Shown: positions 1 to 64,000 of the stretch, in pieces | How the letters are laid out: each line of letters opens with the position of its first letter | Numbering within the stretch: the stretch's first letter is position 1 | Assembly: GCA_020055645.1 (NCBI GenBank) | Contig: CM034546.1 | Coordinates: 61,504,001-61,568,000 of the forward strand | Source of the DNA: Tomocerus qinae | Taxonomy: Eukaryota; Arthropoda; Collembola; Entomobryomorpha; Tomoceridae | DNA length: 64,000 nt | Direction: 5' to 3' | Made by a program: the position numbers and the translations under genes | The notes under the pieces: generated by a model | Databases searched by the model: none | The model's input: only the letters and a program-made list of their open reading frames with translations | Told to the model about the DNA's origin: nothing

Positions 1-358
1 ATACCATTATCTTGATGTAGCTGCTTCATTTGCTTCGAGCTTTCTTTTTCTGTACATAGTTTGGGTCAATTATTTGCAAATTTATACACAATCCCCTCAA
101 CATTTTTTTTCTTCTCAACACATACTATCAATTTATTTTGAATTAAAATTGGTGACAATTAAATTATTTTTACTCACAAATTTTCTTCCAGTTCGAGTCT
201 TCATAGCAACTTCACCATAAATAGAATTTCCACAGATTTGTGTAGTGACTTTCAGTAATTTTGCATAAATTAATATTATTTCCCTACTATCACGTCAGAC
301 GTCAAGCAAGAGCAAGTAATGAAATCCAATTGATCGTACAAGTCACAAACTCCAAGTG

Positions 359-496
359 ATGCACAGTTTAGCATGCAGCATGAGAAAGAGAATCATGCTA
401 ATAGTCTCATGCATTGCTGACGTGGCAGTTGATTTTGTCGACGTGTTCCTAAATTTGCGAGCGCTTTTTACCTATAGGAACCAGGGTTCAACGTAA
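359..496 (+). CDS. Small ORF conserved in three units (unit 1 copy)
   Basis: A 45-codon open frame starts MHSLACSMRKRIML and continues into a hydrophobic stretch. The same frame, with the same start, is open in unit 2 (16696-16848) and unit 4 (45916-46167). In unit 3 the start region is deleted. It lies about 2.8 kb upstream of the start codon of the main family gene. The few differences between units 1 and 2 are mostly amino-acid changing, which argues against strong coding constraint. It could equally be a conserved regulatory or non-coding stretch. No homologue is recognised. Confidence 0.2.
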   Translation: MHSLACSMRKRIMLIVSCIADVAVDFVDVFLNLRALFTYRNQGST

Positions 497-1374
497 GACT
501 GATTATATAAAGCCACATTATTTAATAACATGAAAATTATGAAAAAATGCCTTTATTTCAATTAGTTTATCCCAGATTTATTAATATAAAAACCTTTTTT
601 TAACGGTTTTGGAAACCGATGGGATGCGAACTGTGATATTGTGGCTACTACTGATAATACAAATGGTGTTCTCCATAAATGCCCATTGGTTTGTCGGTTG
701 CTTTTGTAATTAATGCTGAAAATATAGCATGTCATATTTATTTGTAGCAGATTTAACATAAATTTATATCAAGCAAATGTATTTAAAGGTGTAGTATTGT
801 ATGTAATATTATCACATTTATTAACTCACTAGTAAAGTTTTAATAATAATAAAAAATGTGGAAAAAAGTTACATTCATGCCATGAAGAAAATTCTGTTAT
901 GGTTTCAGGCAAACAACAGTTTCAAACAATGTGGATATTTCGATACCCTGGACTTGGAAAGTTTTTTCACCCATGCAGTCATTAGCCAATCAGATTTCAT
1001 TTGAGATATGATCACTTTTAGCTCGCCTTATAATGTGCATTATTTATAGTATCATATTTTGCTACAAGATGACAATATTATGATACTACTTAAGGTAGCA
1101 ATCAAGCAATAGGCATAAATGTTTGTTTTTTTAGTTCAAAGATGGTACATATCTATTTGCTTCAATTCCTGTACAAACTGTACTCTGTTTTGTTGATATT
1201 GTAAATTGTAATCAATACATGAACTGAAATACAATACAATTGCTTCTTTGATTTGAGACGTACCAAAAAAGATCTTTAAAAATTTAATATTTATAATACA
1301 ATGCAAAGACAAAACTATTTTTCGGTTTTAACCTGGAACAGAACTACATCTTGAACTTGTACATATTATATATT

Positions 1375-1555
1375 ATTATGACCAAGGACGTATTTAGGGG
1401 GGGTGCTAGGGTGCTTAAGCACCCCCTAAATTTTCCAAAAAGACACTAGATAATTCTCAAAAATTGATAAAAAGTAGTTTTATCCATAAGAAAAATCTGC
1501 TCGTGTGTTTAAGCACCCCCTTAATTTGATTTCTAGATACGCCCTTGATTATGAC
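1375..1555. mobile_element. 165-bp non-autonomous DNA transposon with 8-bp target duplication
   Basis: The element spans 1383-1547. It begins CAAGGACGTAT and ends ATACGCCCTTG, an imperfect terminal inverted repeat of 11 bp. It is flanked by ATTATGAC at 1375-1382 and again at 1548-1555. An 8-bp duplication fits the hAT or P superfamilies. Inside are inverted GCACCCCC blocks. Relatives lie at 36348-36491 and 46300-46370, and a left-end fragment lies at 8200. No coding capacity. Confidence 0.85.
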
Positions 1556-1559
1556 TACC

Positions 1560-2160
1560 ACTATTTCCTAATCCATTGATATTACAAAGAAGTTGAGCGT
1601 TGATTTGTACTGCATAATAAAGTTATGTTAGATAGAAACTTGCCCAGCTTACTTTAAGCGTATAAGAATGGGTTCTACTGGTTATTTTGCTGATCGACAA
1701 ACATGGAATTTCCCTTTTTACTGCATACTATAAATCCTTATGTACCTACTAGTATTTCACGACTTTACATGTCTTAGAACTTCGGTGTAAACTTTAATAC
1801 CCAGCATTATTTGAATGTGTGGAATAGATAAATTATCATAAAATTTTATGCTTCATTTATCAACATGATGATTATTTTGACACAATTTTAATTGTTTTAG
1901 ATACATTTAAAATAAAAATTCTATCGAGACTGTTAATTGACTTTTGTAGTTGATGGCTTTTCTAGGTTCATTCCTTTGTTTCAAACCAAACTATTGTGAT
2001 TGTTCCCTTCTCCCTTGCTCTTCGTATTGAGGGTGACTTTTCTCCAGTTCCTTTCCTGTCCATTGTACTCAGTTGTTCAGTATAATATCATGGGCGTGTA
2101 TAGTAAATTTATATTACCATGCGAGTATTTCGAAAACGACTAAAATAAAGTTTTGATTCC
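1560..2160. other. 5' flank of gene copy 1, no gene seen
   Basis: Non-coding, AT-rich sequence shared with unit 4 (about 46900-47480). It has been deleted from units 2 and 3. I see no convincing gene in it. Confidence 0.5.
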
Positions 2161-2169
2161 AATTCTAAT

Positions 2170-2500
2170 TTCCATTTTCCTATTCCCCTTAAGTATGTTA
2201 TTTATTTAACAAGATGGTTATTTGGACCCTATTGGTATTACTCTAAGCATGTACATTTTGAAGTATAATCTAATTAGAATAATTTGTCGAAATTCAAATG
2301 ACCTTTAGCCCTACTTTATGCTAATTAGGACTTGATGCCTGGCACTGCCTTGCGCAGACTTTCTTCCTTTGTTTAAAGACAAAGAAATGAAAATGGAACT
2401 GAGTGTTTTTTGTCCAGTGCCTAAAGGTGCCTGTAAGTACTCAGTAAATGTATGTAGCTAATTCAATAAAGACAAAGGTTTTCAAAATTTTTCATCATTG
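2170..2500 (+). promoter_or_regulatory. Conserved upstream block, probable promoter of gene copy 1
   Basis: This block is strongly conserved upstream of exon 1 in units 1, 2 (17760-18080) and 4 (47490-47820). It includes a TTGCGCAGAC motif, a palindromic stretch around the two CTTTGTTTAAAGACAAAG arms, and an AT-rich CAATAAAGACAAAGG shortly before the presumed exon 1. It is absent from unit 3, whose gene is broken. Promoter function is inferred only from position and conservation. The transcription start is not known. Confidence 0.35.
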
Positions 2501-3172
2501 TCATTTCGGCAGCCATCCTGTGCAGACCTCCGCAAATTGCTTGTCTAACTGACGGAGACCATCCAATTCTCCCTCACTACATTCCTGTAATTAATCGGTA
2601 AGTAAAAATTAATCTTGATATTTTCAGTTCTACTTACCTTAATTTTTTAATACATTTGTTGACATATTGATTCCTATTTATTTCTCTCTCCATTTCATAA
2701 AGTTTTTGTGAAAATCATTTGCTATTCATGGTTTCTATATAATTATTTAAAATTTCTTACTTTGTTATTTCAATAACACTATTTTACCTAAATTATACCA
2801 AATTGTAGCTGATAATTTTATAGATTTATTCAAATTGCAAAATAATGTCACAACGAAAAGGTAAAATATTAAAATTAACATAAGTATTTCATTCGCTCAA
2901 AGTACTAAATTCGCCTTAGCGGAGAAAAATAATCAAAGTGGCTATTGACACACTTGGATAATTATTTGTAGGGAATATATTTGATATGTAATTAATAAGT
3001 AAATTTACTTTTGTAGACAAAACTTTCTGTTAAATATACTTGGATAAATTTTTATTGCATGGTGTAATTTTCTACAATAGGCAAGTCTTACTTGTGTCGG
3101 CCTAAGTCTTCTTGTTCAACTGGACAATCTCGTCTTCTTTCTCCACAGCAACAAAAGGTTCACGAAGGCACG

Positions 3173-5450
3173 ATGGTAAGTTATTTTGCTTAAAATTACC
3201 TAAATCCAATAAAGATACATTTTACATGGGCTATTTCATACGTTTTAATTTACTTCTTTGAGCAGAGCGAAGAGAAAAATGGCAAAGGGGATGACGTTGT
3301 GGATATCACCCCTGACGAAATATCCATCATCAATAAAGAAGTTGGCAGTCGGTCTTCCGAAGTGATACCAAAGGAAATATATCCGCCGACTCAAAGACCG
3401 AGTCAAGAAGATTCGACTTCAAACCATCTTGGGTTAAGTACGCAATTTTATTTCTATCAATTACGCTTGAGTTTCCAATTTTCCAATTTTAAATGTACAA
3501 TTATCTTAGAATTATTGTAAAAACTGACATGTGTTATTACACTATATTTTATTAGGATCACTTTATTTTGTGCTATTTTATGATATTATTTCTTATAAAA
3601 AGTTGGGTCAATATTGAATGCATGTCCACTTGATGCTATGTAAATGTTCATTTTAGATTGCGAAAATGTACGCAGAACGAGTCCGGATATTTCAGCACCT
3701 GTTTTCTGCCCCAATGATTCAAGTCCTATCCATCCACTACAACCTACTACATCTAAGGAAACTGGGAGGGACGTCCAGACACCGCCGGATTCCAGTAGCC
3801 ACTCCGTCACTCGAGATCTGGGAGACGAATCAACAATCAAAGAATCTTCTTCTCGCCAACAGATTTCCTCAATTAACACCAAAAAGACATCTGAAGATTC
3901 TGAAGAACGTCCTGAAATAAGATTTACTGAAGGACAATCCGTAAATAATTTGAATGCATCATCTCAGGCATCTGCGACAGTGAGTTTTTTACAATTAAAT
4001 TAACATTACTTTATTCATCAGATAATTCAGATAATCACACGATGGTATTTTCTGTTGTTTCATTTCTGCAGAACGAAGAAAATCCAATAGGCTGTCATGG
4101 AGTGCAATTCATTGCCAAGTCAGACGAGATAACCCGCACTGAAAATGGGCTTCGCAAGGTGCTACTGAACCGGAGATATCTTCATGCTCAAGAAAGATTT
4201 TTACGTCGGAGATTATGTAAGCAAATATATTTATAGTTTAAATTTTCCAATTTTAATCTATCAATACTCAACTAGTCATAACATAACTAAATGAAACTAA
4301 ATTTTTGACAGTATAATATATTTTTAATATAATTTTATTTCTTAAATAAAGCGTTTCTGTTCAAATTGATTACAAAATTTTGCTTAGTTAATTATTTCAA
4401 TCTGTCCAATTGAGGATAATGAAAATGTCTATTTTAGATTGTGACAGATTAAGAAGAATGAGACGTAACAAGGGTTCTTCTGTTTCCATTCAACGTCCAT
4501 TCGAATTTTCAATATCCGTCGATCACCCACATGTCTCATCTCAACAACAGACAGCCTCTAAGGAAACCACCAGATGTGCTCAGACAACTTCCAACGCCAA
4601 CTCCTTGGAGAAACGTCGACGAATTTCGACAAATAAATCCACGACTGATGATTCTTCATCTTTTGCCCAACCACCTGCCAAGATTGTCAGCAGCAGTCAA
4701 GAATCTACAAAATCTGAAACAAACGACGTTCCGCCTTCCGGATTGTTGAATGCAGACCAACCGCATCCATTTTCTTTGAGGGAGGAAGATGGAGCATGGA
4801 ATCTTGAAAACGCCCTTACAAACTTAACTTCACAAACGCTGGACAATCGTCAGACACATTTGGACGACTTGACAAACTTTATTGTTGAAGAGTTAGTACG
4901 ATCGGAGACACCTGAGACGGACACCGGAGTAGAAACAAATCCTGCAGTCCTTCAAAATACTTGTACTAGTTTAGAAAATTCTCAAGTGGGGCCTGCGGAT
5001 TCTTCCCTCACAGCCCAAACTGCTGAAGACGAGATTACGGAGGAAGAGGTCGATGCCGGACTACGCGAGGGTCCCGATGATGTCTACGTTGAAATGACCG
5101 AAGACCAACTGACATATTATGAAAATCTAAATATCCATATGGAGCAACTGGAACGTGAACGAAAGGAATACCTGGCAAATCTCACTGCCACTGCTGAAGA
5201 GAAGCATTCGGAGGGAAATCAATACAAGACATTGAATCAGTTGAACGCCCAAATAGAACCCGAAATCCTCGAAGTTCTTCCAAACATTCCAGTAAACGAA
5301 GAAAGAAACGAAGAATCTCATAGTTCCATTTTACTTGATGACAGCGACGACCTTGACATTCCACTTATTCCGTTGGACGAAATCAACGAAATCTTCAACG
5401 ATGGAGGACAGCTGCCAGATCTTGAGGATTGGTTTAATCAATTAGATTGA
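3173..5450 (+). CDS. Tandem-array family gene copy 1, 551 aa, intact spliced model
   Basis: Function not recognised. Model: a 5' untranslated exon ends at 2597 (CG|GTAAGT). Exon 2 (3081-3175) ends with the ATG immediately before a GTAAGT donor. Coding exons are 3266-3437, 3657-3979, 4072-4216 and 4438-5450. Phases agree at every junction and give 551 residues beginning MSEEKNGK. The start is chosen because the ACG-ATG|GTAAG arrangement is present in all four copies, while the upstream frames are not open in all of them. Exons 3-4 are Ser/Thr/Gln-rich and probably disordered. Exon 5 into exon 6 is basic (ERFLRRRL, then DRLRRMRRNKGSS) and could bind nucleic acid or serve for nuclear import. Next come a Ser/Thr-rich part and a charged, helix-prone segment near YYENLNIHMEQLERERKEYL. 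The acidic end contains LLDDSDDLDIPLIPLDE and finishes LPDLEDWFNQLD. Acidic-hydrophobic tails of this kind resemble activation domains, but that is inference. AATAAA lies at 5765. Confidence 0.7.
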
Positions 5451-5548
5451 ATGTCCAGAGAAGACCCTTAGAAAAGCTAAAGGAATTTATCTCTGAAATT
5501 GTGCCGATTATCTTCCTTTATTTTTTGAATGAATTTTTTGGTGATCTT

Positions 5549-6430
5549 TAATTTTAAGTTTGCTGATTTTGTTATGGCCTATTTTTTGTGTTAATTGTTT
5601 AGTTTATAAATATTCATATATTCTGCTTGCTAGGTTACCAATTTTAATGAATTGAGGTTATTTAATAGCTTGTGGATAGTTGGTAGGTAGTAGGGGTAGT
5701 TTTTTAGGTTACCAATTTACCATATAATTTACCAATAATGATAATATTACTATGTATTACATTTAATAAACTATTTAGTCATAAATGTATTATAACAAGT
5801 AGGAATTATATTTTGTTTGTATATATCTCATAATATATAATTATAGTGCCCAAAATGTTCATTTATATAGGTAGGTAATATTGTGTGTTAATTTCTAGCG
5901 TACTCCAATGAATTGAAGAATATCACACTATAGAATTCTTCAACTGTATACTTTATTTTGTTATATAACTGCATTGTTATTTTGTGGCAGTAGTATTATT
6001 TAATTTTAAGTTTTTTGATTTTGTTGTGGTTTATTTTTTCTGTTAATTATTTATTTTATAAAGATAGATACATCTGCTTGCTAGGTTGCATAGTTTAATG
6101 AATTTATGATTTAATTAATATCTGTAGTTTGTGAATAAAAGTTGGAAAGTAGAGTTAGTTTTTTAATTTATCAGTTGAAATCATGCTGATATTACTATAC
6201 ATCACATTTAGCAAACTATTTAGTCATAAATGTATTATAATAAGTAGAAATTATATTTTGTTCGTATATATTTCTAAATAATGATAGTGTCCAAAATTTT
6301 GATTTATAATATTGTGTTTTAATTTCTAGCGAACTCCTATGGATTGAAGAATAAACACAGAATTCCTCTACTATAAATTATTTTGTTATATAACTGCATT
6401 GTTTTTGTGGCATTAGTATTATTATTGTGA
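5549..6430. repeat. Local tandem duplication of the gene copy 1 3' flank
   Basis: About 5555-6000 and 6001-6430 are two diverged copies of the same sequence. Both share CTGCTTGCTAGGTT, the AATAAACTATTTAGTCATAAATG-type block and TTTCTAGCG(T/A)ACTCC. The other three units carry a single copy. The duplication therefore arose in unit 1 and extended its likely 3' untranslated region. Confidence 0.75.
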
Positions 6431-6743
6431 GTTAATTATCATTTCGTTATTAAAAACATTACTTATTATACACGAGATCATGACCTATCATTGTCACTAA
6501 TATATTTAATATTTTTTGATTTTATGAGGAAGGTTTAAATAACTAATATCTTGCATTACCAATTTACCATATTTCCAAATTAACTGTAACTGTATTTGGA
6601 TGCATATTTTACTGCAATGTGTTGTGCCAAAATATTTATAATTCATTTTAAGTGAAAACAATAAGTATAGTGTAATTACCGTCATAAAGCTTTCATCACG
6701 TTTTAAACTTCATGCATATTTTTCTAGGCACTTATATATTACT

Positions 6744-7808
6744 AGTGAACCCAGCTAAGGGGCACATCTAGCACTAAAGAGAAATTCAGCAGGCCACGCT
6801 TCACAGTAATAAAAACAATTTCGAAAATATCCCATTAGGTTATTATGTTAACTTTGTAAACCAAAGTATATTTAAATTAAAATACTTTAATGTCTATAGT
6901 GGTGGATAAATTAGCTGCAGCCCTAACTTCTTTCTAAAAAAGAATTTCCTAAACCAAAATAATAACTGTAGATCGTGGATTCAAATGTAAGAAAAAATGA
7001 AAGAATCCATTTTTGAAAAAAAATTCCACAAAGTTACCAAAAAGCTCCCTTTTAAATCAGAAAAATAAGATTCCCCCTTTGATTTTGGAAAAACGTACGA
7101 ATTTTATGAGTACAACTTACGAATAAATATTTTTAAAGAAAAGTTAGTTAACCAGTACTGTTATTTAATTCTACAAACAGGTGTGCCAACTGCTAAAAGA
7201 ATCAAGAGGGTAGTAAAAACGTAAACCCAGCTCTACTAAAAATATTAAGTTTGTCGATATAGCATAACCAATTTGTATTAAAAGTTTTCAAATGCTATTT
7301 AATAAGCCACATTACGATCATTACGAAATACCTAGCACACAGATTAAATTGAAAATGCCACGTATAACCTTAATTACAAATTATGTGTGTATTATAATAT
7401 AAGCAGTCAAAAACGAAACTTTAAATCTAACCGCACCAACCATGCTAAGACATTAGCAAAACACTTTTCATTTTCACGCAGTCGAGAGTCGAGGTTGCTG
7501 ATTATGAAACATTTCCATTTGCTTTTTGGTATTATTCTAGCTCGCTCAAGCACGTAACCAGTAGAGGGGGTGGAAGAGGAGGCTGGATCAACCCCCAAAG
7601 AAAAGTTTTTCCCAAAAAGACCTATGCCGTAAACATTTTTGGCAATTCGCACGAATATATTACGTTTTTGAATAACCATTTGTGGCGCCTCCTTTTGACC
7701 AAATTTCTGGTTACGTGCCTGAGTTCGACCTACCACATAATATAGTGACATACATAGGTAGGTAAATTTATTGCTTTATCTAAGACGGTGTTTATAATAT
7801 AAGTGATT
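6744..7808. mobile_element. Insertion of about 1.06 kb specific to unit 1
   Basis: Unit 4 reads straight from CACTTATATATTA into TTTAAGTTTTACGAAG (51590-51615). In unit 1 these are separated by about 1060 bp. The insert has no open coding region that I recognise and no clear terminal inverted repeats. It contains the smaller transposon at 7547-7721. It is probably mobile in origin, but its class is unknown. Confidence 0.5.
7547..7721. mobile_element. 175-bp non-autonomous transposon, 15-bp inverted ends
   Basis: The left end CAAGCACGTAACCAG and the right end CTGGTTACGTGCCTG form a near-perfect 15-bp terminal inverted repeat. The flanking octamers AGCTCGCT and AGTTCGAC are similar but not identical, so the target duplication is eroded or doubtful. 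A diverged fragment of the same family is visible at about 11325-11415. No coding capacity. Confidence 0.65.
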
Positions 7809-8099
7809 ATTTAAGTTTTACGAAGTTCCCATGATTTCTGAAAAATTTGCTTTCCATAGCATTATTATCCCTTTTCAGTTCTCCGGTGTTAAGACTGCAA
7901 CTTTCGCATCGCTGTCGTCATAATGTATTTAGTACATATGCCTAAATTATCTTTCATCAATTGACTAATTGTGGGATATATGCATGCCATACAGAATACC
8001 TATTCAATGATGCATAAATATTTTAGTAGATAGAACAAAAGTACACCCTTTAATACATGCAATATTATTTGGATAATCAAGTGCATAATAATAATAATT

Positions 8100-8200
8100 C
8101 AGTTCGCTGAAAAGTGAACGGTAATCTTGAAGTGTATCCTTCCTCCCCAATTGAAATTTGAAAAATTTTATTAGCAAACCTGGAAGTTGGTACACGACCA
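8100..8200. repeat. Dispersed repeat shared with the IR-A 3' flank
   Basis: Sequence around GGTAATCTTGAAGTGTATCC through CAAACCTGGAAGTTGGTA is closely matched at 58810-58895, downstream of the IR-A gene. It is either a short mobile element or a duplicated piece of the IR locus. It is followed directly by a fragment starting CAAGGACGTATTGAGG (8200) that resembles the left end of the 1383 element. Confidence 0.55.
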
Positions 8201-8349
8201 AGGACGTATTGAGGTATGGGCTTTACGGGCTGAAGCCTCTCCCCCGAAATCCAAAAAAAAGATTTTTTTCTCAAAATGGCAAAAAATTTCGCACTCCCTA
8301 CTCTTTTACATTGGGACCATGTGACTCATCGCTCATACACTAAGTGAAA

Positions 8350-10310
8350 TCCAGTCCATTTAGAACCGTACTGTTCAGTCAATAATAATATTATTACAAC
8401 AGGTATGTATGGAGATAAATAACACAAGCTTTGTCAAATTATTTGTATTAATAAATATATTTGCTTGTCATAATCCAATGCATGGTGACTTTATTTTTTA
8501 TTATCGATGAACAAAATGGACCACATATTAAAATTGTACAAATATGTTTTTAAGTTTACGTAGAATGACATTTCTTTCATCGTATAGTATTTTACAATGG
8601 CATTTCAATTTACATTGTAATGTTGTAAATTAAGATGAAATAAATCGTTTGCCAAACAAATTGGTTAATATTAGTACAAGTTACAAACATAATAAACATA
8701 AAACAATAAATTGTCAAATTTTTAGCGATCTTTTATACCAATTTTTTTCAATTTATTTTATTTATCACTTATATTCTCCGTAACTGAAAAATAAAACATT
8801 CGTTTAATTTTTCCTCCTTTAAAAATTTTGAACTACGTATTTTACTATTTTATGGTAAACACTATACACAATATTATTATCTACACCGTCAGAAACTTGT
8901 TACATGCTCAAATGTTGATATGTAAATAATATAATAACAACATTAAAGTTTTTTTTTATTTTCTTCATGCAGTTATGGTTTCAATATAAAATTCTTATAT
9001 TTACTATCTACATTAAAAATGTACATTAGAATATTTTCTACCAAAAAGTATAAATAGTATAATCTATACTCTCTTACATTGTCAGTGGTGGCCAAGCAAG
9101 TGGCAATCCTCCAGATCCGACTGAATGCCTATCATCAAATTCGGTCAGTTTTGTCTAAAATACTCGGCACTTTCGGTTGGATCTACCGACCACAATATTT
9201 TAAAGAAACAAGACTGATTTTATAGAAAATAGATAAAATGCCTGATCTTATCGAGAATCCCAAATGTCAAGCAAAAAGATGAAGATATTCTCGTCAAGTA
9301 AATTACCAAAGTGAATGTGTTATTACAAATCATATTTGTCATTTACACAATGAAGAAAGAAACCAACAGCCGAAATGGCAGTCAGTGAATTCGTAAAACA
9401 ACTTAAGGATATTAATTATCCAATTGACTACTTTTATTAAAATTTTGGATGCAAACGATTTAATTCCATATTGCTAGCAACTGGTTGTTAAACGGAAACT
9501 TTTTTATTTACGGGATCCGTATTACCAAATAGCCATAATCGTATTTGAAATATGAGAGACATATAAATCAGTTTATCAATATAACTTTAGGGTTTAGCCT
9601 AAATTAATGTTAATTAACCCTCGCACTTTATTCATCCAATGTTTTTTGTTGACACTCACTTGATCGTCTTGAAGTAAATGCTCAGAGTACAAGTGTTCCT
9701 TCCTACATGTCAGATTCAGTCTTTGACTCAATCCGGTAAGAAAAACTGTTATTCACTATTAAAGCAAAGCACATACAGTCCTGTATTTTGAATTATTGCT
9801 CTACTAATATTCAATGAACCATACCACAGGAACATCAATTTCAACTATGATATTATTATTATGTTATAGTCATACCTACTGTAGTAAATCATTATTGTCC
9901 ATATTTTATTTAGATTGGTATTAGATTTTCTGACTTTTGTAAGTGTCAATGTTAACAGTGGAATATTACATAATATTCGCGTTTTTCAAAATTCTCATTG
10001 CTTGTATATTTTCTAATACAATACAAGGCATTGTCAAATGGGTTAAAAAATACTTAAAAGTTTTTCAAAATGTCAAACAGAATTGGAGAAAAAGGTAATA
10101 CGCGTAATTTATTAGAATGGACCATTTATACACACGACGGATTAAGTAATACCCAAAAAATGTAGAGAATTTACAATGTCCAATTGTTTTCACACTGCGA
10201 ACAAAGTTAACCCGACCCAGTCAACAGTGTTCGTTCCAGATGCATTTGAAAATCAGTACAAAGACCTCGTCTAATCGACAAATCATTGGACAACTGCCAG
10301 TGGATAGCTT
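8350..10310. other. Intergenic sequence, no gene seen
   Basis: AT-rich sequence with no supportable gene. Around 9200-9420 it matches unit 2 (23270-23440) and unit 3 (41960-42060) loosely, so the 3' part of unit 1 reaches at least this far. Confidence 0.45.
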
Positions 10311-10314
10311 TACG

Positions 10315-10470
10315 CCTGTTTTATACTTGTCACTTTCACTTTCACGTTTAGTGACGTCAAAATGACGTCATTACGTTGGAAACCAAGTTGGAAACATATT
10401 TTTGCTAAATTACAAATTAGTGACGTCACAAAACGTGAAAGTGAAGTGAAATTGACAAGTATAAAACAGG
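10315..10470. mobile_element. 156-bp foldback element with CRE-like palindromes
   Basis: The left arm CCTGTTTTATACTTGTCA and the right arm TGACAAGTATAAAACAGG are exact inverted complements, and the inversion continues imperfectly inward over about 50 bp. TGACGTCA-type palindromes occur in both arms (near 10350-10370 and 10430). This is probably a miniature inverted-repeat element. The target duplication is not clear. Confidence 0.65.
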
Positions 10471-10688
10471 TCTTATCCACCTGGGCTGGGAGAGAAATGA
10501 GAAAGAAGACATAAAAATCGTACCTCACCACACCCATTAAATACCGCCGAACAGGAGTGTCAATATCTAAGCCGATATGTACGAGTCACAAACAAATCCG
10601 ACCATAAGCCAAAACACAGAATGCCCGTCTGAGTGCATCGGACAATAAGCCGCAAAGACATGTATATGTGTTAGCGGCAGTAAGTGAA

Positions 10689-10852
10689 TTCAGGCATTAG
10701 GCCTAATGCCTAGGCATTAAGCTTAATGCCTAAAAATGCCCGGCATTAGGCCTAAAGACTAGTCTTTAAGCCTAAAGCCTAGGCATTAAGACTAATGCCT
10801 GAATTTTGCTCGGCATTAGGCTTAATTCCTGGTCTTATTGCCTGATTTGGAT
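10689..10852. repeat. Cluster of nested AGGCATTAG palindromes
   Basis: GGCATTAGGCCTAATGCC-type palindromes are repeated about eight times in 160 bp, with variants such as GCATTAAGCTTAATGC and AAGACTAGTCTTTAAG. The block is self-complementary at several scales. No coding or element structure is recognised. Confidence 0.75.
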
Positions 10853-10859
10853 GGAAATG

Positions 10860-11915
10860 GAAGTAAACAACGAAAACTTAAGTCTAATACACACAGTCGC
10901 TGTGTATTCATGTAAAATATAGATGTATAATAAGTGCATATTGGTAGGTAATACTAATGGGACCTGAAACATTATCTTATGCGATTTGAATGACTATAAT
11001 ATATTATTATTATATTATAACAAACTATTGAGTTGGATTTGCAGTGTGCAAACTGAATAGACTGGAAATAAATAATGAGATTCATGCGAATAATGCACAT
11101 TTTTTGTTTTATTTTGTTCATATTTTAACCTCGAAATTATTTGCATCCTTTTCTCCATCTGGCTGAGTTTCCCCTGAGAACGTGAGCATTTCCTATAACA
11201 AATGTAAGCCTAGCAATTGGATATAACGTTGTGAAATGATTATAATACTTCGGAATACCATATGCACCGAGGAGGGCCAGTAGAACTCTAACACCGACAA
11301 AATTTAAAATCTGGTTGATATTCAAAATATTTTCGCACTGTGCGCGAATGTCTTCATTTTGCTAATAAATTTTGGTTAGCCTCCCTTGGTCAAATTCTTG
11401 GATATGTGTTTGGCCGTAAACATTATCGCAGATGTACCACTTGCAATTTGTTCCGTAATTTACATGATGTAATTTTGCCACCCAATTTTATTAATTAAAC
11501 TACATAATATCTATTATCTAATATTCCCCACTACATATTTAATGTTTACACACATTATATTATGAAAATTCGGGAAAGGAGTAATGACTTCTATTATCCA
11601 TCAATTCCATTTCAACTTTCAACTATTATAAAAGTTTCATATAATTTTTGCGTGAACCCTATGGCTTCATAGATATTTATTTCAAGTTAAAAAGTAAATA
11701 TAAAAAAATAATTCATACCATAAAATAAAAATTGAACAGTATAAATAATACAAACAAACTTTCCTGGTTGTCCTTTGACTATCAAAGCCTTTGTTTGAAA
11801 GTAGATTTAAAACAAACAAAACCATAATAGAGATTTAACTACATTTACTGCTCAGAAAACCAAATAATCGTATTTCGTAACAGAGTAGGAGTTTACATCA
11901 GGCAGTACATAATAA
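10860..11915. other. Intergenic sequence with one transposon fragment
   Basis: There is no supportable gene. The stretch at 11325-11415 resembles the interior and right end of the 7547-7721 element (CGAAT...CCTCCCTTGGTCAAATT...). The remainder is unassigned AT-rich sequence. Confidence 0.4.
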
Positions 11916-11919
11916 AACA

Positions 11920-13660
11920 CTAGACTAGATCTTAAAACAACTGGGGCAGAGGCGAAGTGAGACATTTCTGCCTTGTACAGGCAGAAAGTAACTTCTATAG
12001 AGCGCACTGTCATTCCATTTAAAATAGCGGAACCTACGAACATTATCTCAAACACTGAGATATATAAAAATGTTTGCTGTACCTTCGTGTACATTACTAA
12101 TTAAAATTTTTTTCAAAATTGTACTCCATTTTCTCAAAAACAGCTGAAATTAGATATCAATTAAATTCATACAGAATCTACACGCACCATTTATCCCCAA
12201 CCAAAGTCCTTTGGCTGGATAGTGCATAAAAAATGCTCCATTTTACTAATTGGAACCATAGGGGATAAATGGTGCATTCAAAAGTTATAAGCATTTAAAA
12301 AAGTCTCGAAATAGCGGAAATTCATAAAATTGCAAAAATACCAAGGTAGTTTTATGGAAGGACAAAATATACGGTCATTAATTACAAAATAATTTAAAGG
12401 TGAAGACCCTAAAAAATTAATGATGTCATTTACAAAGACAATATTTGGCGTTCTTAGGTTTTTGAATACGCTGATTTCCAAAATATAAATGTTACTACAA
12501 AAATTCAAAAAAGTGGGAGGGGTGTCCCCACCCACTCAGTTTTAATCATCAGACATTTGTTTAAAATTTTAGAATTTGGGATTTTCCAATATGCTGATTT
12601 CGAATACAATAAGCATAATTCATTTCTAAATTCAAAATTCAAGGCGGAGGTGGGCGGGCCGCCCCACCCATTTGATTAAATAGTCAAATTGTTATTAATA
12701 ATTACATTTTGAGGTTGTGCTACACGCTTATTTCGAAAATAATTACAGTTACTTTAAAAATCAGAAAAGTGGGAGGGGTAGCCCCACCCACTCAGTTTTC
12801 ATCACCACACATTTGTTTAAAATTTTAGAATTTGGGATTTTCCAATATGCTGATTTCGAATACAATAAGGATTTATTTGTAAATTCAAAATTCAGGGCGG
12901 AGGTGGGCGGGGCTCTCCACCCATTTGATTAAGTACAGTCAAATTATTATTACAAATTACATTTTGAGATTTTCAGATACGCTAATTTCGAAAACAATTA
13001 CCGTTGCTGCAAAAATCAGAAAAGTGGGAGGGACGGCCCCACCCACTTCATTTTGGTAGTCGTATTTGTCTAAATTTCTTTTGTTTGTAGGTTTTTGAAT
13101 ATGCTGATTTTGAATGCAACAAATAATAATTTGACTGTACTTCATCAAATGGGTGGGGCTACCCCGTCCGCCGTGAAATTTGAATTTATAATTAAATTAT
13201 TGTTGCATTTAAAATCAGCATATTCGAAAGCCTAAAAACAAAAAAATTAGAAAAATGTCACTACAAAAACTAAGTGGATGGGGCTGCCCCTCCCACTTTT
13301 CGGATGTTTGCAGTGAAGATAATTGTCTTCGAAATTAGCGTGCCCGACAACCTCAAAATGTAATTTGTATTAATAGTTTGACTGTACTTAATCAAATGGG
13401 TGGGGTCACTCCGCCCACCCCGAATTTTGAATTTACAAATCATTAATGTATTCAAAGTCAGCATCATCATCAATGCAGAAGCAGAGCATAAAGGATGCTA
13501 CCTAAAACGCCAATACCAACCACAGTACCCATAACATAACCTACCTTGGGCTATAGTTATGTGGTTTTGTGAAGATGGCGCAGGGAGTACTAGATCGTTA
13601 ACGCTACCGACTACTGCTAAAATGCAGTGCCTCAGTTGTTTTAAGATCTAGTCACTAGTA
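11920..13660. repeat. Inverted satellite block with GC-rich palindromic cores
   Basis: From about 12440 a higher-order repeat of about 255 bp is built from two related monomers of about 128 bp. Each monomer carries a TGCTGATTTCGAA box and a GC-rich palindrome of the GTGGG..GGGGNGCCCCACCCAC type. The monomers run forward to about 13070 and then appear as reverse complements to about 13470, so the whole block is one large inverted array. Outer arms CTAGATCTTAAAACAACTG (about 11930) and CAGTTGTTTTAAGATCTAG (about 13638) are also inverted. A separate small inverted pair, GCACCATTTATCCCC and GGGGATAAATGGTGC, sits at 12184-12275. Open frames here are repeats of the monomer and not genes. Confidence 0.7.
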
Positions 13661-13669
13661 GTACAAACT

Positions 13670-15405
13670 TTCACTGTGCGAGTAAATTGTAGGTACGTAA
13701 GAAAGTAATTGGCTTGTTTCTGAGCAAGCCATGGTGAAAAGGTTATTCATGGCTCCATAAACCATTTCAACATTTGAAGTAGCTGTGTGAATCAAGAGAA
13801 CTACAATAGACTTCATCATCATTGATGAAAATCAGCTAAATCTCTTGTAATTCATGTTTCTCATTTTCCATTTGAAATATTGTTAGCTAATTGTCCAATA
13901 ATAATATAGTTACCTGAGTTTCGAAAATCTTATTGTCGTTTATACAAAATTAGAGGTAGTTTTCAATATATCTTTAAAATTTTTACTGCCACAGTCACCG
14001 AGGCAATACTCATACTCAAGGGAATTAAGATAAAAATACTTGGTAAAAAGCCAGAATGTGCAAAGATTATTTTTACATTTTTACTACACCAAAGCAAAAA
14101 TTATGACACCAACATCTACTCTCCCTCATTTGAGGTTAACGTTAACAAAAAGAAAATGCTCAGGTCAACACCTAACCTCCATTTCCGCAATCTAAGACCC
14201 CATGCCTAACCAACATTACCCATTACGAAGAATTCATTGCCCTATCCCACAAAAATGTTTCAATCTCAGCTTAAATATTACTCCTTAAAAAACCAACCTA
14301 CGGAGAATACTACAACGTTTTAGTAAAAATGTCAAAATTTTGCTATTTCCTGGACAAAGTGGCTTTCAATGCTCCCATCAATAATTTCCCCGGTATCTTT
14401 GAGGTCCTACTGGGATGTGGCTTGCAGATGTAGGCTACTGTCCAAAGGCATAACATGCTGAATAAAACATTGGATAGACTATCAGGGAAAACATTTGTTC
14501 ACTTCTCATATCGAGGAATACCTATTTTATCCACTTCTTCAATCTTTAGGAAAAGGTACATTCCGGAAATTTTTACCATCTTCCGAGAACAATTGGACTT
14601 GTCGTCTTAAGGTTTTTTTAAAACATCTCCCATGCAGTCATGTCATTCCTCAAATATATCTTCAATTCACATATTCCATTTATCAACTTGGAAACCCAAT
14701 TCCTAAAATCAGCCAACTCGGCTAGAATTTCCCACACTTTAGTTTTAACCATTTCTGAGATCGTATCAACAGAGAAAACTGTTTCTACATGGCACAATGT
14801 CCACTTCCCAACCTATACTTTCTACCCCAAACCTCTAATGACGCACCACATCACGCCGTCAAGATTCCCAGCAAGCGTCGTCATCAAGGTTTCGCCGGGG
14901 GAATTCCCAGACCCTTTTCCCCAATTTAAAAATTCTAGATCCATAAAGTGAGCCGACCTTGACGGCATTTATGCCACAAAACTCATTAAAAAATTAATCA
15001 AGGCCTTTTGAAGACTAAATGAATTCGAGTCGTACGACCTTCTGTTCGGATTTATCTTCCGACACCCAGAAGCTTTTTCTTTTCTCTGTGGCAAACTACG
15101 CCATTCTACACCTTTCGTCGTCAATTGGGACTGCCACAAGCCCCCTTCACACATCTCAAAACAGATCAACACCACCAACCTTATCTGCTGGCTTAAGTGC
15201 CCTCTTACCCAGAATTCACTTAACACATTTTCCTCACCGTCCTCATTCCTATCGTCCGAAAACACATAACCGTACCAAGGGAGGAGACTCCAGGAAGAGT
15301 CGGAAGAGTCAGAAGAGAGATAGCTGCCTAGCTATTTGACTCGCTGAGAAGAAGCTAAGGAGCCCCTCCGGCGAAAATCATTAAGTCGCGAAAAACTTTA
15401 ATATG
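13670..15405 (+). pseudogene. Decayed coding remnant of unknown gene, related to 43090-43360
   Basis: The stretch 14640-14950 can be read as SPGEFPDPFPQFKNSRS near its end. A fragment at 43143-43355 ends SPREYFRAFPQFKNTRS in a comparable position, and both are preceded by a SARIS/LARIC-like segment. Flanking pieces upstream (14350-14640) look like further coding debris broken by stops. I do not recognise the parent protein. It is probably an old transposable element or viral-derived gene, but nothing here proves it. Confidence 0.35.
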
Positions 15406-15411
15406 ATGACG

Positions 15412-15687
15412 ATATCGTCTGCCTAATATTACAACGTAACAAGCCATTTCATCATGACTGCTACAAAGTAACAAACCATTTTATCATGGCTGAGACAAAG
15501 TAACAAACCATTTTATCATGACCGCGACAATGTAACAAACCAATGTATCAGGAGTTAGGTTTGTTACATTGTCGCAGCCATGATAAAATGGTTTGTTACT
15601 TTGTCTCAGCCATGATTAAATGGTTTGTTACTTTGTAGCAGTCATGATGAAATGGCTTGTTACGTTGTAATATTAGGCAGCCGATAT
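15412..15687. mobile_element. 276-bp foldback transposon with internal repeats
   Basis: This is a near-perfect palindrome with arms of about 130 bp and a loop around AATGTATCAGGAGTTAGG. It starts ATATCGTCTGCCTAATATT and ends with the complement. Within each arm a motif of about 44 bp containing AAGTAACAAACCATTT and ATCATG is repeated three times. Relatives lie at 22127-22301 and 40871-41022. It resembles a miniature foldback DNA transposon. The superfamily was not determined. Confidence 0.8.
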
Positions 15688-15699
15688 ATAAACAATTAA

Positions 15700-15935
15700 A
15701 ATATTGTGCTAAACCCTAAAAGCCGTAAACACTAATAAAATACAATATGTGGTTGGACCAATACAATCCAACTTAGTGTTCAAGTAAGAGTGCAGAAATG
15801 TAGTAAGGCTAGTAGTAAGGAATAGCGTTACTACTTTTCTGTACTCTTACTAGATCACTGTGTTAGATTGTATTAGTCCGGCCACATATACATTTTACCA
15901 TAAAATACTATTTTGAAATTAATTGTAATGATGCC
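15700..15935. repeat. Short inverted repeat spacer before unit 2
   Basis: TGTGG(T/C)(T/C)GGAC(C/T)AATACAATC-like sequence near 15750 is repeated inverted near 15865-15890, with a pair of inverted AGTAAGAGTNCAGAAA segments between them. This is probably another small foldback element just outside the start of unit 2. Confidence 0.45.
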
Positions 15936-16027
15936 AACTTGTCGGCTGCTTGGTTGTAGGTTATCGGCTGCTTGGTTGTAGTTTCTCGGCTGCTTGGTTG
16001 TAGGTTGTCGGCTGCTTAGTTAGAGGT
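15936..16027. repeat. 22-bp minisatellite at the left edge of unit 2
   Basis: There are about four tandem copies of a GGCTGCTTGGTTGTAGGTTGTC-like unit. The same minisatellite starts units 3 (33530-33650) and 4 (45180-45275). It therefore marks the left edge of the duplication and is a plausible recombination point. Confidence 0.8.
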
Positions 16028-16695
16028 TGTCAGGCATTGTGTCAATTTGTTAGCATAAGGTTGAGTATCAAAATTTGAATTACCTGCCAATATTAATAAT
16101 AATATTAATATTATCTGTATACTTACAATAATGAAGTAATATGGTTTTGAAGTTACATTCAGACCAATAAACCATTTTTATGTACAACAAAACGAATTGC
16201 AAATGGAACAATTTAGTCACCTGTAGATGAATTATGATATGAATTTTTAAAATTATATAGAATGGATTCTTACTTTAAAAGCAAAAGATTCAATCTTTCT
16301 TTTAAGTCAGGGCATCTTTGGTTATCTTTGGCTATAATACCATTATCTTGATGTAGCTGCTTTATTTGCTTCGAGGTTTCTTTTTCTGTTCATAGTTTGG
16401 GTCAATTATTTGCAAATTTATACACAATCCCCTCAATATATTTTTTTCTTCTAAACATATACTATCAACTTATTTTGAATGAAATTTGGTGATAATTAAA
16501 TTATTTTTACTCACAAATTTTCTTCCAACTCGTGTCTTCATAGCAACTTCACCATAAATAGAATTTCCACAGATTTGTGTAGTGACTTTCAGTAATTTTG
16601 CATAAATTAATATTATTTCCCTACTATCACGTCAGACGTCAAGCAAGAGCAAGTAATGAAATCCAATTGATCGTACAAGTCACAAACTCAAAGTG

Positions 16696-16848
16696 ATGCA
16701 CAGTTTAGCATGCAGCATGAGAAAGAGAATCATGCTAATATTCGCATGCATTGCTGACGTGGCATTTGATTTTGTCGACGTGTTCCTAAATTTGCGAACG
16801 CTTTTTACCTATAACAATCAAGGGTTCAGTGCGAGACCAATTATTTAA
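16696..16848 (+). CDS. Small ORF conserved in three units (unit 2 copy)
   Basis: A 50-codon frame starts with the same MHSLACSMRKRIML as in unit 1. It then differs at several amino-acid positions and at the C-terminus. The change pattern does not look like strong purifying selection, so coding status is doubtful. Confidence 0.2.
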   Translation: MHSLACSMRKRIMLIFACIADVAFDFVDVFLNLRTLFTYNNQGFSARPII

Positions 16849-17089
16849 TAAAATTATGGAAAAATTGCCTTTATTTCAATTAGTTTGTCCCAGATTAAAT
16901 AATATGAAAATCTGGCATTCATCGGTTTATTTTGTAATTAATGTTGAAAATATAGCATGTCATATTTATTTGTAACATTAAAGATTTACATAAATATATA
17001 CTCAGGAAATGTATTTAAAGTATTGTAATTACTATAATATGTCGTTTTGCATTATAATATTATCATATCTATTAACTAACTATATTAAG

Positions 17090-17315
17090 GTTTTAATCAA
17101 TGTTGGTCGATATGGTAACACACTCTGCCACAAGTTATACCTTTTTAAAATGCCACTCAAAACCGGCATGCACACCCATGCCATAGAGTTGAAATCTACG
17201 GCTGCCCCTCCTTTTCCCCATAAGAATTGATTTTGGGTGATATTTCAAACAAGTATGACTTAACCTAGTACTAGTACCAGAGTGTGTTACCATATCGACC
17301 AACCTTGGTTTTAAT
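17090..17315. mobile_element. 210-bp hAT-like miniature element with empty site in unit 1
   Basis: The element spans 17098-17307. Its two ends are inverted complements over about 30 bp (CAA(T/G)GTTGGTCGATATGG outward-in). The octamer GTTTTAAT flanks it at 17090-17097 and 17308-17315. Unit 1 has the unoccupied site with a single GTTTTAAT at about 836-843, so this is a confirmed insertion that happened after units 1 and 2 separated. The 8-bp duplication fits hAT-type transposons. Confidence 0.9.
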
Positions 17316-17319
17316 AATA

Positions 17320-18080
17320 AAAAATACAATAGAAACAAATTATATTCATGCCATGAAGAAAATTCTGTTATGATTTCATGCAAAAAACAATTTTCAACAG
17401 TTTGGATATTTCGATACCCTGGACTTGTAAAGTTTCTTCACTTAGTCTGTAGCCAATCAGATTTAATTTGAGGCGTGGTCGCTTTTTGCACGCCTTATAA
17501 TGTGCATTATTTATAGTACGACATTTTGCTACAAGATGACAATGACAATGGAACTACTTAAGGTAGTAAAAAGCCATAGATGTTTGCTTTGTAAGTTCAA
17601 AGATGGTACATATCTATTTGCTTTAATTCCTGCACAAACTGTACTCTGTTCTGTTGATATTGTAAATTGTAATCAATACATGAACTGAAATACAATACAA
17701 TTGCTGCTTTGATTTGAGACGTACCAAAAATGATCTTTAAAAAATTTCATTCCAACTCTAATTTCCATTTTCCAATTCCCCTTAAGCATGTTACTTATTT
17801 AACAAGATGGTTATTTAGACCCAATTGTTATTACTATAAGCATGTACATTTTGAAATATAATCTAATTAGAATAATTTGTCGAAATTCAAATGACCTTAG
17901 CCCTACTTTATGCTAATTAGGACTTGATGCCTGGCACTGTCTTGCGCAGACTTTCTTCCTTTGTTTAAAGACAAAGAAATGGAACTGAGTGTTTTTTGTC
18001 CAGTGCCTAAAGGTGCCTGTAAGTACTCAGTAAATGTATGTAGCTACTTCAACAAAGACAAAGGTTTTCAACATTTTTCA
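17320..18080. other. 5' flank of gene copy 2
   Basis: Non-coding sequence homologous to the unit 1 upstream flank, with the internal deletion near 17745. The 3' part (17760-18080) is the conserved putative promoter block described for copy 1. Confidence 0.45.
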
Positions 18081-18743
18081 TCATTGTCATTTCGGCAGCC
18101 ATCCTGTGCAGACCTCCGCAAATTGCTTGTCTAACTGACGGATACCATCCAATTCTCCCTCACTGCATTCCTGTAAAAACCGGTAAGTAAAAATTACATT
18201 TTCAGTTCTACTTACCTTAATTTTTTAATATATTTGTTGACATACTGATTTCTATTTATTTTTTCATCATTTCATAAAGTATTTGTGAAAATAATTTGCC
18301 ATTCATGGTTACTATTATATTAATATTTAAAATTTCTTACTTTGTTATTTCAATATCACTATTTTACCTAATTATACCAAATTGTACCTAGTAATTTTAT
18401 AGATTTATTCAAATTGCAAAATAATGTCACAACGAAACGGTAAAATATTAAAATTAGTATAAATATTTTACTCGCTCAAAGTACTAGGTTTGCCTTAGCT
18501 GAGAAAAATAATCAAGGTGGGTATTCACACACTTGGATAATTATTTGTAGGGAACTTAATTTGATATGTAATTAATAAGTAAATTTACTTTTGTAGACTA
18601 AACTTTCTGATAAATATACTTGGATAAATTTTTATTGCATGGTGTAATTTTCTGTAATAGGCAAGCCTTACTTGTGGCTACGAAAAGGACCCAAGTGTTC
18701 TTGTTGAACTGGACAATCTCACCTTCTTTCGCCACAAGTCACG

Positions 18744-20832
18744 ATGGTAAGTTATTTCGTTTAAAATGACCTAAATCTAATAATGATAAATAACACACAT
18801 TTCACATGGGCTATTTCATACATTTTAATTTATTTCTTTGACCAGAGCGGAGAGAAAAATGAAAAAGATGATGACATTATGGACGTCACTTCTGACGAGC
18901 CAGCCATCATCGATAAAGGTGAAGAAGACAGTAGGTCTTCCGAAGTAATACCAGAAATACAACCGCCTACTCAAATACGAAGTCAAGAAGAGTCAAATTC
19001 AAACTGTCCTGAATTAGGTATGCAATTTGGTTTCTATCAACTGCATTTGAGTTCCCAATTTTACAATTTTAAATGCACAATTAACTTAGAATTATTTTAA
19101 AAACTGTTTTATGATATTATTTCTTATATTAATTAATTCTAAAATTAGGTCAATATTCAATTCATGTACACTTGATGCTAATTTAAATTTTCATTTTAGA
19201 TTTCCACAATGTAAGCAGAACGAGTCCGGATATTTCAGCCCCAGTTTTCTGCCAACGTCAAAATGACTCAAGCCCCATATGCCCGCCGCAAGTCTCATAT
19301 CAGGGACCGACTACATCTAAGGAAACTGGGAGGGACGTCCAGACACCCCGGGATTCCAGTAGCCACTCTGTCACTCAAGATATTCTGGGAGACGAATCAA
19401 CGATCAACGAATCTTCTCGCCAACAGATTCCTTCAATCAACCACAGTAGGACATCTGCAAATTCTGAAGAAGGTTCTGAAATAAGATTTACTGATGGACA
19501 ATCCGTAAATAATCCGAATGCATCATCTCAAATGTCTGCGACGGTGAGTTGTTACCATTAAATTAACCTAATTATTTGACACTACTTCACTCATTTGATC
19601 ATTCAGATAATCATGATGGTTTTTTAATTTGGTTTCATTTGTGCAGAACGAAGAAAATCCAATAGACTGTCATGTAGTGCAATTTACCGCCAAGTCAGAC
19701 GAGATAATCCGCACTGAGAATGGGTCTCGCAAGATGCTACTGAACCGGAGATATCTTCATGCTCAAGAAAGATTTTTACGTCGGATATTATGTAAGCAAA
19801 ACATACTTTCTCTTTAAATTTCCCAATTTTAATCAATCATTATTCAACTAGCCTTAGAAGTATTGAACGCAACTAAATTTTTGACAGTATAATATATTTT
19901 TAATGATTTTATTTCTTAAATAAAGCGTTTCTATTTAAATTGATTACAAAATTTTGCTTAGTTACTTGTTTCTATCTATCTAATTGAGAATACTAAAAAT
20001 GTGTATTCTAGATTGCGACAGATTAAGAAGGATGAGACGTAACAAGGGTTCTTCTGTTTCCATTCAACGTCCATTCGAATTTTCAATGTCCGTCGATCAC
20101 CCACATGTCTCATTTCAACAACTGACAGCATATAAGAAAACCACCAGATGTACTCAGACAACTTCCAATGCCAACTCCGTGGAGAAACGTCGACAAATTT
20201 CGAGAAACACATCGACGACTGATATCTCTTCATCTTTTGCCCAACCGCCTGCCACGATTATCAGCAGCAGTCAAGAATCTACAAAATCTGAAACAAACGC
20301 GGTTCCGCCATCCCCATCCGGATTGTTGAATGCCGACCAACCGAATCCAATTTCTACGGGTGAAGAAAATGAAGCATGGAATAATTTTGAAAACGCCCTT
20401 ACAAGCTTAACAATGTCACAAACTCTGGAAAATCGTGAGACACATTTGGACGATTTGACGAGTTTCATTGCCGAAGAATTGCCAGAGGAAGTAAGATTGC
20501 AGACACCTGAGGAGTCGGACACCGGAGTAGAAACAAATCCTGCAGTCCTTCAAACTACTTGTACAAGTTTAGAAAATTCTCAAGCGGGCCATGTGGATTC
20601 TTCCCTCACAGCCCAAACTGCTGAAAACGAGATTACCGAGGAAGAGGTTGATGCCGGACTACGCGAGGGTCCAAATGACGTCTACGTTGAAATGACCGAA
20701 GACCAAGAAGCATATTATGACAAGCTAATGAATATCCGAATAGTGCAAATGGAACTAGATCGAAAGAATTACCTTAAATACATCAAAGCCGTCTCAATGC
20801 TGAAGAAGACCAAGACGGGAAATCCGAGTTGA
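18744..20832 (+). CDS. Tandem-array family gene copy 2, 494 aa, lacks acidic tail
   Basis: Exon 1 ends at 18182. Exon 2 is 18661-18746 with the ATG as its last codon. Coding exons are 18846-19017, 19200-19543, 19647-19791 and 20012-20832. All phases agree and give 494 residues (MSGEKNEKDDD...). The order of segments is as in copy 1, but the last exon ends at ...MLKKTKTGNPS. A frame change removes the region that encodes the acidic tail in copies 1 and 4. Remnants of that region (CAAATAGAACCC, CCAGTAAACG) follow the stop, so the tail was lost by mutation. The terminal exon is almost identical to that of copy 3. Function unknown. Without the tail the product may act differently or not at all. 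Confidence 0.65.
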
Positions 20833-20839
20833 ACACCCA

Positions 20840-22120
20840 AATAGAACCCAAAATCCCCGAAATTCTTCCCAAAAAATCCAGTAAACGTTTCAGCAATTAG
20901 ATATGTAGCATTCAATGTCCAGAGGTGACCCTTAGAAGACTGACAGAATTTATATCTAAAGTTGTACCAATGTCTCCCTTGACTTTTTGATGAATTTTTT
21001 GGTGATCTTTAATTTTAAGTTTGTTGAGGTTGTTGTTAAGGTCTTTTTTTCTGTAATTTGTTTAGTTTAAGATTTATAAATTCTGCTTGCTAGGTTATCA
21101 TTTATTTTAATGAATTGAGATTATTTAATAGTTTGTAAATAGTTTGGTAGTAGGGGTAGTTTTTTAAGTTAAGAATTTAAATCATGATATTATTACTATA
21201 CGTCACATTTAATAAACCATTTAGTCATAAATGTATTACACGTAGGCATTATATTTTATTCGTATTTCTGAATTATAATAGTATCCAAAATTTTCATTTG
21301 TATGGGTAGACATTATTATAGTAAACGTATTAATTTGATTGAATTGATTAACCCCAATGAATTAAACAATATCACAGAGAATTATTATATTATTGTACAT
21401 TATTCTGTAATACCTAACTATATATGACTATATTGTTGTTGGTATTATTATAATGAGTCAATTATTTAGTTATTAAAAACGTCGACATTTTTATGTACAC
21501 GAGTTCATGGCTCATCATTGCCACTACTATATTTAATAATTTTTTGATTTTATAAGGAAGGATCAAATAACTAACAACTTTACCGAAGTATCATATTACC
21601 ACATTATCTGTATTACATAGAAAACTAACTGTTATGTATTTTGCATTCTTGTGAAAATCTGTACATTTCATTTTAAAGAAAAACAAATATGCAATGTAAT
21701 TATCGTCCTAATGCGTTCATCACGTTTACATTCATTTGCATCCATTTCTCAGGCTACTTTTGTATTATTTAGGTAGAAATTTTATGAAATTCTAATTACT
21801 TTACTTTCCATAGCATTATTATTCCTTTCCAGTTTTCCGGTTTAAAGATTGCAACTATTGCTTTATTGTAATCATCATAATGTATTTAGTACAAATGCAT
21901 AAATTTCTTTTTCATTCATTGACTTATTTTGAGACATTGCATACAAGTGGAATTCACCTATTCAATCATGCATATACAATACAAACAGATATAAATATAT
22001 TAGGTAGACCATTTAATACATTTCCATATTATTTGGATTAAAAAGTGCATATATTATAAGATTTGATAAATCACCTAAAAAACAAATTCCATATGTTTTC
22101 AAACACTTGTGCATGAGAGG
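20840..22120. other. 3' flank of gene copy 2
   Basis: AT-rich 3' untranslated or flanking sequence, matching unit 3 (39590-40860) much more closely than unit 1 or 4. There is an AATAAA-type signal near 21210. No further gene seen. Confidence 0.5.
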
Positions 22121-22126
22121 TATAAA

Positions 22127-22301
22127 ATATCGTCTGCTCAATATTACAATGTAACATACTAAAATATCATGATCACGACAAAGTAACAAACCATTTGATT
22201 GTATCATGGCCGCCCCGCCACAATGTAACAAGCCATTATTGTCGCGAAGTTGCGATCATGATAATTTAGTATGTTACATTGTAATTTTAAGCAGACGATA
22301 T
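22127..22301. mobile_element. Foldback transposon, unit 2 copy
   Basis: Starts ATATCGTCTGCTCAATATT and ends AAGCAGACGATAT. Same family as 15412-15687 but shorter. It occupies the same position as the one in unit 3 (40871), and unit 4 has an empty site (around 51960-51975). It is therefore a shared derived marker joining the 3' flanks of units 2 and 3. Confidence 0.8.
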
Positions 22302-22309
22302 ATACTGTT

Positions 22310-24560
22310 TTCTATAATTTAATTATTGCAACCACTTCATTTCCATGAACATAAAATGTGGACACCTTAATTAAACGTAAATTATTTTTCTTGTATCATT
22401 AGGACAAAAAGTAGTCACTTGTATCTCTATATAATTATTTAGCCTTACTAATTTTAGATTAATTTTACCTATCGACACTGTATAACAGATTTGGGTATAC
22501 AAACACTGCACTGTTTACAAATATGGGTTGTAATTAAATGTTAAATATAATCACCCCCTAATGGAACCCAATTTGATCACTTAAAGAATGGTGCTCAACG
22601 AGTTGCTTAAGAACAGTACACAAAACACAAACCAAGGTAAATGTTTTAAATAGGGTAATTATTTATAGATCTATATACTTTTTTGACATCTTTCATTCGT
22701 CCAGACATTTCAACCATGTTGTCTAATAGGACGGTTAAAGGTTGGCATCAGTCCGCACTTTTTGCACGCATTCCCATTAAACCGTCATGCGACACGCACG
22801 GTCACTTTCTCAATTCATTGGTTCCTAGGATTACGGTAATGATTTACCTCAATCATTATCATTTTGTTACGCATTACGCAAAAAATTAAGTTTATTTAAT
22901 TTCTCGTCATACGACTTAATAAAATTGTCTAAACATCAAGCTCGGTCACTATACCATTTTTCCTGATAGACTTCAAAGAGGGGTCCTTGTTAGGCATCTT
23001 TGTCTGGCTAGGCTAACTCAATGTCCCCCATACTATAAGCTGGCTAATTGACAACATGGTGAGAAATCCGTACAGACAAGCACACCTGAATATATATCTA
23101 TGTCTATCTAGAGTGTTCAAAGACTCGCCAGAAAGGCCAGGTGGATAGAATTTGAGGAATCATAACTTAAAAAGTGTAAGAAGGGTTAATTACCATATAA
23201 CCCAGGAAATTTTTCCACAACCTACTTACATAGAAAATTACTGTTCACCAAAATATCTTTATCAAGGCTGATTATATAGATAATAAAAAATTTCTTGATC
23301 TTATAGAGAATCCCACATTCCAAGCAAAGACATAAATGTCTAGGCAAGTAACTACCTAAATGAATGTCTTATCATAAATGAAATTGTGTTTCATTTAATT
23401 AAGGAAGGAAGAGACCAACAGTCAAAATGGTATTCATTCAGTGTAATCGTGAACCAAATCAAGATGAAAATGGCTACTACAAAAAATTCAAAAGGATTAC
23501 CAAGTTTGTTTTATGCTTGGGTTTTTAAATTTATAAAGTTAGTGATATTTTATATTTATAATTTTTCTTGATTATACCATTTGATAGGTACTTCTGCAAA
23601 TCCGAAGAAATGTCATCAGAACGATATTTGCGACATACTTAAAAAAAGTAAGCAACGTCATCAACAAGGATTAATAATTAGAATACCTTTCTAGAGATTA
23701 TAATCAATAATATCTATGCAACTTTAAGATAGGACATTAATGTTTGTTAATAAATGTATTAAAGCCATTTAAACATTCACCTCTACTCTAATTTTGACAA
23801 ATTCTCAAAAAAATTGAAAAATCGACCACCTCTTTATTTTCAAACATTATTTTACCCGGGTTTTCCTAACCGATTTTCATGATGTTGAGTCGGTTAGATT
23901 CGCAAAAAGATTCTCTACAAGATGGTATATAGAGCATTTTGATAACTAGTCTGTGTTGGGCTGTAGCGGAGGGGGGAATTATATAAGTAATGACCCCGTA
24001 CATATGTGTAAATGCGTACTATAATTATACTAACATCATTTATAATTCAAATTTAACTTCCTTTAAAAGGGATAAAAGTGTATACTGTTTTTAATAAAAT
24101 GTTTTACAATTCTACTATCGGTCAATAATTAACCAATATTCATGCCCTACAAGCTAGAAAATACAATTTCCCTGACATTGAATTTGATGTGGAAGGTCTC
24201 CATTACATTATTATTGGAGTATGAATACAGCTGACTTTTTTGCAAATTTTAAATGACATCGATCCTTTGATCAGTTATTATATAGATCGAGTCCTTACTC
24301 AACACCTGATTTCATTCTGGTGAAAACCCAGATGTGCAATATTTATGCCCAAATGTCGTCGTCTGTTGACAATAAAATCTCTGGCCATCACCCGATTTAT
24401 AAAAATGAAATCTCAATGCTATTATTAGAATTTAAAAAATCTTTAAAGAGATAGTTGGTCAGCTACCATGTAACAGATATTTATGCAAAAACCATCACCT
24501 TAACAATAAATGTCTGCAACATCATTCATTGCAAACTGTTTCGTTTTAAGTGTATATTTG
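22310..24560. other. Remaining 3' part of unit 2, no clear gene
   Basis: Sequence shared with unit 3 (41020-42560 and 43820-44150). A short frame at 23590-23646 (TSANPKKCHQNDICDILKK) ends at a GTAAGC donor-like site and could be a stray exon, but it is not conserved in unit 3. Nothing else supportable. Confidence 0.4.
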
Positions 24561-24563
24561 TGC

Positions 24564-24700
24564 CCATGCCCAGCCCATGCTCATGACGAATTTGGATGGG
24601 CACCCATTACCAGCCCATGCCCATGACGAATTTTGATAGGCACAAATGCCTAGCCCATGCTAAAAATTTTGCGCCCATGCACAGCCCGTGCTAGGCAACT
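24564..24700. repeat. GCCCATGC minisatellite
   Basis: Imperfect tandem repeats of GCCCATGCCCAGCCCATGC and two copies of about 50 bp of CATGACGAATTT(T/G)GAT(G/A)GGCAC. They lie immediately 3' of unit 2. Confidence 0.65.
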
Positions 24701-25110
24701 CTCTATTTTATACTCTCCACTGCTCCTGAATATCAGTAGTAGTTTATGTAGTTTATAGATATATACGTTTACAATTCAGAAGGTGCACGTCCCCATTACA
24801 TTTTATCCTCGCCCGAGATGTTTACAACAAAATCGGCACTTGCATGAGTTAAAACTACTCCGGTACATTTTTTAGCCATTGGCGAAGGACACTTGGTAAT
24901 TATTTGTGAATGACATCGTTGGCGTCTGAAGTAGTGACAGTACAGTTTTTATCTACCATATTAGTTTGAACATGGTCTCACCAAAATGCTTTTTAAAATA
25001 GCTTTCTGTGTGAAATAAAATATTAATATCATTCGATGTAGGTGTCTGAATGGGGAAGAATATTCAGCACCTCGTACAGTAAAATTCATTTACTTTGAAG
25101 TTACATCAAT

Positions 25111-25783
25111 TGTCCATTATCTCTCTTCACGGCTACAGTCACATGTGAAGCTCTGGATGAAATAAAAGCAAAAGTTGCTATCTGTGAAAAAGATTTGAAA
25201 ATCCTGTCCATGGTCCCAGACAGGAATAACATTTTTATTGACTTAAGGCCCAGAGCCAATAACTTAAAATGCTTGAAGTTCATCTCCGATAAAATACGAG
25301 AACATGGAAAAAATACAGAAAAAACGATTGTTTTTATGAAGACATCCATTCAATGCACAGAGGCATTTCTCTTCTTTTCAGAAGAGCTAGGAGAAAAAAT
25401 GTACCGATGCCATGACGGAGTGAAAAGGAGCATGATATATTATTTTGGCGCTTCTACAGAAGAAGAAGCAAAATTAGATATATTAAAAAACTTTTAATCG
25501 GTGGATGCCCCAAATAGAGTTGTCATCGCAACAGTAGTGTCTTTTCCACTGGGTCTTGATTTTAGAGCTATGGATAATGTTTTTATATTTGGCCTCAGCG
25601 CGTCCTATTCCCAGTTATGGCAATCAATTGGAAGAGCTGGGAGAGAAAATCAACAGGCCATGGCTATATTGTATCCTACTACACTGTTTGTGCCTCCTGG
25701 TGACTGAGATACCCGATGACGTTTGTATTCGGGAATTTATTCTGAGTGAATTTTATGGGTACATTTATAACACAAACGCAGGA
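25111..25783 (+). pseudogene. RecQ-type DNA helicase fragment, decayed
   Basis: The conceptual reading begins with TATVT and ALDEI, as at the end of the first RecQ helicase lobe. It runs through the second lobe (TIVFMKTS; GASTEEEAKLDILKNF; DAPNRVVIATVV; GLDFRAMDNVFIFGL) to the arginine-finger motif QSIGRAGRENQQAMA. A zinc-domain-like CIREFILSEFYG follows. It is broken by an in-frame TAA at 25495-25497 and by a frame change just after 25700. The DEAH lobe and Walker A region are not present upstream. The Copia element then interrupts it: CAGGA at 25779-25783 is repeated at 32283-32287, after which the frame soon stops. This is a dead fragment, possibly of a transposon-carried or dispersed helicase gene. 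Confidence 0.75.
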
Positions 25784-26224
25784 TGTTATGTAAACGGATT
25801 CAGTTAGTGAGACAAGTTTTGTATTTAGTTGTTACTGTAAAGTAACTTTTATTGAACAGAGAGAGAATGAAGTTTCCAGCTCAAACAGTTGAATAATACT
25901 CAGTACTTTTACATTATTGTCCATGGTATTTAAATACTATGCTTACATAGACAGATGTGAGAGACCCTTAATGGTTACAATAGGTATCTCTATAAAGCAA
26001 GGGACATGGGACGATGTAACAGTTGTACCCATATGCTTTCATGCTTCATTTAGACTTAATTGAGCTACAAAATCATAAAAACTAATAGTTACTACATTAA
26101 GAAGGGCCAAACGTTAAGTACTTGGACCCTTAAAATCTAATGTTCAGCTTAAATGTACAAACCAATTGTGTGAACATTTGCTACTTTACTTTCTCATGCA
26201 TTTATTTAGGTTAGTATTCTAACA
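25784..26224 (-). repeat. 3' LTR of the Copia element
   Basis: 441 bp, starting TGTTATG and ending TCTAACA on the + strand. It matches 31842-32282 base for base by eye. The 5-bp CAGGA duplication lies immediately outside at 25779-25783. Confidence 0.95.
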
Positions 26225-26240
26225 CTATCCCTTAATCTAA
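26225..26240 (-). other. Polypurine tract
   Basis: Read on the minus strand, ATTAAGGGATAG directly precedes the 3' LTR start TGTTAG. This is the expected place for the plus-strand primer. It is a short, interrupted purine run. Confidence 0.55.
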
Positions 26241-26251
26241 ATACATTTTCT

Positions 26252-27803
26252 TTAGGCATCATCTATTTCGATGGTTTTAGGGGCTGTAAATTTTACAGCA
26301 GGCTCGACAGTTTTCTTCCGTTTCCAAATGATAATCATAACAACAACCAGAATTATTATAATAAGAGACAAAAAAATGATTCCACCAATCAACAAATTTA
26401 AAAACATAAATGTAGTATTATATGAATCATGATTTTTCTTAGTTGAATCCAACATTTTTATATCTTCCTTAATTTCGTCCATGTGTATCTTTGGCTGTAA
26501 TAGCCAATTAGCTTTCATCGTGAATAAAGGGTTGACCTCCTGGATATGGCTAATTTGAAATTCGCCGGCCTTGTAGAAATGGTCATTGATTGTGAAAGCT
26601 GCTGTAATTGGCAGTGTAAAGACATCAAGTGGGCAGGCCTGTTCTCTTTTTCCAATTGTAATATTATTGCCGTGGCAATAAATATAATTCTGAAAGTTGA
26701 AGTTTTTACTTGAACGAAATCCATCGCGTCCTTTGTATGTCTCGGATGACATTTTCCCAACGAATAATACCTCGAGACGTTTGGGTAGGTCATGCTATGG
26801 TCACAATCCTGTGAAGGAGACAAAATCAAATCAGAGTATTTAACATTAACTGCATACACACAACTGTGTAATTCACTCATGATCACGTTTCGGGGTCCAG
26901 AAAACGAGATAACGCAAGTCTGGTTCTCAGTTTGGTGTATCAGGTCAAAAGGGTCAGCCTCCAGAAGGTGCAGAGTATCATTTATAAGTGGAGTAACAAA
27001 ATCAAAGTACAGTTTAGATTTGTCATAAGATATTCGACATTTCTTTGCTCTGCCAAGCCGAATTGGACAAGACTCTTTACATGGCAAGGAGAAGCCAAGA
27101 TAGTCAAACAATGGAGCATATAACTTTCGTTCTTCCCAATTTCGCTTCGCTTCTTTAAGTATTTGTTTGGCAGTCAGCATTCTTGATGTTATGTATGAAA
27201 TTGCGTAAATAGATGCGCTCAGCTTTGCTTTCATTTGTGTATAGTCATCTTCATGTGCCTTAGTTTCTATCCGCAAAAGTTTTACATTATGTTGTAGAAC
27301 TTTAATTGCTTCTTTCGCCAATTCCATATTTTTCGAAAGACTCTCTAGTTCACTTTCCATCTCACTCATCTTCGTTTCAACAGTTGCTATTTTTCCTGCT
27401 GCGACACTGGCTGTCACCTGTGCTGAGATTCCAAGTCCAACTGGAACAACTATGGACATGATTAGTATTCCCATTAATATTCCAAAAACAAATCTCTTAG
27501 AGCGTGAATGGACTTCTGTGAAGCTGCCTTTAGGGCACATAATTTCCAGTTCCTTCATAAAATATTCATCATACAGTTCGTTGCATTTGTTTTCGTATCG
27601 ATGAGAAGATCCTCATGAATTGTCTCATTCGTCAAAATGTCGCAAGGGCTTTTCAAATGAATCATTAAATAGTACTCATTGTAACCTACAGTTATAGGTA
27701 TGTTACTTGGCCTCCAGAGTACTGGTTGGTTTACGGTTGGGTTTGCAGTAATTGGAGATAGAAGTCCCAGCAATAGTAGCATAGTAATGAATAACTTGCT
27801 CAT
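26252..27803 (-). CDS. env: Envelope-like class I fusion glycoprotein, frame-broken
   Basis: Starts at the ATG at 27803, in the same frame as the upstream RNaseH and without an intervening stop. Features in order: a signal peptide (MSKLFITMLLLLGLLSPITA); a short N-terminal part with Cys and N-glycosylation sites; a furin-type RSKR; at once a hydrophobic Gly/Ala-rich stretch of fusion-peptide type; a long heptad-rich helix; a Cys-rich middle; a C-terminal membrane span of about 28 residues (around 26325-26410) followed by WKRKK and a 20-residue tail. The frame changes at 27555-27558, where a TGA overlaps an ATG, and again near 26755, so this copy cannot be read through as one protein. The layout is that of a class I viral fusion protein. 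The pattern just after the cleavage site is reminiscent of paramyxovirus-type fusion proteins; that is impression only. No phlebovirus-type or baculovirus F hallmark was seen. Confidence 0.8.
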
Positions 27804-28955
27804 TAGTCCACTTATGGTTCCAGTTCCAACACCGATCTTTGAATGGGGATTGATATTCCCGTTTCCTGCACTGAGTCCAAGTTTCTGTGTATCATGCTGA
27901 TGTTTGCCTTTTAGCAGTGGTTTTGTGAGTACATCTGCCTTTTGTTCTTCTTTGGGTACATGGTGTACCTCTATTACATTATTAGTTATTAGTTCTCTGA
28001 CATAGTGGTAACGTACATCTATATGCTTAGTACGTTTATGAAACTCTGGGTTTTTAGCTAGCCGTATAGCGCTTGTATTGTCAACGAACAGCTTGGCTGG
28101 GCCGTCTTGTGGTATCTGCAGCTCCAAAAGATAGGTTTGCAGCCAAACACATTCCCTGGCTGCTGAGGAAAGAGCAACATACTCTGCCTCTGTACTGGAA
28201 CAAGTCACTATAGGTTGCTTATTACTGTTCCAAGTGATCAAACTATCTCCAAGGAAAAAGGCATAACCAGTGGTTGATTTCCTGTCAAGTTTGTTGCCTG
28301 CAAAGTCTGAATCCGAGTAGCCATTCAAACTCAACTCTCCTCCCTTCTTGTAATACAAACCCAAGTTTATTGTTCCTTTTAGGTACATAAGTACCTTTTT
28401 CGCTGCTTCGAGATGATTCTCATCGTATGCACTCATAAATTGGGACAGCTTTGACACTGCATAGGCAATGTCAGGACGGGATAATCTTGTGAGAAACAAT
28501 AAAGCTCCAATGAGCTGTGGATAAGGCAGTCCTTTCTCACACTGCTCAGCAGGAAGCCAATCCTGGTTCGGTTGCATTGGTACAGACTGTACACTGCAAT
28601 CAGTCATCTCAAATCTGTCAAGCAAGGTTTGTACATACGATGCCTGTCCCATATAAATTCCGTCTTCGCTTCGTTTAATTTCGAATCCCACGAAAGAGCT
28701 TAGTTCTCCTTTTGATATTTCAAATGTAGACTCAATTCTCTGTGTAACCATTTTTAGTGCTTCGTTATTTGGGGACACCATTAAAATATCGTCCACATAT
28801 ACCAGTAGGTATACAATGTATGTGTTAACAAATCCAATAAAGACACAAGGGTCGCTTGTTAATACATTAAAATTATTTTCTTTTAAAAATTCAGTTAATC
28901 TCTCGTTCCAGCATCTCGGTGCTTGCTTAAGCCCATAAAGACTCTTGTCCAACAA
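27804..28955 (-). CDS. pol: Copia pol, 3' part: reverse transcriptase and RNaseH
   Basis: From the reverse-transcriptase box SLYGLKQAPRCW through the catalytic YVDD (residues 53-56 of this open stretch) to the RNaseH domain. RNaseH is marked by GYSDSDFAG, the STEAEY box, FVDNTSA and RTKHIDVRYH. Pol homology ends near KPLLKGKHQHDTQKLGL, but the frame runs on for about 24 codons directly into the env start codon at 27803. It is separated from the 5' pol part by a single frame change near 28966: the alternative frame reads FIENPNLVCLLDKS across the gap. Confidence 0.93.
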
Positions 28956-28965
28956 GCAAACTAAG

Positions 28966-30927
28966 TTAGGATTTTCTATAAACTCCGTCAGGCTGCTTCA
29001 TATAAATAACTTCTTTAACTTTCCCATGCAGAAAGGCTGTTTTGATGTCCAGTTGTACAATAAAGTAGCCGTATGTAGCTGCTATGCATATCAGAATCCT
29101 TATGCTTTCGTATCGGCCAACAGAGGAGAATGTGGCATAATAATCAATTCCATGTACTTGCTTGTAACCTTTTATAACCAAACGGGACTTAAATCTTGAA
29201 ATTGAGCCATCTGGGTTTGTTTTTACTCTGTATACCCAACGGTTGTCAAGTACTTGCTTGTCTGTTGGGTAAGGGACCAAAGTCCAAGTTTTATTTAATT
29301 TATGGCTATGTAATTCATCCACCATGGATTCCATCCATTCCTTGGCATTGGGTGACATAATTGCTTCATCAAACGTTGCTGGCTCTATTATTTTTGTATG
29401 AAATCCAACTTGAAGTCTGTCTATTGGCTTTAGTTTGGACCTATCCCTTAAAGTAGGCCCTGGCTTTATGTAGGATTCTATCTCCTCTTCGTCTCCCACA
29501 GGTTCACTTAACTCTTTTCTACTCTGCTCAAAGCTGTTCGCTTCCTCAAGAGAAATTTCACCTTGTACTACTTCTTTGAAAGTTACATTACGAGCAATTG
29601 TTACTGTTTTATTAAGAGCATTGTATATTCTGTAGCTTTCTCCATCATATCCAACCATATAACTCTGTTCAGCAGTATCATTCCACACTTTTCGTTTGTT
29701 TTGTGGTATGTGTGCAAAGGCTAGGCATCCAAAAATACGCAAATGTCCCATTTCTGGTTTTCTTTTTAAAATAGCCTCAAATGCTGTTATTTCTGGACTC
29801 TGTGTATCCAGAATTCGGTTCTTTATGTAAACTGCTGTGGCCATTGCTTCAGCCCACAAATATTCTGGCAGTTTTGACTGCAGTAGCATACAGCGAGCCG
29901 ATTCTTTCAAAGTTCTCATTTCCCGTTCTATCTTCCCATTCGATTCAGGGCTGTATGGGGCCGTGGTCTCATGTACAATACCCATTTTCTGAAAGAATGT
30001 CTGAACTGTCTTATTAACCATTTCAGTTCCATTGTCACTTCTAAAAACTTTAAGTCTTGATCCTGTCTGGTTTTCCATAAAGTAAACATACTCTTCAATA
30101 CAGGCAGGGACTTGTGTCTTTTTCGTGATAAAGAATACCATACGAAATCCTGTCGAATCATCTTTCATTAGGAAGAAATAATCAGCTCCTCCAATAGAAG
30201 TAACAGGCATTTTCCCAGATAGGTCTGCGTGAACCATTTCCCCTGGCTTAGTATTTCTCTTAGTTTCCACTGTGTGGTAAGGCTTTCTAGCTTGTTTTCC
30301 CAATTGACAAGTGCTACATTCAATGGACTGTTCTCCAAAATTCTCATAAAATCCTTTCACTGCATTTTTCTTGGCCGTGTCATTAATGAACCTTATATTG
30401 ATGTGACCCATTCGCTCATGCCAGAGTCTTGCATTAGAGCTCAAGCATATTGCATTTGCTTTGTTCGGTACAATGGGTTTAAACTTCATAATATACATAT
30501 TATCTCTCATTACAGCTACTGGCCCTTCTAATCCATTTCTATCAATGTATTTTGCCACTCCCGCTGCTCTTATTATGGTATATCCCTTTTTATCCATAAT
30601 AACTTCTGAAAAGAGATTGGCTGCTCCCTCAATATGCAGTACCTCATTCATTGTGCATTCTATCCATTTATTGTTCATGAATGCCAATACTGAAACAGTT
30701 CCTATTCCTTGGGCTTCCACTGCGTTTCCGTCAGTAAGGTATACTGACACTCGGGTCTCAAACTCTTTGTATGAAATAAAGAAGGATTTTTTACCGCATA
30801 TATGTTGGCTTGCACCGGAATCTGAAATCCATACATCATTACCATGATTTGGATTGCTCATGAAGGCTGCAATTGTCTTTCTTTTATCCTCCTCACTTTC
30901 GTTGGGTGTGTATTGCGGGCTGGGCAT
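28966..30927 (-). CDS. pol: Copia pol, 5' part: protease, integrase, start of reverse transcriptase
   Basis: 653 codons. The aspartic protease active site DSGAS is at residues 36-40. The integrase zinc-binding HHCC is at H170, H175, C204 and C207. The integrase catalytic triad is D235 (HADLSG), D298 (RSDNGTE) and E334 (KIERE). The reverse-transcriptase N-terminal part (KEWMESMVDEL, LDNRWVYRVK, QLDIKTAFLHG) runs to the frame change at the end. The ATG at 30927 overlaps the last Cys codon of the gag zinc knuckle in another frame. The natural route into pol may therefore be a -1 frame change and not a new start. Confidence 0.93.
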   Translation of the reverse strand: MPSPQYTPNESEEDKRKTIAAFMSNPNHGNDVWISDSGASQHICGKKSFFISYKEFETRVSVYLTDGNAVEAQGIGTVSVLAFMNNKWIECTMNEVLHIEGAANLFSEVIMDKKGYTIIRAAGVAKYIDRNGLEGPVAVMRDNMYIMKFKPIVPNKANAICLSSNARLWHERMGHINIRFINDTAKKNAVKGFYENFGEQSIECSTCQLGKQARKPYHTVETKRNTKPGEMVHADLSGKMPVTSIGGADYFFLMKDDSTGFRMVFFITKKTQVPACIEEYVYFMENQTGSRLKVFRSDNGTEMVNKTVQTFFQKMGIVHETTAPYSPESNGKIEREMRTLKESARCMLLQSKLPEYLWAEAMATAVYIKNRILDTQSPEITAFEAILKRKPEMGHLRIFGCLAFAHIPQNKRKVWNDTAEQSYMVGYDGESYRIYNALNKTVTIARNVTFKEVVQGEISLEEANSFEQSRKELSEPVGDEEEIESYIKPGPTLRDRSKLKPIDRLQVGFHTKIIEPATFDEAIMSPNAKEWMESMVDELHSHKLNKTWTLVPYPTDKQVLDNRWVYRVKTNPDGSISRFKSRLVIKGYKQVHGIDYYATFSSVGRYESIRILICIAATYGYFIVQLDIKTAFLHGKVKEVIYMKQPDGVYRKS

Positions 30928-31680
30928 TCCTTATCCTTATACCAATGACCAGTCTGTTTGCACCGACTGCATTTGGTCTTTTTCTTTAATTCTTCAATCT
31001 TTCTTTTTCTTGAATTCCTTTTGTCGAGTTTCCTTTTCCTCCTTTTGCCTGAAACGCCTTTACTTGGCTCTGCTCCTCCTCAGTGTTGCTTACTTGTTTC
31101 AGCTCAAGATCCTCTTTCTCAACCTGGCTAACAGTGCGGGCATTGTTTGGGATGCTGCAGGAACACTGTCCCATGCCTTTTTGAAAGCATTATGCTTTTC
31201 ATCAGGAAGTGAAGACACTATCTTCATAATTGTGGTATCATCGTCAATAACCACACCCATTTGGTTTAGAGAGATTGACAACCTCTCTATCTCAGTGTAT
31301 GTAGTGACAAGAGTTGTTCCCTCTTTGAACTTATAGTTGAAGAATGAAGCTAACACAAACTGTTTGTTCAACTGACTTGTGTCACTATGAATTGACTTTA
31401 GACGGTCATACACTTGTTTTGATGTAATACAACTGTGGATATGAGTAGCGTTCACTAATGTAAGAGTGGGTACAATGATGGCTTGGGCCTTTATATCAGA
31501 ATCGTCCCATTTATCTTTATCAGCTGCGGCTGCACGAGTGGATGTGCCACTGACAACGTCCCACACTTTTGCAGCTTTAAGAACTAGGGTGATTTGTAAG
31601 TTCCAGAGATCCCAATTATCATTTGCAAGTTTTACAACGTGATTTGTATCAATACGTTGCGAAATACTGACGGTGGCCAT
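30862..31680 (-). CDS. gag: Copia gag, read in three frames
   Basis: Begins MATVSISQRIDTNHVV with the Copia Gag core (DNWDLWNLQITLVLKAAKVWDVV), 193 codons to 31099. The reading continues after a frame change as VEKEDLELKQVSNTEEEQ (to 30986). A second change then leads into the zinc knuckle CSRCKQTGHWYKDKEC (30971-30924), and the frame closes near 30862. The knuckle spacing is C-X2-C-X4-H-X6-C, two residues longer than the usual CCHC. Gag forms the intracellular particle and binds element RNA. Two frame changes inside gag make this copy defective unless they are sequencing indels. Confidence 0.85.
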
Positions 31681-31821
31681 TTTACTTGTCAGAGTTCAAC
31701 AACTTGCTCACTCACAAATACTTCACTCTTTTCCACACAAAAAACTGACTAAGTATTTACTGATTGGACAAATTCACTAAGTTCAAAAACTTGAATTCTT
31801 TTAACTCACAGATCGAATCCT

Positions 31822-31841
31822 GAATCCCACTTCTGACACCA
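31822..31841 (-). other. Primer-binding site for a tRNA
   Basis: Directly inside the 5' LTR the + strand reads AATCCCACTTCTGACACCA, ending in CCA at the LTR boundary. This is identical to a tRNA 3' end including CCA. From memory it fits a leucine tRNA. The minus strand, read as element sense, is the complement that pairs with the primer. Nineteen bases at this exact location make the assignment firm in kind, less so in isoacceptor. Confidence 0.85.
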
Positions 31842-32282
31842 TGTTATGTAAACGGATTCAGTTAGTGAGACAAGTTTTGTATTTAGTTGTTACTGTAAAG
31901 TAACTTTTATTGAACAGAGAGAGAATGAAGTTTCCAGCTCAAACAGTTGAATAATACTCAGTACTTTTACATTATTGTCCATGGTATTTAAATACTATGC
32001 TTACATAGACAGATGTGAGAGACCCTTAATGGTTACAATAGGTATCTCTATAAAGCAAGGGACATGGGACGATGTAACAGTTGTACCCATATGCTTTCAT
32101 GCTTCATTTAGACTTAATTGAGCTACAAAATCATAAAAACTAATAGTTACTACATTAAGAAGGGCCAAACGTTAAGTACTTGGACCCTTAAAATCTAATG
32201 TTCAGCTTAAATGTACAAACCAATTGTGTGAACATTTGCTACTTTACTTTCTCATGCATTTATTTAGGTTAGTATTCTAACA
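31842..32282 (-). repeat. 5' LTR of the Copia element
   Basis: 441 bp, identical to 25784-26224. Followed on the + strand by the CAGGA target duplication (32283-32287). As the 5' LTR of a minus-strand element it should carry the element promoter. No clear TATA box was singled out. Confidence 0.95.
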
Positions 32283-32287
32283 CAGGA

Positions 32288-32740
32288 ACCTAAAATTAAT
32301 TGCTGTTCTTTCTGTTCTAGAAATGGTATTATGAAGAAATGATACTTTTCATTTCCCTGGTATTATTATTATTAATAATAATAATAATTCAACTATTGCA
32401 TTAGAGTCAAGTCTCTGTTTGCATAGGTACACACAACGCAAGGCACCCTCACTATACGTGTGTTTATATAATCTGCATTTTTAACTACACTATGTCATTT
32501 TTTGTCTTAATAAATCTAATTTAATGATGTTAAAAACAATTAACAATGGAAAATTAACGCATCATTTTCATAAAAGAATACAATTTCGTGTTGTTTATGG
32601 TTGCAATAAAAGTAAACTTTTTTAAGCGCCAGTTTATCCTGCTCTTCCGCAAATACAACACCAGTGTCATCTTAAAATACAATTAACATAGATCAAAAAG
32701 TTTTATTAGCGTAACAAGAAAATAATTTTTAATTAGGAAC
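32288..32740. other. Intergenic sequence, continuation of the helicase fragment site
   Basis: After the target duplication the helicase reading frame meets a stop within a few bases (ACC TAA). The rest is AT-rich with no recognised gene. Confidence 0.4.
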
Positions 32741-32745
32741 AAGAA

Positions 32746-33240
32746 ATGGAAATAAAGAGTGAAGTTTGTGGAAATTGCTTGATATCTGCAGCTTCAAGTA
32801 GAAAAAAACTGTCAGAAAAATTGTTGTTGAACACTGACAGAAAAGTTACTATTATCAATGTACTACACAAAGTTTTCCCGAAAAACCAGTAGCCATTACA
32901 AAATTGGAAAACTCTATAATGACGTTATGCCGAAGTTGTATCAATCATTTGTCTACAGCGTACAAAAACGTTGTGAAATATGAAAATTCCTTAAACACGT
33001 CTGGACAATTGTATCGTTCAATTTTTATAACAGGTGTGAGTACGTTTTCATCCAAAACCCAATATTGGATGACGCATATTTAATTTTGACAAAAGTTTTA
33101 TATGGTGTAATAAATTGATAGAATCAGAAGGCAGCCCCAATCAAGACAAATCTACCAGCTTGGATCTATTGGATTCTGACAATATCACTACACCAAACCT
33201 TGTCATAAGTAATATACTAAACGAAACACAAGTCCACTAA
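32746..33240 (+). pseudogene. ZAD-like zinc-finger gene fragment
   Basis: The frame starts MEIKSEVCGNCLISAAS. A second frame ends MTLCRSCINHLSTAYKNVV. Together they give the C-X2-C ... C-X2-C and the trailing L-x-x-AY pattern of an arthropod ZAD zinc-binding domain. They are separated by a stop (TAG at 32890) and a frame change. A GT donor after 33033 and an AG acceptor before 33122 splice in phase into ESEGSPNQDKSTSLDLLD and then a stop at 33238-33240. No C2H2 fingers follow. It is probably a dead 5' fragment. ZAD proteins are normally nuclear DNA-binding proteins. Confidence 0.5.
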
Positions 33241-33529
33241 GAAAAAAATGTAAGTCGCAGACTTTGAAAATGGATACAGTTTCTTCGAAGAATTCTCCAA
33301 TGGGTAGAGAGACTAGCCTTGAAGCTAACATCCCTATCAATCCCAGTATTCTAACCATTAAACTACATGTGCGTATAGAAAATACGGGAAGAATTAGGTA
33401 CAGAATGTGAATAGTGAATACAAGAACTCACAGAACACATAAACACAATATTAAACTACATACCATAGTGACGAAATAATGCCACACTACCGTAGCAGTA
33501 ATCTACATTTAAGTAACCACTAGTTTTGG

Positions 33530-33650
33530 GCTGATTGGTAGAAGGTTGTGGTCTGCTTGGTTGAAGGTTGTCGGCTGCTTGGTTGAAGGTTGTCGGCTGC
33601 TTGGTTAGAGGTTGTCCGCTGCTTGGTTGAAGGTTGTCGGCTGCTTTTGG
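33530..33650. repeat. 22-bp minisatellite at the left edge of unit 3
   Basis: About five copies of a GGTTGTCGGCTGCTTGGTTGAA unit, the same minisatellite as at 15936 and 45180. Confidence 0.85.
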
Positions 33651-33820
33651 ATTCTTTGTTATCATCTTTGTAGGATATTGTCATTATCTTTATTTTAGGT
33701 TTTCATTGACGGGCAGTACATCGTATTGTTGATATTATTATAAAGTTAAGCATAAAGATTATGGAATTACCTACCTGTAAATTAAAAAATATATATAATT
33801 ATTAATATCAATATATGAGT

Positions 33821-35400
33821 TTCTTCACGATCAATTTTTGTTCTCGGCATCCGCATCTCTCCAGGGTTGTCCTCGGATTCATTTCTGTTTTCCTCCCCTA
33901 CTGTCGTTGGTTTTAGTGTCTTTGATGGATTATCTTCGGATTTACAAGTACTTTCTTAGTATCATTTCTATCTATATAATAAAGCTCTCACTTGCTTTTT
34001 GAGGCAATATTTTTCACTTTAAATATAGAATATTTCCGTCGAGTAATATGTCCGACAAAATAGAGAAACGTAAGATTCCAGTTCCAGTGCTGCATTCCTC
34101 CCAAAAAAAGTCCATATTGGCTCACATTCATCATTGACTGGCGAAAAGTTGGGCATCCAGTTTGATACTGATGCAAGCAGTGTACAAAATACCATTTACC
34201 ACTTACCAGTGGTAAGTGGTTTTTAATGGTATTTAACGTTAAATACCACTACCTAAAAAGTAGTGGTAAGTGGTATAAATGGTAAAAATGGTAAAAAATA
34301 GTTTCATTTAAATTTCGTGTTTGAATTTTGAATAAAATTCAGTGCCAAAGTATGAAATAGCTTAGCAGATGAAGATTGTTGTCACAAATTGATAAGTGTT
34401 CATCAATCAGAGTAGGATTCAACCAATGGGGGCGATTAATAACCCATGCCGATTGAGAAAATAATTGCAATTAAATTAGCACCAATTTTAAATGGGCGAT
34501 ACCAAATACAATCTTTTTTCTTCCTTTTTATTATAACTTTTGGTGCATAATCAAATAAATATGATTAATTTAATTGATTAAAGGGCTAATTGGAAATATT
34601 TCATAGAAAATAAAGTTTTAAAACTTATATTTTTGGAAGTCTAGTGTATCTGTACCCAGCTGTCTAATCAATCGCTAAAATTTACCATTTTTACCATTAA
34701 ATGCATTTTTACCATTAAGTGCATTTTTACCACTGTGATGGTAAAAAAGGCTAAAAAGTGGTAAATTTTGTACACTGGATGCAAGTGAGTTTAAGACCAT
34801 GAGGTCTGAATCAAAAGAAAAGTCATCCAGTTCCGTTTCCTCAAAACCAACAATGTCATTTGTGAAAACTTTAGAGGGATAGAATACGATAGGGCAGAAT
34901 CAGAATTTATTCAACAGTATGATAGCTCATTTGATGAAATTTTAGATATGGAAGCATACAAAGTCTTGGAAAGAGAAATTCTCAAAGCTTATGAAAATTC
35001 TCAAAGCCTACGAAAATTCTCAAAGCAATATTTTGTTGCAGAACTCCGATGTCCGCTTATTAGAGTCAGGAGATGAATTAGAAGGCATTAATGGTGTAGA
35101 GCAACCAGCTGAATTGAACTTTATCGTTTCGGATCCAAAATCTCAGTTATAGCCGGCAGAAATAGTGATAGGAATCAAGGAATCACTCCACTATCCCCGC
35201 ATCGGAGAAAAACAAAAGTCCTTGTAAATCCGAAGATAATTCAGCAATAAAACCATCGAGAGTAGGGGAGGAAAACAGAAATGAATCCAAGGACAATCCT
35301 GGAGAGATGCGGATGCCAAGAACAAAAATTGATCGTGAAGAAACTCTTACAGAAACAGAAAAGAGGTTGAAAAAGAAAATGGCAGTATCAATATAGTTAG
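33821..35400. pseudogene. Inverted pair of gene fragments flanking a hAT-like element
   Basis: Bases 33821-33945 are the reverse complement of 35225-35345 with a few changes. Read in the right direction each gives EENRNES(K/E)DNPGEMRMPRTK and then IDREETL or IDREETH. The right-hand copy continues TETEKRLKKKMAVSI and a stop. Between them (34790-35150) is more broken coding sequence (AESEFIQQYDSSFDEILDMEAYKVLEREI). The parent gene is not recognised. This is a degraded inverted duplication within unit 3 only. Confidence 0.5.
34170..34785. mobile_element. 600-bp hAT-like non-autonomous element with 8-bp target duplication
   Basis: The element spans 34178-34777. It starts CAGTGTACAAAAT and ends ATTTTGTACACTG. 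GATGCAAG is repeated on both sides (34170-34177 and 34778-34785). Its ends are filled with TTACCA/TGGTAA-type repeats. The CAGTG terminus with an 8-bp duplication is the usual signature of hAT elements. No transposase remains. Confidence 0.92.
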
Positions 35401-35439
35401 AATAATGAATGAGTATGTGGTATAATATTATAATCATAG

Positions 35440-37440
35440 TCAATATTACTACAAAACGAATTGCTAATGCAACAATTTAGTCATCAAGTAATGAATTACC
35501 TGATGATATACAGTTTTAAATAATATAGTATGGATTCTTACTTTAAAAGCTAATCTTTTATCCGTCTTTTTTAAAGTCCGGTCATCCTTGGCCTTGGCTT
35601 TGCCCAAAAAGCAAGAAATGCCATTATCTTGATGTAGCCACTTCAATTGCTTTGAATTTTCTTTTTCTGTCCACAATTTGGACCAATTTTATTATTTAGA
35701 ACTTTGTATACTATTCCGTCAACATTATTTTCCATTTGAATATATAATGTATCTATTTTTTGTAATAAAATTTATGACAATTAAATAATTTTTTTGCTTA
35801 CTAATTTTCTTCCAGTTCTTAGCAAGTTGTTTTACCACATATTGAATTATCAAAAATTTGTGGTGACAAAGTAATTTTGCATAAATTATTATTAATTTCT
35901 TACTATCACGTAAAGCAAGAGCAAGTACTATTATTGATCGTACAAGTCACAAACTCCAAGTGATGTACAATTCTGTATGTATGTATGTAGTCTCATGCAT
36001 TGCTGACGTGGCAGTTGATTTTGTCGACGTGTTCGAGAACGCTTTTTACTAACAGCAAGGTTTAATGCAATCCAATAATATTAATCCGCATTATGCAATA
36101 ACAGGAAAATTGAGGGGAGAAAACTGAAACGGATGACAAAATTAAATTTATAACAGCAAATGTATCTAAAGGTTACTTAATACCAGGGCTGCAGCCAGAA
36201 TAAAATTTCGAAGAAGGTTCCGACAAATTAGATGTGAAAATATATACTATAAATATATTTTGGGTTTTACGGCTGAAATTTCTTTCTTTTCTTCGATTGG
36301 GCGGGCAGGGCAGCCCACCCCCTCATATTAATATGTAGTATTGCATACAGGGACGTATTTAGGGGGTGCTAGGATACTTAAGCACCCACTAAATTTCCCA
36401 AAATCACACTAGATCTTATTTCAAAATTTTATAAACCATATTTTTGCCACATGTCCAAGCACCCCCTAAATTCGTGTTCTGGATGCGCACATGATTGTGT
36501 TATATTAAATATTATCACACCTATTACAACTCCGTACACCCACTAATAACACTAATAAGGTTTTAATGATAAAAAAGGTGGCAATACATTACATTCGTGC
36601 CATTAAGAAGATTCTATTATGGTTTAGTGCAAATGTAACTATTGTCAACAGTCTTAGATATTTCGATACCCTGAATTTGGAAGTCTCTCCAACCAATCCT
36701 AAGCGAATCAGATTTTATTGGAGGTGTGATCGTTTTTAGCACGCCTTTTAGTGTGCATTATTAATAGTATGGTATTTTGCGACTAGATGACAATGATACT
36801 ACTTATGGTACAAAAAAGTCAAAGACGTTTCCTTTTTTAGTTCCAATATGGTATATATCTATTTGCTTTCATTCCTGGACAAACTGTACTGTTGGGAATT
36901 ATATTCGACAAAAACTTTTTTTTGGCTTGATTTGTATCAAACATGATCCTTAATTCAAGATTTACAATACAATGCAAAGACAAAACTATTTTCCGATTTT
37001 AACTTGGAACAGTGAACAGAACTGCCACTTACCTTAAGTTTTTAACATATTTGTGGTACTGATTACTATTTATTTTTCTCTCCATTTCATAAAGTTCTTG
37101 TAAAAATTATTTGCTATTCATGGTTACTATAAAATTCTTCAAAATTTCTTACTTTGTTATTTCAATCACACTATTTACCCAAATTATACCAAATTGTACC
37201 TAATTTAATAGATTTATTCAAACGGCAAAATAATGTTACGGTTAAGTATTAAAATTAGCGTAAATATTTCATTCATTCACAGTTCGCCTTAGCTGAGAAA
37301 AATATTCATGGTGGCTATTCACAGACTTGAACAACAATTTCTACTGAAAATGTTTGATATGTAATAAAAACGTACATTTAATTTTGTAGACAAAACCTTC
37401 TGTTAAATATTCTTGGATCAATTTTACTGTGTGGTGTATA
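35440..37440. other. 5' flank of gene copy 3 with a deletion removing exon 1
   Basis: Homologous to the other upstream flanks. Near 37030 the sequence jumps from the equivalent of unit 1 base about 1345 to about 2628, so the putative promoter block and untranslated exon 1 are missing. Bases 36183-36330 are an insertion starting CAGGGCTGCAGCCAGAAT, also present (shortened) in unit 4. Confidence 0.6.
36348..36491. mobile_element. Miniature element related to the 1383 element
   Basis: Starts CAGGGACGTATTTAGG, with inner GCACCCCCTAAATT blocks, and ends near GGATGCGCACATG. The right inverted repeat is mutated. Unit 4 keeps only the right half, so the insertion predates the separation of the 5' flanks of units 3 and 4. 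Confidence 0.65.
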
Positions 37441-37549
37441 TTTCTGTATTAGGCAAGTCTTACTTGTGTCGACGACCCAATTGTCTTCTTGTTCAACTGG
37501 ACAATCTCATCTTATTTCGCCACAACAACAGAAAGTGCAGAAAGGCACG

Positions 37550-39579
37550 ATGGTAAGTTATTTCGATTAAAATGTCTAAATCCAATATATAAAGATATTT
37601 TACAGGGGCCATTTCATACGTTTTAATTTACTTCTTTGAGCAGAGCCGAGAGAAAAATGACAAAGAGGATAACATTATGGACGTCACTCCAGACGAAATA
37701 TCCATCATCGATAAAGATAAAAAAGATGGCAGTTGGTCTTCCGAAGTAATACCAAAAGGAATACCTACTCAAATACGCAGTCAAGAAGATTCAAATTCAA
37801 ACTGTCCTAGATTTAGTACGTAGAATTATTGTAAAAATTGACAAGTGTTATTACACCGCGTTATTATGATTATGATCACATTATTTGTGCTATTTTATGA
37901 TATTGTTTAAAAATTAGGTCAATATTCAATGCTTGTCCACTTGATGCTAATGTTAATGTTCATGAATTTTAGATAGCCGCAATGTCAGCAGAATGAGTCC
38001 GGTTTTCTGCCCCAATGACTCAAGTCCCATCAATCCACCGCGAACTTCATACCAAAAACCTTCTACATCTAAGGAAACTCGGAGAGACGTCCAGACACCC
38101 CAGGATTCCAGTTGACACTCTGTCACTAAAGATATTGTGGGAGACGAATCAACGAATCTTTTCGCCAACAGATTCCTTCAATCAATACCAGTAAGACATC
38201 TGCAAATTGTGAAGAACGTTCTGAAATAAGATTTACTGATGGACAATCCGTAAATAATCCGAATGCATCATCTCAAATGTCTGCGACGGTGAGTTGTTAA
38301 TATTAAATTAACCTAAATATTTAAAATTACTTCAATCATTTGATCAGTCAGATGACCACAGGATGGCTTTTAATTTTGTTTTATTTGTGTAGAACGAAGA
38401 AAATACAGTAGACTGTCATGGAGCGCAATTTACCGCCAAGTCAGACGAGATAACCCGCAATGAGAACGGGTCTCGCAAGATGCTACTGAACCGGAGATAT
38501 CTTCATGCTCAAGAAAGATTGTTACGTCCGATATTATGTAAGCAAAATATACTTTCTATTTAAATTTCCCAATTTTAATTGATCATTATTCAACTAGTCT
38601 TAGAAGTATTGAATTCAACTAAATTTTTGGCAAAATAATTTATTTTTAATATGATTTTATTTCTTAAATAAAGCATTACTATTTAAATTGATTACAGTTT
38701 TTTCTTAGTTAATTATTTCTAACTATCTAATTGAGGATAATGAAAATGTGTATTTTAGATTGCGACAGATTAAGAAGGATGAGACGTAACAAGGGTTCTT
38801 CTGCTTCTATTCAACGTCCATTCGAATTTTCAATTTCCGTCGAAAACCCACATGTCTCATTTCAACAATTGACAACATATAAGAAAATCACCAAATGTGC
38901 TCAGACAACTTCCAATGCCAACACCTCCGTGGAAAATCGTCGACAAATTTCGACAAATACATCCACTACTGATGGCCCTTTATTTTCTTTTGCCCAACCG
39001 CCTGCCACGATTATCAGCAGCAATGAAGAATCCACAAAATCTGAAACACACGACGTTCCGCCATCTGGATTGTTTAATGCAGACCAACCACTTCCATTTT
39101 CTACGTGTGAGGATAATGAATCATGGAATAATCTTGAAAACGCCCTTACAAACTTAACAATGTCACAAACTCTGGAAAATCGTGAGACACATTTGGACGA
39201 CTTGACGAGTTTCATTGCCGAAGAATTGTCAGAGGAAGTACGATTGCAGACACCTGAGGAGTCGGACACCGGAGTAGAAACAAATCCTGCAGTCCTTCAA
39301 ACTACTTGTACAAGTTTAGAAAATTCTCAAGCGGGCCATGTGGATTCTTCCCTCACAGCCCAAACTGCTGAAAACGAGATTACCGAGGAAGAGGTTGATG
39401 CCGGACTACGCGAGGGTCCAAATGACGTCTACGTTGAAATGACCGAAGACCAAGAAGCATATTATGACAAGCTAATGAATATCCGAATAGCGCAAATGGA
39501 ACGTGATCGAAAGAATTACCTTAAATACATCAAAGCCGTCTCAATGCTGAAGAAGACCAAGACGGGAAATCCGAGTTGA
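37550..39579 (+). pseudogene. Tandem-array family gene copy 3, disrupted
   Basis: Exons equivalent to the other copies are at 37453-37552 (ATG last), 37644-37815, 37973-38288, 38393-38537 and 38759-39579. Exon 4 carries an in-frame TGA at 38113-38115, where the others have AGC. A small deletion makes its length (316) incompatible with the reading frame. Exon 1 and the promoter block are deleted upstream. The last exon is fully open, ends ...KKTKTGNPS and is nearly identical to copy 2 over its 3' half. A dead gene would not be expected to keep that similarity by selection, which suggests recent sequence exchange. An internal start giving only the last-exon product cannot be ruled out. Confidence 0.8.
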
Positions 39580-39589
39580 ACACCCAAAT

Positions 39590-40865
39590 AGAACCCAAAA
39601 TCCCCGAAATTCTTCCAAACAATCCAGTAAACGTTTCAGCAATTAGATTTGTAGCATTGAATGTCCAGAGGTGACCCTTAGAAGACTGACAGAATTTATA
39701 TCTAAAGTTGTACCAATGTCTCCCTTTACTTTTTGATGAATTTTTTGGTGATCTTTAATTTTAAGTTTGTTGAGGTTATGTTGTTAAGGTCTTTTTTTCT
39801 GTAATTTGTTTAGTTTAAGATTTATAAATTCTGCTTGCTAGGTTATCATTTATTTTAATGAATTGAGGTTATTTAATAGCTTGTGTGTAGTTATAGTAGG
39901 GGTAGTTTTTTAAGTTACGAATTTAAATCATGATGATATTACTATTACTATACGTCACATTTAATAAAACATTTAGTCATAAATGTATTACACGTAGGCA
40001 TTATATTTTATTCGTATTTCCGAATTGTAACAGTATCCAAAATTTTCATTTGTATTGGTAGACATTATAGTAAACGTATTAATTTGTTGGGTACCCCAAT
40101 GAATTGAATCATATTACAGAGAATTATTACATTGTACAATATTCTATTATACTTATTATATATATTAATTACATTGTTGTTGTTGTAGCAGTGACATTGT
40201 TATTGTGAGTCAATTATTTAGTTATTAAAAACACCGACATTTTTATACTTATTATACACGAGTTCATGGCTCATCATTGTCACTACTATATTTAATAATT
40301 TTTTGATTTTATAAGGAAGGATCAAATAACTAGCAATTTTACGGAACTATCATATTACCACATTATCTGTATTAGATGGAAAACTAACTGTTATATATTT
40401 TGTATTCTTGTGAAAATCTGTACAATTCATTTTAAAGAAAAACAATTAGGTAACTTAGTGTAATTATCGACCTAAGGCGTTCATCACGTTTACATTCATT
40501 GACATCCATTTCTCAAGCTACTTATATTATTTAGGTAAAAATTTTATGAAATTCTCGTGAATTCTAAATACTTTACTTTCGCTAGCATTATTATTCCTTT
40601 CCGGTTTTCCGGTTTTAAGATTGCAACTATTGCTTCATTATTGTAATCATCATAATGTATTTAGTATACAAATGCATAAATTTATTTTACATCCATTGAC
40701 TAATTTTGGGACATTGCATGCAAGTGCAAAATATATATTCCATATACAGTACAAACAGATATGTAATAGGTACACCATTTAATACATTTCCATATTATTT
40801 GGATTTTAAAGTACTTATATTGTAAGATTTGATAAACCATGTAAAAACAAATCAGCATGAGAGGT
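39590..40865. other. 3' flank of copy 3
   Basis: AT-rich 3' flank matching unit 2 (20840-22120) nearly throughout. No further gene seen. Confidence 0.5.
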
Positions 40866-40870
40866 ATATA

Positions 40871-41022
40871 GTATCGCCTGCTTAATATTACAATACAACA
40901 TACCAAATTATCATGATCGTGACAAAGTAACAAACCATTTCATCATGGTCGCCCTGCCACAATGAACCAAGCCATTATTGTCGCGATCATGATAAAATGG
41001 TTTGTTACTTTGTCGCGGTACA
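40871..41022. mobile_element. Foldback transposon, unit 3 copy, right end truncated
   Basis: Orthologous to 22127-22301. It starts GTATCGCCTGCTTAATATT and is cut short after TTTGTTACTTTGTCGCGG, losing the right terminus. Confidence 0.7.
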
Positions 41023-42562
41023 CCTTAATTAAACATAAATTATTTTTCTTGCATCATTAGGATAAAAAGTAGTCACTTGTATCTCCATTATTATAATTAT
41101 TTAGTCTTACTTATAATTATGCCTTAGATTTTACCTGTCGACACTGTATAACAGATTTGGGTATTCATACAAACACTACACTGTTTACAAATATCACAAT
41201 TCATGTTTACAAATATTGTAATTAAATGTTAAATATTTATGATCACCCTCTAATGGAACACAATTTGATCACTTAAAGAATGGAGTTCAACGAGTTGCTT
41301 AAGAACAGTACACAAAACACAATCTAAGGTAAATGTTTTAAACAAGGTAACTATTTATGGATCTATATACTTTTATGAAATCTTTCATTCGTCCAGACAT
41401 TTCAATCATGTTGTCTAATTGGACGGTTAAAGGTTGGCATCGGTTCTTCTTCTTCCTCAAGTCATTCCCATTAAACCGTCATGCGTCACTCACGGTCACT
41501 TACTCAATTCATTGGTTCCAAGGATTACGGTAATGATTTACCTCAATCATTATCATTTTATGTATTCAGTACACGCAAAAAATTAAGTTTATTTAATTTC
41601 TCGTCATACGACTTAATAAAATTGTCTAAACGAAAATCTGGGTCACTAGACCATTTTGTCCTGATAAACTTCAAAGAGGGTGGCTTGTTAGGCATCTTTA
41701 TATGGCTAGGCTAACTCCGTTGTCCCCCATACTATATGCCGACTAACTGACAACACGGTGAGAAATTCGTACAGACAAGCCCACCTGCATATATGTCTAT
41801 CTAGAGTGCTCAAAGACTCGCCAGAGAGGCCGGGTGGATAGAATTTGAGGGATCATAATTTAAAATTACCCAAAGTGTAAGAAGGGTTAATTACCATATA
41901 ACCCATGAAACTTTTTCCACAACCCACTAAGAAAATTACTGTGCACCAAAATATCTTTATCAAGGCTGATTTTATAGATAATGGAAAAATTCTTGAATTT
42001 ATCGAGAATCCCACATTCCAAACAAAGTCTTATCACAAATGAAATTGTGTTTCATTTAGGTAATTCAAAAGGATTACCAAGTTTGTTTTATGCTTGGGTT
42101 TAGTTTATAAAGTTAGTGTGATATTTTATGTTTATAATTTTTCTTCATTAGATCATTTGATAGGTACTTCTACAGATAAGACGTAATGTTGACAACGTCA
42201 TCAACAAATATTAATAATTAGAATACCTTTCTAGGGATCATAATCAATAATACCTATACAATTCAAATATAGGAAATTTTGTTTGTTAATAAATGTATTA
42301 AAGCCATTTAAACATTCACCTCAATGTTCATATGCGTAATTGCCTTATTATAATTATATTAAAATAATTTATAATTCAGCTTCCTTTAAAACCGATAAAA
42401 GTGTATACCGTTTGTTTTTAATGAAGAATGTTAAAGAATATAATTCTACTATCGATCAACAATTAACAATATTTGTGCCCTGCACCAGCTGGAAAATACA
42501 ATTTTTCTGACATTTCATTTGATGTGAAAGGTCTCCATTACATTATTATTTGGAATAATGAT

Positions 42563-43818
42563 TTAACTACCACAAATCATCATCACTTGGCATACATTCT
42601 TATTATAATGTACTGCCAGGCATCGAAAATCTCTTGCAACCTTGCAACCTAGTCGCTGTAGAAATCGGCCTTCACCCCGCCCATACTATGCCCAGCCCCC
42701 AAAGTAGGAGGATTTTACTTGTTCTCAGCCAACAGAATGCCACGCCCACGAAGGGGGCGTAGATAATGGGCGGAGCTATAGTGTAGAAATTGGCTGGTGG
42801 GCGGGACCTGTTACACTGGAAATTTAAATTTTTTCGATGCCTATGGGGGGCCACCAAACTTGCCATAACATAGGGAAACCACAGCTACAGTCTTTTCCAC
42901 AGCATCTCTCTTCAGGAAGCCGGATATTAGGGAAATCTTCGAGAGATCGTATTTTAAAGAAGAGATGGGAGCAGTATCGCACGCTGCAGTCTTCCGGTTT
43001 TTCTACAGTATACCTACAAGTCATGTATTTTCTCAAGAATATATATTAACGACTCAAATATATTTTGGGTTAATTGGGATCCCCACTTTGTTAAGACAAC
43101 TAACTTAGCAAGAATCTGCCACATGTTGTTAAAAGTTTAAACATGTCGGAAACCGTAGGGTTATGGGAACAAACTGTGCACACATGCATGGTACAAAGTG
43201 CATTGTCCGGCATACACGTCATAGCCTTAACCCCTTCTTGCCCATCAGATCATACCATAGCAAGATTTACAGCTAACGACGGGGTAATGAAAGCATCGCC
43301 AAGGGAGTACTTTAGAGCTTTCCCCCAGTTTAAAAACACTCGAAGCTTCACGTGAGCGGGTTTAGATGATTATCACACCATTATATAATATGCCCAAACT
43401 CTCATGACATTCACACTAATCGGCCTTGATGACCAAATTGGCATCGAGCTTAAAATTAGTGGGTTAAGTTGCACCAAAGACATTAAGAAAATCCAGCCGC
43501 CTATATATGTCTACAGCTGCGTATCTACGGCGCATAATAACGTGAATAATAAACGATCAAGTTTAATTTAGCCACACTATACTTGAGTTGAGAGAACGAT
43601 ATGACTACAATGAGGAAATCGTTGCAGGAGAAGCAAGCGAAGGAAAGGAATATGTGAAACATTTGTCCAACCTTTTACGGTCACTCACTCAATTGATTAG
43701 TTACAGGGATTACGGTAATGATTCACCCTAATCATTAACTTATTATTTATTCAGTGCCCCCAAAAATTAAGTTTATTAAATTCTCTCCATGTGATTTAAT
43801 AAAATTGTCTAAAAATGG
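42563..43818. mobile_element. Insertion of about 1.26 kb in unit 3 carrying decayed coding sequence
   Basis: Unit 2 runs directly across this point (24215-24220). The insert has a GC-rich block (42670-42825, with repeated GCCCAC and GGGCGG), coding debris at 43090-43360 (SPREYFRAFPQFKNTRS) related to 14690-14950, and a second copy of the unit sequence at 43680-43815 that also lies at 41493-41635. It is probably composite. The parent element is unknown. Confidence 0.5.
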
Positions 43819-44179
43819 AGTATGAAGACAGCTAGCTGACTTTGCATATTTTAAATGCCATCGATCTTTTTATCAGTTATTACAATTATATAGATCGAGT
43901 CCTAAGTCCACTTGATTTCGTTCAGGTGTAAACCATGATGTACAATATTTATACCCAAATGTCGTCCTCCAATGACAAAAAACACTAGTTTGGCCATCAC
44001 CCGAATTGTAAAAATGAAGTCTCAATGCTATTATTATAAGGATAAACAAAATCTTGTTGTAAAGAGTAGTTGGTCAGTTGACAGACCTTACAACAGATAT
44101 TTATGCAAAAACCATCACCCTAACAATAAATGCCTGCAACATACATTTAGCATTGGTAGTTATTTCTGTCCTACTGCTG

Positions 44180-44900
44180 TAAATTCGCCGTTTGTCTTAT
44201 AGCTACCATAATTTTGCCTGTAAAAAATAGCATTTTACAAATTTTGAGACTTGGATAAACTTACAGAAGTGCTTACTGATAAAAATTTCTAAAATGATTT
44301 ATTTAATTACTAACTGGACAATTTTTTGCACACCTTTCAGGGAAAAAATTATAGCTGCCGTCTTTCATCAAAAGAGGATAGAGGTTTACATTACAATACT
44401 AAAACACTCTGAATCATATACTCAAAGGATTCAGCATTATGTATTGATTGCTACAGGTAATTGGTCTCCGAAATTCTACAATTGAATGTAAGACCGACCA
44501 TAAATACTACGGATGACGGAGCGATTGAACTAACAACAGAAATGTACAGATGAAGGACTTCATCTAAACCGGAAGAGACACTAACATAGGAACTACTTTT
44601 TGTTTCGACTTCGATAACCATTAACAATTTAATTCTAAAAACCAAATTATTGCGTTACACCCTAATACACCAATATAATATTACTTAGTATATACTACCA
44701 TAACACAACCTATGAAATACTACTTTTAAGTGGCAGAGTAACAATGAAATGAATTGTAATGATACTTGATACTCTACCTCGGCATTAAAGAGGCAATATT
44801 GTAAGAATACAACCATCTCCACTAAAGATATAGACTCAGAGGTGCAAGTTTTTAGTGAATTATTTAGAATAGATAGAGAAGTAGTAAATAAGGACGAAGG
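44180..44900. other. Spacer between units 3 and 4
   Basis: No supportable gene. A possible exon-like frame after a CTTTCAG at about 44340 reads KNYSCRLSSKEDRGL and soon ends. It is not conserved elsewhere in the window. Confidence 0.35.
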
Positions 44901-45179
44901 ACTAAAAAGTAAACACACATAGCTAGTCTCGAAGCATCTCTAGCAATCCGAACAAGTTTTGCGTATAGGAAATACATGAAGAATTAGGAACAGTCATACG
45001 AATGTGAATAAACAGGTACTCACAGTGCACATAAAACATATCTTAAATTTAAAATATTAAACTGCATACCACAGTGACGAAATAATGCAACACTACCGTA
45101 GCAGTAATCTACATTTAAGTAACTAGTTGGCTTCTGTGATTGTAGCTTTTGGCTTCTCTGCTTTTTTGGGATGTTTGAT

Positions 45180-45275
45180 TAGATGTTTTGGGCCGCTTGG
45201 TTGGAAGTTGTCGGCTGTTTGGTTGAAGGTTGCCGGCTGCTTGGTAAGAGGTTGTCGGCTGCTTTTTTGAAAGTT
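45180..45275. repeat. 22-bp minisatellite at the left edge of unit 4
   Basis: Four degenerate copies of GGTTGTCGGCTGCTTGGTTGAA, as at the other unit edges. Confidence 0.75.
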
Positions 45276-45915
45276 ATTTGGATTCTTCGTTGTCATCCTT
45301 GATCCTTGTAGGATATTGTCATTATCTTTATTTCAAGTTGTCATTGACAGGCAGTACATCGTATTGTTAGTATTATTATAAAGTTAGGCATCAATCAAGA
45401 CTATGGAATTACCTACCTGTAAATTAGATATAATTAATAATATCAATGTAGTTAGAATGATGAATGAACAAGGTTTAATCATCATTGTCAATATATACTG
45501 CAAAACGAATTGCAAATGTAACAACTTAGTCACCAAGTAATGAATCACATGATATGCAGTTTTAAATTATATAGAATGGATTCTTACTTTAAAAGCTAAA
45601 CTTTAATCAGTTTAATTTTAAGTCCGGCCATCCTTAGCCTTGATTTGCCCAAAAAGCAAAAAAATGCCATTATCTTGATGTGGCCACTTCATTTGGTTTG
45701 AATTTTCTTTTTCTGTTCACAATTTGGACCAATTTTATTATTTAGAAATTTGTATACTATCCCGTCAAAACTATTTGTTTTACCATAAATAGAATTTCCA
45801 AAGATTTGTAGTGACTAAGTATTTCAGCGTTAATTAGTATTACTTTCCTACTATCACGTCCAACAAGAGCAATTAATGAAATCCAATTGATCGTACAAGT
45901 CACAAACTCCAAGTG

Positions 45916-46167
45916 ATGCACAGTTTAGCATGCAGTCTGAGAAAGAGAATCATGCTAATAGTCTCATGCATTGCTGACGTGGCAGTTGATTTTGTCGACG
46001 TGTTCGAGAATTTGCGAACGCTTTTTACTTACAGCAAGGGTTTAACGCAATCCAATAATATAAATCCGCATTATGCAATAACAGAAAATTTGAGGGGAGA
46101 AATTGCATTTATTCCATTAAGTTTGTCTCGTCACAGATTTAATAATATTATGGAAGTCTGGATTTAA
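45916..46167 (+). CDS. Small ORF conserved in three units (unit 4 copy)
   Basis: 83 codons beginning MHSLACSLRKRIML, with a longer C-terminus than units 1 and 2 because of a different downstream stop. Coding status is doubtful, as for the other copies. Confidence 0.2.
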   Translation: MHSLACSLRKRIMLIVSCIADVAVDFVDVFENLRTLFTYSKGLTQSNNINPHYAITENLRGEIAFIPLSLSRHRFNNIMEVWI

Positions 46168-46224
46168 TGATTATGGAAACGGATGGCAAACAAAATAAAT
46201 TTATAAGCAAATGTATCTAAAGGT

Positions 46225-46375
46225 TACTTAATACCAGGGCCGCAGCCAGAATACAATTTTTTCAAAATTTTAAAAAGCATAATATTTATAACCAAAAGAA
46301 AATTTTTGCCCCATATTCAAGCACCCCCTAAATTCGTGTTCAGTATGCGCACACACATGATTGTCACAACTCCCT
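46225..46375. mobile_element. Remnants of two insertions shared with unit 3
   Basis: CAGGGCCGCAGCCAGAAT followed by the right half of the GCACCCCC element, joined by a deletion. The matching intact pair lies at 36183-36491. Confidence 0.6.
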
Positions 46376-46399
46376 CCACTCACTATAAGGTTTTAATAA

Positions 46400-47900
46400 T
46401 GATAAAAAAGGTGGAAATACAATAAATACATCTTGCTATGAAGAAAATTCTATTATGGTTTAATACAAATATAACAATTTTCAACGGTGTGGTGTATATA
46501 TTTCGATACCCTGAACTTGGAAAGTTTCTTCATCCAATCATAAGCGAATCAGATTTTATTGGAGGTGTGATCGCTTTTAGCACGCCTTAGAATATGCATT
46601 ACTTATATAGTATGGTATTTTGCTACAAGATGACAATGATACTAACTGAAGGTAGAAAAAAGTCAAAGATGTTTGCTTTGTGAGTTCAAAGATGGTACAT
46701 ATCTATTTGCTTTAATTACTTGACAAACTGTACTGTAGGCTGTAGGGTATGACAATCAATAAGAACTTCCTTTTTGGCTTGATTTGTACCAAAAATGATC
46801 CTTAATTCAATATTAAATACAGTGCAAAGACAAAACTATTTTTCGGATTTATCCTGGAAATGAACGCTTCAAATTGCATCTATTATTGTTGCTACTACTG
46901 TTTCTATTTCCTTATTTCCTTCCAATTGCAAAGAAGTTCAATGTTGGTTTGTAATGTAAAATAAAGTTGTGTTAGTTAGAAACTTGCTCGGCTTACTTTT
47001 GGCGTGTGGGAATGGATTCCTGTGTTTATTATGCTGGTCTACAAATATTGAATTTACATGCATAAATAAACTTTAAGATGCAAAATCATTTGAATGTAAA
47101 ATAGGTAATTATTTAATTATCATGAAATATAATGCTTCAGTTATCAAATGATGATTATTTGGATACAATTTTAAATTTTTGTAGATACATTTCGAAATAA
47201 AAAAAAGTTTGCTGAGGTTGCCCTGACCTTTTAGGCTGATATTAATTGACTTGTAGTTGATGGCACTGTCGTTAACAGATTTATTCCTTTGTTTCAAATC
47301 AAAAAGTTGTGATTGTTCCCGTTTTCCTGTTCTTAATACTAGGTGCGACTTTTCTTCAGTTTTTGGTCTCAGTATTGTCAATACTCAATTCAGTATATCA
47401 TTTGGGTATATAGTATATAAGTATTAATATTACCATGTGAGTATTTCGAAAACGACTAAAACAAAGTTTTCATAGCGATTCTAATTCCCTTTGTGCAATT
47501 CCCCTTAAATATTATGATACTTTTAATATACTATTTAACAAGATAATAATTTGGACCCAATAGTTATTACTTTAGGCATGTACATTTTGAAATCCAATCT
47601 AATTAGAATAAATTTTCGAAATTCAAATGACCTTTACCCTACTTTATGCTGATTAGGACTTGATGCATGGCACTGTCTTGCGCAGACTTTCTTCCTTTGT
47701 TTAAAGACAAAGAAATAAATGGAAAATGGAACTGTGTGCCTATAAAGGAGCCCTGTAAGTACTCAGTAAGTGTATGAAGCTACTTTAACAAAGACAAAGG
47801 TTTTCAAAATTTTTCATCATTGTCATTTTGGCAGCCATCAAGTGCAGACCTTCGCAAATTGCTTGTTTAACAAACGAATACCATCCGATTCTCACTCCCT
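46400..47900. other. 5' flank of gene copy 4
   Basis: Non-coding upstream flank with the segment that units 2 and 3 lack (about 46850-47480). The conserved putative promoter block is at 47490-47820, and untranslated exon 1 ends at 47918 (CCG|GTAAGT). Confidence 0.45.
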
Positions 47901-48510
47901 ACACTCCTGTAAGAACCGGTAAGTAAAAATAATAACTAACATTTACCTTAATTTTTAATTAAATTTAGTTAGCTTAATTTTTTTAATATTATTTGTGGAA
48001 CTGATGTGATGTCTGTTTATTTTTTCTCTATTTCATAAAATTCTTGTAAAAATTATTTCCTATTCATGGTTACTATAAAAGTCTTTAAAATTTCTTACTT
48101 AGTTATTTAAATAACATTATTTTACCCAAATTATACCAAATTGTACCTAATTTAATAGATTTCTTCAAACTGCAAAGTAATGTTACAAAAAAACGGTGAA
48201 GTTTTATAATTAGCATAAGTAAGTCATTCACTCACAGTTATAGATACCTTATAGCTGAGAGAAATAATCAAGGTGGCTATTCGCAGACTTAAGCTATTTG
48301 CACTGAAAATATTTGATATATTATAATTAAAACGTAAATTTACTTTTGTAGATAAAGCTTTCTGTTGAATATACTTGGCAAAATTTTTATTGCATCGTGT
48401 AATTTTCTGTATTAGGCAAGTCGTACTGGTGTCGGCGACCCAAATCTTCTTGTTCAGCTGGACAATCTCGCCTTCTTTCTCTACAATAACAAAAAGTTCA
48501 GGAAGGCACG

Positions 48511-50779
48511 ATGGTAAGTTATTTTGCTTAAAATAGCTAAAACAGCTAATCCAATAAAGATAACTTTCACATTTCACATGGGCTATTTCATACCTTTTAA
48601 TTTACTTTTTGAGCAGAGCGGAGAGAAAAATGAAAAACATGATGACTTTATGGACGTCACTCTAGACGAGCGAGCCACCATTGATAAAGACAAACAAGAT
48701 GGCAGTAGGTCTTCCGAAATGATACCAAAAGGAATACATCCGCCTACTCAAACACGTAGTCAAGAAGATTCAAATACAAACCGTCCTGGATTAGGTACCC
48801 AATTTGATTTCTATCATCTGCATTTTAATTCCCAATTTTACAATTTTAAATCATGTACATCATTACCTTAGAATTATTGTAAAAAAATGGCAAGAGTTAT
48901 TACACTGTATTTTATTATGATCACATTGTTTATGCTATTTTATGATATTATTTCTTATAAAAAGTTAGGTCGATATTCAATGTACGTCCACATGATGCAA
49001 TTAAAATAATTATTTCAGATTGCAACGATGTAAGCAGAACGAGTCCGAATATTTCAGCACCAGTTTTCTGCCACAATGACTTGAGTCCCATCCATCCACC
49101 GCAAGCTTCATACCAGCAACCTACTACATCTAAGGAAACGGGGAGGGACGTCCAGACACCTCGGGCTTCCAGTAGCCACTCTGTCACTCAAGATATTCTG
49201 GGAGACGAATCAACGATCGAAGATTCTTCTCGACAACAGATTTCTTCAATCAACACCAGTAAGACTTCTGCAAATTCTGAAGAATGTCCTGAAAAAAGAT
49301 TTACTGAAGTACAATCTTTAAATAATCCGAATGCATCAACTCAAATGTCTGCGACGGTGAGTTGTTACGATTTAATTAACCTAAATATTTGACACTACTT
49401 CATTCATTTGATCATTCAGATAATCACAGGATGGCTTTTAATTTTGCTTCATTTGTACAGAACGAAGAAAATACAATAAGCTGTCATGGAGTGCAATTCC
49501 CCACTAAGTCAAACGAGATAACCCGCACTGGGAATGGGTCTCGCAAGATGCTACTGAACCGGAGATATCTTCATGCTCAAGAAAGATTGTTACGTCGGAG
49601 ATTATGTAAGCAAACTACATTTTTAGCAATTTAATATATTTTAACATAATTTTATTTGTGAAATAAAGCGTTTCTATTTAAATTGATTACAAAATTTTGC
49701 TTAGTAAATTGTTTCTGTCGACCTAATTGAGGATAATAAAAATGTGGATTTTAGATTGCGACAGACTAAGAAGGATGAGACGTAACAAGGGTTCGTCTGT
49801 TTCCATTCAACGTCCATTCGAATTTTCAATTTCCGGCGATCACCCACACGTCTCATCTCAACAACAGACAGCCTCTAAGAAAACCTCCAGATGTGCTCAG
49901 ACAACTTCCAATGCCACCTCCGTGGAGAAACGTCCACAAATTTCGACAAATAAATCCACGACGGATGACTCCTCATCCATTGCCCAACCCCCTGCCATTG
50001 TCAGCAGCAATGAAGAATCTACAAAATCTGAAACAAACGACGGTCCACCATCCGGATGCTTGATTATGATTACAGACCAACCGCATCCATTTTCTACGAC
50101 GGAGGAAACTGGAACATGGAATAATCTAGAAGACACCCTTACAAGCTTAACAATTTCACTAACTCTGGACAATCGTGAGACACATTTGGACGACTTAATA
50201 AACTTCATTGCTGAAGAGTTCTCGGAGGAAGTACAATCGGAGACACCGGAGTCGGACATCAGACTAGATACAGACGTCGTTCAAAATACTTGTCCTAGTT
50301 TAGAAAATTCTCAAGTGGGGCATGTGGATTCCTCTTCTACAGCCCAAACTGCTGAAGACGAGATTGCACAAGAAGTGTTCGATGCCGGACTTCGCGAGGG
50401 TCCCGATGACGTCTACGTTGAAATGACCGAAGACCAACTGACATATTATGAAAATCTAAATATCCATATGGCGCAAATGGAACGTGAACGAAAGGAATAC
50501 CTGGAAAATTTAAATGACACTGCTGAAAAGAAGCATTCGGAGGGAAATCAATACAAGACATTGAACCAGTTGAACGCCCAAATAGAACCCGAAATCCTCG
50601 AAGTTGATCCAAACATTCCAGTAAATGAAGAAAGAAACGAAGAATCTCATAGTTCCATTTTACTTGATGACAGCGACGACCTTGACATTCCACTTATTCC
50701 GTTGGACGAAATCAACGAAATCTTCAACGATGGAGGACAGCTGCCAGACCTTGAGGATTGGTTTAATCACTTAGATTAA
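48511..50779 (+). CDS. Tandem-array family gene copy 4, 562 aa, intact spliced model
   Basis: Exon 1 ends at 47918. Exon 2 is 48416-48513 with the ATG as its last codon. Coding exons are 48617-48794, 49019-49356, 49461-49605 and 49755-50779. All phases agree, giving 562 residues (MSGEKNEKHDD...). It has the full layout of copy 1: disordered Ser/Thr/Gln-rich N-terminal half, basic RRYLHAQERLLRRRL and DRLRRMRRNKGSS, a charged helix-prone segment (YYENLNIHMAQMERERKEYL), and the acidic tail ending LPDLEDWFNHLD. The last third is almost the same as copy 1, including synonymous sites, whereas the upstream flank is closest to copy 3. Function is unknown; a nuclear regulatory role is inferred from composition only. 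Confidence 0.7.
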
Positions 50780-50784
50780 ATGTC

Positions 50785-52125
50785 CAGAAGTTAATGGCTC
50801 ACATAAGTAATCTATAAAGTTGTATCAATGTCTTCCTTTACTTTTTGATGAATTTTTGGGTGATCTTTAATTTTAAGATTGTTGATTTTGTTATGATTTC
50901 TTTTTTCTGTTATTTGTTTAGTTTATAAAGATTTATAAATTCTGCTTGCTAGGTTATTATTTATTTTAATGAATTCAGGTTACTTAATAGTTTGTGGATA
51001 GTTGTGCGGTATATAGGGGAAGTTTTTAAGTTACGTATTTGAATCATGCTAATATTACTATACATCACATTTAGTAAACTATTTAGTCATAAATGTATTA
51101 TAATAAGTAGGAATTGTATTTTGTTCGTATGTATTTCTAAATAATGATATTGCCCAAAATGTTCATTTATATAATATTGTGTGTTAATTTCTAGCGTACT
51201 CCAATGAATTGAAGAATATCACACAGAATTTCTCTGTAAATTATTTTGTTATATAACCGCATTGTTTTTGTGGCATTCGTATTATTATTGTCATTTATTA
51301 TCATTTCGTTATTAAAAACATTACTTATTATACACCCGTTCATGACCCATCATTGTCACTAATATAATATTTAATATTTTTTTATTTTATAAAGAAGGTT
51401 CAAATAACTAACATCTTGCATTACCAATTTACCATATTTCCAAATTAACTGTAACTGTATTTGGATGAATTTTTTACTGCAATGTGTTATGCCAAAATAT
51501 TTGTAATTCATTTTAAGTGAAAACAATAAGTGGTGTAATTACTGACGTAAAGTTTTCATCACGTTTAAAACTTCATGCATATTTTTCAAGGCACTTATAT
51601 ATTATTTAAGTTTTACGAAGTTTCCATGATTTCTGAAAAACTTACTTTCCATAGCATTATTATCCCTTTTCAGTTCTCCGGTGTTAAGACTGCAACTTTC
51701 GCATCACTGTCGTCATAATTCATAATGTATTCAGTACCTATGCCTAAATTATCATTCATCAATTGACTAATTGTGGGATATTGCATTGCATACCAGTACA
51801 AAATATCTATTCTATGATGCATAATATTACAGCAAAAAGGCCAAAAATACACCGTTTAACACATTCAATATTATTTGGATAATAAAGTGAATAACAATAA
51901 AAGATATTATGACAAATCATGCGAAAATCGAATTTCATATATTTACACTTATGAGTCAGAGGTATAGTATTCCACATTTCAATTATGGCAAACACTTTAT
52001 TTCCATGAACATGTTTACATTTAAATGTCGACACCTTAAATAAACGTCAATCAGTTTTCTTGTAAAGTTAGGAGGAAAAGCAATTATTAATTTATTGACA
52101 CAGTATTTAATTTACATTTGCATTG
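50785..52125. other. 3' flank of gene copy 4
   Basis: AT-rich 3' flank matching unit 1 (5460-8100) without that unit's tandem duplication or 1-kb insertion. The last part (51650-51900) is also similar to 59610-59720, beyond the IR-B gene. Confidence 0.5.
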
Positions 52126-52130
52126 TCATA

Positions 52131-52440
52131 TAAGGTACTTGGAAATGATATAAAATTAAGAATTCTAATTACAAAATCAGCAAAAATATGATAGTATCTA
52201 ATGCCAAGTAATATAATGCTAATCTAGAACATAATATAAAATACGCCTTATAAATCTTAAAACATAAATTGCCTTGAGCCGTTTAGTCGTACCATAAATT
52301 GCGTTTGTTTTAGTGTAAGCGGTTTTAATTCAGATATCTGAAGTTGAGACCTCTGTCAATGAATTTAATTGAGCTGGATATAAATGTAACATTGTAATGC
52401 ATTGAGATTGGTCTGAATTGAAAATTACGGGAATACATAA
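52131..52440 (-). pseudogene. Decayed last exon of an IR gene
   Basis: On the minus strand from about 52375, IKFIDRGLNFRYLN matches the IR-B last exon (IKLIDRGLNFRYLK) and then stops. The rest aligns at DNA level to the membrane-segment region and end of that exon, with several stops. The match continues into the preceding intron to about 52440. Confidence 0.8.
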
Positions 52441-52709
52441 CTCAGCGTGACCAACCGGGGATGAAACTTCTATTTTGTGTCCTATAACCTTAATTTTAGT
52501 TCTCTTGGTCTATTCACAAACAACGAAATTTAAATACAATAGACAAAACAACACCTTAACTATAGACTAAAACGCTTTTTGGTAACGGGATAGTCTTTCA
52601 AAAAGAGATTAAAATATTTCCAAATTTCAAGCAATATTAGTTATGCTGTAATTAGATGAGAGTACATTAAATAATTAATGAATTTTGTCTATAAAGTGAT
52701 TCTCATACT

Positions 52710-53995
52710 TCGATATCGCATGTAACATACAATAGTTAATTTAGGGTGTCTTCGTAACAGATAATGATAAGCATAAATATATTATATATTATTACTTAAG
52801 CAGTGAACAGTTTTTCACGAACATTTTGATAAACTAGTATTTTAAGTTTTATAATCCAATGCCCAAAGCTTGATGGTAATAACAATAATAAACATAATAT
52901 TGAGTCCATGCCTTTATACATTATTCAGTATTGTATACCCTATATAGTTAAATCGGTAAATTCCAGATTATTCCCGACAGTTTCATAAGGTCTATACATA
53001 TTTTCCCCTATTTGCAAATTTTATGTGTGAAATTGTATGTTTATTACCATATATTCTATGGCTCCTTTCCCAAAAAGAATATTTATAAAACACTATATAC
53101 CAATGTACATAAAACATTTCCCCCTATAAGTAAATCAGTCTCTCTATATGCTTGATGTTTTTATCTGACCGTTTATAATAACTGAAAAAATATAGATAAT
53201 AATATCATATTTCTATGAAACTATTATATATGTGTACAACTAACAAATGCCTGCCCTGTTTAGACTATTTTTCATTATATATATTCATTATAAAAATATA
53301 CCTACTACATATATGGAATTTAGATTTGGAAATGGTTCATTTGATTTTACCAGTCTTTTTACACTGCAACTGACCCACCAAAACGTTCAGTAGTTTCCGA
53401 GCTATTAATAACGTAATTTAAAAATTTGTAAACCATGAATAAGCAGCAGCTCACGTCGAGCCGCATCTAGTCCACACAGTCCACAGTGCATGCGTTTGTT
53501 CCTTGGTGTAATGCATAATGTCATCATGTAACGCAGATTATTTTACAAACCAGAATCTTGACATTGACATTTTAAAAATTACCTATGGAAGAAAATACAT
53601 GGAAGAAACATTAGCTATGCTCTAATTAAAGTGAACTACGTAATAAATATTGATTTATTTCTGTCTTAAGTCTATGTCATAGTTCGGTATCGCATGTATC
53701 TCATAACATATATAAGTTGAGTGCGTGTACTCGTAACAGATAAATATAATATACTAAGCAGTATGGACTATTTTACCCGAACATTTTGGTATAGCGTAAA
53801 TTTAAGTTTTATAATTCTAATAGCCAAAGCTTGATGGCCGCAATAGCAGTAACAATAAAAAACATCAGTTCATGCCTTTATACATTACTAGATTGTATGT
53901 CCTATATAGTTCGGTAAATTCCAGATTATTCCCAACAGTTTCATAAGGCCTATACATAAAACATTTCCCCCTATTTGGAAATAATATGTGTGAAG
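52710..53995. repeat. Tandem duplication of non-coding sequence, period about 960 bp
   Basis: 52720-53035 and 53690-54000 are two copies sharing TTAAGTTTTATAAT, CCAAAGCTTGATGG, TTCATGCCTTTATACATTA-like and TCGGTAAATTCCAGATTATT segments. No gene seen. Confidence 0.7.
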
Positions 53996-53999
53996 CTGT

Positions 54000-55020
54000 A
54001 CTTATATTACTAAATCCTTATATTAATTGACCCCCCTATTTTTTATAGGTCCATAGCTTGTTTTCTTTTATAAAAGTCCACTAAAAAGACTAACAATTTG
54101 TTGTGCATTTTTTTGTTTCAGATGATTTGGAGTTGATTTGGGGCTTGAGGGTATATTTATTTTATGCCAAAAGGTGTATGCCAATCTGAGGGGCCTACAT
54201 TGATGGTGGTCATTTTTTGGGTGGAGAGACCATTTTGTGTACATAACGAACGTAAGCTTTTTAATGGATTTTTTGTAGACAACTTAAAAAAAGCTTTGAA
54301 CCCCGTTAGCGCTACTCTAACCTTTGAAAATAATAGTCCGACAGGGTAACTGTCCCGACTTTTTCTTCATACGACATAACGGAGATAGACTATAAGTTAT
54401 AGTCTATAACTGAATACACACTTGAAGCATAACACACACTTAATATATGTTCTATTACTTCCCTCATTTGACATTGCCTTCTTTATTTATTTTAAAAATT
54501 TGGCATTCCAAGGCATTTTTTCTAAATTTACCTTGAAAAAATAGTTCACCCCTATCGTTTTAATTGACCCCTCCGGGGTCAACTATTTATTTTTCGCACC
54601 GAATGACATGGTTGAAACAATGGTTAACCCTGGTCAATTAATTCGGATATTATGGTATATAGGTACCAACAAAAACTGTAGTTATGTAAAGTTAATGCTA
54701 CTATATAGAAGCTAGTCAAAGTGGATAAAGTATGACCAATATCAAAATAAGCAGATTTAGGCTTTAGTAATGCTAAGGTATTCAACGCTTAGTGTTAAAA
54801 ACAAGGATTAGATAAAACAAAATCAATACAAAAATTATAATATGTATTCTTCTGCTTGTTTTAGACGATAAGAAATGAGAACATAAGAATATAGCATGAA
54901 GAGATTTTCTTATAGGGGGACACATTTGTGTGGGTCCTATATAAAGCCTGTCCGAAATGATTTGATTACAAGAGTTTTACTTTAGAAACAGACATACAAC
55001 AATCAATAAAGTCACACACA
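54000..55020. other. Intergenic sequence, no gene seen
   Basis: AT-rich. It contains two TTGACCCC-type motifs (54028, 54563) that may be worn ends of a small element. There is no supportable gene. Confidence 0.35.
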
Positions 55021-55026
55021 GGCATA

Positions 55027-55710
55027 CGGCTAGCCAAGGCATGAAAAAGGTTGCCTTTTTGCTAGCAAAAAGGCAAAAAGCCACCTTTTTGCCTTTTTGT
55101 GCTTTTTGCCTTTTTGGAGTAGTCACCGTCACCTGTGATACTTCATTAAAGCTAACTTTTATAGACTGTCCCGTCCTACACATTCAAATATTCAGATAAA
55201 TTGCAGATGCTAGTTAGTTTTTTTGATTATCATACTATTTATTACCATTACTACATATTTTAAAATTAACTATAATGTATTTGTGACAAACCGTATAATA
55301 TAAAATGAGTCAGGTCGAACATCTGAGTATTGTGTACAATATTATATTTATATGAGATATATCAGCTCAAGCAAAATATCCAGTATTTGACTGTCACTGG
55401 TTGGAACAGCTCTTGGTTCTTGTTTTTTTCCTCATGTTTTTTAAAATTGCTTACAATGGTAGTTTGTTGTTTTCGATTGTTTTATTGTCTAATGAATGAC
55501 CGAATTATTGAAGATTAAGATAATTAAGAATTGCTGTTTTTAAAATCGTTTTTCTTGTTCACATCCTTGGTTGTCAACATGTCAATTGCTAAGTACCCCA
55601 TTTAACAGCAAAAAGGCAAAAAGGCAAAAAGGTAGCTTTTTGCTGAATTTGCTAGGCAAAAAGGCAAGCAAAAAGGCAACTTTTTGCCTTTTTCATGCCC
55701 TGCGGCTAGC
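55027..55710. mobile_element. 668-bp hAT-like element with GGCAAAAA repeats at its ends
   Basis: The element spans 55035-55702. It starts CAAGGCATGAAAAAGG and ends CTTTTTCATGCCCTG. The octamer CGGCTAGC flanks both sides (55027-55034 and 55703-55710). Sub-terminal GGCAAAAAGG / CCTTTTTGCC repeats are stacked at both ends in opposite orientation. There is no transposase. An 8-bp duplication and CA..TG-type ends fit the hAT superfamily. Confidence 0.9.
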
Positions 55711-55922
55711 CCACTATACACTCTCTTATTATTATCATTTTTGTAATAAGCAAAGTAAATATAATGAAATGAGAAAACATCACTAAATCTAAAGCACGCA
55801 TAATGTTCGACATTTCTTCAAAGAGTTAAACTAGTTTTTCGATGTAGTACTCAACAACTCAAAAGAACTCAAAAAAATCTTTTTGTGAACTCTTGTGAAT
55901 ATTTCCTAAATTAACATTGAAA

Positions 55923-58566
55923 ATGTTTCTTAGATTAAATATTCCACTTTATAACCTTATTAGCCTCATGGTAGCAATGATTATTATTCCCGATGTTATT
56001 TTAAGTAGTCCAACAAAATTAGAACAAATAGTAAATGTTGATCATGATTGTTACATAAATATAATTGTTACAGTCAAGCCTCAACTACACAATATTTAGA
56101 AGAACTCAGAAACATCAAAGTTCCATTCGCAGTGACAAGATTTGATTTACTGGAACAAAAGTTTTCGGAGAGATATGAGGCATGTACAATGATTTTTGGT
56201 GTCTGCAATGTTGAAATAATGAAAAAGAAAGTATTTGCTCCTCCATATGTATTCTCTCGGTTTAACTGTCTGTCAAATATTTTCATCAATTGGGATGCCG
56301 AAGATGATTTGCAGATATTTTTCGCAGTGTACGTATCCAGAAATCTTGTGACGCCTTTTGCAATTCCTGGGGATAACTCTATACTTTATCCAGAGAATAG
56401 TGTATATAACTTGGAAGACTATTCCCGGGTACATATCTTATTAAACCTAAATGATTTTCAAGGGAAATTTTCTGTTGTATTGAAAATTGAAAATGTGATT
56501 GATAATAATATGTTTTTTTGGTATAAACTAACTTCTATAAGTTTTCATTCTATAAATGATTTGGAATTGAAGAGATTTTATTTACATTCAGTGGAAAGTG
56601 ACAATTGCTGTTATTTAATTCGGTACTTGTATAGAAGTTCGGAGTTTTATAGAGTGGAATTATATTCTTCCAATGCTAATTATATTGAAAGTTTTAAAAA
56701 CAAAATTGATTCCACACAGTCCTTCGCCGCAAGTGTAAAAGGGCAACTAAACATAAGAAACATGTACATGCCACAGATAGTTGTAACAACAGAAATTAGG
56801 TTTCCCGATGATACTTTCCGATATCATGAAACATTGTGTTCACTGTCTATGTCGAGGGTTAAATCAATGTCCAAACAATCAATTCAATTAATGTTAGGTT
56901 CGCTTTTGTTAAACAATATGCCTAATGCTACTTTGACAGGTAAAAGTAATTGTGATGACAAACCGTCAATAACTTTAACCCTCAATGACTATCAATCTGA
57001 CATTGAATTTCAAAAAAGTCGGTTAAATACTAAGCAATATTTTGCTGGCTTTGATTTATATGCAATTTTTTCATTTGATAAATCCCCGTTATATTTTCCA
57101 ACATCAGAAGAAGGTTATAATTTTATTTCGTGCAGCATTATAAATCAAGACAAAGAAAATTTCAGTGCATTGACACGTCCTTTTGATTTAGGAGCTTGGA
57201 TTTGTCTATTTATAACGACACTCGTGGTGATTTGTTTTGTATTAATTGTTCTCTATTTGAAAGGAGATTTGTATTCAATATTTCCGTTAATTGTTTATGC
57301 TTACTTGTTAGAAGTGAGTTATTCCCTTCCTAGAAAGTACGAAAAGTTGACTTGGCTAAAAATTGTGATTGGACCACTTTTGTTAATGTTCATCGTTATA
57401 ACCAACGGCTACAAGGGAATTGTTATCACAGATATAATTAGTGAGCCACCTGTACTGAAAATAGAATCTATATTTGATCTAATTGATAATAAGCATATTG
57501 TTTCTACCGGTCTTACAATTCGTCATTTTAAAAATGGTACAATACCTGAAGATTCAAAATGTATGTTTTATTCGTATTCAAATCCTTATAACAAATGTGG
57601 GAAACCGACTGCAGATGGAAGATTTTATGACTATGACGAGAATGTGATAAAAAAGTTAGCAAGAGTTTACAGTGATAAATACAATGTGAGCTACGATTTT
57701 TTACAGGTGATGCTGTTTGCTGGTGATTTGGAGTATAACTTATACCATGCAGTGACCTCAGGAGGTTTCAGCAATACATCCAGACAGTTGTCAAAATTGA
57801 CAAAACTAAACGACACTATTTTTCACAGACACGTAATACACCCTAACTTTCCCAACGTCACTGCACAGCAATTTATTTCTCAGTGCAACAATTCAATCTA
57901 CATTGACAAAGAGAAGAATCTACACTGGTTTGTCGACGATTCGTACTGGAATCCGCTGAAACAGTACCCCAACCACGTCGACAACTCTATTTTGGGGAAC
58001 CCGAGAATGCTGTACTTAGAATAAATAAGGGAATGCGCTTGGAGATTTATTCATTCCAGTTAGGAAAATCATATTTTAAAAGTAGGCTACTCCACATCGA
58101 CCAAAGTGGAATTTATCATAAATGGGAATCATATTTCCAAAGGGCCGAGAAAAAGAATTTTAGACAATGTCGATTTTGTCTTCATAATGACGATTTGCAT
58201 CCTTTGACCTTTGAGAATTCTAACATAATAGTCGTCTTTTATGTTTTTCTGGGAGGTGTAATTGTCTTCTGTTTTGAATTTTTACTGGAACACAAGTTAG
58301 CACTAAAAAGTGCATACTTAGTAATACGTAAAACTTTATCATATTTGTGCATCCAAACATTTAACCAGTTCAAAAGGATTAGAATGCTGCTGAATCGTCC
58401 CCTTTTTGTCCGACGTGCAAGACCACAGCCATGTAATAGAATCCAATATAAAGTGAATGGAACTAGAAGAATTCATCAAACTACGTCAACCAGTAATCGT
58501 AATTGTCACTGGAATTTTCGTAGACTATATGTTACCTTCAAAACTAAATTCTGTAACAATAATTGA
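55923..58566 (+). pseudogene. Ionotropic-receptor-like gene IR-A, intronless, two frame breaks
   Basis: Divergent ionotropic glutamate-receptor-like chemoreceptor. A signal peptide follows the ATG at 55923 (MFLRLNIPLYNLISL). The frame changes near 56060-56100 into a 658-codon stretch (56048-58024). By residue of that stretch, the first membrane span is about 383-404, the pore loop about 410-426 and the second span about 436-460 (with ITNGYKGIVITD after it), followed by a long ligand-binding S2 region. A second frame change near 58020 leads to 58033-58566, which supplies the third span (IIVVFYVFLGGVIVFCFEFLL) and the cytoplasmic tail. The three pieces in order make one receptor of about 880 residues with no introns. 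Two single-frame changes in an otherwise clean gene mean either a young pseudogene or assembly indels. Predicted to act as a ligand-gated channel subunit in sensory membranes if functional. Confidence 0.8.
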
Positions 58567-58569
58567 AGG

Positions 58570-59870
58570 ACAAAACCAGAAATATTCTACACATGGTTGA
58601 CATTACTGCCAAACTATTTTCCGTTCGCTTAAAAGTGGACAGAAAGAACTTGTCGAGATCATAAATTTCAGACGGAGAATATTACGTATTAATTGACATT
58701 ACTACTAAAGTATGTATCACTGGGTGCTATTTTTTGGTATGTATGATGGCATTAATATGCAGCCAAACAATTTTATTTTTTCAATCCATAAGGCCAAAGT
58801 GCTTCTCAATATAAACGGTAATGTTGAAGTATATCCTTCCTTCCCAATTGAAATTTGAAAAACATTATTTATTAGAAAACCTGGAAGTTGGTAAACAACC
58901 AACTATTATATAATAAATTTCAAATCTGGGACCTGGAGTTTTCGGATGCAAATTAAATTGTATCTGTTTTTCAATAAAGTGTGAAATTTGACTCATTCAT
59001 TGCGTTATTGATGGTTTAATGGTGTTGCACCATTTTTATATTTTTAATAAACACAAGATTCCGACGTTTCAGTAAAGTCGTTCAATAAAGTTGATCCCTG
59101 AAGTTTCACAACTATCCCAAATAAAGTATTACCCAAACTTGGTGATCCTTTCTGTTATTACTCAGTGACATAAATTGTCAAATGTCTACAATCAATGCAA
59201 CAGATAATTATTGATCATTATCATTATCAATACATTTACTCACAATTGACTAATTAATTCTAACCATTTAATTTATATTATATGGAATTGAAATGGTAGT
59301 TTACTTTCTGTTTTATCTTTGATATCTTCTTGGAGTAGATCAAAATATTTATTTATCGGCTTAATTCTCCTTATATTAATGCTATACATTATATATAATA
59401 TTTTGTATTATATCATGCATCAAAGAATGTAGATGGTTGGCATGGTCCGCTACCAGGTATATCTGTAGGAAGAGGCAAACATTGTCCAAAATCGGAGTGA
59501 GAAAATGACCGTAAAGAGGTTTCCATTTACTTTTTAATAAACAAACTCAAATCGCGGCTGGTTTTGGCTGGTTCATGGAAAAGGAAATACAAGTCGCTCT
59601 TTTGATGGCCTTTTATTCCTTTTCAGATCTCCATTGTTAATATTCTTACTTTTGCATCACTGGTCCTTATATTGTATTCAGTAGAAATGCCTAAATTGTT
59701 CTCTCTTCCATTGGCTAGTTCAAACACTTGTGAATGAGAGCTATTCTTGTCAATATTAATACTTCAATTATAGCAACTCATGGGCATAAATTGTAGAATT
59801 AAACGTCCATTTTCATTGACCATTAGGAAAAAAAGTATTTATTAACATCGTTAATTATAATCTTTCGCTT
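58570..59870. other. Region between the convergent IR genes
   Basis: No gene seen. Bases 58795-58905 match 8100-8200. Bases 59610-59800 match the 3' flanks of the duplication units (for example 51660-51760), which fits a shared origin of the IR locus and the array. Confidence 0.5.
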
Positions 59871-59876
59871 AAAATG

Positions 59877-62800
59877 TCATTTAAAGTACTTGGAAATGCA
59901 AAAATTAAGTAGCCTAATTACAAAATCCACAATAAATATGATAGTGGCTAACGCTATTCCAAAACATAAGATAAAATACGCCGATTGGAAATCTTGAAAC
60001 ATTAATTGCCTAGAACCTTTTTTAGTTGTATCACAAAGTGCGCTTGTTTCAGTGTAAGCAGCTTTTAAATATCGGAAGTTGAGACCTCGGTCAATCAATT
60101 TAATTGTGCTGAATATAAATGTACTATTAATTAGAATTTAAATTATTTTAATTGAAAATCACATAGGAATTTATCAACCGTTAATTATTTACCCGTAATT
60201 GAAAAATTTTTGATATACAGATCCTTTTTTGACAAACATCGCGTCCTTATAGCGTACATTTCCCACTGGAACTGTAGAAACTTGACATATTTCAGCATCT
60301 GAGTAATTTAGCTTATATCCGACTGAGAAAAAAGTTGCCAAGGAAGATGCAAAAGCATATGGAATTGGATCTTTGGTTTCAGAACTTATTTTGTTGTCAA
60401 TGATATTTCTAATGGATGTATCTTCATCTATATAGTGCTGTTTGGATTGAGCTATTAACCTGGAGGCCATTTGCTGGTCCTACAAATCAAATTATAACTT
60501 GTTACTAACTGTCTTTAGGCAGTAATAGCTCTTTGACTTAGTACATGAATTTACTTCAACAACTGACGCTAAGAGCGGAAGCGAAGGCCGACTTAAGATT
60601 ATGTAGTTGTACTTCAACAGCCCTTCAAAATTTTTAATTGGTTGATGTACTACTGACAGCGATGAAATGATTTTCGAACAGTATAATACATACAAAAATA
60701 CGCCAATCAATAAAAATGCCATGATCATCGTTGTATCCGAAGTAGCATCCATTTTTGGTTTTCCATTAGTTTGCCAGCCTTTATTAAAACAATATTTTAG
60801 TTAAATTGCTTTAAAATAAATAAATATTTATGCAAATATACAGCAGTAGTTTAATTTTAATGGATTACCTTGTTGACATATAATCCCAAGTGTAGCTATA
60901 AATAAATCGCTCTTTTCAACTCTATCTTCATCAGCCAATATTTTAAAATTTACCTTCAATCGATTAATTGCTAACACAAATACTATAGTAAAAATCCAAA
61001 CCATTACTATTGTAATCCAAACATTGCCACAAAATGCAGAAAATAAAATGTCAAAGCTTTTCCGGGCCGATGGTTGGCGAAATGCGGCATAATATCTAGC
61101 AATGTAAAAATAATTAAGCAAATTACGAGTGTACGATAATTAATTAATAGATAATTACAGTATTAGAATTATGTAAGCATAGAATATTTACCTAAAGTAA
61201 GAAACGGGTTGCATAAAGGACAAAAAGGTTGCTCTATAAAATGCCATAGTAGATTGAGCAACAGATAAGTCTGCTTCTCCTGATATCACTTGATTTGCAA
61301 TTCCAGTAAGCGTGCCATTTGCAGTTTGGGTGATCCAACCTTTTCCATTAATCGTTATTATCCTAAAAAAGCATCGAAAAATATTCCACTGAGCAGATAC
61401 CCTCAATGAGGTAGGAAAAGAATGGTATATAATTTCATTTTTGTATTATTGCACATAATAATATTACCACTACTACGCAATATTGTTAGATTATGAATAA
61501 TGTCCTTGGTGCAAAATTACTTAGGTTTATGAAGAGTTCATGGTATTGATAAAAGAGGCACAACTAATTGATTACCCTTAAAAAGTCCAAATATACACTA
61601 ATGAAGGAAACTTAATCAATGTTACTTGTCATTGATTGGAACAAAAGATTGTTAAATATAAAAGGTTGAAAATGTGTACTACCTTGACAAAATTCTACAG
61701 ATACAGTAACATGATGCGTGACCAATAGAAATAAATTGACACCTCACTCATGCCTCATTCATAACTCAGTTTGGTATTACAAACAAGTTTCGTTATAATG
61801 AATTGAATTTAAGAGGGCCACAAGAGATAGTAACAAAATAAAAAGTTGCGACTTATTCAAATACAAATAGGACACTTTGCCATTGTCAATCTTGCACATC
61901 GAGGTTCTTACGTAAAATTGAGAAGATCTTTCAAATCGCTTAAGACACGGAATGCTGAGCCTCCTACCATTCGAATGGTATCCTTGCCAAAATCTTCCAC
62001 GTCCAATTCGCTACGAAAATCTGGATCAAACTGCATTTTCATAACTTATAATGACAACCTCCACAAGACTGAAAATAATGAATTTTATGCAAAAAATTTT
62101 CTAGTTTTAAACCTGTACGACAACTTTGACTTGGCTGCCTTTGAAATTGCTCCGGCGTAAAAGAATATTGGAGTGGCCAAGTTTATTCACAGCGTTCCAT
62201 ACAGCAATACCTCCAATCGTGTAATATTCAATAACTTGATTTGACATTTTCCCCTCAGGCTGTACAAAATCGAAGAAAATTTTTGTGCATGCGTCAAATT
62301 GAAGAAAATTTAATTTTTCCATTAATTGCTCAAGATGCAAAATGGTGAGCGAATGCACAATAAATAAGAATTGATAAATTGATTTATGACTTGTTACAGA
62401 CAGAAGTTTATGCCCCTGAATCATTGAATTAAAATACAATTAATTTTACTTATTTTATATTAAGTTATTTGGTTTATTTAGATTTTAATTATCATTCACA
62501 TATAGATAAGTTAGAGATTAATTATTTTACCAAATAAATGTATATTTCTAGCTCTGTTATGTTTTCCACTTTCGTTACGAAGGTTTTCAAAGCTATGTCG
62601 TTGTCAAGATTATAATAAACATTTCTGTCGTTGCTTAGATAAAAATGTCTGCATTCACACAATGCACACAATAAACCAGATGCACATTCACGGATTAAGT
62701 GAGAATCTGTAAAGTTAATGGTTTAAACCCTGAATTATTATTACGTTAAAATTACCCATAATTTTTTAAAAACAGGAATTTGTATTTAAATATACCATAG

Positions 62801-62961
62801 TGATCAGAAAAAAAGTTTTCATCAATGCAGAAAATTAAGTCTTCGTTCGTGTTTGTAGATTTGAGAAATGAAATGTTGAATTTACTGGTTATATTACGAT
62901 CGTTGCTCAAAATTAATTTATTTTCCAAAATCGAGAGAAATATGAACAAGTGTGCTATCAT
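59877..62961 (-). CDS. Ionotropic-receptor-like gene IR-B, multi-exon
   Basis: Exons on the minus strand, with GT/AG ends and mutually consistent phases: 62706-62531, 62415-62119, 62030-61912, 61362-61192, 61095-60869, 60778-60555, 60479-60193 and 60108-59877 (stop). Ligand-binding S1 includes SNFKGSQVKVV, GGSAFRVLSDLKDLLNFT and NGTLTGIANQVISGEADLS. The first membrane span is in VWITIVMVWIFTIVFVLAI. The pore region reads GIICQQGWQTNGKPKMDA. The second span is MIMAFLLIGVFLYVLY followed by CSKIISSLS. S2 lies in the next exons, and the third span is FILCFGIALATIIFIVDFV near the end. A first exon is proposed at 62961-62756 (MIAHLFIFLSILEN, signal-peptide-like), but its donor phase does not fit the next exon by one base, so that junction is uncertain. 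It belongs to a different IR lineage from intronless IR-A, and the two genes are convergent. Confidence 0.85.
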
Positions 62962-63034
62962 TGCAATGGAAAGGGCAACGGTGAAATAAATTTTGACAGT
63001 GGCTGAGGAGATGTAAACTAAGTTTAGCAAACAT

Positions 63035-63300
63035 GCAAAGTAATTATTTGACTTAAATTAGTTTATTGTGTACATTTTGGTACTTTATGTACAACCAAAA
63101 TCGTTTTCCTTTTCTGAATATTGATTGAACAAGAAAGAAAGCTGATGACTACAACAAATGATTTTGGTTATATAAAGTTGCGAATAACTTTTAATGAATG
63201 CACTTCACAGAGCATTGTGGCATTGTGAATTCTGCTTGTCAATTGAATCCATTAAAGGAAGTATGATTAACTTCACCTCATCTACATTTAGCTGTAAGTG
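63035..63300. other. Upstream region of IR-B
   Basis: AT-rich sequence upstream of the first proposed IR-B exon. A promoter is expected here but no motif is convincing. Confidence 0.3.
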
Positions 63301-63303
63301 TCG

Positions 63304-63699
63304 CAGTTAAAGATGACATGTCCGGAGTGATGTATACATAAACTAGTCAAAAGTGACATCCAAAACTTTGAAATGTATTTAAAATTGTCAAAAATTATTC
63401 AATATGCTAAAGTGAGATATTATCTGATGTATTTTAAGGCAAAAAATTTAATTAATCAAATATTAATCTACTAAACCATTAATTTAAAAAACTAAAAATT
63501 GAACATTAGTGTCTAAAACTGTTTTTTAAGGAATATATTTTTCCAAAATTTATTACTACGAAATCTGTCAGAAAAATGTACTGTTATGAAATATTTGTTT
63601 ATAATAAAAATATATGGGTCTTAAATACATTTAAAAGTTTTGAATGTCACAGTTGACTGGTTTGTGTACCCATCACTCCCGACATGTCATATTTAACTG
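63304..63699. mobile_element. 396-bp transposon with inverted ends of about 80 bp
   Basis: The left end CAGTTAAAGATGACATGTC and the complement of the right end (CAGTTAAATATGACATGTC) match over about 80 bp with few changes. The target duplication is unclear. There is no coding capacity. Confidence 0.8.
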
Positions 63700-64000
63700 T
63701 AACATATATGCAACTTTTGCAGGTGGACATTGCTCCGGAAAGCTTTATACAGATAATTAACAAAGTGAGAATCAATAACAGATTATTCGACCCTTAAAGT
63801 ATTTTATTTTACGAGGGCTTCACAATCACAATATGAAATGATATAGATTTTATCATGCGTGAAAAGGTATTGTAACAAATAATTTTGAGAAAATATTTCG
63901 TTTAGTGTGTATCGGAAAACTTTAGAGATTGTTCATTTCCACAACTCTCTTTTTACGCCATTGTACATGACATTCATGACAACTGACAACTACTCATGTC
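63700..64000. other. Right edge of window, no feature seen
   Basis: AT-rich sequence with no gene or repeat that I can support. Confidence 0.35.

What the first reader, a model, noticed from the sequence alone, without database searches (positions are those of the whole stretch)
25784..32282. Animal Ty1/Copia retrotransposon carrying a class I-like envelope gene
Seen: one element with a single pair of identical LTRs and one target duplication contains PR-IN-RT-RNaseH (the Copia order) followed by a gene with signal peptide, RSKR cleavage site, hydrophobic fusion-peptide-like stretch, heptad helix, membrane anchor and basic tail. Known: acquired env genes in invertebrates are mostly in Gypsy (errantivirus) and BEL/Pao elements; Copia env-like genes are best known from plant Sireviruses. 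Inference: this is an independent env capture by a Copia lineage, potentially a retrovirus-like Copia.
Basis: partly seen in the sequence, partly recalled or inferred. Interest (0 to 1): 0.88.

Follow-up and report, generated by a model that had tools for sequence, protein, structure and literature searches.

The report
Animal Copia element with envelope gene
This is a jumping gene of the Ty1/Copia type, probably in an arthropod, that carries a virus-like membrane-fusion gene, and related elements elsewhere carry the same gene uninterrupted, which suggests that a Copia lineage picked up the part a retrovirus needs to leave one cell and enter another.

Summary
A 6.5-kb Ty1/Copia element lies on the minus strand at 25784-32282, with LTRs identical at 441 of 441 positions and a CAGGA target duplication. 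It has Copia gag, integrase and RT, then an envelope-like gene up to the 3' LTR. Its coding frame changes five times, and the envelope is spread over three frames.

The envelope belongs to a lineage, not to one insert. P0125, a natural 859-aa metagenomic protein, is RT, RNase H and a complete envelope in one uninterrupted frame. P0005, P0007, P0123 and a springtail protein (P0004, Allacma fusca) show the same order, each partial. The window's RT falls in a supported seven-row clade with four of these.

The envelope resembles class I F-type fusion proteins: one moderately confident model of a relative gave 95 Foldseek PDB matches at E<=0.001, and the 50 listed are all paramyxovirus or pneumovirus F; viral matches include arthropod Lispiviridae. 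A second, poor model gave nothing significant.

Infectivity and other copies in the host are untested; the genome search did not complete.

The parts
25779..25783 (.). target site duplication CAGGA, left copy
   Evidence: read
25784..26224 (-). 3' LTR (441 bp)
   Evidence: 441 of 441 identical to the 5' LTR
26225..26233 (-). purine-rich stretch next to the 3' LTR (candidate polypurine tract)
   Evidence: read; assignment is inference
26252..26752 (-). env piece C: end of ectodomain, membrane anchor, basic tail (homologous part about 26255-26704)
26327..26383 (-). membrane anchor, strongest 19-residue hydrophobic window (3.58)
26515..27558 (-). env piece B: cleavage site, fusion-peptide-like stretch, heptad helix, most of the Cys-rich ectodomain (homologous part about 26698-27558)
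27493..27504 (-). RSKR furin-like cleavage site
27418..27492 (-). hydrophobic fusion-peptide-like stretch directly after the cleavage site (extent approximate)
27244..27390 (-). heptad-repeat helix region (HRA-like; extent approximate)
   Evidence: long helix in the model of P0123
27558..27803 (-). env piece A: signal-peptide-like stretch and N-terminal (F2-like) part, in frame with RNase H; stop codon 27555-27557
27804..28955 (-). C-terminal RT and RNase H, continuous with env piece A
28966..30927 (-). protease, integrase, N-terminal RT
30924..30971 (-). CCHC zinc knuckle (nucleocapsid), in another frame than gag and PR
   Evidence: motif recalled
31099..31680 (-). gag
   Evidence: Retrotran_gag_2 6.8e-26
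31824..31841 (-). candidate primer binding site TGGTGTCAGAAGTGGGAT directly after the 5' LTR
   Evidence: read; the tRNA was not identified
31842..32282 (-). 5' LTR (441 bp)
32283..32287 (.). target site duplication CAGGA, right copy
   Evidence: read

Best explanation
The feature is a recent insertion (identical LTRs) of a non-intact member of a lineage of animal Ty1/Copia elements that long ago captured a class I, F-type membrane-fusion glycoprotein gene, most likely from a negative-strand RNA virus of arthropods or an F-bearing relative of one. Shown: one element, Copia-type gag and pol, env downstream of and in frame with RNase H, homologous pol-env proteins elsewhere. Inferred: in intact relatives the glycoprotein is made from the Met ahead of the signal peptide (spliced subgenomic RNA or other internal start), or released from the polyprotein at that point; it enters the secretory pathway, is glycosylated, cut at RXKR into F2- and F1-like halves, sits at the surface as a trimer and fuses membranes by exposing the hydrophobic N terminus and refolding its heptad helix, letting Copia particles pass between cells or hosts. 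This copy with broken frames would need proteins supplied in trans, or broke in or after the copy that gave rise to it.
Against: This copy has five frame changes. The fold rests on one model of moderate confidence (pLDDT 60.1, pTM 0.37) with low TM-scores (0.17-0.28 to the query) and large rmsd; the other model (pLDDT 45.7) gave no match at E<=0.001, best an F protein at E 0.17. No sequence hit to F passes E 0.001: Fusion_gly in 1 of 7 rows, 16.1 bits against a cut-off of 29.8; PDB best 0.01 with tropomyosin close behind at 0.037. The BFVD list also holds chu-related, filovirus, herpesvirus, torovirus and foamy virus proteins. P0006 and P0026, in the same RT clade, show no env within their lengths. 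Proteins with both pol and env are in frame by the way they were found. No expression, particle or fusion data.
Confidence: 0.84

Rival explanations
1. The env-like gene is a nested or chimeric insertion into one Copia copy, or an assembly artefact joining two elements.
For: The env lies in three frames and the copy is broken; no second copy could be examined (genome search did not complete).
Against: One LTR pair, one TSD, no further repeats of 30 bases or more in 25000-33500; the same RNase H-to-env junction in P0004, P0005, P0007, P0123 and P0125, and RT clustering.
Confidence: 0.04
2. The extra gene is a membrane glycoprotein that is not a fusogen, e.g. a receptor-binding or immune-modulating protein, or a captured cellular F-like gene.
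For: Sequence support for F is weak and the second model found nothing significant. Cellular F-like genes exist in insects (recalled; a listing in the references of PMC9963324, names one).
Against: Cleavage site directly before a hydrophobic stretch, heptad helix, anchor, F-type fold matches over model residues 88-478.
Confidence: 0.1
3. The env was captured from another retroelement with an F-type env (errantivirus or TelKA-like Gypsy element) rather than directly from a virus.
For: TelKA Gypsy-like elements of bdelloid rotifers carry a paramyxovirus-type F (passages of PMC5408684); a granulovirus F protein is rank 13 in BFVD.
Against: No such retroelement env came up in the protein searches, which reach close relatives only; the best structural matches in BFVD, a library of viral proteins, are not informative about retroelements.
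Confidence: 0.3
4. Non-functional relic: the env is decaying baggage in this lineage, with no extracellular stage.
For: Broken copy here; P0002 carries a 25-residue insertion relative to the others.
Against: P0001, P0123, P0124 and P0125 hold uninterrupted env sequences at 34-46% pairwise identity with nine invariant Cys columns, which is hard to keep without selection.
Confidence: 0.08

Closest known systems
Sirevirus (Pseudoviridae; plant Ty1/Copia with env-like ORF)
   Same: Copia element with a third coding region downstream of pol (ICTV profile PMC8515867, passages).
   Different: The profile says sireviruses are restricted to plants; here relatives include a springtail, env is in frame with RNase H, and it resembles viral F proteins. 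Sirevirus env was not compared here.
TelKA LTR elements of bdelloid rotifers
   Same: LTR retroelement with a class I paramyxovirus-type F glycoprotein (PMC5408684, passages).
   Different: The paper files TelKA among retrovirus-like LTR families, with PR-RT-RH-IN (Gypsy-like) pol; here pol is Copia. Sequences were not compared.
Errantivirus (Gypsy) env
   Same: Arthropod LTR element with a class I F-type env, thought to come from baculovirus (PMC12440569, PMC13172572, passages).
   Different: Gypsy pol; Pfam did not report a baculovirus F family in any row.
Anakin (BEL/Pao with chuvirus glycoprotein)
   Same: Capture of a glycoprotein gene of a negative-strand RNA virus by an arthropod LTR element (PMC7642597, passages).
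   Different: BEL/Pao backbone, chuvirus glycoprotein (class III, recalled).
F glycoproteins of Paramyxoviridae, Pneumoviridae and Lispiviridae
   Same: Order of parts and predicted fold.
   Different: Sequence identity about 7-13% in the structural alignments; carried by a retroelement.

Membership tests
Ty1/Copia (Pseudoviridae) | LTRs with TG..CA ends and a short target duplication | tested here: met
Ty1/Copia (Pseudoviridae) | integrase before RT in pol | tested here: met
   Pfam order gag_pre-integrs, rve, SH3_retrovirus, RVT_2
Ty1/Copia (Pseudoviridae) | Copia-type RT and gag | tested here: met
   RVT_2 5.4e-32 and 7.1e-27, Retrotran_gag_2 6.8e-26; relatives listed are Copia-type
Ty1/Copia (Pseudoviridae) | primer binding site usually complementary to initiator tRNA-Met | not tested
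   candidate PBS read, tRNA not identified
Sirevirus | plant host | tested here: inconclusive
   window host not named; one named relative in the same RT clade is the springtail Allacma fusca
Sirevirus | sirevirus-type env-like ORF | not tested
   no sirevirus env sequence was compared
class I F-type fusion glycoprotein | cleavage site directly upstream of a hydrophobic fusion peptide | tested here: met
   (P0125 has QKR, not a full RXXR)
class I F-type fusion glycoprotein | heptad-repeat helix after the fusion peptide | tested here: met
   at the best of three offsets 0 to 59 of 5000 shuffles reach the score in six proteins; one of them, P0123, is weak at the other two offsets (842 and 1269)
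class I F-type fusion glycoprotein | second heptad region before the membrane anchor | tested here: inconclusive
   two short helices before the anchor, in the part of the model with pLDDT under 50
class I F-type fusion glycoprotein | F-type fold | tested here: met
   for the P0123 model (moderate confidence); the P0001 model gave nothing significant
class I F-type fusion glycoprotein | sequence membership in Pfam Fusion_gly | tested here: not met
   1 of 7 rows, 16.1 bits, cut-off 29.8
retrovirus-like infectious agent | extracellular infectious particles using env | not testable with these tools

The most novel reading that the evidence does not exclude
A long-standing metazoan lineage of enveloped Ty1/Copia elements exists: a third LTR superfamily, after Gypsy and BEL/Pao, that became retrovirus-like in animals, with env appended to pol in one reading frame and taken from arthropod mononegaviruses of the Lispiviridae type.
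Probability: 0.45. Interest if true: 0.88.

Novelty: new variant of a known kind. Interest (0 to 1): 0.78.

Why it matters
The ICTV profile describes Pseudoviridae as lacking an extracellular phase, with env-like genes in plant sireviruses (PMC8515867, passages). A conserved F-type fusion gene in animal Copia elements would make the third LTR superfamily a source of retrovirus-like agents, would show that env capture from negative-strand RNA viruses recurs on all three backbones, and gives a clean test of whether Copia particles can travel between cells. The in-frame join of RNase H and env also raises an open question of how a glycoprotein with its own signal peptide is produced from a cytoplasmic polyprotein gene.

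Tried and rejected
Nested insert or chimera: rejected because relatives have the same junction. Direct sequence assignment of env to a Pfam family: none passes its cut-off; ABC2_membrane_3 in P0123 (2.7e-5, 23.9 bits, cut-off 31.6) falls on the membrane segment and is taken as chance. Prefoldin, TarH, Orf78 and similar weak hits are taken as coiled-coil or membrane-segment matches. PDB by sequence with P0001 alone gave only unrelated hits at E 0.6 or more.

No relative in viral contigs, genome contigs (prokaryotes) or phages. Rfam gave nothing at gathering scores. ARAGORN found no tRNA in the window.

Literature: ten searches; in the listings and the passages read I saw no env-bearing animal Copia. 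The library lacks most subscription papers and bioRxiv as such, so this is not proof of absence. PMC12992720 had none of the four terms looked for.

Not done: copies in the host genome, env consensus, RT tree with named Copia clades, selection tests (only proteins of the relatives were available). The RT tree holds only window, P0125 and the 120 best pol hits, 122 rows; P0001, P0002, P0123 and P0124 were left out because they carry little or no RT.
Full report
What is in the window. The element occupies 25784-32282 on the minus strand. Its LTRs (25784-26224 and 31842-32282) are identical at 441 of 441 positions, both end in TG...CA, and the five bases CAGGA flank it on each side. BLAST of the LTR and three internal pieces against the window found only the element itself, and no further repeat of 30 bases or more was found in 25000-33500.

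Coding content. Pfam gives Retrotran_gag_2 (6.8e-26), gag_pre-integrs (8.2e-11), rve (3.1e-11), SH3_retrovirus (5.6e-20) and RVT_2 (5.4e-32 and 7.1e-27), in the Copia order. A CCHC zinc knuckle lies between gag and protease in another frame (motif recalled). RNase H is inferred from homology to other Copia proteins.

The frame. Read against the stops, the coding frame changes five times: gag to NC, NC to PR, within RT, and twice within env. One of the gag/pol changes could be natural. The identical LTRs say that the insertion is recent, so either the copy was already broken when it moved and was helped by another copy, or it broke soon after, or some changes are sequence errors; these cannot be told apart here. 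The RNase H frame has no stop before env: it runs through a linker into Met-27803, a hydrophobic stretch and the first 82 residues of env.

Relatives of env. Env piece B found two proteins in about 5.8 billion: P0001 (519 aa, 48% identity, E 2.5e-82) and P0002. A profile search listed five at E<=0.01 among 6934 candidates: those two, which were in the profile, and P0123, P0124 and P0125. P0125 is 859 aa long without a break: RT (RVT_2 2.5e-8), RNase H, linker, signal peptide and complete env. P0123 holds the end of RNase H plus a complete env. The pol search returned P0004 from the springtail Allacma fusca (Collembola), P0005 and P0007, each with RNase H followed in frame by the start of env; in P0004 the env part is about 45 residues, is recognisable against P0125 (E 1.7e-4) and P0123 (E 6.5e-4), and its gene model looks spliced. 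By contrast, of 96 of the 122 proteins then at hand in which an RNase H end motif was found, P0005, P0007, P0004 and P0097 have the longest extensions; P0097's (119 residues) has no env motif, and the next longest is 55 residues. A caveat: a protein that shows both pol and env is in frame by construction, so only the window shows the join in DNA chosen independently of that.

One lineage. In a tree of RT-RNase H from 122 rows, the window, P0007, P0125, P0005, P0004, P0006 and P0026 form a set with support 99; five of seven show env; no shuffle of 500 was as clustered. P0006 and P0026 end 39 and 37 residues after the motif; whether they lack env or are cut short cannot be told. Pol identities inside the set are 44-60% (leaving out P0123, of which only 34 residues of RNase H are present) and env identities are lower and fall with pol identity, e.g. 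window-P0007 60/50 (env over 48 residues), window-P0125 55/37 (piece B), P0005-P0125 50/28. This fits one old capture followed by joint descent. A Met stands just before the hydrophobic stretch in seven of eight proteins by eye (window, P0001, P0005, P0007, P0123, P0124, P0125; in P0004 it lies inside the stretch), which hints at translation starting there.

What the env is. Complete relatives show a signal peptide, a cleavage site directly before a hydrophobic stretch, a heptad helix, a Cys-rich ectodomain with nine invariant Cys columns (three more with one exception), and one membrane anchor. N-glycosylation motifs exceed shuffles at p<0.06 in three of the four complete proteins, not in P0124. 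By sequence the link to F proteins is suggestive only: Fusion_gly in one of seven rows, under its cut-off, and a profile search of the PDB in which the nine best rows are F proteins aligned at the cleavage site and heptad helix but none passes E 0.001 (best 0.01; tropomyosin 0.037).

How it would work. Most likely, intact members package Copia RNA in Gag particles that acquire env at a membrane, and fuse with a neighbouring cell through class I refolding after cleavage. Shown: the parts and their co-inheritance. Inferred: expression, cleavage, trimerisation, fusion, particle release. The present copy cannot make the full set of proteins as it reads.

Against the known. Sireviruses are Copia with env-like ORFs but are plant-restricted according to the ICTV profile (PMC8515867, passages). 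F-type env occurs in bdelloid TelKA elements (PMC5408684, passages) and errantiviruses; a chuvirus glycoprotein in BEL/Pao Anakin (PMC7642597, passages). A 2025 paper on LTR elements (PMC12440569, passages) names errantivirus and Anakin as examples of env capture and no Copia case in those passages. In ten literature searches I saw no env-bearing animal Copia. I therefore call it a new variant of a known kind: env capture is known, this backbone and lineage are, as far as I could see, not described.

Noticed in passing
window 4410-5450, 19984-20832, 38731-39579, 49727-50779 (+): Four related ORFs beginning MRI.KM.ILDCDRLRRMRRNKGSS lie 11-19 kb apart, a repeated gene or segment; the two tested (4410-5450 and 19984-20832) have no Pfam match.
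   Followed up: partly
window 15939-16031, 33529-33646, 45191-45275: Tandem arrays of a similar 22-bp unit (GGCTGCTTGGTTG...) recur about every 12-18 kb, perhaps part of the same repeated segment.
   Followed up: no
window 56048-58024 (+): A 658-aa ORF with hydrophobic segments that by eye resembles an arthropod chemosensory ionotropic receptor; no Pfam match at 0.01.
   Followed up: partly
window 27555-27558 (-): The stop of env piece A overlaps the first ATG of piece B as ATGA; taken as a by-product of the frame change, but a stop-restart arrangement is not excluded.
   Followed up: no
window 31824-31841 (-): The candidate primer binding site starts with TGG directly at the LTR end, as for priming by a tRNA 3' end, not the half-tRNA priming of hemiviruses; the tRNA was not identified (the reading is recalled knowledge).
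   Followed up: no
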